From IMG/VR virus record IMGVR_UViG_3300048694_000757, positions 1-43,069 of that record: DNA of 43,069 bases, one strand, 5' to 3'. A model generated the notes under the pieces. That model was not told where the DNA came from and ran no database searches. It was given only the letters and a program-made list of their open reading frames with translations. Both the position numbers and the translations under genes were made by a program. The DNA is from a virus. This document shows, piece after piece, positions 1 through 43,069 of this stretch; position 1 is the stretch's first letter, and each line of letters starts with the position of its first letter.

Positions 1-199
1 CTGGAGAACCATAAAGTTTTAATGATAATTGATCAGGACGCTGTCCATCTTTAATTGTGTACTTATGATATAATAAAATATCTTCTTTTATGCTTGATTT
101 TATTCTAACAGTTCTAAAAATATCAGTTAGCTTCATCGTATGACCATCGTCATACATATCATAGTCTAAAATAGGAAAATTTTGAAAGTATACCGACAT
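1..199 (-). CDS. 53: Baseplate wedge subunit gp53-like, partial
   Basis: N-terminal part of a gene that runs off the window edge; 66 codons are visible from the ATG at 199. T4 gp53 is a baseplate wedge protein that joins neighbouring wedges, and its C-terminal part is LysM-like. The visible protein opens with an FPILDYD-type stretch and carries the segment IKDGQRPDQLSLKLYGSP, which matches the conserved gp53 pattern (a DG-RPD---LYG motif). It directly follows the tail-tube-cap gene on the same strand with a 1-base gap. In T4, gene 53 also neighbours genes 2 and 4, which are found here on the opposite strand just beyond. The identification is by motif and context; the C-terminus is not visible. 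Confidence 0.8.
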   Translation of the reverse strand, partial: MSVYFQNFPILDYDMYDDGHTMKLTDIFRTVRIKSSIKEDILLYHKYTIKDGQRPDQLSLKLYGSP

Positions 200-200
200 A

Positions 201-1109
201 TTAATATCCTTCCATGATATGTTTACGGTTAAGAGCTTTAGACTCTTGGAATTGAAGTGTTAAATCAACTTCTGATGGCATACCATCGGCATGGAATGTA
301 GGGCTACTAGCATTATAAGTAACAGTAACTGAAGTCAAATATGAGTGCATAATTTGAGTCATGTTTTTATTCTTTTTACCATTTGTCAAATATGTGATTT
401 CGAAAATATCAGGAAACTTAAACGTTGACATTTCAATAGATTGCTGACCTTTTACTTCTTTTTCGCTATTACCAGCTCCAAGTTCTGGATATGCTGCAAT
501 ACGGAAAAATTGAACAATCTTAATTATATCTCTCGCTTCTGCTCTAGAACGAGGAATCATTTTAAAATTAAATGAAAACTGTCTTAAAGATGGTGCACGA
601 AACAACATTTGTGTATGTGGATTAACAACTTCACCACTATTAATTAACATCTGTGACGCAGCACCACCAATCATACCCTTTTCTTGAGAAAAATCTGCTA
701 ATTTTGCTGCCGCTACACGATGTGCAATTGGTTTAGCATTTTCTTTGATTTTGTCAATAAATTCGCCAGTATTTGCTGAAGAACCTGCCGCATTTACCAT
801 CATGCCACCCATTCCAGTATCAGCATTGTCATATGACAAATTATCATTTACTGAAACGCCAGCAGGCATGTATAATGTAACGCTACCTAACGGTGTTTCT
901 GCAAGTTGAGGAACACGAAAATCTAAAACTCCACCCTTTTTTACACGGGCAAGAGCTGTAAATTTAATCACATTCTCGTATTTTGTTGTATCACCGGATG
1001 GGTAACGATAACTCACTTGTGAACCATATGGATTTGTGAAAATATCAGCACCAAGGATGGTTGTGAGCGTATTTTTAATATCGCTAAATAGATTGTCGAA
1101 TAGAGCCAT
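201..1109 (-). CDS. 48: Baseplate tail tube cap protein, gp48-like
   Basis: 302 residues. gp48 and its paralogue gp54 sit on the central baseplate hub and nucleate tail-tube polymerisation. The C-terminal third contains the tube-fold pattern: LTSVTVTYN, then a polar turn, then EVDLTLQFQESKALNR. This resembles the C-terminal beta-sandwich of gp48/gp54/gp19 proteins. A central segment has the FRAPSLRQFSFNFKM strand typical of this family. A TATAAATA late promoter lies 35 bases upstream. The gene is followed immediately by gp53 on the same strand. gp48 is preferred over gp54 because a second, shorter tube-fold protein is encoded nearby, but gp54 cannot be excluded. Confidence 0.72.
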   Translation of the reverse strand: MALFDNLFSDIKNTLTTILGADIFTNPYGSQVSYRYPSGDTTKYENVIKFTALARVKKGGVLDFRVPQLAETPLGSVTLYMPAGVSVNDNLSYDNADTGMGGMMVNAAGSSANTGEFIDKIKENAKPIAHRVAAAKLADFSQEKGMIGGAASQMLINSGEVVNPHTQMLFRAPSLRQFSFNFKMIPRSRAEARDIIKIVQFFRIAAYPELGAGNSEKEVKGQQSIEMSTFKFPDIFEITYLTNGKKNKNMTQIMHSYLTSVTVTYNASSPTFHADGMPSEVDLTLQFQESKALNRKHIMEGY

Positions 1110-1143
1110 AGATAACCTTATTAGGTTGAAGGAATTTATTTAC

Positions 1144-1151
1144 TATTTATA
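1144..1151 (-). promoter_or_regulatory. T4-type late promoter TATAAATA for gp48-gp53
   Basis: The plus strand reads TATTTATA here, a perfect late -10 element (TATAAATA) on the minus strand, 35 bases before the gp48 start codon. T4 late promoters need only this element plus gp55/gp33/gp45, and a gp33 homologue is encoded in this window. The divergent gp4 ATG begins at its last base. Confidence 0.75.
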
Positions 1152-1594
1152 TGTCAACATACAAAGGTTTTTATCGGGTGAAGAACCCAGCGAAATATGA
1201 AGGCGATTTTAAGAATGTCGTCTATAGATCACATTGGGAGATGCAAGTCTTTAGATGGTGTGATTCTAATGATCAGGTGTTAAAATGGAGCTCTGAAGAG
1301 ACAGTGGTGCCTTATTGGCTTCCTCTGGATAAAAAATATCATCGATATTTCGTGGATTTAAAGTTTACAACAGTAGAAGGCACATTTTTAATCGAAATCA
1401 AGCCAAAATCACAAACCTTACCTCCAAAAAAGCCATCTCGTCAGACAAAAAAGTATTTAGAAGAGTCTAGGACATATGTTAAGAACGTATGTAAGTGGAA
1501 AGCAGCTGAAAATTATGCTAAAGATCGTAATTGGAAGTTTTTAATATGGACAGAAGATACAATTAAATCGATGGGCATCAGATTACTTACATAA
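1151..1594 (+). CDS. 4: Head completion protein gp4 (gp50/4 family)
   Basis: 147 residues, close to the length of T4 gp4 (about 150). gp4 is a head-completion protein with a TnsA/endonuclease-like fold that acts on filled heads before tail joining. The N-terminus (YKGFYRVKNPAKYEGD, then YRSHWEMQVFRWCD) matches the family signature strongly. Candidate nuclease residues are visible in the segment YFVDLKF---FLIEIKPKSQ, a D-x(n)-E-x-K arrangement at about residues 70-90. It starts a plus-strand morphogenesis run and is 8 bases from gp2, as in T4 where genes 2, 4 and 53 are neighbours. Confidence 0.9.
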   Translation: MSTYKGFYRVKNPAKYEGDFKNVVYRSHWEMQVFRWCDSNDQVLKWSSEETVVPYWLPLDKKYHRYFVDLKFTTVEGTFLIEIKPKSQTLPPKKPSRQTKKYLEESRTYVKNVCKWKAAENYAKDRNWKFLIWTEDTIKSMGIRLLT

Positions 1595-1602
1595 ATAGAG
1601 AT

Positions 1603-2205
1603 ATGGCACAACAAAAAAGCTTATTTGATAAACTTAGAACTGGTCTCAACGCTCCTGAAAGAACGAAAGAGTCCCAACAGTGGTTTATGAATAAATTGAA
1701 GGGTTTAAAGGGAAACATCAATGCGATGCAGTTCCTAAAAGATCCTCATTTTATTAAAGCTACTAAATTTAGACCGGGTTTTATGTACCACTTTTTGTAT
1801 GATGCAAAAGGTGCGCAAACTCTTGAGTATTGGGATAGATTTCCGCTAATGATTGCAATAGGTCCAGCTGAAGGTGGATTCTATGGATTGAATTTACACT
1901 ATTTAAGTCCAATTTATCGTGCAAAGTTAATGGATAAATTAATGGAAACTACAAATAATGATAAATGGGATGAAACTACTAAGATGAAAGTTAATTATAG
2001 TCTATTAACTTCAGTTTCTAAGCTTCGTTATTTTGCACCGTGCTTTAAACACTACTTATTTTCACAAGTCGAATCTAGAATGATGTTAGTTCCATCATCT
2101 GAATGGGAAATTTCAATGTATTTACCAACAGAAAAATTTGTTGGAGCTAATAAACGAGATGTTTGGAGAGATTCGAAAGCTGCAATCACAGGATATAGAG
2201 CATAA
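1603..2205 (+). CDS. 2: DNA end protector-like protein (gp2 family)
   Basis: 200 residues. T4 gp2 binds the ends of packaged DNA and protects them from host RecBCD after injection. The central block (RPGFMYHFLYDAKGAQTLEYWDRFPL, then GFYGLNLHYLSP; split here into its two conserved parts) is the conserved core of the shorter gp2-type proteins of T4-like phages. T4 gp2 itself is longer (274 residues). The stop codon overlaps the next start (TAATG), so translation is probably coupled. The gp2 assignment leans on remembered family patterns plus the 2-4-53 gene neighbourhood. Confidence 0.65.
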   Translation: MAQQKSLFDKLRTGLNAPERTKESQQWFMNKLKGLKGNINAMQFLKDPHFIKATKFRPGFMYHFLYDAKGAQTLEYWDRFPLMIAIGPAEGGFYGLNLHYLSPIYRAKLMDKLMETTNNDKWDETTKMKVNYSLLTSVSKLRYFAPCFKHYLFSQVESRMMLVPSSEWEISMYLPTEKFVGANKRDVWRDSKAAITGYRA

Positions 2206-2855
2206 TGGAAATCGATAAATTCAAGTCGACTATTAGTAAACGCGGTGGTTTAGCTCCGCAAAATCGTTTTGCTGTTTATATGGCAATCCCACTTATTAGC
2301 TTTGATCCGCAAGATCTTATTGCTAAATTGTTTAATCAAGGTGCAGATACTGGAGGAATGGGATTTGGTCTAAACGATCCGCGAGATGTATCAATATTGT
2401 GTGATTCTATTACCATGCCAGGTCGACAAGTTGCAACAAATGAATTAGCAACTAATATGTTATCAGTAAAGATGCCATACACTTATATTAATGATGATGT
2501 GACTATATCATTTCATATTACAAATGACCATTTTATGAAAAAATACTTTGAAAAATGGTTTAACAGTATCATTAATCGTCAGAATATGACGATTAAATAT
2601 AAATCACAGTATGCAACTGATATTATCATTCAACAATTAGATCAACGTGACATTCCTGTTTATACGTGCACGTTGAGAAACGCATTCCCAACCACAATAG
2701 CTAGCTATGAAGTGAGTAATATGGGTGAAAATCAAACCCAAAAGATGCAAATCACATTTGCATATGAGGATTGGTATCAAGAGGGTTTTGTCGAGTCTAT
2801 CCTTTCCAAAGGCAAAGTGTTACTTGGATCGGTTGGCCAAACCCTTGGTCTTTAA
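2205..2855 (+). CDS. Tail tube (gp19/gp54-like) fold protein
   Basis: 216 residues. The sequence follows the T4-type tail-tube pattern: an N-terminal NRFAVYM strand, the CDSITMPGRQ turn (about residues 65-75), a VTISFHITND strand with a following FMKKYFEKWFNSI helix, and a terminal MQITFAYEDWYQ strand. This fold is shared by the tube protein gp19 and the baseplate proteins gp48 and gp54. Its place between gp2 and gp26 suggests a baseplate or tube-initiation role rather than the major tube, which is usually next to the sheath. It overlaps the gp2 stop by one base. Confidence 0.6.
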   Translation: MEIDKFKSTISKRGGLAPQNRFAVYMAIPLISFDPQDLIAKLFNQGADTGGMGFGLNDPRDVSILCDSITMPGRQVATNELATNMLSVKMPYTYINDDVTISFHITNDHFMKKYFEKWFNSIINRQNMTIKYKSQYATDIIIQQLDQRDIPVYTCTLRNAFPTTIASYEVSNMGENQTQKMQITFAYEDWYQEGFVESILSKGKVLLGSVGQTLGL

Positions 2856-2871
2856 TTATTAGGAGTTTATT

Positions 2872-3591
2872 ATGTCTGGATTACCTATCGTCCTTAATAC
2901 GGCGAAGTATGAAGTAGAGTTACCAATTAGCAAGAAGAGGATCGAGTATAGACCGTATCTTGTTAAAGAAGAAAAACAGTTGATGTTGGCTATGGAGTCG
3001 CAAGACCCTGCAACAATCATGAAAACAGTACAAGATATCATTGAAGCTTGTACATTTAATAAAGTTAAAGCGAAGACGCTTCCGACTGCAGAATTAGAAC
3101 TACTTTTCTTAAAGCTTCGTTCTAAATCAGTTGGTGAAACGTCTAAAGTTGGTTATAAGTGCTCTAGTTGTGGCACAGTAAACCAACTAAGTGTTAATCT
3201 AGAGGAAGTTACCATTGACATGGGAGATGAATCTAGAACTAACAAAGTAATGATCACTGATAGTGTTGGTGTTATGTTGAAATACCCAACAACTGATGAA
3301 GTCATGAAGATCATGGCTAGTGGAGATAAGACTGATATCAAGACTATCTTTGCGTTAGTAACATCATGCATTGAATCTATCTTTGATAAAGAAAACATTT
3401 ATGAAACAAAGAATTTAGAGAAGAAAGAAATCGATGCATTTGTCGAGTCTTTAAACTCTAAGCAGTTTGAAAGCATCAAGGACTTCTTTGAAGGAATCCC
3501 TAAGCTTAGAAAAGATGTATCATTTGATTGCGAAAAATGTGGAACCCATAATCCATTAGTGTTAGAAGGTTTACAGAATTTTTTCGGATAG
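2872..3591 (+). CDS. 26: Baseplate hub assembly protein gp26
   Basis: 239 residues; a member of the T4 gp26 baseplate family, needed to assemble the central hub. Two CxxC pairs are visible (C97/C100 and C220/C223), together a likely zinc ribbon bridging the middle and the C-terminus. The start is set by a strong AGGAG site upstream of the ATG at 2872. The gene ends in CAG AAT TTT TTC GGA TAG, which contains the slippery heptamer T TTT TTC; a -1 shift enters the gp51 frame (see separate entry). T4 has the same 26-51 gene order. Confidence 0.82.
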   Translation: MSGLPIVLNTAKYEVELPISKKRIEYRPYLVKEEKQLMLAMESQDPATIMKTVQDIIEACTFNKVKAKTLPTAELELLFLKLRSKSVGETSKVGYKCSSCGTVNQLSVNLEEVTIDMGDESRTNKVMITDSVGVMLKYPTTDEVMKIMASGDKTDIKTIFALVTSCIESIFDKENIYETKNLEKKEIDAFVESLNSKQFESIKDFFEGIPKLRKDVSFDCEKCGTHNPLVLEGLQNFFG

Positions 3592-3629
3592 CTCTCTCAC
3601 ACGATAGTCTTGAGAACCACTTCAAGACT
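3579..3629 (+). promoter_or_regulatory. Candidate programmed -1 ribosomal frameshift site
   Basis: The last codons of gp26 contain T TTT TTC (3579-3585), a canonical X XXY YYZ slippery heptamer in the correct phase. Six bases later is the gp26 stop. A perfect 8-bp hairpin follows (3606-3613 with 3622-3629, 8-nt loop). The -1 frame is open from 3552 to the stop at 3782 and encodes the gp51-like domain. The 20-nt spacer is longer than the usual 5-9 nt, which is a reservation. A gp26-gp51 fusion would have about 303 residues. Confidence 0.65.
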
Positions 3630-3638
3630 AACTTTATC

Positions 3639-3782
3639 ATGATGCAGCATCACAAGTATAGTCTTACTGAGCTTAATGAGATGTTGCCGTGGGAGAGAGA
3701 AGTCTACATTGCCATGTTAATTGAGTACATCAAAGAAGAAAACGAAAAAACTAAACAGCTTAATCAAAAGTATAAGGTTTAA
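3639..3782 (+). CDS. 51: gp51-like baseplate hub assembly domain
   Basis: The frame is open from 3552. The first ATG pair is at 3639/3642, giving only 47 residues; no ribosome-binding site precedes it. The protein begins MMQHHKYSLTELNEMLPWER and continues EVYIAMLIEYIKEENEK. This HxY-S-LTEL---PWER pattern is typical of gp51 and resembles the T domain of tail-assembly chaperones made by frameshifting. Conserved-looking residues extend upstream of the ATG (LSHDSLENHFKTNF), which supports expression as a gp26 fusion rather than from its own start. The stop lies 2 bases before the tape-measure ATG. Confidence 0.65.
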   Translation: MMQHHKYSLTELNEMLPWEREVYIAMLIEYIKEENEKTKQLNQKYKV

Positions 3783-3784
3783 GT

Positions 3785-5500
3785 ATGGGAAAAAAGAACA
3801 AGGGCGGAAAAGGATCCGGAGCTCATAACCCTAAAACAGAGGGAGGGCCAGATTCTGTCCGTGGCAATATAGCTGCTCTCACGACAGAGATACAGAACAC
3901 AAATAAGCTGTTAGAAGTATCTGTCGACTATGAACAGACATCATCATATGGTATCAAACTATTGACTAATGTGATCGGTGACATGGAGTCTAATGTCGCC
4001 AAGATCGTAGAGTTGATGACGGCTAATCGCTTGAAGGAAAAAGAAGCGGACGCTGAACGTGCTAAGATGATGGAGGACATGTTCAAGCTAATGAAAGACA
4101 AGAAAGAGCCTAAGAAAGAAGAGAAGAAGGGTGACTTCTCCTGGCTTGGACTAGCAGCTTCATTGGTTGCAGGCTTGGTGATGGGCGGTGTAGCCTTTAT
4201 CAAGAACTATATCAAGGGCTTAGAGGTATTTTGGACAGCTATGGCCAAAGCTTTTAAGGTCGACGGCATCATTACTGCTATCTTTACAAAGATTAAGAAC
4301 GGGTTTACTTTCATACAAGAGCTAGTTACGGGCGGTTTCACTAAGGCTTGGGCTTGGTTGAAAGGCTTATTTGCCGAGATGAAGTGGTTAAAGTCCATTG
4401 AGGAGTTCTTTGTCGGCGTAGGGAAATACTTGACTAAGATCTTTAACCTAGGCGAGATAGGCAAGGACTTTGAACAGTTATGGGCTTCCATCAAAGGTAT
4501 ATGGGAGATGATGGGCAAGCCACTGAAGTTCTTAGGCAAGATCTTTGGTGAAGGAGGAGGCGGACTATTGAGTTACTTTACTGACCTATTGTCATTCTTT
4601 AAGCCTCTCATGGGTTTCTTCAAAGGCTTAGGCGCGATCCTAGGTAAGTTAGCTCTCCCGTTACAAGTCATCATGTCTGTGTTTGATACTGTGTCTGGTG
4701 CACTAGATGGTTGGAACAAGACCGAAGGGACGTTCTTTGACAAGTTGACTGCAGCTATCAAAGGTGGTCTGACTGGGTTGGTCAACGGCTTGATCGGTGG
4801 GTTATTAGACCTATTGAAGGATGGCTTATCGTTCATATTAGACTTCTTTGGCATGAAGGATGCAGCAGCATGGTTAGACAGCTTCTCGTTCTCTGACATC
4901 TTCGCGAAGGGTATAGGTTCTCTCGTAGACGGCTTGATCGGTATGTTTAAGGACTTGATCTCCGGCCCAGTCAAGATGTTTGAGGCAGCGAAAGGCCTAT
5001 GGGAAGGCAAGATCGATTGGACTACCTTCTTAAAGCAGGCACTCGCCGGTTTAATCACTGCATTATTAGCTCCGGTTAACATGGTGTCCAAGTGGGCAGG
5101 GTTTGATTTAACTAAGAAGGCATTAGACTTATTAGGCTTGAATGATACTAATGCTAAGCCAGCGGCGGCCGCACCAGCAGCTGCAGCTGCGCCGACTCCT
5201 GCAGCAGAGACTCCCGCACCACCGACTCCTGCATTAGTTGCTAAGGAAGCGCAAGCTCCAGCTCAGGCACAGGAGACGCTCCAGCAAGCTCAGGACCGTT
5301 TAGATAAGGCAGTCGCAGAGGGCCAGATGTCTAAGGCCGACGCGAATGTAGAGAAGATGAAGTTAGGTCTCCGTCCTAGCTTTGGTCGTGCTAACCAGAA
5401 CTTTGGTAAGGATATGTCAGCTCCTGCTGTGCCTATCTCCTCACGTACTACGAACTATGACCCAGAGGACGCGATGGCAAGAGGCGCGGTGATGCCGTAA
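3785..5500 (+). CDS. Tail tape measure protein (gp29-like)
   Basis: 571 residues, close to T4 gp29 (590). A tape measure sets tail length and is ejected into the host. The N-terminus is hydrophilic and helical (residues 20-115, Lys/Glu-rich coiled coil). A strong hydrophobic helix follows at about 118-140. A long run of amphipathic and hydrophobic segments (about 140-450) comes next, then an Ala/Pro-rich linker (about 455-500) and a polar tail. Its place right after gp26/gp51 is where tape-measure genes lie relative to their chaperones. There is little primary sequence identity to rely on. The gene is clearly richer in G+C than its upstream neighbours. The start is 3785, with an AAGG site in the preceding stop region. 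Confidence 0.72.
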   Translation: MGKKNKGGKGSGAHNPKTEGGPDSVRGNIAALTTEIQNTNKLLEVSVDYEQTSSYGIKLLTNVIGDMESNVAKIVELMTANRLKEKEADAERAKMMEDMFKLMKDKKEPKKEEKKGDFSWLGLAASLVAGLVMGGVAFIKNYIKGLEVFWTAMAKAFKVDGIITAIFTKIKNGFTFIQELVTGGFTKAWAWLKGLFAEMKWLKSIEEFFVGVGKYLTKIFNLGEIGKDFEQLWASIKGIWEMMGKPLKFLGKIFGEGGGGLLSYFTDLLSFFKPLMGFFKGLGAILGKLALPLQVIMSVFDTVSGALDGWNKTEGTFFDKLTAAIKGGLTGLVNGLIGGLLDLLKDGLSFILDFFGMKDAAAWLDSFSFSDIFAKGIGSLVDGLIGMFKDLISGPVKMFEAAKGLWEGKIDWTTFLKQALAGLITALLAPVNMVSKWAGFDLTKKALDLLGLNDTNAKPAAAAPAAAAAPTPAAETPAPPTPALVAKEAQAPAQAQETLQQAQDRLDKAVAEGQMSKADANVEKMKLGLRPSFGRANQNFGKDMSAPAVPISSRTTNYDPEDAMARGAVMP

Positions 5501-5580
5501 TGACATGGCAAGAGAAGAGACACTTAAGGATAACTATAGCTTGTAGTGTAGCGATCATCCTCGCGCTGACCCTACTATAA
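5500..5580 (+). CDS. Small membrane peptide, 26 residues
   Basis: This open frame begins at an ATG that overlaps the tape-measure stop (TAATG), an arrangement suited to re-initiation. It has a basic N-terminus (MTWQEKRHLR) and then a 16-residue hydrophobic segment (ITIACSVAIILALTLL) ending at the stop. It would be a single-span membrane peptide. It lies inside the same transcript, before the terminator at 5603. It is too short for homology; the overlap and clean hydrophobic profile are the only evidence. Confidence 0.45.
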   Translation: MTWQEKRHLRITIACSVAIILALTLL

Positions 5581-5593
5581 CAGGCAGAGGGCC

Positions 5594-5626
5594 AAAAAAT
5601 TCAGGGAGCTTGCGCTCCCTTTTTTT
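5594..5626 (+). terminator. Intrinsic terminator after tape measure
   Basis: Perfect 7-bp GC-rich hairpin AGGGAGC-TTGC-GCTCCCT (5603-5620) followed by seven T. An A-rich stretch on the other side lets it also work weakly for the convergent minus-strand gene. Almost the same hairpin recurs at 27798. Confidence 0.9.
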
Positions 5627-5918
5627 ATTTCCCCAGGTAAAACATCCCTACCTTGACCATGGCTTCTGCGTGCTCCTTATTAACAGGCACTGGCACCGCG
5701 GCCCCATCTCTTATAGGATCCCCGTTAAATAGTGTATCCCCTAACAGGCGTGGGAAGCGGGCACCCCAATCTGCGATCCACTGCATGTCCTGTTCCTCTG
5801 CCCAAGGAGAATGCTCACTCATCGGAGGCGAGCCAATATAATACTGCACACCATCATAGGGATCAATGACACGCACGATACCAACTGTAGACCTACCTGA
5901 GAACCAAATGACTTCCAT
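5625..5918 (-). CDS. Hypothetical phage protein
   Basis: 97 residues, no recognised domain. It is rich in aromatic residues and starts MEVIWFSGRSTVGIVRV, a beta-rich look, with a charged helical end. The start at 5918 has a good CAGGAG site. It lies directly behind an early promoter (5942-5970) and converges on the tape-measure terminator, so it is the last gene of the early minus-strand direction. Confidence 0.75.
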   Translation of the reverse strand: MEVIWFSGRSTVGIVRVIDPYDGVQYYIGSPPMSEHSPWAEEQDMQWIADWGARFPRLLGDTLFNGDPIRDGAAVPVPVNKEHAEAMVKVGMFYLGK

Positions 5919-5941
5919 AATAAACTCCTGTGTATATCTGT

Positions 5942-5970
5942 ATTATACCATAGAAATAACCTGCTGTACA
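5942..5970 (-). promoter_or_regulatory. Early sigma70-type promoter 1
   Basis: Minus strand: TGTACA, 17-bp spacer, TATAAT, with TATGG before the -10. It lies 24 bases upstream of the 97-residue gene start. One of nine copies of the same architecture in this window. Confidence 0.85.
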
Positions 5971-6187
5971 TTGTAAAGTTATCTAAGACTATTGTAAAGC
6001 AAACAATGTACTATTGTAAAGTTAAACCCTGGGGATCGCTGTGGGCCCAGGGGGGATTTTTCCCTGGGAAGCGACTGAGAATCTTTGTGAGACAGACGTT
6101 GGCTTTAACTGAAAGGGTAACCAATAGATGGTCTCCTATAAGTATGGAACCTTATTAAAGGGTTCCTTATAGGGTACTGCTACCCCC
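5971..6187. other. Structured intergenic region with TTGTAAAG repeats
   Basis: No gene is seen. It holds three copies of TTGTAAAG (first copy abuts promoter 1), a GGGCCCAGGGG/CCCTGGG-rich inverted segment (about 6027-6069), and an interrupted hairpin at 6135-6173: CCTATAA pairs with TTATAGG and GGAACC with GGTTCC, with a 4-base bulge. It could hold a terminator for the 6188 gene, a small RNA or an origin-like element; the sequence does not decide. Confidence 0.5.
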
Positions 6188-6394
6188 TTACAGAGACATC
6201 ACGTGTTTGATTACTTCATCAGCTTCTTTGAAACCTGAGGCCTCGACTGCTGCCTCAATCATCTCATCATATTGCTCTTGCATATCAGCCATCATGCGAT
6301 CTATGATCTGTCTCTTACGGCTACCGAGACTATACGGTTGTGTCCATCGGGCACCGTTCTGATAGTAGTGTGGTCTCTTCTCATTCGGGTTCAT
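6188..6394 (-). CDS. Hypothetical phage protein
   Basis: 68 residues from the ATG at 6394, chosen because GGAGGTGAGT precedes it. It is a highly charged helical protein: a basic N-terminus with a tyrosine pair, then a stretch rich in Met, Gln and Glu. No family is recognised. It overlaps the end of the preceding 57-residue gene (stop at 6381), so the two are translationally coupled. Confidence 0.7.
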   Translation of the reverse strand: MNPNEKRPHYYQNGARWTQPYSLGSRKRQIIDRMMADMQEQYDEMIEAAVEASGFKEADEVIKHVMSL

Positions 6395-6554
6395 ACTCAC
6401 CTCCATCCACCAATTCGGTCAATTCATTATCATCTATCATGTCCGATACGTCATCCTCTGACATATGTTGTAGGCACAGTAGGCATATCTGCTCATAGGA
6501 CAGTACTCCCTCATCCAGCAGCTCGATCAATCGGTTAGTCTTTGCCCTACTCAT
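6381..6554 (-). CDS. Small acidic hypothetical protein
   Basis: 57 residues, starting MSRAKTNRLIELLDEGVLSY, then a Cys-containing helix (ICLLCLQHM) and a strongly acidic tail. The opening helices look like a small helix-turn-helix-type or all-alpha domain, but this is only an impression. The start overlaps the stop of the upstream 47-residue gene by 4 bases (ATGA), and the stop lies inside the next gene, so it sits in a tightly coupled early operon. Confidence 0.65.
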   Translation of the reverse strand: MSRAKTNRLIELLDEGVLSYEQICLLCLQHMSEDDVSDMIDDNELTELVDGGEYEPE

Positions 6555-6694
6555 CTGTTCACCCCATCCTTAACACACCGGATAGCTAAGCCCGGGGAGA
6601 GTAAGCCTACTATGCAGATGATTACTCCCAGCAGACACATATACATCCGTGCCTCGATCATGTCTGTCACTGCGTTGAATAAGTTCTTAAACAT
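6551..6694 (-). CDS. Small membrane protein
   Basis: 47 residues with one transmembrane segment (about residues 18-37, MYMCLLGVIICIVGLLSPGL) flanked by an amphipathic N-terminus and a short basic tail. Function unknown. A GGAGAGGATTT site precedes the ATG at 6694. The stop overlaps the next start (ATGA). It follows the AAA+ ATPase in the same transcript. Confidence 0.65.
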   Translation of the reverse strand: MFKNLFNAVTDMIEARMYMCLLGVIICIVGLLSPGLAIRCVKDGVNR

Positions 6695-6708
6695 AAATCC
6701 TCTCCAGA

Positions 6709-7635
6709 TTAGTTAGTCAAAACATAAGTTGCCAAGTCTTTGTAGTCCTTGGGGTTAGCTGCACGGATCTTAGCTACAGAGATGAGCGTACGGAGACTGA
6801 TCTCCTTAGCTTCGTCCTTAACTTCGCGAATAAGAGCCAAAGCGTCTTGCTTGATCTGAGAGTCATATTCAGGCATGAACTCTTCAGAGGCAGCGATGTG
6901 CTCCATACGATCGATCTTTTGATCGTCTGTCATGGACAAATCGATCATCATAGAACGTGAACGGATGGCTTGGTCGATCTTGTCTTGATCCAAGTTACTG
7001 ATGAACACGATACGACCTTTGAACTCGAAGCTGCGTGGCAACTCATCGTCCTTGCCGAAGGACTCAGCGTTCCAAGAGATGATACGCTTAGAGTAGCTGT
7101 CCAAAGCGCCTTTCAACAAGTTAAGTGCTGTAGGGTCTTTGAGGATCGAGTCACAATCATCGAACACGATCGTCGCATTTTGGTTCTCGAACAAGGTACG
7201 ATAGAGACCTTTAGGAGTGGAGTAACCTTTAACTGTGACAAATACTTTGTTCATGTGGATCGTAGCGCCAACAGGCAACTTTTGAACGACCTCGCTGAAG
7301 TCCTCGAGACCATTGGCCTTCAAGGTCTTCATTACGGTATAAGTCTTACCTAGACCGCCTTGACCGGTGATCACAGTGGAAGGCTGAACGCCCGTAGCGA
7401 CCATGCCAACGATCTTCTCCACGAAACCAAAGCGTTGGTTGATGCCAAACTTCTCAGCGGATGCAGGCTTCTGCATCTCTTCGATCTGCTTGAAAGTGGC
7501 CTTCTCGCCAGTGATCTGCTTGTACATGTACTCGATGTACTGCTGTTTGGTAGTAGTGAACTTCTGACCATTGATCGAGCACTTGAACTTGCCTTGAGCC
7601 TTATCGAAGCTGATGATCACTGAGACGTCTTTCAT
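6709..7635 (-). CDS. AAA+ ATPase
   Basis: 308 residues from the ATG at 7635 (AAGGAAAT site 8 bases upstream; the longer 325-residue frame has none). Walker A is GQGGLGKT, Walker B is IVFDDCD, sensor 1 is VFISN, and an AIRSRS motif supplies the arginine finger. A helical lid-type C-terminus follows. The N-terminal 90 residues are a separate small domain. AAA+ ATPases of this kind are common in T4-like and T7-like phages, without a settled role; they may remodel a replication, transcription or host complex. It is the first gene behind early promoter 2. Confidence 0.88.
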   Translation of the reverse strand: MKDVSVIISFDKAQGKFKCSINGQKFTTTKQQYIEYMYKQITGEKATFKQIEEMQKPASAEKFGINQRFGFVEKIVGMVATGVQPSTVITGQGGLGKTYTVMKTLKANGLEDFSEVVQKLPVGATIHMNKVFVTVKGYSTPKGLYRTLFENQNATIVFDDCDSILKDPTALNLLKGALDSYSKRIISWNAESFGKDDELPRSFEFKGRIVFISNLDQDKIDQAIRSRSMMIDLSMTDDQKIDRMEHIAASEEFMPEYDSQIKQDALALIREVKDEAKEISLRTLISVAKIRAANPKDYKDLATYVLTN

Positions 7636-7676
7636 ATATTTCCTTAAGTGTGTGTGTTTTTTCAATCTATGGGTAG

Positions 7677-7704
7677 ATAATACCACAGTGGGTGGGTTTG
7701 TACA
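7677..7704 (-). promoter_or_regulatory. Early sigma70-type promoter 2
   Basis: TGTACA, 16-bp spacer, TATTAT, with extended TGTGG before the -10; 42 bases upstream of the AAA+ ATPase start. Its -10 and spacer differ slightly from the other eight copies. Confidence 0.8.
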
Positions 7705-7718
7705 TAGGCCCTTGCGAA

Positions 7719-7748
7719 ATAAAAAAAAGCTAATGGCATCATAGGCTT
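7719..7748 (-). terminator. Intrinsic terminator of the 8-13 kb operon
   Basis: Minus strand hairpin with arms 7748-7740 and 7735-7727 (one mismatch, one G:T) followed by eight or more T. It ends the operon that starts at promoter 3 and lies 15 bases before promoter 2. Confidence 0.75.
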
Positions 7749-7835
7749 ACAGAGCTCCCATACTCTACCGTTTTAGTAGACTATTACTCCCGGGTACCAT
7801 TTTCGCGTGCCTCAGTTGCTACCTACGAAGTTCCT

Positions 7836-7852
7836 ATGATAATCATTATCAT
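7836..7852. promoter_or_regulatory. Perfect 17-bp palindrome resembling a Fur box
   Basis: ATGATAATCATTATCAT is an inverted repeat with a single central base. It matches 15 of 19 positions of the classical Fur-box consensus. It abuts the stop codon of the gene at 7853. No plus-strand gene follows it. The nearest start downstream on the minus strand is the ATPase, 200 bases on. Operator function is inference. Confidence 0.35.
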
Positions 7853-8074
7853 TTACCATGATGCCTTGGGGCCTTCCTCTGCCTGTGGTGTGGATGGGTC
7901 GGTGGCCTTTTGTTTCTGTTCTTTGACTGGCGTCTCAATGGATACCTTTGTTTCTGTGTCTGTATGCTTGACCGAGAATAGGATTCCTGATATATCAAAC
8001 AATGATGAGATGAACCATATCGCTATGGCCAGATCGATCGCGTGTCTTGCGAACCAGTGGATTACGTTGTTCAT
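7853..8074 (-). CDS. Small membrane protein
   Basis: 73 residues from the ATG at 8074 (GGAAAGG site). It has an N-terminal amphipathic stretch, one transmembrane segment (about residues 10-32, ending in a LFDISGILF stretch) and a Lys/Glu/Pro-rich cytoplasmic tail. Function unknown. Its start overlaps the stop of the upstream gene (ATGA). It is the last gene of the 8-13 kb early operon. Confidence 0.65.
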   Translation of the reverse strand: MNNVIHWFARHAIDLAIAIWFISSLFDISGILFSVKHTDTETKVSIETPVKEQKQKATDPSTPQAEEGPKASW

Positions 8075-8259
8075 GATACCTTTCCAAGTGCTACTAACAC
8101 AGACGTCACTACACATAGTAAGACCAGTGTGGTGATAGCTACCCAATCTATCTTAGGATTTGATGTATCACGATATCGATAGTAACAATCAAAGTCTGGA
8201 TCATACTTAAACTTTCCATGCGGTGTGTCTATATACTCATTATATGGATCTTTATTCAT
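8071..8259 (-). CDS. Small tail-anchored membrane protein
   Basis: 62 residues from the ATG at 8259 (GGGGGACAC site). The first 40 residues are polar, with several Tyr and Asp (for example DFDCYYRYRD). A hydrophobic helix then spans about residues 40-60 (VAITTLVLLCVVTSVLVAL) at the very C-terminus, so it is a C-tail-anchored protein. Function unknown. It overlaps both neighbours by a few bases. Confidence 0.65.
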   Translation of the reverse strand: MNKDPYNEYIDTPHGKFKYDPDFDCYYRYRDTSNPKIDWVAITTLVLLCVVTSVLVALGKVS

Positions 8260-8581
8260 GTGTCCCCCTACGTGTAAGGTACTTATAGAAGAAGTTACTG
8301 ATCGGTCCATATACGTGGGCAAAACCAATCCAAATACGAAGGTACGGCAAGATGAAGCCGATGCCTGTCCTCGAGGGTGATAACTCCACGTCAACGGAAA
8401 GGGATACATGACTCAGAGTCCATACATGAAAGATGAGCCAATGAAAGCTTGCATCCCATGAATTCCATTCATCTCGAGCTCGATACGTGAAGCGTGGCAC
8501 GAGCGGACACAAGTCGTTACACCACAGCTGATGCAATGGATAGTGTTCCCACCAATTGAGTTCACGATAACACTCATTCAT
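8252..8581 (-). CDS. Conserved phage hypothetical protein, Trp-rich
   Basis: 109 residues from the ATG at 8581 (AAGG site 9 bases upstream). It is unusually rich in Trp, His and Tyr. The block WDASFHWLIFHVWTL followed by LPYLRIWIGF recalls a small protein found in many phages of Gram-negative hosts, whose function is unknown. It overlaps the upstream stop by 8 bases. Confidence 0.65.
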   Translation of the reverse strand: MNECYRELNWWEHYPLHQLWCNDLCPLVPRFTYRARDEWNSWDASFHWLIFHVWTLSHVSLSVDVELSPSRTGIGFILPYLRIWIGFAHVYGPISNFFYKYLTRRGTHE

Positions 8582-8825
8582 CTTGTTCATCCTTATCTTG
8601 CGGTAACATGTCACGGAATACGGTGACAGCATTGATTAGTTGGTTGCAACCTTCCCGATCCATCGTGAACTCACTGTATCCCATATTGAAGCTAACTCGA
8701 TTGGTGTCTGTATAACCAAGTCGATAGAACGTGTGTGCTGGCTTTTCCTTCTTTTCTGGTGGGCTCACCTCTGCCACAGCCACGTCCTCTACTTTTTTCT
8801 TTGCCTTCAAAAAGTCTAATATCAT
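8574..8825 (-). CDS. Hypothetical phage protein
   Basis: 83 residues. The N-terminal third is Lys/Glu/Pro-rich and probably disordered. The rest forms a small alpha/beta unit with a VSFNMGYSEFTMDREGCNQL block and an acidic tail (KDEQDE). The pattern is familiar from other phage genomes but carries no known function. Its start overlaps the stop of the preceding gene (ATGA). Confidence 0.65.
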   Translation of the reverse strand: MILDFLKAKKKVEDVAVAEVSPPEKKEKPAHTFYRLGYTDTNRVSFNMGYSEFTMDREGCNQLINAVTVFRDMLPQDKDEQDE

Positions 8826-9319
8826 AGTAAGCCTTCCTCTGTCTGTGGTGGTGCCGATGGGGTGGCATCACTATAACGATACACATACTCGGTCTTTGGT
8901 GTGTAGGGAAAATCTACGTAGACACGAGACTCTCGACACGTGTAGTGCGACTTATATGGATCTTCCTTCGTGCCGCTCCATTCCCAAAATACCTTACCAT
9001 TGATGTCATATGCTCGATCGCTGCCATAGTCCTTGAACACATGCGATGCTCTCATGTTTTGGTAGTTGTGTCCGGTATCACGCCACTCCCAATCCTCACC
9101 AGTCAATGGCGTGATGGGCTCGAAGGATGCGATCTTCTTAAACAATGATATCGCATACGGCGCGGTGCTACCGCTGTGTCCTTCCTCTGCAAACACCTCG
9201 ATCATCTTCATCACGTGCTTACAGATCATCTCTTGCATCTCATCATTAAACTTGCCATGCTCATCGACCCAACCCGCGGCACGAAACTCTGTCAATGCAT
9301 GTCTCTCAAAATTATTCAT
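8822..9319 (-). CDS. Conserved phage hypothetical protein
   Basis: 165 residues. Distinct conserved-looking blocks are EEGHSGSTAPYAISLF (about residue 45), PLTGEDWEW (about 70), and SHVFKD---RAYDINGKVF (about 90-110), followed by a Tyr/Pro-rich end. Proteins with this combination are widespread in phages and remain uncharacterised. The last blocks look like a small beta-rich domain. It is embedded between genes overlapping by 4-8 bases. Confidence 0.75.
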   Translation of the reverse strand: MNNFERHALTEFRAAGWVDEHGKFNDEMQEMICKHVMKMIEVFAEEGHSGSTAPYAISLFKKIASFEPITPLTGEDWEWRDTGHNYQNMRASHVFKDYGSDRAYDINGKVFWEWSGTKEDPYKSHYTCRESRVYVDFPYTPKTEYVYRYSDATPSAPPQTEEGLL

Positions 9320-9422
9320 CGTCTCTATCCTTATACTGGTTTACTAAATCGATGAACCAATAGATGAACACCGCGACTACGATAGCACAAACGATATAGA
9401 CTACCACGTCTCTTCTCCCCAT
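9312..9422 (-). CDS. Small membrane peptide, 36 residues
   Basis: An ATG at 9422 (inside the end of the upstream gene) opens a 36-residue frame: MGRRDVVVYIVCAIVVAVFI, then YWFIDLV and a charged tail. One membrane span of about 20 residues is clear. The stop overlaps the start of the 165-residue gene. The overlaps at both ends and the hydrophobic profile support it; homology cannot be judged. Confidence 0.5.
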   Translation of the reverse strand: MGRRDVVVYIVCAIVVAVFIYWFIDLVNQYKDRDDE

Positions 9423-9613
9423 AGTTCATATGAGAATGTACCAGGCAAACAGTTAAATTTAACCGGCACGTGCAACGTACCTATTGATCCAATTCCTGAA
9501 GACGCATCTACTTCAATCTCTACCAATTCATCCTTATCATAATGCACTGAGTCTAACACAGCGATGATGCGCGTGATGTCTTCATATGTCAACCTAATTT
9601 TTGTGCTACTCAT
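9401..9613 (-). CDS. Conserved phage hypothetical protein
   Basis: 70 residues. The segment YDKDELVEIEVDASSGIGSI followed by TLHVP is a pattern seen in small proteins of many phages; function unknown. It looks like an alpha/beta fold: an N-terminal helix (YEDITRIIAVLDS) and three strands. It overlaps the upstream stop by 4 bases. Confidence 0.7.
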   Translation of the reverse strand: MSSTKIRLTYEDITRIIAVLDSVHYDKDELVEIEVDASSGIGSIGTLHVPVKFNCLPGTFSYELWGEETW

Positions 9614-9948
9614 ACGATCGTCCTTATTGTGTGTACTGCTACCTCTTTGATGGTGAACTTACCATCGCTCTCCTTTGCTTTCTTATAGAAGTTATTCAAT
9701 ACATCACTGCCATAACCGCTCGTGCCAGTGCGATTCTTGTAACACTTATAGATGGATCCACTAACGTTGTGGAATTCATAGTGATCGTCTTCCTCTACCA
9801 CCTTACAGATGCCCGAGGATAATTTCCATGACTCGCTACCTAAATAGCTGCCATACCAATTACCGAACACCTTACAGATCGGTCCATCTGCAGATGTGTC
9901 ATCCATCTCGAGGATGATCCATCGATCAGGGCAATAATCATAACTCAT
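9610..9948 (-). CDS. Conserved phage hypothetical protein
   Basis: 112 residues from the ATG at 9948, chosen for the AGGAG site 12 bases upstream; the longer frame starting at 9996 has none. Pattern: CPDRWIILEM, then FGNWYGSYLGSESWKLSSGI, then YEFHNVSGSIYKCYK. These blocks recur in a family of phage proteins of unknown function. It is probably a beta-rich fold with two or three Cys. Confidence 0.7.
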   Translation of the reverse strand: MSYDYCPDRWIILEMDDTSADGPICKVFGNWYGSYLGSESWKLSSGICKVVEEDDHYEFHNVSGSIYKCYKNRTGTSGYGSDVLNNFYKKAKESDGKFTIKEVAVHTIRTIV

Positions 9949-10276
9949 TATCAAACACTCCTTGTTGTTGCAATCGTATATGTGATTCGATCTCATCCAT
10001 ATACAATTCCTCTGCTTCTTCCACAGTCACGTCATAATACTTCATCACAAACTCTGTAGCTCTTGAACGACGCATGCTTTCCTCTCGTACAGCAACAAAT
10101 TTATCATGATCTTCCTTGTTGCCAATACGATATCCACCGTCACCCGCATGGATATCTGCACCGACCATTACTTGTTTCAATAGATCACGTGCGTTACGAA
10201 GCGATCGATGTTCCTCTGGATGTTCGATCACAAACTCAACCCATTCGAGTGCTTCTTTAATCTTTTGTTCGTTCAT
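9938..10276 (-). CDS. Hypothetical helical protein
   Basis: 112 residues, mostly helical and charged. It has an N-terminal EALEWVEFVIEHPEEHRSLR segment and a C-terminal YYDVTVEEAEELYMDEIESH segment. No catalytic motif is seen. It overlaps the downstream gene by 11 bases, and its start overlaps the stop of the 47-residue gene upstream. Confidence 0.65.
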   Translation of the reverse strand: MNEQKIKEALEWVEFVIEHPEEHRSLRNARDLLKQVMVGADIHAGDGGYRIGNKEDHDKFVAVREESMRRSRATEFVMKYYDVTVEEAEELYMDEIESHIRLQQQGVFDNEL

Positions 10277-10416
10277 GTCAGTAAGTTATTAATTGTGTCG
10301 ATGATCATCTGTACCTGTGCTGGATCCAATTTCATTCGCGAAGCAATCTCATATACATCGAGGTGACGCTCGAGAAACTCGCGCACTTGCAGTATTAGAT
10401 CATGCTTATAGCTCAT
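10273..10416 (-). CDS. Small HTH-like protein
   Basis: 47 residues from the ATG at 10416. The segment VREFLERHLDVYEIASRMKL followed by DPAQVQMIIDTI has the spacing of a helix-turn-helix (helix, short turn with an A-x-x-M pattern, recognition-type helix). DNA binding is inferred only from this. Its stop overlaps the next start (ATGA). Confidence 0.55.
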   Translation of the reverse strand: MSYKHDLILQVREFLERHLDVYEIASRMKLDPAQVQMIIDTINNLLT

Positions 10417-10418
10417 GA

Positions 10419-10748
10419 TTATTCCTTCCAAAATTCTCCGATATCAAACCATCTGTCTTCGATGATGTGGCCAATTGCTTTAATCGGGCCAGTGAATTCA
10501 TTGTCCTTACGTATGCGTACGAGCTTGCCTTTTAGATCTTCCCACTCTCGCACATCGACAGTCTCAAGGATCTTGCGAATGGCTTGAATTGATTTGCTAT
10601 GACCAATCTTACCAGCTTTTCCATCGAGCGCATAACCACCGAACCCTTGACCGCATCCACCCATATCCATCATCAATGAGAATGTCATGATGCCGTGGTC
10701 CTCGATGCCTAACATTGTCGAACTAATCTTTGCATTCGTTACGTACAT
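10419..10748 (-). CDS. Conserved phage hypothetical protein
   Basis: 109 residues from the ATG at 10748; a GGAG site lies just before it, and it begins right after the upstream stop at 10750. A glycine-rich centre (GGCGQGFGGYALD), then IRKILETVDVREWEDLKGK and IGHIIEDRWFDIGEF, define a pattern that recurs in phages and remains uncharacterised. The longer 151-residue frame overlaps the neighbour and is rejected. Confidence 0.7.
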   Translation of the reverse strand: MYVTNAKISSTMLGIEDHGIMTFSLMMDMGGCGQGFGGYALDGKAGKIGHSKSIQAIRKILETVDVREWEDLKGKLVRIRKDNEFTGPIKAIGHIIEDRWFDIGEFWKE

Positions 10749-10749
10749 A

Positions 10750-11112
10750 TCAACTCCATGTCCTATGGACCTCTGCGATCCACTCTTTTCCATCATATTC
10801 ATCGACTTCCCAATCCACGCCATCAGGTACATCAACGATCTTAAGATCTGAGAATCGACTATTTGCTGCTTCACCGAACTGCTCGATCACAGCAATCAAA
10901 TCTTCATCAGCGCGATTACGTCTAAATTCATAGTCACTGATGTAGTGATCATCCTCACCCTCATGGCCTTCGTGGTAATAATCATGACCGGTCAAATTGA
11001 AATACTTGCCTTTGACCTTCACATACTTGATGCCTTTGCGATCAAGCAAAGCATCGAATGCTTCCTCTGATAGACCGAATCCACCGTAGCATGTATTAAT
11101 TGCAACTTTCAT
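10750..11112 (-). CDS. Conserved phage hypothetical protein
   Basis: 120 residues, starting MKVAINTCYGGFGLSEEA. This N-terminal motif is a familiar signature of small phage proteins of unknown function; it is followed by an acidic region with alternating Tyr, His and Asp, and a RADEDLIAVIEQFG segment. The C-terminal third is a beta-type segment (LKIVDVPD, then WEVDEYDGKEWIAE). It overlaps the upstream gene by 17 bases. Confidence 0.75.
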   Translation of the reverse strand: MKVAINTCYGGFGLSEEAFDALLDRKGIKYVKVKGKYFNLTGHDYYHEGHEGEDDHYISDYEFRRNRADEDLIAVIEQFGEAANSRFSDLKIVDVPDGVDWEVDEYDGKEWIAEVHRTWS

Positions 11113-11287
11113 TATCTAAATCCTTCTGTACTTTTTTCAATGCTTTAATCAGATGTGGGATTATCTTCTGATCGAAGTTTACGACGTAGAGACCGTAGTC
11201 CATCATTCTCAAGCATAGACGACCTTTCTCTGTATAAACTTCTAGTCTCGGATTCCCGACGTGATCCTTTATCATATGTCTGCTCAT
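11096..11287 (-). CDS. Hypothetical phage protein
   Basis: 63 residues. Beta-hairpin-like middle (RLEVYTEKGRLCLRMMDYG) and a C-terminal helix (PHLIKALKKVQKDLDNES). No function recognised. A competing frame on the same strand (about 11145-11330) is polar and lacks such structure, so this frame was preferred. Confidence 0.6.
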   Translation of the reverse strand: MSRHMIKDHVGNPRLEVYTEKGRLCLRMMDYGLYVVNFDQKIIPHLIKALKKVQKDLDNESCN

Positions 11288-11322
11288 ACAATCTCTTTTC
11301 TTTACATGATATACAAATGCAG

Positions 11323-11601
11323 TTATTCATTTTGATCTGGTAATGGTTGAATGGTTGGTTTAATATAATTTGGATCTGTCTGTTCAAATTCTTTAGGAAT
11401 TTTCCAGTTATAACGAGAACCTTCTTGCCAAGGATCATCAGATCCAGTGCATGCATTCTCATGTGATGTTGCTTTAGGACATCTACGATTACCACATAAA
11501 GGACATGTGATTATGCCTTTAAGTAAAACTGATGTGCCATTTTCATCAACATCATTCTTCACACATTCATAACAACCACATCCTTCTAGTTTCTCTGTCA
11601 T
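11323..11601 (-). CDS. Zinc-ribbon protein, phage-conserved
   Basis: 92 residues. Two Cys pairs at the N-terminus (CGCYEC) and middle (CPLCGNRRCPKA) followed by an HENACTGSDDP motif. The CxxC--CP-A--H--ACTGS pattern is common in phage proteins and probably binds zinc. Function is unknown; nucleic-acid binding is a guess. It overlaps the upstream stop by 4 bases. Confidence 0.75.
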   Translation of the reverse strand: MTEKLEGCGCYECVKNDVDENGTSVLLKGIITCPLCGNRRCPKATSHENACTGSDDPWQEGSRYNWKIPKEFEQTDPNYIKPTIQPLPDQNE

Positions 11602-11777
11602 AAATTCTCTATCTTCTGTCTCAATGTTTGGATCTCATCCCTCAACTCTAGCTTTTCTTTCTTTAATACTCGAATGATATATTCTGGTTCCATATCAAGT
11701 GCAATTCGTTTATCAAGTTCGTCGTGTTTTTCTTGTAACACTTGGCACCGATGTTGCATCTTTTCTTTTGTTATCAT
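11598..11777 (-). CDS. DUF465-like small coiled-coil protein
   Basis: 59 residues from the ATG at 11777 (GGAGAAG site). The sequence is almost entirely helical: a QEKHDELDKRIALDM helix and a second helix LKKEKLELRDEI, the pattern of YdcH/DUF465 proteins (a two-helix coiled coil). The role is unknown. The first 65 bases overlap the end of the upstream gene in another frame. Confidence 0.6.
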   Translation of the reverse strand: MITKEKMQHRCQVLQEKHDELDKRIALDMEPEYIIRVLKKEKLELRDEIQTLRQKIENL

Positions 11778-12033
11778 TCTTCTTCTCCAAGTTAAAGGTA
11801 AATGTACTGCTTGGACCAATATCTGAATGCTTGCACTTCACTAGAGTTTTACCACTCACAGGCAAATCTAAATGAACGATCACGTATGGTCCTTCTTCTA
11901 GAGATACGAGTGTGTCATTGCCAACAGTTCCAGAGATTGGAATTCCATCAACAATGCCACGTACACGATCACCAATATTATATATTGGCGTGTGCAGCGG
12001 ATTCTTCTCATAATATTCAGTTAGATTTCCCAT
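11713..12033 (-). CDS. Hypothetical protein with SH3-like barrel look
   Basis: 106 residues from the ATG at 12033 (GGAG site). Residues 15-70 (YNIGDRVRGIVDGIPISGTV, then GPYVIVHLDLP) read like a small SH3-type barrel: short strands separated by Gly turns. The C-terminus is Lys/Arg-rich and probably disordered. Function unknown. Confidence 0.6.
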   Translation of the reverse strand: MGNLTEYYEKNPLHTPIYNIGDRVRGIVDGIPISGTVGNDTLVSLEEGPYVIVHLDLPVSGKTLVKCKHSDIGPSSTFTFNLEKKNDNKRKDATSVPSVTRKTRRT

Positions 12034-12304
12034 CTTGATCTCCAAAAATGGTGCTCCATTGCATCAACTTATTACGCTTGCGCTTAGATGCGTCTAATAC
12101 ACCAACCATGTCAACGACACCTCGTTCGATGAGTAAGTTAATCATGCATTGTAGATCACCGAGTTCTTCCTCGAGGTGATCTCTGTTTGACCGACCGTTA
12201 TGTGTGGTATCCAATCCAAAGCGCATGACTTTAGAGATTGCTTGTACGACTTCTGCGCACTCTTCTTGAGTGATCGCATAGATCTCATTGATTTTATCGT
12301 CCAT
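12017..12304 (-). CDS. MazG-like nucleotide pyrophosphohydrolase
   Basis: 95 residues. All-alpha NTP pyrophosphatases (MazG/dUTPase-2/HisE class) use an ExxE(12-28)ExxD metal-binding signature. Here EECAEV and EELGDL supply it, with the correct spacing (about 30 residues) and a leading helix. The enzyme would hydrolyse a nucleoside triphosphate to the monophosphate; the substrate cannot be told. T4-like phages often carry such genes. It overlaps the neighbours at both ends. Confidence 0.8.
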   Translation of the reverse strand: MDDKINEIYAITQEECAEVVQAISKVMRFGLDTTHNGRSNRDHLEEELGDLQCMINLLIERGVVDMVGVLDASKRKRNKLMQWSTIFGDQDGKSN

Positions 12305-12500
12305 CGTCTGTATCGATCATTCCACTTCCATAACCACTATCAAATGTCACATCTTCATACAAATCCAAAAGGTCAGTATCGCTCAAATGATACAATTCTT
12401 CCTCTGTTATTTCGTATGAGTCATTTAACACGTCTTCATCAACTGCGAACAAGATACGTTCGATGATCATTTCACGAAGAGTCAATTCACGAATAGTCAT
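12294..12500 (-). CDS. Small acidic hypothetical protein
   Basis: 68 residues from the ATG at 12500 (AGGG site). Starts with a helical MTIRELTLREMIIERILFAV segment, then an acidic helix with the pattern LYHLSDTDLLDLYEDV, and ends in a Gly/Asp-rich tail. No known domain. It overlaps the MazG gene by 11 bases. Confidence 0.6.
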   Translation of the reverse strand: MTIRELTLREMIIERILFAVDEDVLNDSYEITEEELYHLSDTDLLDLYEDVTFDSGYGSGMIDTDDGR

Positions 12501-12510
12501 TTCAATCCCT

Positions 12511-12696
12511 TTAGTCAATTTGAATGTCTACGATTTTACCATTACGAACGACATAGTAAGCACTAATACGTCCATACGAAACACCAACACAATGATTGGC
12601 CTTATAAGTTGTGTAGTGTTGAATGCCTTCTTCGGCAAGCTTTTGCTTCACAACTTCCAAGTCTTGCTCATATGAGCTTTGCAAATAACCGTACAT
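12511..12696 (-). CDS. Hypothetical phage protein
   Basis: 61 residues from the ATG at 12696 (GAGG site). The pattern is alpha/beta: a helix LEVVKQKLAEEG, then strands IQHYTTYKANH and GRISAYYVVRNGKIVDI. No family is recognised. It follows the next gene upstream after an 8-base gap. Confidence 0.6.
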   Translation of the reverse strand: MYGYLQSSYEQDLEVVKQKLAEEGIQHYTTYKANHCVGVSYGRISAYYVVRNGKIVDIQID

Positions 12697-12704
12697 TTTA
12701 AACC

Positions 12705-12905
12705 TCAAACAAAATCAAATGAATACTCGTTGTTGCCTTGTGGTGTCACAATGATACCACAGTTGAGGATCTTCAGCAATGCTGTTTCGATCTTAGTCAT
12801 CTCACGAGGTACACCGAGCACAAACAGTGTGCCATTACAAAAATATGCCATGGCATTTGGTGCAACTTTTTCAACTTTAGCCAACACAACTTTTTCCATT
12901 CCCAT
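12705..12905 (-). CDS. Hypothetical phage protein
   Basis: 66 residues; the ATG at 12905 has a good AGGAG site. Strand-rich N-terminus (VVLAKVEKVAPNAMAYFCNG), then LFVLGVP and a helix. It is the first gene behind early promoter 3 and so should be strongly expressed. Function unknown. Confidence 0.65.
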   Translation of the reverse strand: MGMEKVVLAKVEKVAPNAMAYFCNGTLFVLGVPREMTKIETALLKILNCGIIVTPQGNNEYSFDFV

Positions 12906-12936
12906 TTAAAACTCCTTTTGTTCGTTCGATGGAGTA

Positions 12937-12965
12937 ATTATACTGCAGTTTGCGTGGTTTGTACA
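12937..12965 (-). promoter_or_regulatory. Early sigma70-type promoter 3
   Basis: TGTACA, 17 bp, TATAAT on the minus strand, 31 bases before the gene at 12905. It opens the longest early transcript, from here to the terminator at 7719. Confidence 0.85.
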
Positions 12966-12991
12966 TGTAGAACTTTAATACTACAACCGAT

Positions 12992-13258
12992 TTAGTAGAC
13001 TTCTCTTTCTTTGGATCGATATTCTGACAATATCTTTTCGAATGTGGGATTTGGTGTACGCATACAAAGCCACATAGTTTCTAAGATTTCTTGTATGTCA
13101 TAGCGTTCTTTCCATGTGCCCACAAAATATCCAGTTGGATCGACTGAACCTCTTACACTGATGGCATCATGCACAAATCTGTGATCGTTAGGATTCAATC
13201 CATACCTTCGTATGAACTGATCGTATTGTGCTTTATTTCCTGCTATTACAAATTTCAT
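12992..13258 (-). CDS. Conserved phage hypothetical protein
   Basis: 88 residues. It begins MKFVIAGNKAQYDQFIRRYG, with an FVIAGN strand-turn typical of a small phage protein family, then RFVHDAISVRG and TGYFVGTWKERYDI. The arrangement (strand, helix, strand, GTW turn) suggests a Rossmann-like or flavodoxin-like mini-domain. No function is known. It stands alone behind promoter 4. Confidence 0.7.
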   Translation of the reverse strand: MKFVIAGNKAQYDQFIRRYGLNPNDHRFVHDAISVRGSVDPTGYFVGTWKERYDIQEILETMWLCMRTPNPTFEKILSEYRSKEREVY

Positions 13259-13266
13259 ACGCGTAA

Positions 13267-13302
13267 AAAAACCGTGATATGTTCTATTATACCACGGTTT
13301 TT
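13267..13302 (-). terminator. Terminator of the vWA gene with a promoter in its loop
   Basis: AAAAACCGTG (13267-13276) pairs perfectly with CACGGTTTTT (13293-13302). On the minus strand the stem is followed by a T-run, so it can terminate the vWA transcript. The 16-base loop contains the TATAAT of promoter 4. Confidence 0.75.
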
Positions 13303-13314
13303 CTTTGCTGTAAA
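13286..13314 (-). promoter_or_regulatory. Early sigma70-type promoter 4
   Basis: TTTACA, 17 bp, TATAAT preceded by CGTGG; 28 bases upstream of the gene at 13258. The -10 lies in the loop of a terminator hairpin. Confidence 0.85.
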
Positions 13315-13317
13315 CAG

Positions 13318-13902
13318 TTATTTAGTTTGCAGTGATGCCTTATCAGCGTCAGTGAAATTGATCGCTGTGCCCATCGTAGCATAACTTGCTGATGCTGTTG
13401 CAAGCATGTCCATACCACGAGCAAAATTCCCTGCTCCGTAATTGAGTGTCTTGCTTGATACAACACCAACAGAACCAGATACAGATTCAACTGAATCGAA
13501 GTTTGCGCCAAGGAATACAACTTCCCAGTTTTTTTCTTCCCACGCTTTTACCTTTGCTTTGATAGCAGCCTGCGTGTATTCTTTCGATGCATTCTCGTAA
13601 CCATCAGTCATCACGACCAACATAGTCTTCTTAGCTTTGATGTCCTCTGCTAATGACATGATACGACCACATGAGTCATACAATGGTGTGCCTCCACGTG
13701 GTTCTGCTTCTTCACGTGTTACGTCTTTCCAGTCTTTTACTTTACAGTCGCGAATTGTCTCGTGTGATAGCGTGTCGAATACTGCAAGATAAATTTGATC
13801 TTTATCTTTTAGCTTCTTAACGTATCCATTAATCGAGCCGAGTGCCTCAGTCCAGAGGCTTTGCATGGATCCTGAACGGTCCAATAGAATATAAACATTC
13901 AT
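13318..13902 (-). CDS. von Willebrand factor A domain protein
   Basis: 194 residues, a single vWA fold. The MIDAS metal site is visible: DRSGS (residues 8-12) at the end of the first strand, a Thr in the RGGTPLYD loop (about 70), and the Asp of VVMTDGYEN (about 100). A 30-residue C-terminal extension is Ala/Thr/Ser-rich. vWA proteins bind partners through a bound metal ion; bacterial and phage ones often work with AAA+ ATPases, and one lies 6 kb downstream. No promoter is obvious, and the gene ends at the terminator at 13267. Confidence 0.85.
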   Translation of the reverse strand: MNVYILLDRSGSMQSLWTEALGSINGYVKKLKDKDQIYLAVFDTLSHETIRDCKVKDWKDVTREEAEPRGGTPLYDSCGRIMSLAEDIKAKKTMLVVMTDGYENASKEYTQAAIKAKVKAWEEKNWEVVFLGANFDSVESVSGSVGVVSSKTLNYGAGNFARGMDMLATASASYATMGTAINFTDADKASLQTK

Positions 13903-13960
13903 AGTGTGTCTCCTAGTGTGTTGTGTTGAATGTAACAGGACGTATGTCCTATTCTATATA

Positions 13961-14671
13961 TCAATGAAAAGGGCATTTCCTTTGTTTTTGATATGTGTTT
14001 ACGAACGAAGAACGATAATGCGTCAAATAGATGTTATCATATTCTGCTCGATCGACAAGGTGACATTTTACCTTGATTTGTTTATCACTCAATGGGATGA
14101 GGTGAATCACAGGCTCTCCAGCAAGGAATGATATTGTGTTGTCAACTTTCTCTAGGAGTACAGATAAGTTAACGGTGTTTTGATCTTTGAAGTTTAGGAT
14201 ACCAGGTGTGGTACTCACACGATTGATTTTTTCTAATGTGTTGTAATACGGAGTATTTAGATAGAAGTTAACTCCGCTCTTTTCTTTTAACATCCACGGT
14301 GTGGCTATCTTTAATGCAACAAATAATCGTGTGATGTCGGGTTCCCCATGCGGAGTAATTTGTGGCATCATCGTTCCAGCTGCATACTCATGTACGAATC
14401 CGCCTTCACGAGTTGTCTGAATTTGCAAGTCTGACCACATTGGCATGATAATACCATTCGTGTAATGTGAGATTAGACCAGCACATGTCTTTGCCGTTCC
14501 AATTGGCACCAACATCCCATTTTTAGAACGAGCTAATGCTTCTTTAGGCAATGCTTTCCACCACTGAGGAAAGAAATGTCGTGCCTCTTTGATAGGAAAA
14601 AATTGATGGATACCTGAGTGGTAAGTAAATGCATCAACTGTGATCGTTGATGGCTTCATAAAAAACATCAT
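13961..14671 (-). CDS. Phage protein of unknown function, paralogue A
   Basis: 236 residues. Paralogous to the gene at 15764: both share TxDAFT--SG, PQWWK-LP, a TxK-C-G-I--Y-N--I-P-W-DL--T block, TPG-LNFK-QN, and end in CPF plus a basic residue. An AGGGG site sits before the ATG at 14671, which overlaps the upstream stop (ATGA). The protein has no transmembrane segment. Invariant Trp, Cys and His residues suggest an enzyme or metal protein, but no family function is known to me. Confidence 0.75.
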   Translation of the reverse strand: MMFFMKPSTITVDAFTYHSGIHQFFPIKEARHFFPQWWKALPKEALARSKNGMLVPIGTAKTCAGLISHYTNGIIMPMWSDLQIQTTREGGFVHEYAAGTMMPQITPHGEPDITRLFVALKIATPWMLKEKSGVNFYLNTPYYNTLEKINRVSTTPGILNFKDQNTVNLSVLLEKVDNTISFLAGEPVIHLIPLSDKQIKVKCHLVDRAEYDNIYLTHYRSSFVNTYQKQRKCPFH

Positions 14672-14805
14672 TGCAACCCCTTATAATATCGATACAGCTT
14701 CACTTGCATTGCAAATCTACGTGGCTCGTGTTCAAAGTTTGCTAGCTTATCTCCATAAAAATCCACTAACAAATTATAGAACGCGAGCGCTTCTTCATCG
14801 CTCAT
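14668..14805 (-). CDS. Small helical hypothetical protein
   Basis: 45 residues from the ATG at 14805: MSDEEALAFYNLLVDFYGDK, then LANFEHEPRRFAMQVKLYRYY. The H-PRRFA--VKLY motif is familiar from short phage proteins of unknown role. Both ends overlap the neighbours by 4 bases (ATGA). Confidence 0.6.
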   Translation of the reverse strand: MSDEEALAFYNLLVDFYGDKLANFEHEPRRFAMQVKLYRYYKGLQ

Positions 14806-15011
14806 GAACCACCACCAACAAATGCATGATGCATTAAGTAATCATACACTCTACCTGCTTCAGCGCCATCAAATAATTCTTGTGGTGTTTTATATTCGAA
14901 TGCTTGGTTCTGCGTTACCCACCACATCTCAGCGAGTTCATCACTACCAACCAATGCACGAATTAATACATCGCAGCGATCTTTGATATCTTTTTTAGAG
15001 TGCATCATCAT
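14802..15011 (-). CDS. MbcA/ParS/Xre-type C-terminal domain protein
   Basis: About 69 residues if started at one of three adjacent ATG codons (15005-15011); an earlier ATG at 15041 would overlap the upstream gene more. The block ELAEMWWVTQNQAFEYKTPQ followed by ELFDGAEAGRVYDYL matches the C-terminal toxin-binding (DUF2384-like) domain of Xre/MbcA/ParS antitoxins. It has no DNA-binding domain and no toxin gene beside it. Phages often carry such orphan domains. Confidence 0.6.
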   Translation of the reverse strand: MMMHSKKDIKDRCDVLIRALVGSDELAEMWWVTQNQAFEYKTPQELFDGAEAGRVYDYLMHHAFVGGGS

Positions 15012-15429
15012 TGTAGTCAATTCCATCAATTCTTTTTGCAATAGTCTTGCTCATCATATCCTCACCAAGGGAATAATTTTCTCTATATGCCTTGACTAAA
15101 CCCTTGCGAGATAGTCCTTCAACCGCTAAGATTGACATATACATCTTCAATCGTAACAATGAATCTTCTAGTGACTCAGCTGCTTCTAATCCTTCTGCTC
15201 GTGCAAGCATCTCAGAATGTAGAAGTAATTCATCGAAGTGATCATTGTCTTCATTATCAGCGATATGTAATAGTTTATCTAGTAACTTTGACGGCATCTC
15301 ATTCATATAATCTCCCATTGAGATATATGGATTATGCTTCAAAGATCTCGCAAGATCACGTGTACACTCAAGCAATCCATCTGCACGAAGGATCTCGTCA
15401 TAATTAATCATAAATGGGTAATCTACCAT
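14995..15429 (-). CDS. Conserved phage hypothetical protein
   Basis: 144 residues from the ATG at 15429 (AGAGGTAG site). All-helical. Recurrent pattern: NPYISMGDYM, then LLLHSEMLARAEGL and LAVEGLSRKGLVKAYRENYS, LGEDM. Similar proteins occur in many phages and are uncharacterised. It overlaps both neighbours by 7-17 bases. Confidence 0.7.
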   Translation of the reverse strand: MVDYPFMINYDEILRADGLLECTRDLARSLKHNPYISMGDYMNEMPSKLLDKLLHIADNEDNDHFDELLLHSEMLARAEGLEAAESLEDSLLRLKMYMSILAVEGLSRKGLVKAYRENYSLGEDMMSKTIAKRIDGIDYNDDAL

Positions 15430-15764
15430 GATTCTACCTCTTGCCAATCATCTTTATCTTTTAAATCTTCCCGATCACCATAATCGGGTACCACGTACCA
15501 ATCATCATCTTGTAAAACATATTCGCCATTCTCTCTGCGAATCTCGTTTTGTTTATGCTTCTCTATATCACGAGCAAATTTCTTTGTACTCGCTACACCT
15601 TCTGGTGTTTTCTTCCACTCCTTTGCATTATATGAATGCTTGAGTTTTGTTTTGTCACTGATTTGTCTATGCGAGTTAGAACAAGCCTGAGAGCAAAAAG
15701 GTCCACGCTTTCGGTGAACTTCTTTGCATTCAGGACATGTCTTTTCTTTATAAACTCCGGGCAT
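15423..15764 (-). CDS. Zinc-binding hypothetical protein
   Basis: 113 residues. An N-terminal zinc motif is clear: CPEC at residues 10-13 and CSQAC with SHR at about 24-31 (C-x2-C-x10-C-x3-C). The rest is charged and mostly helical, with a very acidic C-terminus. Probably binds nucleic acid or protein via the zinc finger; role unknown. Its start overlaps the upstream stop by one base. Confidence 0.7.
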   Translation of the reverse strand: MPGVYKEKTCPECKEVHRKRGPFCSQACSNSHRQISDKTKLKHSYNAKEWKKTPEGVASTKKFARDIEKHKQNEIRRENGEYVLQDDDWYVVPDYGDREDLKDKDDWQEVESW

Positions 15765-16486
15765 TACTTAAATGGGCAACGTAATTTATTTTTTTTATAG
15801 AATCCACTAAACGATGAAACATACATTGTTTTATCATGTATACGTTTCCATTCTCCTTCATCTATTAAATGTGTTTTTATATTTACATTTTTTTCTGAAA
15901 GCGGAGTAAACATTAGTAATGGATCTCCACTAGACAAATGTATTTCATTGTTTTGTTTTAACGCTAAAAATACATTAACTACTGCATTTTGATGTTTAAA
16001 ATTTAAAACACCGGGAGCAGTTCTGATAGAATTAATTAAATGAAGTCTATTCCAAAAAGGCTCTTGCAATTGAAATTTTACACCATACTTTTCAACGAAT
16101 AACCATGGTGTTGGTAATTTTAATTGAATAAATTTGCCCAATTCTTCAACACCATGAGTCATATATTCTTTGTGTTCTTGAAGCGATGGAGTATCTTCAG
16201 TAGAAAACATATATCTCCATGATCCATCACTATATGTTTTGATAACCAAATCTGCCCATAGTGGAACAATAAAAGAATTTTTATATTGCTCAATAAATCC
16301 ATCACATTGTTTCATAGTAGCATACTCAACATGCATGTCATGTTGTTCTACTGTAGTAAATTTAGGTAAATATTTCCACCACTGAGGAATATAATCTACA
16401 GCTTTTGATGGTGAAAAATGACGTTCTACACCGCTATTCAATGTAAACGCATCAATTGTAATAGGTTCAGATTTGAAAATAAACAT
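15764..16486 (-). CDS. Phage protein of unknown function, paralogue B
   Basis: 240 residues, paralogous to the gene at 13961 (see that entry for the shared motifs). Its N-terminus ITIDAFTLNSGVERHFSPSK aligns with that of paralogue A. It carries the same PQWWKYLPK and C-terminal CPFK blocks. It is AT-richer than paralogue A. It lies between the gp32 terminator and the zinc-binding gene, so it probably needs its own promoter or read-through from gp32; none was identified. Confidence 0.75.
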   Translation of the reverse strand: MFIFKSEPITIDAFTLNSGVERHFSPSKAVDYIPQWWKYLPKFTTVEQHDMHVEYATMKQCDGFIEQYKNSFIVPLWADLVIKTYSDGSWRYMFSTEDTPSLQEHKEYMTHGVEELGKFIQLKLPTPWLFVEKYGVKFQLQEPFWNRLHLINSIRTAPGVLNFKHQNAVVNVFLALKQNNEIHLSSGDPLLMFTPLSEKNVNIKTHLIDEGEWKRIHDKTMYVSSFSGFYKKNKLRCPFK

Positions 16487-16494
16487 ATTGTGAA

Positions 16495-16512
16495 AGAGGG
16501 CCGAAGCCCTCT
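16495..16512 (-). terminator. Terminator of gp32
   Basis: AGAGGGC-TTCG-GCCCTCT on the minus strand: 7-bp stem with a stable UUCG-type loop, 5 bases after the gp32 stop. The T-run is short, so some read-through is expected into paralogue B. Confidence 0.8.
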
Positions 16513-16516
16513 ATGA

Positions 16517-17413
16517 TCATGATTCTTGTGCTAACTTGCTGAAGTAACTTAATGTAGAATCATCTTCGTCTTCAGCAGATACTGGTACCATTTTTGGTGC
16601 AGCTGTTCGTGCTGATGGTGCAGATGATGACTCATCTAAAGTAATTGATTCAGCCGTTGTACGTGGTGCAGATCCACCGAGTACACGCTCAAGCTTTGCC
16701 TTCAACTCATCATATGACTTGTATTTAGAAGGATCAGTAAACTCTTTCAATGAATAGCATTTGCCATAGATTGATTCAAGTTCATCTTCATCGCCGTTTG
16801 CAACAGCAGTAACTTTATCGAACTCTGATTTGTCATAGTTACGATAACCTTCAACATTACGAATCTTCAACTTGAAGTTTGCACCTTCCCATAGATCAAA
16901 CGGATTTACCGGTTGCTCATCTTGGAATTGTGGTTGCATAACATCCATCATTTTGTCATAAATTTTCTTACCATATTGGAATAAGAAAACTTTACCTTCA
17001 TTTTCAGGATGTGCAGGATCAGATACAACAAGGATGTTAGACACATAGTGAAGACGACGCTTCTGCTTGCGTGCAATATCTTTATCAGATTCTAGTCCGC
17101 TGTTCCACAACTTGGTGTTAACTTCACCAACTGGATCGTTTTGACCAATCGACGTGAGAGACTTCTCAATATACCAACCACCAGGACCTTGAAAGCCGTG
17201 ATCCCAATAACGAGTCCACGGATAATCATCGCCTTCGGGTGCAGGTAAGAAACGAATTACAGCAAAACCGTTACCAGCTTTGTCAACTTCAGGTTTCCAA
17301 AATCGATTGTCTTCGTATGATTGTTGTTGTTGACCTCCACCTACTTTTTCCGCTGCTGCGACAAGTTTATTGATAGAGGATGCGCGTTGCGCCTTGAGAT
17401 TTGCTAATGACAT
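16517..17413 (-). CDS. 32: Single-stranded DNA-binding protein gp32
   Basis: 298 residues from the ATG at 17413 (AGGA site; the longer 324-residue frame has an unrelated N-terminus). gp32 coats ssDNA in replication, recombination and repair. The N-terminal SLANLKAQRASSINKLVAAA segment is the cooperative (LAST-type) domain. The core begins at RFWKPEVDKAG. GFAVIRFLPAPEGDDYPW and WGSG-type aromatic patches follow. The C-terminus is acidic (EDEDDST). The T4 zinc motif (three Cys and one His) is not seen. It has its own promoter (17460) and a terminator, as expected for an abundant protein. Confidence 0.92.
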   Translation of the reverse strand: MSLANLKAQRASSINKLVAAAEKVGGGQQQQSYEDNRFWKPEVDKAGNGFAVIRFLPAPEGDDYPWTRYWDHGFQGPGGWYIEKSLTSIGQNDPVGEVNTKLWNSGLESDKDIARKQKRRLHYVSNILVVSDPAHPENEGKVFLFQYGKKIYDKMMDVMQPQFQDEQPVNPFDLWEGANFKLKIRNVEGYRNYDKSEFDKVTAVANGDEDELESIYGKCYSLKEFTDPSKYKSYDELKAKLERVLGGSAPRTTAESITLDESSSAPSARTAAPKMVPVSAEDEDDSTLSYFSKLAQES

Positions 17414-17459
17414 ATTATTTTCCTTTATGTAGCAATATTTTACACTATATGGAATAACT

Positions 17460-17488
17460 ATTATACCACATCCACACTCGATTGTAAA
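17460..17488 (-). promoter_or_regulatory. Early sigma70-type promoter 5 (gp32)
   Basis: TTTACA, 17 bp with TGTGG, TATAAT on the minus strand, inside the last codons of gp59 and 47 bases upstream of the gp32 start. Confidence 0.88.
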
Positions 17489-18081
17489 CAATCTTTGAGT
17501 GCTTCTTTGACTTTTTCGTTATTCACCGTTATAAATGGATTATACTTCTTGATCTTCTTCGAGAGTTCGGGCCACATGATGGGATCCGTAATCTGTTTGT
17601 CGAACTTCGGCATGAATCCAATATATCGATTCAATACAATAAAAACCTCTAATGGTATCTCGTCTTGAAGTAACATCTTGACGAGTTTAGGATGTTGTCC
17701 ATCCTCTACCACAAATAGACTCTTAAAGTCATTCGTCGATACAATCTTATCTATACAAGTTTTGAAGCGATATGTGAAGGATTCTTGCAAAGATTTAAAA
17801 GCTTTGTAAGTCTCATCCGCACGGTCTTCATTCAAATCACCAATCCACTTGGTGCCATGATGTGCAAAATTACATGCATAGAAAGTTTTAAGCTCATCGA
17901 GTCCATACTTCTTTACTACCTTTGCAAAGAAAAATTTATCTCGACGAGCGAAAAATGATTTTGCGTTTACACTCGTCTTACCGTTATATTTAAAGTAATC
18001 ATAAGTGTTTGATTCAAAGTGAAGCTTACAACCGATATAAATCTTGTATGCATCAAATGGATCAGTCGAACGTAAGCTCAT
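17461..18081 (-). CDS. 59: DNA helicase loader gp59
   Basis: 206 residues (T4 gp59 is 217). gp59 loads the gp41 helicase on gp32-covered forks. All-helical sequence; diagnostic segments are DAYKIYIGCKLHF near the N-terminus, ARRDKFFFAKVVKKYG, and FIVLNRYIGFMPKFDKQI in the C-terminal domain. Synteny with gp32 and gp33 is the T4 arrangement (32-59-33). It overlaps gp33 by 20 bases. Confidence 0.92.
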   Translation of the reverse strand: MSLRSTDPFDAYKIYIGCKLHFESNTYDYFKYNGKTSVNAKSFFARRDKFFFAKVVKKYGLDELKTFYACNFAHHGTKWIGDLNEDRADETYKAFKSLQESFTYRFKTCIDKIVSTNDFKSLFVVEDGQHPKLVKMLLQDEIPLEVFIVLNRYIGFMPKFDKQITDPIMWPELSKKIKKYNPFITVNNEKVKEALKDCLQSSVDVV

Positions 18082-18298
18082 TCTTCTTTTTCAAATAACC
18101 TAAATTCATCCCTTCAGCTTCAAGCTTTGCTTTAATGGGATTACTCAATAACTTCACAATGTCCTCAGGATCGATCATACGCTCTTTGCAGATATCAATT
18201 ACTGCATCGAGGTATGTTCCTCGATCCTTAGTCACTCGCTCTTGAATTAGATTCGAGAACGACTTCTTTGTGAACATTCCGTCTGGTTGTTCTGACAT
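18062..18298 (-). CDS. 33: Late transcription coactivator gp33
   Basis: 78 residues (T4 gp33 is 112). gp33 binds the RNA polymerase beta-flap and the sliding clamp to activate late transcription. The protein is helical with the segment TYLDAVIDICKERMIDPEDI, typical of gp33, and a hydrophobic/acidic C-terminus (KKKNELTFD) in the place where T4 gp33 binds gp45. The 32-59-33 order supports it. It overlaps SleB by 52 bases. Confidence 0.85.
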   Translation of the reverse strand: MSEQPDGMFTKKSFSNLIQERVTKDRGTYLDAVIDICKERMIDPEDIVKLLSNPIKAKLEAEGMNLGYLKKKNELTFD

Positions 18299-18783
18299 TT
18301 TTCAATTGCCCTATAATAAATGTGGCTACCAATAGTGGTTACCTTTTCAACGCCTCTCCAACCTGGATTGACATACGTTGCATGATAGAATGTTGATCCT
18401 TGTGTAACGTCTACTTGTCTGTAGTAGTACATCTTCAAAGCTTCTTGCACTGCTTCAAGAGATTCGTGCCATCTGCTTGCTTCTTTAGCGGGTAAATTAC
18501 CCATCAACTTTCTATCACATGTCCAAGAGAATTGACAAACTGTCTTCTCTGTTTCTGGATTTTTGTTTTTCTGATAAACTACTTCACATGCTTTTTTTGG
18601 AAAGCCGTTTGCGTTCATCCTATTTAATACTACATGCGTCACAGCAATCTGTGACATCTGCGAATCTCCATACGCTTCGTAGTATGCATTACGTGTTAGA
18701 CAATATACATCTTGGTCATTTAATGGTATCGGATTGATTAAAGCCGACAGCCACGCGGTGATCGCGACTAATATTTCTGTCAT
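18247..18783 (-). CDS. Cell wall hydrolase, SleB type
   Basis: 178 residues. SleB-family hydrolases cut peptidoglycan glycan strands. Diagnostic segments are LTRNAYYEAYGDSQMSQIAV (catalytic Glu region) and the Cys-rich VCQFSWTCDRK. The N-terminal 25 residues are hydrophobic (MTEILVAITAWLSALIN), possibly a signal or anchor. It is embedded in the replication operon, not with the other lysis genes. Its start overlaps the preceding stop by 4 bases. Confidence 0.85.
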   Translation of the reverse strand: MTEILVAITAWLSALINPIPLNDQDVYCLTRNAYYEAYGDSQMSQIAVTHVVLNRMNANGFPKKACEVVYQKNKNPETEKTVCQFSWTCDRKLMGNLPAKEASRWHESLEAVQEALKMYYYRQVDVTQGSTFYHATYVNPGWRGVEKVTTIGSHIYYRAIEKCQNNQTECSQRSRSRI

Positions 18784-19958
18784 TTAGTTACCTTTAAAAT
18801 AATCGTATCCTCGTTGATCCGTCCATTTGGTTCCTTTGGCTTCGTAGTTAATGAAGCAAATAATTTGGCTGCTTTCGTTTTTGAAGACGACAGCACCTCT
18901 GACAATGTATCTTCAGGCTTACGCAGTGTGCGAGTTTGGGATTCGGAAGTATTGAACTTAATAAGGGAAGTGCCCTTGATTTCAAACCCAAGACCTGACT
19001 CAGCGATAAATCGTGTAAGAGCTTTGTACTTAACGTTGTAAGTCCATAACTCTGTTGCACCAATTATCAGAGACGGATTGATCGAAACTAATTTATGCTC
19101 GGGCGACTCCTTTAAGTATTTGAGTTTTGAGAGTTGTTTCTCAAGTGATACGGGTTTTTTAACACGGGCTTTACGTACAGTTTTGGTGTTAGTACCAAAT
19201 CGCTGAGCGTCCGCAATAATGCCCTCGAACCATGACGCAAACTCTTTCTTCCGTTTTGTCGTCAGGTGTGAATAACCCTCAACTAATTGAGGATCTATCT
19301 TATTTATAGCACCTTGGATCTCCACAAGGTGTCTTTCCGCCCACGATGTGATAAACTTAGCTGCTTGGGCAGGTAAAATAGCAGCCTTCATTGCCTCATA
19401 TACATCGATCTGCGGTGAATTACCGAGAATCCATTCATCGAGCAAATCTTCAAGATCACCTAAAACTGTTTCACTCGTTTTATTTTTAATACGATCTTGG
19501 ATCGAGACGATTGGCATTTTTGGTTTGTCATCGTCTTCTACTTGTTCTTTCGACTTGCGGAGACCATGCTCCAACATCTTTTCTAGATTTCGGCGTATGC
19601 GATCTAATTCACTATCAACAAGAATAAAGCCACGGCTACGCATGCGAAGAAGAGCTCCAGATTGTAATTCAGAACTCCAATCAGGCGCAAGATCCAATAG
19701 TTGAAGCTTGTCTTTAGTGTATTTAAGTTCGTCTTTAGCATATTTAATTAAGTCCTTCTTAAAAACTTTTCCGCTATTATAATAGTTATAATAGTTCAAT
19801 GCTTGCATTACTTTAATGCGTCGATCTTGCTCATCTTTAAATTCTACGCCAATGAAAGAAGGTTCCTCACCGGTATACTTCTCATCAGCCATTAACGGAT
19901 TTGTGATACGTTTCTTTGGTGGTTTAAATGTCTTACCGTTAATTTTTACTGTCGCCAT
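18780..19958 (-). CDS. Hypothetical phage protein, 392 residues
   Basis: 392 residues, largely helical and charged. The first 35 residues include a KPPKKRITNPL basic patch. A segment with repeated Tyr (ALNYYNYYNSG) leads into KKDLIKYAKDELKYTKDKLQ. No catalytic motif is visible. It is the first gene of the gp33-gp59 transcript, behind promoter 6, which suggests a role in replication or transcription. I do not recognise the family. Confidence 0.7.
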   Translation of the reverse strand: MATVKINGKTFKPPKKRITNPLMADEKYTGEEPSFIGVEFKDEQDRRIKVMQALNYYNYYNSGKVFKKDLIKYAKDELKYTKDKLQLLDLAPDWSSELQSGALLRMRSRGFILVDSELDRIRRNLEKMLEHGLRKSKEQVEDDDKPKMPIVSIQDRIKNKTSETVLGDLEDLLDEWILGNSPQIDVYEAMKAAILPAQAAKFITSWAERHLVEIQGAINKIDPQLVEGYSHLTTKRKKEFASWFEGIIADAQRFGTNTKTVRKARVKKPVSLEKQLSKLKYLKESPEHKLVSINPSLIIGATELWTYNVKYKALTRFIAESGLGFEIKGTSLIKFNTSESQTRTLRKPEDTLSEVLSSSKTKAAKLFASLTTKPKEPNGRINEDTIILKVTK

Positions 19959-19975
19959 AATTCCTCCATTGTAAT

Positions 19976-20004
19976 ATTATACCACAACGAGCTATTATTG
20001 TACA
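19976..20004 (-). promoter_or_regulatory. Early sigma70-type promoter 6
   Basis: TGTACA, 17 bp with TGTGG, TATAAT on the minus strand, 17 bases upstream of the 392-residue gene. It heads the SleB, gp33, gp59 transcript. Confidence 0.88.
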
Positions 20005-20237
20005 CTCTTTACATCAGCGATGGTGAATGATCTCCATCCTTGCTTCTCAGTGTCAAATACTGCGAGCACATTATCATTTACTTTGTGTGTGCTACCTTCT
20101 TTAGGCTTGTGTTCTTGCGGAATGATTGATTCACTTAACGTACACATCATAGTACGCTCTGTGCCGTCTTTCTTTGTAAACACTACTTGATGAATACCAT
20201 TACGCAATGTATTTTTAATATTTTCTTTATCAAACAT
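19995..20237 (-). CDS. SH3-fold DUF2693-like protein
   Basis: 80 residues from the ATG at 20237. The pattern VVFTKKDGTERTMMCTLSE (about residues 18-36) and a C-terminal VFDTEKQGWRSFTIADV is that of the DUF2693/SH3-barrel proteins found in many T4-like phages. Their function is unknown. The longer 122-residue frame overlaps the gene upstream and is a false extension. Confidence 0.75.
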   Translation of the reverse strand: MFDKENIKNTLRNGIHQVVFTKKDGTERTMMCTLSESIIPQEHKPKEGSTHKVNDNVLAVFDTEKQGWRSFTIADVKSVQ

Positions 20238-20241
20238 ATTT

Positions 20242-20781
20242 TTACCAATCAGATGAAGGACCTGAATCTGAAGACGATGAACTCCACGAATCAGATGATG
20301 AAGAACTACTAGACCAAGATGAAGATGTGTCCATTGAATCACTAATAGATTTACGACTATCACTGTCGTCTAATCCCCATGATGGTCTCGTATCAACTTT
20401 AGGTGATTCGATTACTGGTGATTCGCTATGATGATGACTATGCGTGAGAGAATCAATTAGCATACCTGTCAACATACCATTCACAAATCCGTCATCGCTT
20501 GATTGTTGTACACTTTGTGTTGGAGATGCGAAATGAGTTGGTGGTTTACTCTCAACTTCTTTACGATACTCTTCAACTTTCTTTTGTGTTACTGGTGAAG
20601 TTGCAGGCTTTTTCATTCGATCACGTAAAGCACGATCACGATCTAAAGCAGCTTGCGCTGAAGCGATTGCACGTTCTGTCTCTTCTCGTTTTCTTTTAAG
20701 ATGTGAGAAGAGTTTAACGAATAGGCTTGTGATGATAGCCGTAGCTATCAACCCTACTACTAATAGTAAGCAATCATCCAT
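20242..20781 (-). CDS. Membrane protein with Ser/Asp-rich tail
   Basis: 179 residues. The N-terminus is one membrane span (about residues 3-22, CLLLVVGLIATAIITSLF), then a long basic coiled coil with Arg and Lys (about 28-60). A linker contains a FVNGMLTGMLIDSLTHSHHH segment. The last 40 residues are an extremely Ser/Trp/Asp-rich low-complexity tail. The tail could be extracellular or cytoplasmic; function unknown. It is followed by a 4-base gap to the next gene. Confidence 0.7.
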   Translation of the reverse strand: MDDCLLLVVGLIATAIITSLFVKLFSHLKRKREETERAIASAQAALDRDRALRDRMKKPATSPVTQKKVEEYRKEVESKPPTHFASPTQSVQQSSDDGFVNGMLTGMLIDSLTHSHHHSESPVIESPKVDTRPSWGLDDSDSRKSISDSMDTSSSWSSSSSSSDSWSSSSSDSGPSSDW

Positions 20782-20783
20782 GA

Positions 20784-21587
20784 TTATTTGCTACCAACTG
20801 GAACGACTGGTTGTGCAGATCCACCAATGATGAGTGTCTGACCTTTGAAGTTAGCGATAGCACCAGGCAATTCACGTAGATACTGTGCTTGTGCTTCAGC
20901 CGTCATCAATGGGATCATCGTTGGGTTTGCTTGCATAGACTCATTACGTTTTTTAGCGGTAGCAACTTTGATCTCTTCAGTCTTCAGTTCGTTCTTTGCT
21001 TTAACCAATTCATTTGCAGATGCAACGATTGAGTCTGCTGGAAGAACATTACGCACGAGAACTTGAGAGATGGTGATTGTACCATCGAGCTTTTCATCAG
21101 CAAGTGTCTTAGTAATATATTCTTTGATTTCTTGTTCCATCTGACCACGATTGTCAGCCATATTTAGAGCTTCATATTTACGTGCAGATTTGTAGATAGC
21201 ATTACGAGCTGCATTAAAGATGTAGTTGTACATCAAATAAGTGTCGCCATTGTGAACAGCATGGAATGATTTATTCTTACTGTTATAGATCTCTGCTACT
21301 TGAGATTGATTGATGTTATAGATGACGATGGCATCAAAGTCCTTCATCGTTGAGTTATCAGCTGCAAGAGGAGTCAAGTCTTCAACTTTAACTGCAACCT
21401 CTTTTACTGGAAATGTCATGACTGAACCGATGATCGTTTGATTAAACGAACCAGGCAAAAGTTCATCAGTCTTAACTTGTTTGTCGAAGCCAACACGCAA
21501 ACCAACTTCACCGGTCTCAATACGTGTACATGCAGGCAATGCTGCAACAGCCATGGCAATTGCCAAAAGTTTCATAGACGTCTTCAT
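20784..21587 (-). CDS. SPFH/prohibitin-like lipoprotein
   Basis: 267 residues from the ATG at 21587 (AAGGATTT site). The N-terminus is a lipoprotein signal (MKTSMKLLAIAMAVAALPAC, lipobox LPAC), so the mature protein starts at Cys20. The body has the SPFH/band-7 layout: GEVGLRVGFDKQVK, a beta-rich core, then a long helix rich in Ala, Glu and Lys (about residues 195-235). SPFH proteins oligomerise at membranes. A phage lipoprotein of this type could act at the host inner or outer membrane. Confidence 0.8.
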   Translation of the reverse strand: MKTSMKLLAIAMAVAALPACTRIETGEVGLRVGFDKQVKTDELLPGSFNQTIIGSVMTFPVKEVAVKVEDLTPLAADNSTMKDFDAIVIYNINQSQVAEIYNSKNKSFHAVHNGDTYLMYNYIFNAARNAIYKSARKYEALNMADNRGQMEQEIKEYITKTLADEKLDGTITISQVLVRNVLPADSIVASANELVKAKNELKTEEIKVATAKKRNESMQANPTMIPLMTAEAQAQYLRELPGAIANFKGQTLIIGGSAQPVVPVGSK

Positions 21588-21595
21588 ATAAATCC

Positions 21596-21772
21596 TTAAA
21601 ATAAAATCACGATCAATGTCATTGTAGCCACTGCTAACAGCGTACACACAAGACTATACATTACCAACTTTGCTACTGACCACTTCTCACGTTTAGTGAG
21701 TTGTAGGAATGTTGGAATTCCAACATAGAATACAGCAAAGATGATCAAGAATACGAGCCAAAGTCGAATCAT
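21596..21772 (-). CDS. Small two-span membrane protein
   Basis: 58 residues from the ATG at 21772: span one about residues 3-22 (LWLVFLIIFAVFYVGIP) and span two about 39-58 (SLVCTLLAVATMTLIVILF), with a basic loop (TKREKWS). It could be a small holin-like or host-membrane protein. Its stop overlaps the ribosome-binding region of the SPFH gene. Confidence 0.6.
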   Translation of the reverse strand: MIRLWLVFLIIFAVFYVGIPTFLQLTKREKWSVAKLVMYSLVCTLLAVATMTLIVILF

Positions 21773-21782
21773 ATAGTTCCTT

Positions 21783-21808
21783 AAAAAGTGCCGGTTACTC
21801 CGTCCGGC
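21783..21808 (-). terminator. Terminator after the 165-residue basic protein
   Basis: GCCGG-9 nt-CCGGC hairpin followed by AC and a run of five T on the minus strand, about 65 bases after the stop at 21875. The stem is short, so efficiency is uncertain. Confidence 0.6.
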
Positions 21809-21874
21809 GACCTATGCAGCCAGATTCTCCCGAATGTGGTGGTCAGTCTAAGCTTCTTTTAGGAAAGGAGCTGC

Positions 21875-22372
21875 TTAGTCCATCGAATTGCGAAAATCAC
21901 CAAGACCGAACTCGTTGCGTAGAGACACTACGTCATCATAGCCAACGGTATTATCGAAACCACCGGTACCGATATCTGAGTCTTCCTTAGCTGCACGTTT
22001 GGATGCAGTCACTTTGGTTGCGGTAACTTTTGCAACTTTAGCTTTAGGTGCAGACGATTTGACTGTCGACACTTTAGCCTTAACAGCTTTTACTTTTGTC
22101 TTAGGTGCGAGAGCTGCGTCAGCTTCTGGCGTACCTTTGATCAATGCACCTTTCGTAGGCATCTTGTAGACACCTTTCGACACTTGGTTAGTGAAAAAGT
22201 AGAACGGATACTCGTTACCATTGCGTGGATTCAAACCCATCGCACGAATAACTTTGATTGCATCCTTCCACTGGAAAGTGCCACCACTCTTAACTTCAGG
22301 ATGTGCTGCGTAGAATTTCTTCTCGAAATTAGTAACGAAGCTTGCATCATACACACGTGCTTTACGACCCAT
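21875..22372 (-). CDS. Lys/Ala-rich histone-like protein
   Basis: 165 residues. The N-terminal 75 residues form a small helical domain (VTNFEKKFYAAHP, then WKDAIKVIRAMGLNPRNGNEY). Residues about 90-130 are a low-complexity tail of Lys, Ala and Val repeats (VKAVKAKV, TVKSSAPKAKV and similar), like histone H1 or bacterial AlgP tails, and the last 30 are acidic. DNA binding is likely but unproven. It may bind the phage or host chromosome. The preceding small gene overlaps its start. Confidence 0.65.
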   Translation of the reverse strand: MGRKARVYDASFVTNFEKKFYAAHPEVKSGGTFQWKDAIKVIRAMGLNPRNGNEYPFYFFTNQVSKGVYKMPTKGALIKGTPEADAALAPKTKVKAVKAKVSTVKSSAPKAKVAKVTATKVTASKRAAKEDSDIGTGGFDNTVGYDDVVSLRNEFGLGDFRNSMD

Positions 22373-22517
22373 AATTTAACTCCTTTTCAGTTTCACGTTT
22401 AGTCGTTTGTCGGCAAAAAACCAACTTCTTGCTCATGACTATACGCATACGATATTTCGGTGTGCGCAGATCCTTAGCGATAGGATTGCGTTTGCGAGTT
22501 ACTTTTTGCTTAGTCAT
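22362..22517 (-). CDS. Small basic protein
   Basis: 51 residues from the ATG at 22517, strongly basic (KQKVTRKRNPIAKDLRTPKY, then RMRIVMSKK). The core KRNPIAKDLRTPKYRMRIV recalls a short basic protein of many phages. It has no leader: the -10 of promoter 7 ends 5 bases upstream, so the mRNA would begin at or within a base or two of the ATG. The stop lies inside the next gene. Confidence 0.6.
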   Translation of the reverse strand: MTKQKVTRKRNPIAKDLRTPKYRMRIVMSKKLVFCRQTTKRETEKELNYGS

Positions 22518-22522
22518 GATAT

Positions 22523-22551
22523 ATTATACCACAATTTTACATGCTTGTAAA
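22523..22551 (-). promoter_or_regulatory. Early sigma70-type promoter 7
   Basis: TTTACA, 17 bp with TTGTGG, TATAAT on the minus strand. The -10 lies just 5 bases from an ATG, which would make the first message leaderless. Confidence 0.85.
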
Positions 22552-22563
22552 CTGGGGGGCCCC

Positions 22564-22719
22564 TTAAAGTTTATTGCTAATTTTTTGAACACCGAACAAC
22601 ATAGACAAAAGACCTAACATTGCGATGAACAGAAGTGCAGGTAATTGTGCATCAGTGGCATTATCCATGCCGCCAACTGCACCGAAGACCAACAAGAAAC
22701 CAATCACTGTACGAATCAT
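22564..22719 (-). CDS. Small two-span membrane protein
   Basis: 51 residues from the ATG at 22719: span one MIRTVIGFLLVFGAVGG, a loop with DNATDAQLP, span two ALLFIAMLGLLSMLFGV, and a short basic tail. Similar 50-residue proteins are common in phages and uncharacterised. It is the only gene behind promoter 8. A holin-like role is possible. Confidence 0.65.
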   Translation of the reverse strand: MIRTVIGFLLVFGAVGGMDNATDAQLPALLFIAMLGLLSMLFGVQKISNKL

Positions 22720-22750
22720 TTGTTTATTCCTTTTTTCAATTTATGGATCC

Positions 22751-22779
22751 ATTATACCCTATATCCTGCTGTTTGTACA
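22751..22779 (-). promoter_or_regulatory. Early sigma70-type promoter 8
   Basis: TGTACA, 17 bp, TATAAT on the minus strand (TAGGG before the -10, unlike the TGTGG of others), 31 bases before the ATG at 22719. Confidence 0.8.
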
Positions 22780-22806
22780 TAGGCCCCCCTAAAATATTTT
22801 TCGCAG

Positions 22807-22833
22807 AAAAAAAGCCAATGAAATCATTGGCTT
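22807..22833 (-). terminator. Terminator after the 99-residue gene
   Basis: AAGCCAATG-4 nt-CATTGGCTT, a perfect 9-bp stem, followed by seven T on the minus strand. A second perfect hairpin (CCTGGTG/CACCAGG, 22852-22870) lies between it and the gene stop at 22876. Confidence 0.88.
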
Positions 22834-22875
22834 GCACGGAGGGGCTTAGATCCTGGTGTATTCCACCAGGTGAAA

Positions 22876-23175
22876 TTATAACTTTTGTATACTATCTAGC
22901 TTAGCTCGGAATGCTTTTACCTTGCTAGTACGATCTGGCCAGTGAATGTATGCCTTCTCAGGATTTGCTTCTAAGTTTTTCAATAGTGGTTCAATTGACT
23001 TGCGTAGTAGCATGATCTTTTCTTTGAGCGCGTCTACTTCTTCGCTAGTAGCAACAAGCTTGTTGCTTGTCTCTTCGACTTGCGCGAGGGTTTGTTGTAC
23101 TGACTCTAGTTCTTCTTCATCGACTGCGGTAAATCCGAAGTCAAAGTCAATCTCTTGTACTTGATTCTTATTCAT
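22876..23175 (-). CDS. Conserved coiled-coil phage protein
   Basis: 99 residues. A long coiled coil (about 20-75) is followed by NLEANPEKAYIHWPDRTSKV, a motif seen repeatedly in small T4-like phage proteins. Acidic N-terminus (QEIDFDFGFTAVDEEE). No known function. The stop is followed by two hairpins; its start overlaps the preceding gene by 4 bases. Confidence 0.7.
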   Translation of the reverse strand: MNKNQVQEIDFDFGFTAVDEEELESVQQTLAQVEETSNKLVATSEEVDALKEKIMLLRKSIEPLLKNLEANPEKAYIHWPDRTSKVKAFRAKLDSIQKL

Positions 23176-23681
23176 AGTAATTCTTCCAATCGTGTGCCTT
23201 CTTTTGTATTATGAACGATGATGTTGAATCCTCTGTATTTTTGCCATCTTTCACGCCAATGTATGTATAGATCAAATTGCGCTCTATTGCGTTCAATGAT
23301 TTGATCTGTTCTAGTTTCTTGTGTATCTGCCCAAATCGAATCGAATCCCCACAGATGTATTTCATCATAGTCATGTTCTATTGCCCAATCAACTGCTACA
23401 TGACCGGCGCTCATATACTTTTCAAGATACGGTACTTTGTGCCATATCTCAAATTCATGTGTTATCTCTTTTTCTTCAAGCGTTGGCATTGCATAAACAG
23501 AGGTGATGATAGGTTTATGTTGAAATAGAGATCTATTACCGCAATACTTTAAAAATGGTCTTTTATCTAATACAACAGATACATCCACTGGATGATCATG
23601 TATATTACAACCTATAACAAAATTGTCTACGGGGGCATAAAGTGCCAAGCTTGGTCCGTTACCTAATACATCTGCGCGCAT
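23172..23681 (-). CDS. Glycosyltransferase/DUF115-like fold protein
   Basis: 169 residues from the ATG at 23681 (a TTG four codons earlier is also possible). The N-terminal GNGPSLALYAPVD segment is the Gly-rich loop of a nucleotide- or sugar-nucleotide-binding Rossmann-like domain seen in DUF115/MptE-like and some sialyltransferase-like proteins. A C-terminal WAIEHDYDEIHLWGFDSI strand-helix unit is also typical. Role inferred only; it may modify a glycan. A late promoter lies 30 bases upstream. Confidence 0.55.
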   Translation of the reverse strand: MRADVLGNGPSLALYAPVDNFVIGCNIHDHPVDVSVVLDKRPFLKYCGNRSLFQHKPIITSVYAMPTLEEKEITHEFEIWHKVPYLEKYMSAGHVAVDWAIEHDYDEIHLWGFDSIWADTQETRTDQIIERNRAQFDLYIHWRERWQKYRGFNIIVHNTKEGTRLEELL

Positions 23682-23712
23682 TATTTGATCCAAATCAATG
23701 TTTACATGCTTT

Positions 23713-23724
23713 TATTTATAAATA
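23713..23724. promoter_or_regulatory. Bidirectional T4-type late promoter
   Basis: TATTTATAAATA is palindromic and gives TATAAATA on both strands (23717-23724 plus, 23713-23720 minus). It fits the minus gene at 23681 and the plus-strand operon from 23778. Confidence 0.8.
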
Positions 23725-23730
23725 CATCCA

Positions 23731-23752
23731 GAGGCAAAAAATGCCTCTTTTT
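23731..23752 (+). terminator. Hairpin with T-run in the late leader
   Basis: GAGGCA-5 A-TGCCTC followed by five T, only 7 bases after the plus-strand late promoter element. As a terminator it would cut the transcript short; it may instead be a 5' stabilising or attenuating hairpin. The hairpin is visible; its role is inferred. Confidence 0.5.
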
Positions 23753-23777
23753 ACACAACAACAACGGAATTTCAAAA

Positions 23778-24446
23778 ATGTACAAAAAGGTCGCCACAAG
23801 CGTGCTTTTTGTTATGTTTACATTAAACGCTTGGGCAGTAGATCCAATCGTAACTGACTCGACTTCAAATAGCACTGCATATTCAAAATCCGATACAACT
23901 ACTAAAGTTATATCTCCACCTCCAACTGCTGTTGCACCAGCTGTAACAGTAATCAACAATGACGTTTGTGCCACAGCAGCTAGTGGTGCAGTTCAAACAC
24001 AGATTCTTGGCATCTCTATGGGCGGTACAGTTAGAGATATGAATTGTGAAAGAATCAAACTATCAAAGAATCTATATGACATGGGCATGAAAGTTGCAGC
24101 TGTTGCAACGCTATGTCAAGATGATCGTGTATTCCAAGCTATGTTAGATGCCGGTACACCATGCCCAGTTATGGGTAAAATTGGCGAATCCGCAAAAGAA
24201 GTTTGGATTCAACGCGGTCGTGTTAGCGAAAAAGATATCGTAAAACAAACTCCTGAAAAAGCAAAGGAAGAACCACTAAGAGAAACTGGTAAAGATGGAA
24301 AGGAGGCGCAGGAGACTTCACAGTCAAATGCTGAAACGTTTCCAGTCGCAAGACAGTCAACTGTGGTGGCAAATCCCCTCTGTGCTGCTGATCCTAAAGT
24401 TGCTGCTGGTGATCCTGTAAGAAAAGCTGAACTCGGCTGTAACTAA
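23778..24446 (+). CDS. Secreted phage protein of unknown function
   Basis: 222 residues from the ATG at 23778, which starts a clean signal peptide (MYKKVATSVLFVMFTLNAWA, cut before VDP). The longer frame from 23685 would cover the promoter. The mature part has four Cys in a CATAASGAVQ--CERIKLSKNLYDMG--CQDDRVFQAM--GTPCPVMG pattern that recurs in phage proteins, then a charged helix and a terminal domain with two Cys. It leads the late plus-strand operon. Probably exported or part of the virion. Confidence 0.75.
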   Translation: MYKKVATSVLFVMFTLNAWAVDPIVTDSTSNSTAYSKSDTTTKVISPPPTAVAPAVTVINNDVCATAASGAVQTQILGISMGGTVRDMNCERIKLSKNLYDMGMKVAAVATLCQDDRVFQAMLDAGTPCPVMGKIGESAKEVWIQRGRVSEKDIVKQTPEKAKEEPLRETGKDGKEAQETSQSNAETFPVARQSTVVANPLCAADPKVAAGDPVRKAELGCN

Positions 24447-24448
24447 TC

Positions 24449-26851
24449 ATGCGCAAGTTTCTAGTATTCATTTACTGGACTTTTGCTGTTGTTGCTGTGT
24501 GGAGTGGTGATATTGTTGCTCCACAAGCACAAGTTGGTTCAGTAATAAACACAGTCACTGATACTTCTACGACTGCTAACCTAATCACGTCACCATTATC
24601 GCCAACTGTTAATGCTACTACACCAGGTGGATTCACTGGTGGTAGTTCAGTTGGATACAATGCATCAACTAATGCGTATTATTTTGGCTATATGCAAAGA
24701 ACTATTGCTACTTCTGTAGCAATTAATAATGCATTACAGGGTAGCGGTGTACAGGTGAATGGTGTTAAGTATGGTATGACATATCTTAACGGTGCTGATT
24801 CATATGGCACATTAAGCATGGCAGTTAATGTTACTAGTAACACTGGCACAACTCTACAGTCATATAATCATTCATTTAATACTCAAAACTCTACTTGGCA
24901 GCAGTTTGACCAAACACAAACGTTTACTAACCCATATGCTTTAGCAAATTTGGGCAATGTTAGCATGTCCATTACAGGCAAAGACTCTCGTTTTTGGGCA
25001 GGTTATTATGGTCCACAAGTGAAAGATCCATATCTTAAACTAACATACGGTTCTGATCCTAAGACATACTATAACATTTCTGATGATGGTTATGTTCCAG
25101 TTGCTTTACCATTTACGTTTCCATTTTATGGTAGAAACTTTACACAATCATATTTCTTTTCCAATGGTGTAGTTGGTTTCTTAGATCCTACCACTCATTG
25201 GAATAGTTTTTGTTGTGATGGTGTAAATTTAACTAACAATCCTGGATCTCCATGGCATTTCGCGATCTATGCTTTGCAGACAGACTTGATTGCAGCAAAT
25301 GCAAATGCTAAGTTCTATACACAAACTGATAGTAGCTCATACATGAAGTATGCATGGAGCAACATCAACGAATATGGTACACAAAACTTAAACACATTCA
25401 GTGCAACTATTAAGCCAACCGGTTATATTGGTATCCAACATGATGCTATCAACGTTCAGTATCATAACGTAACGACTGGCATCGCAGGTGATTTATCACA
25501 AGGTCAATATAGTCAATACTATAATGGTCCAGGAAGATCATTTCCATATACAGCTGGTTCTGTGATCACTTTTACTGGAACAGAAACAAATCTATGTTTC
25601 TCTAATCCATTAAGTAACCCTTCGTGTCCAGGATATGCAGCTGCGTACTACTCACAGCAGTGTTCTATTAGTGCACTGTATGACTCATCATGTCCAGGAT
25701 ATGCAGCTGCATATTTAGATCAACAGTGTTCGGCTAATCCATTATATTCCACAACTTGTCCTGGGTATGAAAGAGCATATTTTAATCAACAATGCTCTTT
25801 AAATCCACTATACAACATCAATTGCTCTGGATATGCTACTGCTTATCACAATCAACAGTGTTCATTAAATCCTCTTTATGCAACAGATTGTGTTGGTTAT
25901 GCAGATGCTTATTATGTTCAACAATGCACAGCAAATCCGCTATATGATAGCGGATGTACAGGTTATGCAGCTGCATTTAAAGCTCAACAATGTAGTTTAA
26001 ATACATTATATGCAACAGACTGTCCAGGTTATGCTCAAGCATATTTCAATCAACAATGTTCTCTGAATGGACTCTATGATAGACTTTGTCCTAATTATTC
26101 TACTGCTTATGCTACCAAAATGTTGCTCGAACAACAAAATACTGCTAGCATCGTTGCCACCGCTGGTGTTGTTGCTTCTACTGCACCTAGCACTAGCACA
26201 GGAACTGCCACCACATCAGTGAGTAGTGATGGTACTGTATCAACTACTACTACATCAGCAACTGGTAACACAACAGTTGATAAAGTAGTTGCTGCACCAA
26301 CAAGTACAACAAACACAGCTGCAGCTCCTGCCGCTCCAGTTCAATTAGTACAATCAGCACCTCCTCCATCATCACCAGTTGCACCTCAACAACAGGCTTC
26401 ACAACAAGAAAAGAAACCTGAAGGTGGTCAACAAAAACCTGAAGGTAGTAGTCAACAACAAGCTGGTGGACCACAACAACAAGGCGGAGGTCAACAAGGT
26501 GGTGAGAAAACACAACCGACTAATCGTCAAGCTTTAGCTGAACGTAGATTAGAAGCTGCGCGAGCAAAAGCAGTTGAAGAAGGTAAAAATATGGCAGGCG
26601 AAATTGGTAAAGCATCAGATCTTGAAGCACAAAAAGCAGTACAAGGCGTTGTCGTTGCTGCTATGAACTTCGTTCCAGGATTTGATCGTTATTCAACAGT
26701 GTTTGTACCAGATGTGATCGGCTATAAACCGTTTACTGTCTATAATAATCAAAAAACCGTAGATAATGCTAGATTGATGAGAGGATTATCTGGTGCCTCA
26801 GATAGATTACATGAGGAAATCGTAGCATCACAATATAACAAAGGAAATTAA
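24449..26851 (+). CDS. Secreted repeat protein with eight 22-residue Cys repeats
   Basis: 800 residues. Residues 1-20 are a signal peptide (MRKFLVFIYWTFAVVAVWSG). The N-terminal 370 residues are beta-rich, with a nidogen-like FPFYGRNFTQSYFFSNGVVG block. Eight tandem repeats of exactly 22 residues follow, at about 383-558 (25595-26122): each has C-S-x-N-x-L-Y, C-P-G-Y-A-x-A-Y and ends in QQ. A Thr/Ser/Ala linker and a Gln/Pro/Gly low-complexity stretch (about 640-690) follow, and a helical C-terminus. An exported adhesin-like or virion protein; function inferred from layout. Confidence 0.7.
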   Translation: MRKFLVFIYWTFAVVAVWSGDIVAPQAQVGSVINTVTDTSTTANLITSPLSPTVNATTPGGFTGGSSVGYNASTNAYYFGYMQRTIATSVAINNALQGSGVQVNGVKYGMTYLNGADSYGTLSMAVNVTSNTGTTLQSYNHSFNTQNSTWQQFDQTQTFTNPYALANLGNVSMSITGKDSRFWAGYYGPQVKDPYLKLTYGSDPKTYYNISDDGYVPVALPFTFPFYGRNFTQSYFFSNGVVGFLDPTTHWNSFCCDGVNLTNNPGSPWHFAIYALQTDLIAANANAKFYTQTDSSSYMKYAWSNINEYGTQNLNTFSATIKPTGYIGIQHDAINVQYHNVTTGIAGDLSQGQYSQYYNGPGRSFPYTAGSVITFTGTETNLCFSNPLSNPSCPGYAAAYYSQQCSISALYDSSCPGYAAAYLDQQCSANPLYSTTCPGYERAYFNQQCSLNPLYNINCSGYATAYHNQQCSLNPLYATDCVGYADAYYVQQCTANPLYDSGCTGYAAAFKAQQCSLNTLYATDCPGYAQAYFNQQCSLNGLYDRLCPNYSTAYATKMLLEQQNTASIVATAGVVASTAPSTSTGTATTSVSSDGTVSTTTTSATGNTTVDKVVAAPTSTTNTAAAPAAPVQLVQSAPPPSSPVAPQQQASQQEKKPEGGQQKPEGSSQQQAGGPQQQGGGQQGGEKTQPTNRQALAERRLEAARAKAVEEGKNMAGEIGKASDLEAQKAVQGVVVAAMNFVPGFDRYSTVFVPDVIGYKPFTVYNNQKTVDNARLMRGLSGASDRLHEEIVASQYNKGN
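25595..26122 (+). repeat. Eight in-frame 66-bp tandem repeats (22 residues each)
   Basis: The first copy starts at the TGT at 25595 and the eighth at 26057. Each copy has two Cys 10 residues apart, an LY and a GY-A-AY signature. Copies differ in DNA sequence, so they are old and not freshly duplicated. Confidence 0.85.
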
Positions 26852-26852
26852 A

Positions 26853-27173
26853 ATGGCAACACAAGATACAAAGGGCGCATTCATAGAGAAGTTGTTATTT
26901 GCTCTATTACCGCTGATCATGGCAGGTGTAGGTTATTTACTAAATTCAGTAAGTCAACTTAATCACCAAGTAACAATTTTAGAAAGCAAAGTAAGTCTAG
27001 TAGTTACACAGGATAACAAACAAGCATCTAACACTGGTAGTGAACTTGCTCGTGAAAAACTACGCCAAGACTTAACAGAAGCAATTCAAAAGAATCGTGA
27101 TGCGATCCAGGCGAATAAAGAAATGATTGCTATTATCGAAGAAAAATTAAAACACATGAACAAAGGAAAGTAA
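26853..27173 (+). CDS. Membrane-anchored coiled-coil protein
   Basis: 106 residues: a short N-terminus, one transmembrane segment (about 12-31, KLLFALLPLIMAGVGYLLN), then a helical coiled coil to the end, rich in Gln, Lys and Glu. It follows the repeat protein by 1 base and precedes the next gene by 1 base. It may anchor or line up with the 27175 protein; a spanin- or holin-like role is possible but unproven. Confidence 0.65.
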   Translation: MATQDTKGAFIEKLLFALLPLIMAGVGYLLNSVSQLNHQVTILESKVSLVVTQDNKQASNTGSELAREKLRQDLTEAIQKNRDAIQANKEMIAIIEEKLKHMNKGK

Positions 27174-27174
27174 A

Positions 27175-27687
27175 ATGTCAGAAGAAATCAAAAGCGTCGA
27201 TGCAAAGATTGACGAAGCAGAAGCCGCTGTAAAGAAGTATGCTAGTAAAGATACAGTAATCAGCATTGGTGGATATGAATTTACACCAGCTAAGTTGATG
27301 GTTGCGTTTACATTAGCATCATCAATTCTTGGTGGTTTATATGGAACGTTTGAAGTCTACAAAGACTATCAAAGTATGAAGAAGCGTATCGCTGAGTATG
27401 TTGCGCCGGACCTTTCAGAACTTCAAGCTAAGATGGATATCGTAGTTGAAAAGTCAGAGAAGTCTGTTCAATACACTCAAGATATTAAGAATGATCTTAA
27501 ACAAGACATTCGTCGTTTAGAAGGTGTGGTTGATTCAGTTGAACGTAATTCAAAAGCAACTGAACGTGAGTTGAGTGTAGATATGAGAAACCTTCGTAAA
27601 GAAACTGAATTAGCTATTAAAGAAACTAATTCTAATGTTGATAAGAAGATTCAACGAGCATTAGATAACCCGTTAGCTAACAAATGA
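27175..27687 (+). CDS. Membrane-anchored coiled-coil protein
   Basis: 170 residues. A helical N-terminus (to about 40), a transmembrane segment (about 42-62, LMVAFTLASSILGGLYGTF), then a coiled coil of about 100 residues, very rich in Lys and Glu. The layout mirrors the upstream 106-residue gene. Its stop overlaps the start of a 41-residue frame (ATGA). Function unknown. Confidence 0.65.
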   Translation: MSEEIKSVDAKIDEAEAAVKKYASKDTVISIGGYEFTPAKLMVAFTLASSILGGLYGTFEVYKDYQSMKKRIAEYVAPDLSELQAKMDIVVEKSEKSVQYTQDIKNDLKQDIRRLEGVVDSVERNSKATERELSVDMRNLRKETELAIKETNSNVDKKIQRALDNPLANK

Positions 27688-27809
27688 TTAATGTACTCAT
27701 AGATTTATGGGTGAATCATGTACTACATCTTTGGTTTATGCCATACTTTATAGCAGGTAAAACCACAGAGAATGAACTGCACGAATGTGCAAAAAGAAAG
27801 GGAGCGTAA
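27684..27809 (+). CDS. Small hypothetical peptide, 41 residues
   Basis: An ATG overlapping the upstream stop (ATGA) opens a 41-residue frame with a His/Leu/Trp-rich half (INVLIDLWVNHVLHLWFMPY) and a charged end. Its stop codon falls in the loop of the terminator hairpin at 27798. It is coupled to the preceding gene. Confidence 0.5.
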   Translation: MINVLIDLWVNHVLHLWFMPYFIAGKTTENELHECAKRKGA

Positions 27810-27823
27810 GCTCCCTTTTTTTA
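27797..27823. terminator. Bidirectional terminator between convergent operons
   Basis: Stem GGGAGC (27800-27805), loop GTAA, GCTCCC (27810-27815), extended by A:T pairs and seven T on the plus strand; the minus side also has a T-rich run. It closes the plus-strand late operon and the minus-strand genes below it. Nearly the same hairpin occurs at 5603. Confidence 0.88.
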
Positions 27824-28003
27824 TTTCTTCTTAGTATCTTCTACTTCAAGCTTTTTGTGTTTCTTGATCTCTTTGCATTGCTCAGTTACTTTTCCTGTCT
27901 TTGCATCCTTAACTTCTACACAAGCCTTTTCTTTTTTGACCTCTCCTGCATACACATATTGTGTGCCTAAGGCGATACAAATTGCCAATAAAATTTGTTT
28001 CAT
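27821..28003 (-). CDS. Small secreted two-Cys protein
   Basis: 60 residues. Signal peptide MKQILLAICIALGTQYVYAG, then a short Lys/Glu-rich mature part (VKKEKACVEVKDAKTGKVTE, then QCKEIKKHKKLEV) with two Cys 15 residues apart that can pair in the periplasm. Such tiny secreted proteins occur in several phages; role unknown. It is the last gene of the minus-strand lysis region, ending at the shared terminator. Confidence 0.7.
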   Translation of the reverse strand: MKQILLAICIALGTQYVYAGEVKKEKACVEVKDAKTGKVTEQCKEIKKHKKLEVEDTKKK

Positions 28004-28222
28004 TTATTTTCCTTTCGATGAAAATTTTTCTGAAGCTGTAAATCCTAAACCAGCTACTACTATATACATCATTGAATCAAACAACGCTGGTGTAACTTTA
28101 TGACCAAGAGTATCAGCCACAAATCCACCAGCACATAACAAGAATGACAAGAGAGTAATAACTCTTTTTGAAGAAACAGTCCCGTTATCTCCATCTTGTA
28201 ACATACTTGATAACCAATTCAT
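28004..28222 (-). CDS. Holin-like membrane protein
   Basis: 72 residues with two hydrophobic segments (about 20-38, VITLLSFLLCAGGFVADT; about 48-64, LFDSMMYIVVAGLGFTA) and a short charged end. Size, two spans and the nearby GH19 endolysin fit a small holin. Start and stop touch the neighbours. The assignment is by context and hydropathy. Confidence 0.6.
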   Translation of the reverse strand: MNWLSSMLQDGDNGTVSSKRVITLLSFLLCAGGFVADTLGHKVTPALFDSMMYIVVAGLGFTASEKFSSKGK

Positions 28223-28223
28223 T

Positions 28224-28646
28224 TTATAACTCTGGTTGTGGTGGTTGCACAGGCATTGGTTTACCCGTTGAACTCATTACAACTTGCGGTGTGAAGTTGG
28301 CAACTGGTGCTTGAATCACTACAGGTTGTGGAGGAGGAGTTGGATTTAAGATAGCAGCTTGTGCCAATGTATTTTTCGCTGCAGCATCTGCATTTGCTTG
28401 TGCTTGCTTTTGCGCTTCTAACATTGCCTTTTGATCTTCTGGTTTTTGACCAGCTAACATGATACCAGAGAGAGTACCAGTTAAGAACGTCGCGATAGGT
28501 ACAATCAACTCAAAGAATTTTTGGTCGATAGGACTAATCGCATTCAGTGGTTGTGTAACGAAGATCAATGAATACAAGACAACGAATACGATTCCGAATA
28601 ATGTAAGTGTTAGACAAATGCCGATGAAAAATTTTAATCGAGCCAT
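28224..28646 (-). CDS. Phage membrane protein, two spans
   Basis: 140 residues from the ATG at 28646 (GAGCAGCT site); the frame's earlier ATG at 28748 would overlap the upstream gene by 77 bases. Two transmembrane segments (about 5-30 and 48-68, with IVPIATFLTGTLSGIMLAG), then an Ala/Gln-rich helix and a Pro/Gln-rich tail. The PIATFLTG-LSGIMLA block recurs in T4-like phage proteins near lysis genes. Possibly a holin or regulator. Confidence 0.65.
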   Translation of the reverse strand: MARLKFFIGICLTLTLFGIVFVVLYSLIFVTQPLNAISPIDQKFFELIVPIATFLTGTLSGIMLAGQKPEDQKAMLEAQKQAQANADAAAKNTLAQAAILNPTPPPQPVVIQAPVANFTPQVVMSSTGKPMPVQPPQPEL

Positions 28647-28671
28647 CAGCTGCTCTTCTGTGTATATGAAA

Positions 28672-28959
28672 TTATTTTCCACAGTTGGCTCCTTGATTAG
28701 TAGGTTGTACACTAATTGCTTTACTTTGTTGAGTAGTATCTTTATCATCTGGCATTCCTAATCTAGGGTCTCTTCCACCCTTAAAAACATGTTCTGGACA
28801 AGTTCTCGTCACGTCACATAGTGGTTTCTTACACATCTCTTTATCCCAATTGTGGGGATCTTGACATGGGTATCTAAATTTATCTTCGCTAAAAATTGCT
28901 AATCCTAATGGAAATAGTAAAAGCAATAATAGCCATCTTACTAGCTTTATATCACTCAT
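28672..28959 (-). CDS. Cys-rich secreted or anchored protein
   Basis: 95 residues. One N-terminal membrane segment (about 6-23, LVRWLLLLLLFPLGLAIF), then a compact Cys-rich unit (CQDPHNWDKEMCKKPLCDVT, then RTCPEHVF) with four Cys, and one more Cys near the end. Similar Cys-rich small proteins lie next to endolysins in related phages. It is likely periplasmic, possibly spanin- or Rz1-like, though no lipobox is seen. Confidence 0.65.
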   Translation of the reverse strand: MSDIKLVRWLLLLLLFPLGLAIFSEDKFRYPCQDPHNWDKEMCKKPLCDVTRTCPEHVFKGGRDPRLGMPDDKDTTQQSKAISVQPTNQGANCGK

Positions 28960-28960
28960 A

Positions 28961-29584
28961 TTATGCTCCCATTACATGCAGAGCGTGTTGATAGTGGGCA
29001 ATTCGATCTTCTAGACCGATGAATCCGCCATTAATCGCTTTTGTTAATCCTTTGATATCACCTGCATCTGCAAATTTATTTAGGTTATTATTTTCCCAGA
29101 ACCAACAAGCAGATTGTGCGGCACCTTCAAACGTTTGTAGGTATTCTGCGGCTTCTTCTACTGGAATATCTAATGACGCAGCAAACCAAGAATAGTTTGA
29201 TTTACCAGTCAATTGGATTAGACCTCGACCACAGTAACGATATCCGTCACCTGTTTCAGGTCCACCGTTACCCATACGGTTTGCATAAACTAAGTTAGCA
29301 ATTGCTTCTTGTTTATTTGGCTTAGAAGCATATTCATTTGCCATCTCATCTGTCGGGAAATACTTCGGAAAGATTTTACGAAGTGTTACAGCTTTATAAT
29401 TTAAGTTTTCCTTAAGAACCATAAACCCACCGGATTCATGTGCGCATTGCGCAATAAATGCAGCAATTCGCTGTGGTGTGTTTATCTCATATTCTGGTAG
29501 CAATTGTGCTAGTGCACGGTGCCAATGGTCAACGTATGGATTCTTTGGGAGAAGCTGTTTTAATTGTTCTAATGATAATTCCAT
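28961..29584 (-). CDS. Endolysin, GH19 family (paralogue 1)
   Basis: 207 residues from the ATG at 29584 (GGAG site). GH19 enzymes cut beta-1,4 glycosidic bonds in chitin or peptidoglycan. Catalytic Glu is in the AHESGGF motif (about residues 45-51), followed by LKENLNYKA and the GYRYCGRGLIQLTGKSNY substrate-binding block (about 115-135). The fold length is normal for a single-domain phage lysozyme. No signal peptide, so release needs a holin. A TATAAATA late promoter lies 48 bases upstream. Confidence 0.92.
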   Translation of the reverse strand: MELSLEQLKQLLPKNPYVDHWHRALAQLLPEYEINTPQRIAAFIAQCAHESGGFMVLKENLNYKAVTLRKIFPKYFPTDEMANEYASKPNKQEAIANLVYANRMGNGGPETGDGYRYCGRGLIQLTGKSNYSWFAASLDIPVEEAAEYLQTFEGAAQSACWFWENNNLNKFADAGDIKGLTKAINGGFIGLEDRIAHYQHALHVMGA

Positions 29585-29611
29585 CTTCACTCCAATATAT
29601 GTTGAATAATT

Positions 29612-29627
29612 CATGTCATATGACATG
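29612..29627. repeat. 16-bp perfect palindrome
   Basis: CATGTCATATGACATG, a perfect dyad between the GH19 start and its late promoter. It could be a repressor operator or a coincidence. Confidence 0.4.
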
Positions 29628-29631
29628 TTAC

Positions 29632-29639
29632 TATTTATA
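29632..29639 (-). promoter_or_regulatory. T4-type late promoter for GH19 endolysin
   Basis: The plus strand reads TATTTATA, giving TATAAATA on the minus strand, 48 bases upstream of the endolysin ATG. Confidence 0.7.
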
Positions 29640-29659
29640 TGTTACATATATCGGGAGCG

Positions 29660-29683
29660 AAAAAAGGGGACAAACGTCCCCTT
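29660..29683 (-). terminator. Terminator of the 84-residue gene
   Basis: AAGGGGAC-4 nt-GTCCCCTT, 8-bp stem, followed by T-rich sequence on the minus strand. It separates the 29740 gene from the late endolysin unit. Confidence 0.85.
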
Positions 29684-29739
29684 ATATCTATCCCCTGGCC
29701 CTTATAGATCTATCTATAAAAAGCCATTTCTCTGCAGCG

Positions 29740-29994
29740 TTACTTACTGCGTGTATTGGTGGATGCTGTGGCATAAGTTGCACCGCTACCACTTACAAAC
29801 TCATTGAGTAACTTTGCTTCGTTGACGATCGCTTCAGCAGTTGGGAATTTATAATTCTTTAAGAATTCCTTTTGTACTTCTGGATCATCAAATGCTCGAG
29901 TCTCCTCAAGCTTTGCAAAATACTCTGTTGAGAGTCTATCTTTAGCAAGCCCTAATAGTTCTTGTCTAATCTCGAAAGGTGTTTTATTAGTCAT
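29740..29994 (-). CDS. Conserved phage hypothetical protein
   Basis: 84 residues. Begins MTNKTPFEIRQELLGLAKDR, then FPTAEAIVNEAKLLNEFVSG. This short helical pattern is common in T4-like phages and has no assigned role. It lies between two terminators (29660 and 30016), so it is its own transcription unit, though no clear promoter was found. Confidence 0.7.
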   Translation of the reverse strand: MTNKTPFEIRQELLGLAKDRLSTEYFAKLEETRAFDDPEVQKEFLKNYKFPTAEAIVNEAKLLNEFVSGSGATYATASTNTRSK

Positions 29995-30015
29995 GTGTGT
30001 GTTTCCTTGTGTGTT

Positions 30016-30042
30016 AAAAAAAAATACCAGTGGCCGACTGGT
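30016..30042 (-). terminator. Terminator after the outer-membrane protein gene
   Basis: ACCAGT-5 nt-ACTGGT stem with an A-run (30016-30024) giving nine T on the minus strand, 15 bases after the stop at 30058. Confidence 0.88.
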
Positions 30043-30057
30043 GGCGGTTTTTACTGC

Positions 30058-30510
30058 TTAGAATGAAACTTTCAAACCAGCAGAAACTACATTACCATCA
30101 AAGTTATTTACGCGAGATTGAATCGCGCTTTGATAGCGATAATCTGCAGTCAATGCGACTGATTTAGTTAATGAATAGCTTGCGCCTACACCAACTGAGC
30201 CTTGCCAACCACTAGCAGTAGATGTTGGATCAACAAATGCAACACCAACTTTAGGAGTAATAGTAACTCCAGCAACTGTTGCTACATCATAACCAGCAAC
30301 TAAGCTGTAACGATTAGTGTCATTAGAGTTTTGTGTATAGCGTTCAAATCCGCCAGTAACAGAAGTCTTACCAAACTTTTCGCCGAGTGTTACACCAAAA
30401 CCATTTTTATCTGGATTTTGTGAATAATCACGTTGAGCTGTAAGACCAACTTCTACTGCTTGTGCAGAACCTGCTACTAACAATGCTAAAATAGCTAATT
30501 TAACTTTCAT
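30058..30510 (-). CDS. Outer-membrane beta-barrel protein
   Basis: 150 residues. Signal peptide MKVKLAILALLVAGSAQA, then alternating hydrophobic strands with aromatic ends (for example RYSLVAGYDVATV, WQGSVGVGASYSL, VALTADYRYQS) and a C-terminal AGLKVSF ending in Phe. This is the hallmark of a small (about 8-strand) outer-membrane barrel recognised by BAM. It confirms a Gram-negative host. It may alter the host surface, for instance to block superinfection. It directly follows the tmRNA in the same direction. Confidence 0.85.
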   Translation of the reverse strand: MKVKLAILALLVAGSAQAVEVGLTAQRDYSQNPDKNGFGVTLGEKFGKTSVTGGFERYTQNSNDTNRYSLVAGYDVATVAGVTITPKVGVAFVDPTSTASGWQGSVGVGASYSLTKSVALTADYRYQSAIQSRVNNFDGNVVSAGLKVSF

Positions 30511-30592
30511 TGAAATATTTCCTTTTCTAGTTTAAAGATCAAGAGTTGGTTTTTCTGTTACGAGGTAAACCAACTTAAACCCTAAGCAGCGT

Positions 30593-30625
30593 TTAGGCTG
30601 CTAATGCATAACTTTCGTCATTTGC
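30593..30625 (-). other. tmRNA tag reading frame ANDESYALAA
   Basis: Resume codon GCA at 30625-30623, then AAT GAC GAA AGT TAT GCA TTA GCA GCC and TAA. The stop lies in a GCAGC/GCTGC helix as in other tmRNAs. The tag ends in -ALAA, the ClpXP-type degron. Confidence 0.92.
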
Positions 30626-30730
30626 ATTTACTTAGTTTGCTTCTTCGGCCAAGTTTCCTCAACCCTACGGGTTTCACATTCCCGTGTTGCCGTCTCTACT
30701 ATCTACCTCTGTCGAAACCATGGCATCCCC

Positions 30731-30831
30731 ATCAAAAACATACTAAGGTGAAATGAACTTACTAAGTAGAGGTTCCGGCTTACCAATCCTGATCCCAACC
30801 TTTCGGTTTTGTAGAGATTTAAGTATGTTTT
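30731..30831 (-). other. tmRNA intervening (excised) segment
   Basis: About 100 bases between the CCA end and the coding piece. It is closed by an 11-bp helix AAAAACATACT (30734-30744) with AGTATGTTTTT (30822-30832) that extends the acceptor stem, as expected for a permuted precursor cut by host RNases. Confidence 0.75.
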
Positions 30832-30886
30832 TGGTGGAGATGGGCGGAGTCGAACCGCCGTCCAGAAGTCCTTCGCTTTGAAGGGA

Positions 30887-31075
30887 TTACAACAATTCCT
30901 CGTCCACTTTCTTCCAGCTATTTTTGCCTTCAGTATAGTGTCCTATATATTTTTGTCCAGTCTCTTGATCTATTAATAACCATTTACCAGGACATTTTGT
31001 GCGAATAGTTAAAGTTTTAGCTTCATCTAATTCTTTAACACTTGTACCATCTTTTAATTTACGTTTTCTGTCCAT
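30887..31075 (-). CDS. Hypothetical small protein
   Basis: 62 residues, starts MDRKRKLKDGTSVKELDEAK and ends in a Lys/Glu-rich tail. A small alpha/beta look with a KWLLIDQETGQKYIGHYTEG strand-turn-strand. No function recognised. It overlaps the stop of the upstream oxygenase by 22 bases and ends at the tmRNA acceptor piece. Confidence 0.6.
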   Translation of the reverse strand: MDRKRKLKDGTSVKELDEAKTLTIRTKCPGKWLLIDQETGQKYIGHYTEGKNSWKKVDEELL

Positions 31076-31656
31076 GTTGCAACAATATATTTTTCATTAG
31101 AAATAGGAGGATTGCCGCGATGAGTATGTGTATATCCAACAGGGAAAAGAACAATTCTTCCTTTTTTTGGTTTAATTCTTCTAGGATAATACAAAAATTC
31201 AGTTTCTCCACCCTCGTCAACATCATTAAGATAAATCAAAATGGCCAATATTCTATTACTATCTTCTTTTCCACTATTTTCATAATGCCATACATGATAT
31301 CCACCACCTACCGATGTTCGTTGAAGTCTATGACCCCATAATCCATAGCCTCTAGACAATAAAACATCATATTTTTTATTATATTCATCAATACATTCAC
31401 GAATGGCTTTATTCATGACACCAGCTAAGAATGTATTAATGACTTTTACATCATCCAAATGTTCTTCATGTAAAAAATATGTTGTATCATCTTTGTGAAC
31501 TTTTTCAATTCTTTCAGCTTCTTGTCTACTAAACGTACGTTTATTAGTTAATGCCCATTGATCCACATAATGGTAATGATTAATCAATTGTTCACAAATA
31601 GTTTCTGGCAAAATATCATCAAATACACCAATAAAATCTTGAATATCACTTTTCAT
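31054..31656 (-). CDS. 2OG-Fe(II) oxygenase, prolyl-hydroxylase-like, HxE variant
   Basis: 200 residues. These enzymes hydroxylate protein or small-molecule substrates using 2-oxoglutarate, O2 and Fe(II). The iron site is H124-x-E126 (WHYEN) and H179 (THTHRG), with K189 for 2OG binding. The usual HxD is HxE here. A core of YLNDVDEGGETEFLY and PKKGRIVLFP agrees with the P4Hc fold. It is the separate eighth member of this class, 6 kb from the seven-gene array. It overlaps the next gene by 22 bases. Confidence 0.85.
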   Translation of the reverse strand: MKSDIQDFIGVFDDILPETICEQLINHYHYVDQWALTNKRTFSRQEAERIEKVHKDDTTYFLHEEHLDDVKVINTFLAGVMNKAIRECIDEYNKKYDVLLSRGYGLWGHRLQRTSVGGGYHVWHYENSGKEDSNRILAILIYLNDVDEGGETEFLYYPRRIKPKKGRIVLFPVGYTHTHRGNPPISNEKYIVATWTENVN

Positions 31657-32255
31657 TTTAATTTGTCTCTCATTTCTTCATATAATTCTGTTCGCTTAGC
31701 TGCATTGATAACTCCACCGGTGATTCGCTTAGTCATACCGATCATATCTTCAGCATCAGCATAAGCATTTAAATCTTTAATCATCCACACCCAACATGCT
31801 GAATGTACAGCGCCTTGTGGTGTGATGATATAATCTAATACATCTTCTATGCCAAAACCTGCATGTTCTGCAAATTTTCTATATGAATCTTTTCCAGTGA
31901 TATGTAATAAGCCTCGTCCTTTATAGCGAGAACCATCACCAGATTCTTCACTACCATTTCCAAATCTATACGCATATATTCTATTTGCGATAGAATTTTC
32001 TTTATGCATATATGCTTCAGCAATCACTTGATTATTAAAGTGAGCAGGAAACAATATCATTAAATTGTTTCTGCTATAATTTAGATTTTCTTCAACGCAC
32101 CTGAACTCTAACGACTCATATGATGCTTGTGAAACAAATGCCGCCACACGCTTAAGCGTATTAATCTTATACTTATCAAAGAATAGCTTGAATGCCTCTA
32201 TCCAAACTTTTTCTTCGATTACTGATTCAAGCTTATCATAATATAATTGTAACAT
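31653..32255 (-). CDS. Endolysin-like GH19 protein (paralogue 2)
   Basis: 200 residues, paralogous to the gene at 28961. Shared blocks: IAAF/VAAFV--A--ES, ENLNYS, GDGSRYKGRGLLHITGKDSY and a SACW-W helix. The catalytic Glu lies in ASYESLEF, so His before Glu is replaced by Tyr. No signal peptide. The likely activity is peptidoglycan hydrolysis, though the changed residue may alter it; it may act as a virion lysin rather than a lysis enzyme, because it lies beside tail genes. Confidence 0.82.
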   Translation of the reverse strand: MLQLYYDKLESVIEEKVWIEAFKLFFDKYKINTLKRVAAFVSQASYESLEFRCVEENLNYSRNNLMILFPAHFNNQVIAEAYMHKENSIANRIYAYRFGNGSEESGDGSRYKGRGLLHITGKDSYRKFAEHAGFGIEDVLDYIITPQGAVHSACWVWMIKDLNAYADAEDMIGMTKRITGGVINAAKRTELYEEMRDKLK

Positions 32256-32258
32256 CTT

Positions 32259-32666
32259 TTAACTTAAAATAAATGCTGTTGCAAATGATGCTTTGCTTGC
32301 ATTGCTTACGTTTGTAGTCTGTGCAGTATTTACTTGGTCGGTGTAACTCTTGATCTGTGCTTCAAACTCTGACATAAACCCTGCAGATAAACGAACCTCG
32401 ATCTTTGTACCTTTAGGCCAATCGAGTGCAGTAGATCCGTATTGTCCACGCACTAATGTAAACGTTTTAGTAGGTCTATCTATGTTTGTAATCTTTACTT
32501 GTTCGCTCAAACTGTTATCGTCATTGGCAAGTGTAGCTACAGCTGGATCAGTGATGCTAATTCCAGTTGGAAATGATGATACAGACTCAACAACAACATA
32601 AACGTTTGCCGCTGGTAATGCATCAAATAATTGGGTGCCTACGTTATCTGCGTATTTTAATGCCAT
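32259..32666 (-). CDS. Putative virion or tail-fibre-associated protein
   Basis: 135 residues. Beta-rich with Ser/Thr/Asn/Ala content; segments VYVVVESVSSFPTGISITD and KTFTLVRGQYGSTALDWPKG resemble strands of tail-fibre or baseplate appendage domains. It sits between PAAR and GH19 on the same strand and is probably late. The exact role is not known. Confidence 0.55.
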   Translation of the reverse strand: MALKYADNVGTQLFDALPAANVYVVVESVSSFPTGISITDPAVATLANDDNSLSEQVKITNIDRPTKTFTLVRGQYGSTALDWPKGTKIEVRLSAGFMSEFEAQIKSYTDQVNTAQTTNVSNASKASFATAFILS

Positions 32667-32667
32667 A

Positions 32668-32994
32668 TTAACCTAACTTCTCTATACCGAACTTTGAAAT
32701 ACCAAAACGAGTTGGACCAGGATTTGGATAAAAACCAGTTAGCACATTAGAAGAACCTGTAATTGGATGACCACACGATGCTAAATCGCCCGTCCTACAT
32801 ATGGCTATACCACAAGCAAACACGTCAGCAGCGGCTTCTTCCATAACTGGTGCATCATGTGGTGATCTACCATGACCTGCAATAGCAGCGCCTTTTACAA
32901 CAATTGGTGATCCATTTACAAACACAGTAGGAGCTAGATTGCCGACTACTACTCCGCCCGCTTTGTCAACACCTACTCTAGAAATTCCTGGCAT
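32668..32994 (-). CDS. PAAR-repeat baseplate spike tip protein
   Basis: 108 residues. PAAR proteins cap the central spike (T4 gp5.4) and pierce the outer membrane. Pro/Gly/Val-rich beta turns are visible: VVVGNLAPTVFVNGSPIV, then AAIAGHGRSPHDAPVM and ICRTGDLASCGHPITGSSNV. His and Cys residues in the last block (about 52-80) are placed for the tip metal site. A late promoter lies 22 bases upstream. Confidence 0.88.
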   Translation of the reverse strand: MPGISRVGVDKAGGVVVGNLAPTVFVNGSPIVVKGAAIAGHGRSPHDAPVMEEAAADVFACGIAICRTGDLASCGHPITGSSNVLTGFYPNPGPTRFGISKFGIEKLG

Positions 32995-33015
32995 GAGATA
33001 TCCTTATAATATCTC

Positions 33016-33023
33016 TATTTATA
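33016..33023 (-). promoter_or_regulatory. T4-type late promoter for PAAR gene
   Basis: TATTTATA on the plus strand (TATAAATA minus), 22 bases upstream of the PAAR start codon. Confidence 0.75.
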
Positions 33024-33290
33024 TTATTTTTTAGCTGGTGAAACGGCTTGTGGAGCTGTAGAGTCCTTAAATTGACCAGACAAAGACATTGACATTACCA
33101 TACTCTTACAGATCTCATTATATGGATCCATAGAACACATAGCATACAATGGATTTTGACCTTGTTGTAATGACATCTTAATAGTTTCAGTCTTCCATTG
33201 GGTGGATAAAATTCCCCATCCAATTGCACCACCTATAATTATAGTTACTGCAACAATCAAAAGATAGATTACGTTTTTATTATCTGACAT
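33024..33290 (-). CDS. Membrane protein, one span
   Basis: 88 residues with a transmembrane segment (about 7-28, IYLLIVAVTIIIGGAIGWGIL), a short Gln-rich linker, and a Met/Cys-containing C-terminal half with two Cys (MCSMDPYNEICKSM) 10 residues apart, possibly a disulfide outside the inner membrane. Overlaps the next gene by one base. Confidence 0.65.
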   Translation of the reverse strand: MSDNKNVIYLLIVAVTIIIGGAIGWGILSTQWKTETIKMSLQQGQNPLYAMCSMDPYNEICKSMVMSMSLSGQFKDSTAPQAVSPAKK

Positions 33291-33613
33291 TACATATCCT
33301 TTACTTTTTCAAGTTGTTCTGATGAAACATTAAACAATTTACCAGGGAATCGTACCATGACCACATCATTTAACTCTTTCATATTTTTCCCTTGGCCTAA
33401 AAATTGATTGGTCTCTTTGTTATACAGATAGATCATTCCATTCTCTACTTCTAAGCGAGAAGAGATGATCATATCTTTAAGACGTTTCAGTGAATCTCTG
33501 ATCGCATTATCAATATCATTTTCAAGCTTGCGGATGCGAATTACATTAATGATGTACGTCAGCAACCCAAACAACGCACAGCCAAAAATGAAACCAATGA
33601 TGAGATCATCCAT
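33290..33613 (-). CDS. Membrane-anchored protein with small C-terminal domain
   Basis: 107 residues: an N-terminal span (about 5-24, IGFIFGCALFGLLTYIINV), a helical linker of about 30 residues, and a compact alpha/beta unit (IYLYNKETNQFLGQGKNMKE, then VRFPGKLFNVS). A similar layout is found in other T4-like phages; function unknown. It is separated from the next gene by a single base. Confidence 0.65.
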   Translation of the reverse strand: MDDLIIGFIFGCALFGLLTYIINVIRIRKLENDIDNAIRDSLKRLKDMIISSRLEVENGMIYLYNKETNQFLGQGKNMKELNDVVMVRFPGKLFNVSSEQLEKVKDM

Positions 33614-33614
33614 A

Positions 33615-33794
33615 TTATTTTGCCTTTTTAATTGCAGAAGAACCTATGATAGATGTTAACCAAAATGATGCTAGCCAAGTTTCAATACTAACAGGAATAC
33701 TCAAGCTAAATAGAGTGTTTAAAGCCCAAATCGTTGCGATCGGTCCACCGATAATAATTCCCAAAACAATTGCAATAATAAATAAATATTTCAT
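33615..33794 (-). CDS. Small two-span membrane protein
   Basis: 59 residues from the ATG at 33794 (GGGA site). Two hydrophobic helices (about 3-26 and 37-53) separated by a short loop, and a Lys-rich end. It may be holin-like. It lies directly after the stop of the upstream gene. Confidence 0.6.
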   Translation of the reverse strand: MKYLFIIAIVLGIIIGGPIATIWALNTLFSLSIPVSIETWLASFWLTSIIGSSAIKKAK

Positions 33795-33796
33795 AA

Positions 33797-34555
33797 TTAA
33801 TCCCATAATGTTCTAAAGTATTTGCCAAATAAACGAAGACCGTTGTCAACTCGTTCCCACTCTTTTTGTAAACCATCATAATCACATTGGTAAGTATGAT
33901 TAGGACCTTCTTTCATTTGATATAAGGTTGGTTTACCATTTTCATCCCATTTACATGGTTCATGATAATGATCCATTTCGCCACTGCGATATTTTTCTTC
34001 CCACGAATCATCGATGAGATGTTCAAACGCAAAGATCATTTCATCTAGTGCCCATTCATATCGGCTATGTACATCGTGTCCTTCTGGTACATTTTCTTCA
34101 TAGAAGTCGAATGTCTTTTGATCGTCATAGTCTTCTGTAGTAGTTGTACGCATATGTTCAGGTACATCTTCCATATCAATGAAGCCTGAACCATGCTTAG
34201 TTGCTTTAAGTTGCTTTAACATCGGAAGAATGATAGGTGTCAATGTATGATCCATTGACCATGTGTCCCAATAATCGATCTTGATGTATTCTTTCTTAAT
34301 CTTCTTCTCGTGTACCCATTCTAAGAACCTATAAAGAAGTGTCTTTGGGCGATCAGATCTTGACCAACAACGTTTCTTCTGTTCTTCAGTTTCTTTATGG
34401 AAACCATGTGCTAAGAACTCTCCGAAGTTATGAACCCAATCTGGTTTATCCTTAATACCCCATTCATCTTCAACTTCCTTTACCCAAAAGCAAAGTAGAT
34501 CTGCTAGTTGATAAGGTCCAAACCAATTGTTTGGTTTGCCAATATAGACTTTCAT
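33797..34555 (-). CDS. Conserved phage hypothetical protein, 252 residues
   Basis: The sequence begins MKVYIGKPNNWFGPYQLADL and is unusually rich in Trp, Tyr, His and Glu. Conserved-looking blocks are IDYWDTWSMDHTLTPIILPM, then KGSG-type acidic turns and YEWALDEMIFAFEHL. Homologues are widespread in T4-like phages, with no assigned function. It overlaps the upstream stop by 4 bases (ATGA). Confidence 0.75.
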   Translation of the reverse strand: MKVYIGKPNNWFGPYQLADLLCFWVKEVEDEWGIKDKPDWVHNFGEFLAHGFHKETEEQKKRCWSRSDRPKTLLYRFLEWVHEKKIKKEYIKIDYWDTWSMDHTLTPIILPMLKQLKATKHGSGFIDMEDVPEHMRTTTTEDYDDQKTFDFYEENVPEGHDVHSRYEWALDEMIFAFEHLIDDSWEEKYRSGEMDHYHEPCKWDENGKPTLYQMKEGPNHTYQCDYDGLQKEWERVDNGLRLFGKYFRTLWD

Positions 34556-34776
34556 TTCATTAGATCTTTCATTACTGCTTGAATTCTACTAAATGCTGCC
34601 CACTGATTACGTGTCATGTTTAATGTGTCATCATAACCAAGATACTGCAAATCGTTTTGTAAATCCTTCAGAAGCAAATAAACTTCTAAAGGATCCTTTG
34701 CTTTAAAATTTTCTACTGCTCGCTTGTGTGCTGCATCAGCAGCATCTTCGTACATCCTTTTGATACCATCACTCAT
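34552..34776 (-). CDS. Small helical hypothetical protein
   Basis: 74 residues, all-helical: DGIKRMYEDAADAAHKRAVE, then LEVYLLLKDLQNDLQYLG and a last helix. Coiled-coil type. Start and stop both overlap neighbours by 4-8 bases, so it is coupled in one operon. Confidence 0.65.
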   Translation of the reverse strand: MSDGIKRMYEDAADAAHKRAVENFKAKDPLEVYLLLKDLQNDLQYLGYDDTLNMTRNQWAAFSRIQAVMKDLMK

Positions 34777-35212
34777 AATCTTTCCTTTGTGTTACGAATG
34801 CATCAATCTTCTGTTCATCTGACCAAGACTTACAATAATGATTATCTATATCACAAAGTTCAATAAGTTCTTTATATGAAATATCGCGTTGGCTTATGAT
34901 CTGTTCTCCAATGTGTTCCTGAGAGAACTCTTTAGCTTCATTCATCACAACAGTATCACCAGCCCAATCGTCAGTACCAACTGGTACTTCTACAACATAA
35001 CGCATACGGAATGTAGACACACATTCAACTAGTGTGTACTTAGTTTCTTTTTCTTTTTTAGTCATACACCAACTCCCATTTCCAAGATCATTCCATTCTA
35101 CAGTATCGCCAATTTCTAAGCCAGTTCCCTCTAGGATCTCATCATTCAATGGAAGGATAAGATCACCAGTTTCAGGATCTTCTTCTAACTCAACTGTCCA
35201 CGTTTTGTTCAT
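34769..35212 (-). CDS. AbrB-like domain phage protein
   Basis: 147 residues from the second of two adjacent ATGs (35212, better spaced from the GGAG site). The N-terminal 50 residues (TWTVELEEDPETGDLILPLN, then LEIGDTVEWNDLGNGSW) follow the AbrB/SpoVT barrel pattern often found in phages. The rest is an alpha/beta domain (LVECVSTFRMRYVVEVPVG). DNA binding is possible but the barrel is partial. It overlaps the upstream gene. Confidence 0.65.
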   Translation of the reverse strand: MNKTWTVELEEDPETGDLILPLNDEILEGTGLEIGDTVEWNDLGNGSWCMTKKEKETKYTLVECVSTFRMRYVVEVPVGTDDWAGDTVVMNEAKEFSQEHIGEQIISQRDISYKELIELCDIDNHYCKSWSDEQKIDAFVTQRKDYE

Positions 35213-35570
35213 CATCTTCTCCTTTGATAGCGAGAGCTTTATTTAATGACTTTTGTGCAACGCGCAAGCCATATTCCATTTCATAGTTTCTTTGACGTTC
35301 AAGCTGTAATTCTTTATATGTATCTTTAAACTGATCATGTAAATCCACTGTGCTTTTGAAAATACGTTCTACATAGTCAGTTAATTTGCATACAGTTACC
35401 CATGAACCATCAGCAAGCTTTGTATGACCATCACGAATACGAAACTCATCAGTCCATCGTTCATTCAACTTGAAGTCTGGCATAGGGATGAATACAAATA
35501 ATTCTTGTTCTGATATCTTATCTAAAGCAATTTTAAATTGCTCATCGATTGAGCTTCTACCGTAAAACAT
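35190..35570 (-). CDS. Hypothetical helical protein
   Basis: 126 residues. The middle (KLADGSWVTVCKLTDYVERI) is beta-turn rich; the rest is helical, with a long coiled coil at about 78-110 (QFKDTYKELQLERQRNYEME). No family recognised. It starts one base inside the stop of the upstream gene. Confidence 0.6.
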   Translation of the reverse strand: MFYGRSSIDEQFKIALDKISEQELFVFIPMPDFKLNERWTDEFRIRDGHTKLADGSWVTVCKLTDYVERIFKSTVDLHDQFKDTYKELQLERQRNYEMEYGLRVAQKSLNKALAIKGEDDEQNVDS

Positions 35571-36100
35571 TATTCTTCATCCTCATCATCATATTTGTTC
35601 GTACGTCCATCCATTGCTGCATGGATATCGCACAGCGTACGATGCCAACCATCAGTATATCTTTGTCCAGGTGCACCGCATACTTCACATGTACGATAAC
35701 TCATGCTCTCAGCAAAGCTAATATAATGATAATGTTCATCAATTGCACCTTGCACATAGAACCGTAGACCACCAAACTTCTCTTTAACTTGTGAAGCAAT
35801 CGGTACATGACCACGTTCATGCTCCATCTTTTCTTTAGCTTCATCAATCATTTCTTGTGTAATAATCTTAGTACTACCATTCCATTGAGGTTGATTAAGC
35901 TTATCTTTAATAGCGTTATAACGAGATTCTGCTTGACGATAATGACTAGTCAAATGTGCACAAAGCGTATCGATGATAGTATACCATCCATCACCACAAC
36001 TAAATCCCCAACACATTGCTGTGTGTTGCATATCTCCATTACGATCTCTAAAGATTAATGGATACTTTGCGCAAAGCGCTTCATCTAGTTCTTTTCTCAT
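35570..36100 (-). CDS. Conserved phage protein with C-terminal zinc motif
   Basis: 176 residues. Diagnostic: FSCGDGWYTIIDTLCAHL near residue 35, SQVKEKFGGLRFYVQGA at about 105, and CEVCGAPG with CDIHAAMDG (about 140-165), a C-x2-C--C-x2-H zinc site. The tail is Asp/Glu-rich. This block set recurs across phage genomes; the protein is uncharacterised. Coupled to both neighbours. Confidence 0.78.
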   Translation of the reverse strand: MRKELDEALCAKYPLIFRDRNGDMQHTAMCWGFSCGDGWYTIIDTLCAHLTSHYRQAESRYNAIKDKLNQPQWNGSTKIITQEMIDEAKEKMEHERGHVPIASQVKEKFGGLRFYVQGAIDEHYHYISFAESMSYRTCEVCGAPGQRYTDGWHRTLCDIHAAMDGRTNKYDDEDEE

Positions 36101-36294
36101 TGATTTAACACCCAGTCTTCTGCACTATTTTCAGCATCAAGTAAAGTTGAATAGCGATTATTAAAACCAGTCAATAAACCTTCATGAGTACGTTCTACGA
36201 TGTACTCGCGTGTTTTAAGGTCTTGATAAACCGTAGCACGTCTACGGTTTTCCCCATAAAACTTTGAACATTCTCTTAAAGGTTTATCTGGCAT
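36097..36294 (-). CDS. Small hypothetical protein
   Basis: 65 residues, a compact alpha/beta unit: YGENRRRATVYQDLKTREYI, then a Gly turn (GLLTGFNNRYSTL) and an acidic C-terminal helix. No known function. Start is right after the metallophosphoesterase stop (0-base spacing). Confidence 0.6.
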   Translation of the reverse strand: MPDKPLRECSKFYGENRRRATVYQDLKTREYIVERTHEGLLTGFNNRYSTLLDAENSAEDWVLNQ

Positions 36295-37227
36295 TTAGAT
36301 CTCCACTACTTTCAATTTCCATTCATCGGCTCGAGCTTCATAGTGAATATAACCTCGAGGATTACAAACAACTCTGCAGTTCTCACCAACCATATAATCA
36401 AAATCTTCATGTGTATGACCATGAGTCCACAGTTTGATATTAGGACGATTCACAATGAATTCTTCTAAGTCACTATGGTAACCACCATTCATGATTGCAT
36501 CATGTTTATAACGAGGATGACATGATTGATGACTTGGACTATGATGAGTACAGACTACATACTTCTTTGGATCTTCACCAAGATGTGCAGTGCACACTTG
36601 AAGGTATTGCACAAACTTATCAAACTCATCCGCGGCATCTTCAGGAGAAAAACGAGAAGGCTCTTCTTTCTTCTTCATACCAATCTGAATCATCTTGTTG
36701 TTTTCATCAAACTCATAACCTCGTCCATCTTCTTTTTCTTTGTAGATTGGAACATTACGGTACACTTGACGGTTGCTGTTTTTAATAATACGAAAATCAT
36801 TCATCATATCTTTCATGTTGAATAAAGTAAGCGGATCACGCTTATTCATATCAGTCCACATTGTACCGCCGATGAATGACACACCTTCGATCTCTCTATA
36901 TTCATTATCCAACAAATATACATTATCAAGATGCTCGAGATTTCTCTTAAGATATGGTGCAGTAAATTTGAAGTCATAGTTGTAATGTTCATGATTACCA
37001 ATCACGTACACAACATGTTTAAAATTCTTTGAACACATCTTGAAGAAGTCAACAAAACTAGCTGCTTTTCTTGAGTGCGGCATGTCGCCATAAGCTGCAG
37101 CAGTTGTATCAAAATCTTTTGCAGTACAGATGTCGCCGCTCAAAACAAGCACATCTGCACCTTCAGTATTTTCAAATTGTAGTGGTCCAAATTCTAAATG
37201 GATATCACTTGCAATTGCAATTTTCAT
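36295..37227 (-). CDS. Calcineurin-like metallophosphoesterase
   Basis: 310 residues. Hydrolyses phosphoester bonds using two metals. Motifs: DIHLE (D8, H10), GDIC (D32), GNHEHY (about 107-112), HHSPSH and, near the end, GHTHEDF: the full D-H, D, NH, H, GH-H set. Substrate unknown (nucleic acid, nucleotide or protein phosphate). It is the first gene after early promoter 9 and heads the 34-37 kb block, so it is expressed early. Confidence 0.92.
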   Translation of the reverse strand: MKIAIASDIHLEFGPLQFENTEGADVLVLSGDICTAKDFDTTAAAYGDMPHSRKAASFVDFFKMCSKNFKHVVYVIGNHEHYNYDFKFTAPYLKRNLEHLDNVYLLDNEYREIEGVSFIGGTMWTDMNKRDPLTLFNMKDMMNDFRIIKNSNRQVYRNVPIYKEKEDGRGYEFDENNKMIQIGMKKKEEPSRFSPEDAADEFDKFVQYLQVCTAHLGEDPKKYVVCTHHSPSHQSCHPRYKHDAIMNGGYHSDLEEFIVNRPNIKLWTHGHTHEDFDYMVGENCRVVCNPRGYIHYEARADEWKLKVVEI

Positions 37228-37253
37228 AAGACACCTTTACATATTATGGGTAT

Positions 37254-37282
37254 ATTATACCACATTTTTTACATGCTGTACA
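37254..37282 (-). promoter_or_regulatory. Early sigma70-type promoter 9
   Basis: TGTACA, 17 bp with ATGTGG, TATAAT on the minus strand; 27 bases upstream of the metallophosphoesterase ATG. It falls in the 70-base gap below the oxygenase array. Confidence 0.87.
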
Positions 37283-37297
37283 TGTAGTGCTTAAATA

Positions 37298-37843
37298 TTA
37301 CGTATAATGTAAGTATGTACCAGCAATGTATTTTGCATTAGAGACTGGTGGAAGACCAGCATGTGGGTGAGTCCACATTGGGGGAAACATTAGCAAACGT
37401 CCAGTTTTTGGCTGTACTCGCATATCATGATCGATACCGATGAAGGCAGTTTCACCGCCTTCTGCTAAATTATTGAGATAGAAAAACATGACAAGGAATC
37501 GACGAGCAGATGCATGATCTCCTACGTCAACGTGTTCCCTAAACTCATCTTTACCACCGACTTCATACTTCTTCATGCGAACTTGTTCAAAGCCGATTTG
37601 TTTAGGGAAAAATTTAACGTTATGTTGTTCGCAATACTTATCAACGAATGGCTGTACTCGCGAAAGGATATAATTTTGATCTTCAGCAAATAATGGAATT
37701 TGACCGAAATTTATTTCATTGAAGTTCTTGTATGAATCTTCTCTACGAATCCACGCAGTTTTATTGCGTTCAAATTTATCAATAAGACCTTTGCAAAAGT
37801 CTTCTTCTAAAACATTATCAAATACAGAGATATAATTCTTCAT
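37298..37843 (-). CDS. 2OG-Fe(II) oxygenase, prolyl-hydroxylase-like (type A)
   Basis: 181 residues. P4Hc-type dioxygenase: iron ligands H104-x-D106 (REHVDVGDH) and H161 (THPHAG), with K171 for 2OG. The core YLNNLAEGGETAF and PKTGRLLMFP match the prolyl-4-hydroxylase fold and the lone enzyme at 31054. Substrate unknown; could be a phage or host protein. It ends the seven-gene array; its start overlaps the preceding stop by one base. Confidence 0.9.
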   Translation of the reverse strand: MKNYISVFDNVLEEDFCKGLIDKFERNKTAWIRREDSYKNFNEINFGQIPLFAEDQNYILSRVQPFVDKYCEQHNVKFFPKQIGFEQVRMKKYEVGGKDEFREHVDVGDHASARRFLVMFFYLNNLAEGGETAFIGIDHDMRVQPKTGRLLMFPPMWTHPHAGLPPVSNAKYIAGTYLHYT

Positions 37844-38493
37844 TATTCTACCACAAAATTAATATTAAGCAAATACCTAGTTTTAAAATTCATTGGATTA
37901 CTAGGAGCGTGATAACGAAGTCCATCGAAACATACAATTCTTCCTTGTTGAGGAGTAACTCGTGCAGCTACTGTCGTATGAATATCAGAACCAGGTATAT
38001 TGTGTTTTGGTTCGAATCGTTCATTCATAATGATAGTATCACCATCGCTGTCATTAATATAATAAATTAAAGTCTTGTGTTGGATCTCTGTATCTGTATG
38101 AATACCATTACAGTTATTTTCAGAAAACCCGTGTAACGGAATCTGTTTATTAATTTTCATCCGCAAGATTTTTTTTACATTTAATCCGGCTTTTTCAGCA
38201 AACAAATCTAGTATGAATAAACCCATGTAATAAAAACATTCTGGTTGATGAATCACTTCTGGATCATCTGGAGATCTTGCACCACCAGTATAAGCTAATT
38301 TTACCAAGCATGGAGATTCTTTAATTTCTAAACCTTCGCATGAATAATTGCGTGCTTTCCAATAATCTCCAGCTGAGACTTCTTCATTAAAATCAAGCCA
38401 ATGTAAATTTCTATCTGTTACAGAGTCTAGAATTCTTCTTTGTAAATTTTTAGGAATAAGATCATCATATACGACAATATCATCATTATTCAT
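37843..38493 (-). CDS. 2OG-Fe(II) oxygenase, DSDGDT type (B1)
   Basis: 216 residues. Iron ligands H132-x-D134 (GIHTDTE) and H195 (GLRYHAPSNP), with R206 near the end (KTRYLLNINF) for 2OG. A signature YYINDSDGDTI follows the first histidine. Sub-family B occurs four times in this cluster. The start overlaps the stop of the upstream gene by 4 bases (ATGA). The substrate is unknown; an earlier helical domain of about 100 residues could bind it. Confidence 0.87.
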   Translation of the reverse strand: MNNDDIVVYDDLIPKNLQRRILDSVTDRNLHWLDFNEEVSAGDYWKARNYSCEGLEIKESPCLVKLAYTGGARSPDDPEVIHQPECFYYMGLFILDLFAEKAGLNVKKILRMKINKQIPLHGFSENNCNGIHTDTEIQHKTLIYYINDSDGDTIIMNERFEPKHNIPGSDIHTTVAARVTPQQGRIVCFDGLRYHAPSNPMNFKTRYLLNINFVVE

Positions 38494-39101
38494 TGTGTAC
38501 CTCCTAAATTCATATTAAGTGTAAGTCTTCGTTTAGCTATTGTTGGAGTGCTGCTACTATGATAGCGCAACCCATTAAATTTAATACAACGCCCAGCTTT
38601 TGGCTCAATTCTAGCAGCTATAGATAATTCTATTTCTTTATTATTATGAGATGGTTCAAACATTTCGTTATAAAGAATTGTATCTCCATCACTATCATTA
38701 ATATAATATAATAAAACATCATGTGGATATTCCGCATCAACGTGTGGAAAATTAATATTGTTTATTGGCGCATTATTAAGCTGATTAATTTTCATTCTAT
38801 ATAAACGATTAAAGTTCCAATTAGTTTTTTGTGCAAACATTTCACATATAAACAATGAATGTTGTAAAGCCCAATATGGATCATACCACTCTTTATCATG
38901 AAAAACAGAATGTGTCAATCCTGGATTATCAATCCACTCAATTTCATCAGTTGACTTATATGTTCTAGGAATTTCAGAACGTGTAATATTTTCTAAATAA
39001 AACCAATTAAAATCTTTATCTAAAGCTTTTTGTGCATATCGTTCAACAAAACTCTTTGGCAAAAAATCATCTAATACAATTATATCATTTGGTAAATTCA
39101 T
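38490..39101 (-). CDS. 2OG-Fe(II) oxygenase, DSDGDT type (B2)
   Basis: 203 residues from the ATG at 39101, so that it begins MNLPNDIIVLDDFLPKSF like its paralogues. Iron ligands H120-x-D122 (FPHVDAE), H181 (GLRYHSSS) and R191/R192 (KRRLTLNMNL). YYINDSDGDTI is shared with B1, B3 and B4. The first 100 residues are diverged from B1, which suggests different substrates. Its start overlaps the C1 gene's stop by about 17 bases. Confidence 0.85.
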   Translation of the reverse strand: MNLPNDIIVLDDFLPKSFVERYAQKALDKDFNWFYLENITRSEIPRTYKSTDEIEWIDNPGLTHSVFHDKEWYDPYWALQHSLFICEMFAQKTNWNFNRLYRMKINQLNNAPINNINFPHVDAEYPHDVLLYYINDSDGDTILYNEMFEPSHNNKEIELSIAARIEPKAGRCIKFNGLRYHSSSTPTIAKRRLTLNMNLGGTQ

Positions 39102-39723
39102 AGTTTGCCGCAATTGATATGCGTTCTCCATGTGGATTTTTAAATGGCCAAACAAAGTGTTGACATTTTGGTGGAAAAATAAAAATATCTCCTACTTCTG
39201 GTCTATGGGCAAATTTATCATTAGAAAAATCCATGTATTCACCATATTTCCATGCAACCATTCCACCATGACATGCAATGTCTTCTTCAGTTGGTGCTGG
39301 AATTTGAATATACATTACGAATGACACATCCCCCGGGTGATGATGTAATGCATGCATATCTCCAGGTTTTTGTATATTTGCCCAAAGCGATGATTCTCCA
39401 TCTTTATCTTTATAAGGACGCATCGTTTCAACTTGTTGTATACATTTTTCAGATAATTCTTCTGACATACGTATTGATCCACGTAATTCTAAAAAATAAT
39501 TTAGAATATGACGTTTAACTTCACTGTCAAATAACTTAAATTCTTCAGGAGTAAAATCCATCATTGGATTTGTACCATTAGTAAACTGTCCTGCTTTAGA
39601 ACTTCTATTTAATGATGGATCTTGACGTACACGTTGAATAGCATTATAACACATCTCTAAAACATTAGCATCAATACTTGCTTTATAAATTGCTGGACCA
39701 AATGGATATATTACTGCGGGCAT
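39085..39723 (-). CDS. 2OG-Fe(II) oxygenase, TIGR02466 type (C1)
   Basis: 212 residues from the ATG at 39723, where GGAGG lies 3 bases upstream; the 39735 start has none. TIGR02466/PF13759 pattern: a HALHHHPGDVSFVMYIQIP block supplies the H-x-H/D iron ligands, and the distal His lies in CQHFVWPFKN, with an ERISIAANYEF strand containing the 2OG Arg. The N-terminal half is helical. Two type C genes lie next to each other, flanked by type B pairs. Confidence 0.85.
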   Translation of the reverse strand: MPAVIYPFGPAIYKASIDANVLEMCYNAIQRVRQDPSLNRSSKAGQFTNGTNPMMDFTPEEFKLFDSEVKRHILNYFLELRGSIRMSEELSEKCIQQVETMRPYKDKDGESSLWANIQKPGDMHALHHHPGDVSFVMYIQIPAPTEEDIACHGGMVAWKYGEYMDFSNDKFAHRPEVGDIFIFPPKCQHFVWPFKNPHGERISIAANYEFTK

Positions 39724-40364
39724 GGTTCCTCCCAATCAATACAAAACGAAACAGTCATTCTTAGTTCATCAGTCTTATTGGTTTTGATTTCGTGATCTAA
39801 ATAACCTGGCCAAATTAACATATCACCAGTTTCAGGCATAAATGAATAATAGTTATTTAAAAGCCAGCGCTGACTCATTTCTTGATTTTTATAATACGCA
39901 AATGCATTTGGATTAGTAAATTCAATTGATCCACCGACCATAGATTTTGGTACGTTCACATAGTATGTTCCAGCTAATAAAAATCCTGCATGATGGTGTC
40001 TAGCTTGATATCCATGTTTAGGATTAATATTAAACCACATCTTTGAAATTTTTAAACGAAGATCAGATTGAACTTCATTGCATCGTAAATCGCATTTTAA
40101 AACGGATATACGATTAGCTACATATTCACTAGAATTTTGTAATATTTTATTGACTAAAGGATAAAATTCTGGTAGTGTATGCAATTCACTAGTAAAATCA
40201 TTATAAAAATGAGTAGTAAATCCAGTATTATAAAAATTACCATCATTAACAGGAGATTTTGAATACAAATTCAAAATCCATTCTTTTATTGTTGTATGTG
40301 TATCTTCTGACAGTTTATCTCTAGAATATAATATTTCTGTAGAAAATGGAGTGATAATTTTCAT
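39711..40364 (-). CDS. 2OG-Fe(II) oxygenase, TIGR02466 type (C2)
   Basis: 217 residues. ARHHHAGFLLAGTYYVNVPK carries the iron site (no Asp after HHH, as in this sub-family's H-x-H variant), DHEI supplies the distal His, and ELRMTVSF the 2OG Arg. The N-terminal half is mostly helical with a WILNLYSK segment. It overlaps C1 by 13 bases and B3 by 4 bases (ATGA). Confidence 0.83.
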   Translation of the reverse strand: MKIITPFSTEILYSRDKLSEDTHTTIKEWILNLYSKSPVNDGNFYNTGFTTHFYNDFTSELHTLPEFYPLVNKILQNSSEYVANRISVLKCDLRCNEVQSDLRLKISKMWFNINPKHGYQARHHHAGFLLAGTYYVNVPKSMVGGSIEFTNPNAFAYYKNQEMSQRWLLNNYYSFMPETGDMLIWPGYLDHEIKTNKTDELRMTVSFCIDWEEPCPQ

Positions 40365-40966
40365 ACTTTAGAAGCACCCAGCAAATTATAATTAATAATA
40401 CATCTAGAGCTTTTAGTCGGTTGTGTACTGCTGTGATACGTATGACCATCAAAAATAACAACTCTTCCTTGTTTGGGTTCAACTTTCATCTTTACTGTCA
40501 ATTTATCTAAACTTATATCATGTTCTTTAATGTCGCTTAAAGTTTCATTATATAATACAGTTGGTCCATCGCTATCATTTACATAATATAATACGACTAA
40601 ATGTGGAATTTCATAATCAATGTGCGGATGATTTAATAGTTTATTATTTGGATCAGTTGGAAAATGTAAAAATGATCTTGCTCGCATCAGTTCATCGAAT
40701 ACAATACCTTGTTTATCGCATACTTCCAATAAAAGAGGATAAATCATATGATGCCATGGACTAAGAGGATTTGGGCTCCTAACATTATCATAATACAAAT
40801 GAGATAAACCAGGTTTTGGAATAAAACCAATTGGCATTTTACCCATTGGATATGTAATATCAGGCTGATAATACCATTCAATCTTTGCACTTAAAAGACT
40901 ATCACGAATGTGTTCTTGATAAAGTTTCGAAATTACGTTGTCTAACACAATTGGTTCATCAAACAT
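40361..40966 (-). CDS. 2OG-Fe(II) oxygenase, DSDGDT type (B3)
   Basis: 201 residues. Iron ligands: HPHIDYE (H-x-D) and the distal His in HTYHSSTQP, with the Arg in SSRCIINYNLLG. The signature YYVNDSDGPTVLYNE is a close variant of B1, B2 and B4. The 8-base overlap with B4's stop indicates coupled translation. AT-rich, like the rest of the array. Confidence 0.87.
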   Translation of the reverse strand: MFDEPIVLDNVISKLYQEHIRDSLLSAKIEWYYQPDITYPMGKMPIGFIPKPGLSHLYYDNVRSPNPLSPWHHMIYPLLLEVCDKQGIVFDELMRARSFLHFPTDPNNKLLNHPHIDYEIPHLVVLYYVNDSDGPTVLYNETLSDIKEHDISLDKLTVKMKVEPKQGRVVIFDGHTYHSSTQPTKSSRCIINYNLLGASKV

Positions 40967-41558
40967 TTTGTATAAAGTTTCCTAATAAATTAAAATTTAT
41001 GATTGCTCTTGGATTATAAATTGGTTGTTCTGCAGTGTGATAATTATCGCCATTAAATATAACACATCTTCCTTTTTTTGGAGTGATTCGTATTAATTCT
41101 TTAAAATCTTTTGCTTCTAAATTAAAATCTACTGCATCAGTGCGTTTGTGATCTACTAGTATCGTATCACCGTCAGAGTCGACTATGTAATATAATACAA
41201 CTAAATGCGGAAATGGTTGATCAACGTGTAGAGCATCTACATCTTTAGACCTAAAATGTTCAGAGAGAGGAAGTTGTAAAAATGATCTAGCTTTTATTAC
41301 TAAATCGATTTTAAAATTGATATGCTTACACGCTTCATAAGCAATAGGACTTACCATATGAAAATACTGTTCATCGTGGTATTTTTGAAAATCTGTAAAT
41401 AGATGAGAAAATGCTGGTGTCTTGCGATGATTTGCACCGTTAGCATACGTAATATCATTTACAAAAAACCAAGGAGCTTTTTGTACAAATTCTTCTATTA
41501 AGACATTTTGATATGAAATGTCTATAACATCGTCAATAATTATTGGAGTATCAATCAT
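40959..41558 (-). CDS. 2OG-Fe(II) oxygenase, DSDGDT type (B4)
   Basis: 199 residues; the first gene of the array in transcription order. Iron ligands: ALHVDQP (H-x-D) and DNYHTAEQP (distal His), 2OG Arg in NPRAIINFNLLG. Signature YYIVDSDGDTILVDH. It lies 15 bases downstream of the HNH terminator. A promoter for the array is not obvious; it probably uses read-through or an unrecognised late promoter. Confidence 0.87.
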   Translation of the reverse strand: MIDTPIIIDDVIDISYQNVLIEEFVQKAPWFFVNDITYANGANHRKTPAFSHLFTDFQKYHDEQYFHMVSPIAYEACKHINFKIDLVIKARSFLQLPLSEHFRSKDVDALHVDQPFPHLVVLYYIVDSDGDTILVDHKRTDAVDFNLEAKDFKELIRITPKKGRCVIFNGDNYHTAEQPIYNPRAIINFNLLGNFIQNV

Positions 41559-41572
41559 AATCTATATATCTC

Positions 41573-41599
41573 AAAAATTAGGGCCTCTGAAGGCCCTAA
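41573..41599 (-). terminator. Terminator between HNH and oxygenase array
   Basis: TTAGGGCCT-TCAG-AGGCCCTAA (arms 41599-41591 and 41586-41578), a perfect 9-bp stem, followed by five T on the minus strand. It ends the HNH transcript before the oxygenase array. Confidence 0.9.
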
Positions 41600-41605
41600 A
41601 TTGAT

Positions 41606-42163
41606 TTACATCAAAACCCGCGAATGTTTTGGTACACCGCTTAATAAGTATTCCATTTGATCAGCAAGAATATTTCTATTCATGAGAATCATGTGTTCGT
41701 AGTGGTTTGGTTCATATGGAATGTATAGTAATTCCAACCTAGCTTCTTTAAGAGTTCTGTCACTCTTCACAGAGTTACATTTCTTACAAGCTGTTACTAC
41801 GTTCATCCAAATATTCTCACCGCCACGTGACACAGGAGTGATATGATCACGGGAAAGATTATTAGAAGTGAAATGATTACCACAGTAGGCGCAGACATGT
41901 CGATCTCTCGCGAATAGTGTTTTGTTACTCAAAACAACACGTCCAAATTTAGCTGGGTTAAATCCTTCACCGCCTTTAATGGCAATGATAGATGGAGATT
42001 CTAAATATGATTCAGTTCCATCATTTTGCAAACCACCGCGGAATTTAGCGACTGGCTCACCAAGTGTCCATGCCACTTGATTTTTCGCATGATACATAAT
42101 TGCTTGTTCGAAATTTAACCATTGACGTGGTATACCACCCACATCAAGCGCTAGCACATTCAT
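41606..42163 (-). CDS. HNH endonuclease
   Basis: 185 residues. HNH domain with a zinc ribbon: VCAYCGNHF, then LSRDHITPVSRGG (D, H), N of MNVVTACKKCNSVKSD, so C-x2-C--DH--N--C-x2-C. The first 85 residues include a GIPRQWLNFEQAIMYHAK segment. It could be a homing nuclease or a phage enzyme for packaging or host-DNA breakdown. Housed between tRNA genes and the oxygenase array; a late-type promoter lies 26 bases upstream. Confidence 0.88.
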   Translation of the reverse strand: MNVLALDVGGIPRQWLNFEQAIMYHAKNQVAWTLGEPVAKFRGGLQNDGTESYLESPSIIAIKGGEGFNPAKFGRVVLSNKTLFARDRHVCAYCGNHFTSNNLSRDHITPVSRGGENIWMNVVTACKKCNSVKSDRTLKEARLELLYIPYEPNHYEHMILMNRNILADQMEYLLSGVPKHSRVLM

Positions 42164-42188
42164 GATTACCTCATTTGTTGTTTCTCTT

Positions 42189-42196
42189 TATTTATC
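42189..42196 (-). promoter_or_regulatory. Late promoter-like GATAAATA for HNH gene
   Basis: The plus strand reads TATTTATC, one base off TATAAATA on the minus strand, 26 bases upstream of the HNH start and right at the tRNA-Val 3' end. Confidence 0.5.
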
Positions 42197-42273
42197 TGGT
42201 ACCCAGTGTTGGACTCGAACCAACATCGCTCTCCTTGTAAGGGAGACGTATCACCTCTCTACGCAACTGGGCA
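42197..42273 (-). tRNA. tRNA-Val(UAC)
   Basis: 77 bases including encoded CCA. Acceptor TGCCCAG pairs with CTGGGTA (one G:U), T-loop GTTCGAG, anticodon loop CTTACAA gives anticodon UAC (Val, GUA codons). Confidence 0.92.
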
Positions 42274-42281
42274 TAATTCTT

Positions 42282-42357
42282 TGGGGTGTCATACGAGTAT
42301 CGATCTCGTACCACCAGTTTCACAGACTAGTATGCAGGCCACTACACTAATGACACC
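42282..42357 (-). tRNA. tRNA-His(GUG) with encoded G-1
   Basis: 76 bases with CCA. The anticodon loop CTGTGAA gives GUG. The 5' end has the extra G-1, paired with discriminator C73 (8-bp acceptor), the standard identity element for histidyl-tRNA synthetase. Confidence 0.92.
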
Positions 42358-42395
42358 ATAGATCAAAATACACTCTTTGAATACACTTTGATTTA

Positions 42396-42470
42396 TGGTA
42401 GGGGCACAGAGAATCGAACTCTGATTTACTGGTTAAAAGCCAGTTACTTTAGCCGTTAAGTTATACCCCC
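42396..42470 (-). tRNA. tRNA-Lys(UUU)
   Basis: 75 bases with CCA. Acceptor GGGGGTA with TGCCCCT (wobble pairs at two positions), T-arm CAGAG-TTCGATT-CTCTG, anticodon loop CTTTTAA gives UUU. Confidence 0.92.
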
Positions 42471-42498
42471 ATCATCTTTCGAGGTTTATGTTTTCGTT

Positions 42499-42690
42499 TC
42501 ATCGTCTTTTCTTCCATTCATAATCGATACCATCTGGACATACTCCGTTTTTCACAGAATCTATACCAAACTTACCGCATACTTCCATGTTGTTTCCTTT
42601 GATTGTTACAAATGTACCCAATTCTTTTGCGTACTCTAATGCTTCATCAAGTGTTTTAAATTGTTTTTCGTTTATACTATACATTATCAT
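42499..42690 (-). CDS. Small hypothetical protein between tRNAs
   Basis: 63 residues (start 42690 or the ATG at 42684; no clear ribosome-binding site because the gene begins 2 bases after tRNA-Gly). Two short helices and a C-terminal basic end; Cys residues at about 38 and 51. Function unknown. It is embedded in the tRNA cluster, on the same strand. Confidence 0.55.
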   Translation of the reverse strand: MIMYSINEKQFKTLDEALEYAKELGTFVTIKGNNMEVCGKFGIDSVKNGVCPDGIDYEWKKRR

Positions 42691-42691
42691 T

Positions 42692-42764
42692 TGGAGCGGG
42701 AGACGGGATTCGAACCCGCTCCGTCAGCTTGGAAGGCTGAGTCCTCTCCCAGGAGAACTCCCGC
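42692..42764 (-). tRNA. tRNA-Gly(UCC)
   Basis: 73 bases with CCA. Acceptor GCGGGAG with CTCCCGC, T-arm with GTTCGAA, anticodon loop CTTCCAA gives UCC (Gly). Confidence 0.92.
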
Positions 42765-43028
42765 AAATTAGATGGAGATAAGAATTCAATTCAGACCGCG
42801 ATAAGTCGCTCAGCAACCTGCAACTAGCAATACGCAACATGCAGGCCACAAAGTCTATATTCCCATTAGCAATAAGCAGCGACTTAATGTCAGTATAATG
42901 GGAGCAACTAACTATGGGTTGGCCGTTGTTAGTCGGATTAGCTTTCAAGGCTAACCAATTCCAGTAAAAGTGGAATTGTTTGTGCGCTTATCTAATGCAG
43001 ATCCTCTTATCCTTCTTACCTCCGAAAA
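42765..43028. other. Non-coding stretch with hairpins at the window end
   Basis: No convincing gene. Two hairpins are visible: GATTAGC/GCTAA around 42937-42956 (its loop could mimic an anticodon loop, but no D- or T-arm fits) and CAATTCCA/TGGAATTG (7-nt loop, about 42957-42979). It may be a small RNA or a leader. A frame over tRNA-Gly in this area is rejected. Confidence 0.5.
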
Positions 43029-43069
43029 TTAAACTAAACCTTCCTCTTGAAGAGTCAATTTAGTTGGAT
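43029..43069 (-). CDS. Possible C-terminus of a gene, partial
   Basis: The minus strand from the window edge reads PTKLTLQEEGLV then stop (TAA at 43031-43029). Thirteen codons are too few to identify a gene; it might be the last residues of a protein encoded beyond the window. Confidence 0.25.
   Translation of the reverse strand, partial: PTKLTLQEEGLV

Follow-up and report, generated by a model that had tools for sequence, protein, structure and literature searches.

A permuted two-piece tmRNA gene of the beta type in a T4-like phage, with a hairpin that appears to replace a stem of PK1

In this work we have analysed a 43,069-base fragment of a metagenomic virus (an IMG/VR virus record; the whole stretch is called the window below). 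It carries what we regard, with a probability of roughly 0.88, as a complete beta-type gene for a permuted two-piece tmRNA (tmRNA being the RNA that releases stalled ribosomes), borne by a T4-like phage, working with the SmpB of the host and having a stem of PK1 swapped for a hairpin. We observe directly the order of the gene's parts, its pairings and their covariation, an unbroken tag frame and the presence of G3-U70.

Identity, layout and surroundings of the gene

A sequence-only reading had proposed a phage-encoded permuted two-piece tmRNA with the tag ANDESYALAA, and the programs that it named as a check bear this out. ARAGORN calls a permuted tmRNA with this tag on the minus strand at 30502-30924. 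With Rfam 15, the model RF04321 (tmRNA_permuted) matches 30894-30593 (-) at 131.7 bits, against a gathering cut-off of 47 (E 1e-25), and RF01850 (beta_tmRNA) matches 30958-30536 (-) at 122 bits, against a cut-off of 84 (E 8e-37). This agreement between independent tools supports the identification as a tmRNA. Along the minus strand the order is acceptor piece, intervening segment, coding piece, which is the permuted layout. The features are as follows.

30536..30924 (-), permuted tmRNA gene, precursor (ARAGORN, RF04321 and RF01850; outer ends approximate)
30832..30900 (-), acceptor piece with P2 and P strands, T-arm, acceptor 3' strand and encoded ACCA (Rfam, pairing, covariation; 5' end approximate)
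30836-30842 (-), acceptor 3' strand CATCTCC, pairing with GGGGATG
30832-30835 (-), encoded ACCA, the end of the acceptor piece
30731..30831 (-), intervening segment of 101 nt, closed by an 11-bp helix
30822-30832 with 30734-30744 (-), the 11-bp closing helix, which begins at the A of CCA
30540..30730 (-), coding piece of about 190 nt, starting at G30730 (3' end approximate)
30724-30730 (-), acceptor 5' strand GGGGATG, holding the G3-U70 pair
30709-30719 (-), GGTTTCGACAG motif, as the sequence-only reading had named it
30668..30684 (-), first hairpin of the PK1 region, CGGG-AAUGUGAAA-CCCG, with a covarying stem
30647..30664 (-), extra hairpin GGUUGAG-GAAA-CUUGGCC, apparently standing in for the second PK1 stem; found only in viruses in the searches made
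30593..30625 (-), tag frame ANDESYALAA with resume codon GCA and stop TAA (ARAGORN)
30585..30602 (-), stop-codon helix AGCAGC/GCUGCU
30544..30575 (-), 9-bp helix at the 3' end of the coding piece; 9/9 pairs changed on both sides, 66% of cells pairing
30887..31075 (-), upstream gene of 62 aa (phrog_4098, E 1.5e-12), its TAA stop inside the acceptor piece
30058..30510 (-), outer-membrane beta-barrel gene (PF13505, above cut-off), directly downstream of the tmRNA

The T-loop of the acceptor piece is TTCGACT. Every feature that the sequence-only reading had listed is present, namely the acceptor pairing with its ACCA, the T-loop, GGTTTCGACAG, P2, the tag, the stop-codon helix and the 9-bp and 11-bp helices; that reading left the strand unnamed and overlooked the extra hairpin.

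The carrier is a T4-like phage. The T4 core genes gp32, gp48, gp33, gp59, gp2 and gp4 lie in the window together with tail-tube and baseplate-hub proteins, and the order of the tmRNA followed by gp33, gp59 and gp32 is that of the phages Melnitz and Mosig, where the tmRNA stands directly upstream of these genes; about 12 kb lie between them here. No SmpB gene was found in eight phage records (the window and seven related ones), and therefore the SmpB of the host must serve. From its sequence, the gene most likely works as an ordinary tmRNA with this host protein. A single transcript would be cut by the tRNA-processing enzymes of the host, with RNase P generating the 5' end of the coding piece while the CCA is exposed by 3' enzymes; the intervening segment would be thrown away and the two pieces would remain paired. 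After charging by the host alanyl-tRNA synthetase, host SmpB and EF-Tu would deliver the tmRNA to stalled ribosomes, translation would switch to the resume codon GCA, and the finished protein, now bearing the ANDESYALAA tag, would pass to host ClpXP or ClpAP. The likely benefit is steady ribosome rescue at a late stage of infection, as broken messages accumulate and host transcription has stopped, and we infer that the phage may control ribosome rescue.

Several other observations concern the surroundings. The stop of the 62-aa gene overlaps a strand of the outer P helix, and the message of this gene would be severed when the tmRNA is processed. A second viral stretch (L373), in which this gene is identical, matches window positions 18192-31154, tmRNA included, at 99.98% identity. 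In three other viral stretches (L391, L393 and L323) a homologue of the beta-barrel gene lies about 200 nt or less from the hairpin motif, and a terminator-like site follows the gene in the window at 30042-30026. The promoter scan gave fewer sites than shuffled sequences, and a -35/-10 match at 30959-30932 carries no weight; a low-threshold Rfam scan around the gene found no riboswitch, including the glutamine kind reported in Melnitz. Two phrog_181 endolysin genes flank the tmRNA (28961-29626 and 31653-32255, -). Genes for 2OG-Fe(II) oxygenases are found at 31054-31656 and 37298-37843 (-), the latter beside a run of similar-looking genes at 37843-41558 (-) that may be paralogues. Two phrog_7084 paralogues, whose function is not known, lie at 13961-14671 and 15764-16486 (-), and four tRNA genes (Val, His, Lys, Gly) at 42197-42764 (-) adjoin an HNH endonuclease gene at 41606-42163.

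Conservation of the structure

We aligned the window gene with 25 viral IMG/VR relatives and two bacterial genes, 28 sequences in all, and counted pairs on the structure of the window gene. The helices are conserved beyond chance. Paired cells make up 87%, against 75.5% in shuffled alignments, and 36/60 pairs show a change on both sides, against 21. The covariation score is 0.260, compared with 0.100 when shuffled and at most 0.081 when the structure was slid, and none of 500 shuffles scored as high; folding of the single sequence is by itself mildly unusual (z -2.15). Compensatory changes occur in all nine helices scored. In the acceptor, the T-arm and the outer P helix 100% of cells pair, and the weakest is the stop-codon helix with 68%, a low value that is partly an alignment matter. 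The mature pieces are about 80-97% alike in the closest relatives, whereas the intervening segment is mostly unalignable even with these, though its closing helix covaries, with 9/11 pairs changed on both sides.

The G3-U70 pair, the third of the acceptor stem, is the alanine signal of tmRNA. It is present in 28/28 aligned sequences and in 127 of the 131 viral genes of a larger set, for which the search pattern fixed the U70 side and left G3 free. The viral tags remain open and mostly end in ALAA.

Could the gene nevertheless be the degenerating, functionless copy of a host tmRNA, acquired by chance or left behind where an element integrated? Integration often targets tmRNA genes, and prophages contain fragments of them (PMC9004378). 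However, the gene is complete and covaries strongly over diverse phages, its tag and G3-U70 are kept, its place upstream of gp33/gp59/gp32 is kept in related phages, and there is no integrase among the proteins annotated in the window, for which part of the genes were scanned; we find this explanation scarcely credible. Or could the RNA be a decoy which disturbs trans-translation in the host, like the tmRNA of phage DS6A, which has no tag (PMC11915505)? Here the tag frame, the resume codon and the degradation signal are intact and conserved, which makes a decoy very improbable.

The hairpin in the PK1 region

In relatives such as L073 and in the bacterial genes, the P helices are followed by GGCGA-x-stem-UAA-x'-AGC, in which x pairs with x' (UGA/UCA, AGA/UCU, CUGA/UCAG, CUGU/ACAG, CGAA/UUCG and AGG/CCU were seen). 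Over 16 distinct cases, a few misplaced matches included, this stem has a mean of 2.06 bp against 0.69 in shuffles, none of 2000 of which was as high; an earlier automatic test for PK1 in the forms that lack the extra hairpin was weak, with 10/200 shuffles reaching the observed value. Judged by its pattern of pairing and by covariation, this form is the pseudoknot PK1, a usual feature of tmRNAs ahead of the resume codon which E. coli can do without.

The window gene has a different order: the CGGG-AAUGUGAAA-CCCG hairpin, then the nested hairpin GGUUGAG-GAAA-CUUGGCC, then GAAGAAGCAAA and the resume codon. The extra hairpin is an insertion relative to both Rfam models. A search of the first hairpin's loop for the second stem of PK1 turned up no conserved complement, and on this ground PK1 appears to be absent from the hairpin form. 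Searched with the pattern AGGRTTGRGNNNNCYYGGYCGAAGAAGCAAA, the hairpin occurs in at least 120 viral stretches; among the matches listed, 100 of 121 sites lie inside permuted tmRNAs called by ARAGORN, none lies in a one-piece gene and 21 are uncalled. The bacterial searches covered one phylum, Pseudomonadota, where AGGRTTGRGNNNNCYYGGYCGAAGAAGCAAA matched 0/398 genomes, and with two mismatches allowed the pattern matched 0/399 genomes of the order of Advenella. A blastn search of the hairpin region alone against phages gave no match. The positions fixed by the pattern carry no evidential weight. Its free pair positions covary almost perfectly: in 93 distinct sites among the matches listed, R4-Y6 is GC in 47, AT in 45 and AC in 1, and R8-Y2 is GC in 37, AT in 31 and GT in 25; the four-base loops among these matches are mostly GNRA or GNNA. 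We found no earlier description of the extra hairpin in the open-access literature, although one could exist outside that scope.

What might such a hairpin do? In E. coli, tagging continued when a small hairpin was put in the place of PK1 (Tanner 2006 and Wower 2009, according to PMC3968760 and PMC4236655). The simplest reading, by analogy, is that the hairpin-form phages appear to have made the same replacement as these constructs, so that in one phage subgroup the second stem of PK1 appears to have given way to a nested hairpin, a natural version of the E. coli experiment. The nested hairpin, with its mostly GNRA or GNNA loop, would probably do the job of PK1 in shaping the region before the tag. 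Such a swap would be a natural counterpart of the laboratory experiment and would let the role of PK1 be tested directly.

Two further observations concern these forms. At the site of the extra hairpin, one viral gene (L109) has a different hairpin of unrelated sequence, followed by the same AAGAAGCAAA. Five hairpin-form phage tmRNAs (L306, L339, L327, L370 and L392) have apparent tags of 27-31 aa, several of which contain an insertion-like stretch and then a normal-looking tag end.

Distribution, exchange and comparison with known systems

A 25-base pattern from the acceptor piece occurs in at least 120 viral stretches of IMG/VR, and among the 120 stretches listed ARAGORN finds a permuted tmRNA at 72 loci, the window included, most of them with T4-like neighbours. 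A 2022 paper (PMC9004378) described the cultured T4-like phage Melnitz together with 53 unique two-piece tmRNAs of phages, and permuted tmRNAs are annotated in Mosig and in Menderavirus isolates. The suggestion of the sequence-only reading that a permuted tmRNA is rare in T4-like phages thus does not hold; permuted phage tmRNAs are already known and prove to be common, and the window gene adds one more. In blastn against phages the tmRNA gave acceptor-piece matches only, in Pseudomonas and Stenotrophomonas phages, and the right half of the window, searched by megablast against phages, had no match. The tag ANDESYALAA is shared by many beta- and gammaproteobacteria, for the most part in one-piece genes, and so by itself is of no help in naming the host.

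In a tree of 87 mature sequences, whose long branches leave details unsure, the window gene falls on the beta side in a phage-only group with L073, L068, L043 and L015, and Melnitz and Mosig fall on the alpha side. Strong permuted matches were found in about 8 of the 200 genomes sampled from one bacterial order; this, together with the phage-only group, makes the comparison of the permutation with that of host two-piece tmRNAs, also drawn from sequence alone, too simple. Two of these genomes (G158 and G179, from the order of Advenella) carry a standard one-piece gene beside the permuted one; in G158 the permuted gene groups with a viral one (L064), and it may come from a prophage or from a phage contig binned by mistake. 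Viral genes and bacterial genes of the beta type are interleaved in the tree, and transfer of permuted tmRNA genes between phages and bacteria is therefore likely. Permuted bacterial genes of the beta type are scarce, whereas the viral ones are many and varied. Is it possible that phages spread this form of the gene?

Three forms of the PK1 region, the third of them classed by default only, are scattered on a tree built without this region. They need 23 changes on it, although the tree is poorly resolved and its bootstrap not settled. The window gene and L073 are 90% identical outside the PK1 region and have different forms in it. The number of form changes suggests that the region has been exchanged between phage tmRNAs. 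It may be that trans-translation is real and that the main gain to the phage is escape, through an altered PK1 region, from host enzymes which attack the host tmRNA. The phage forms do differ at just this region and are mixed on the tree, and tmRNA-cutting toxins are known (PMC5408214); yet no such enzyme was identified and drift or recombination would likewise mix the forms, and we hold escape to be unlikely as the main gain. Steady ribosome rescue remains our preferred account of the gene's use. More tentatively, and at less than even odds, a large, largely T4-like group of environmental phages may have replaced PK1 by a hairpin that is absent from the bacteria searched and moves as a cassette, giving tmRNAs tuned to infection. 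Such tuning, if true, might mean for example faster resumption, use with the SmpB of several hosts or resistance to host RNases.

Among known systems, the Methylophilales phage Melnitz (MZ577097) and the pelagiphage Mosig (MT647606) (PMC9004378) are closest in setting, as they too are T4-like, have a permuted gene upstream of gp33/gp59/gp32 and have no SmpB gene. Their tmRNAs, however, group with the alphaproteobacterial type and are without the extra hairpin, whereas the window gene is of the beta type and has it. The Stenotrophomonas Menderavirus phages Moby and Bhz51 are cultured and carry a permuted gene whose acceptor piece is 80.6% identical over 72 nt to that of L096, a relative of the window gene. 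Unlike the window gene, theirs is placed before nrdA within a tRNA cluster, has retained the PK1 form (GGCGA-CUGA...UCAG) and has the tag VAANDDSYTVRIAA. Against the Rfam families RF01850 and RF04321 the window gene stands well above both cut-offs with its hairpin as an insertion, and its intervening segment of 101 nt compares with about 25-43 nt in beta-type bacteria. The E. coli constructs have their hairpin at the same place; they are laboratory-made, one-piece tmRNAs, whereas the window gene is natural and borne by a virus.
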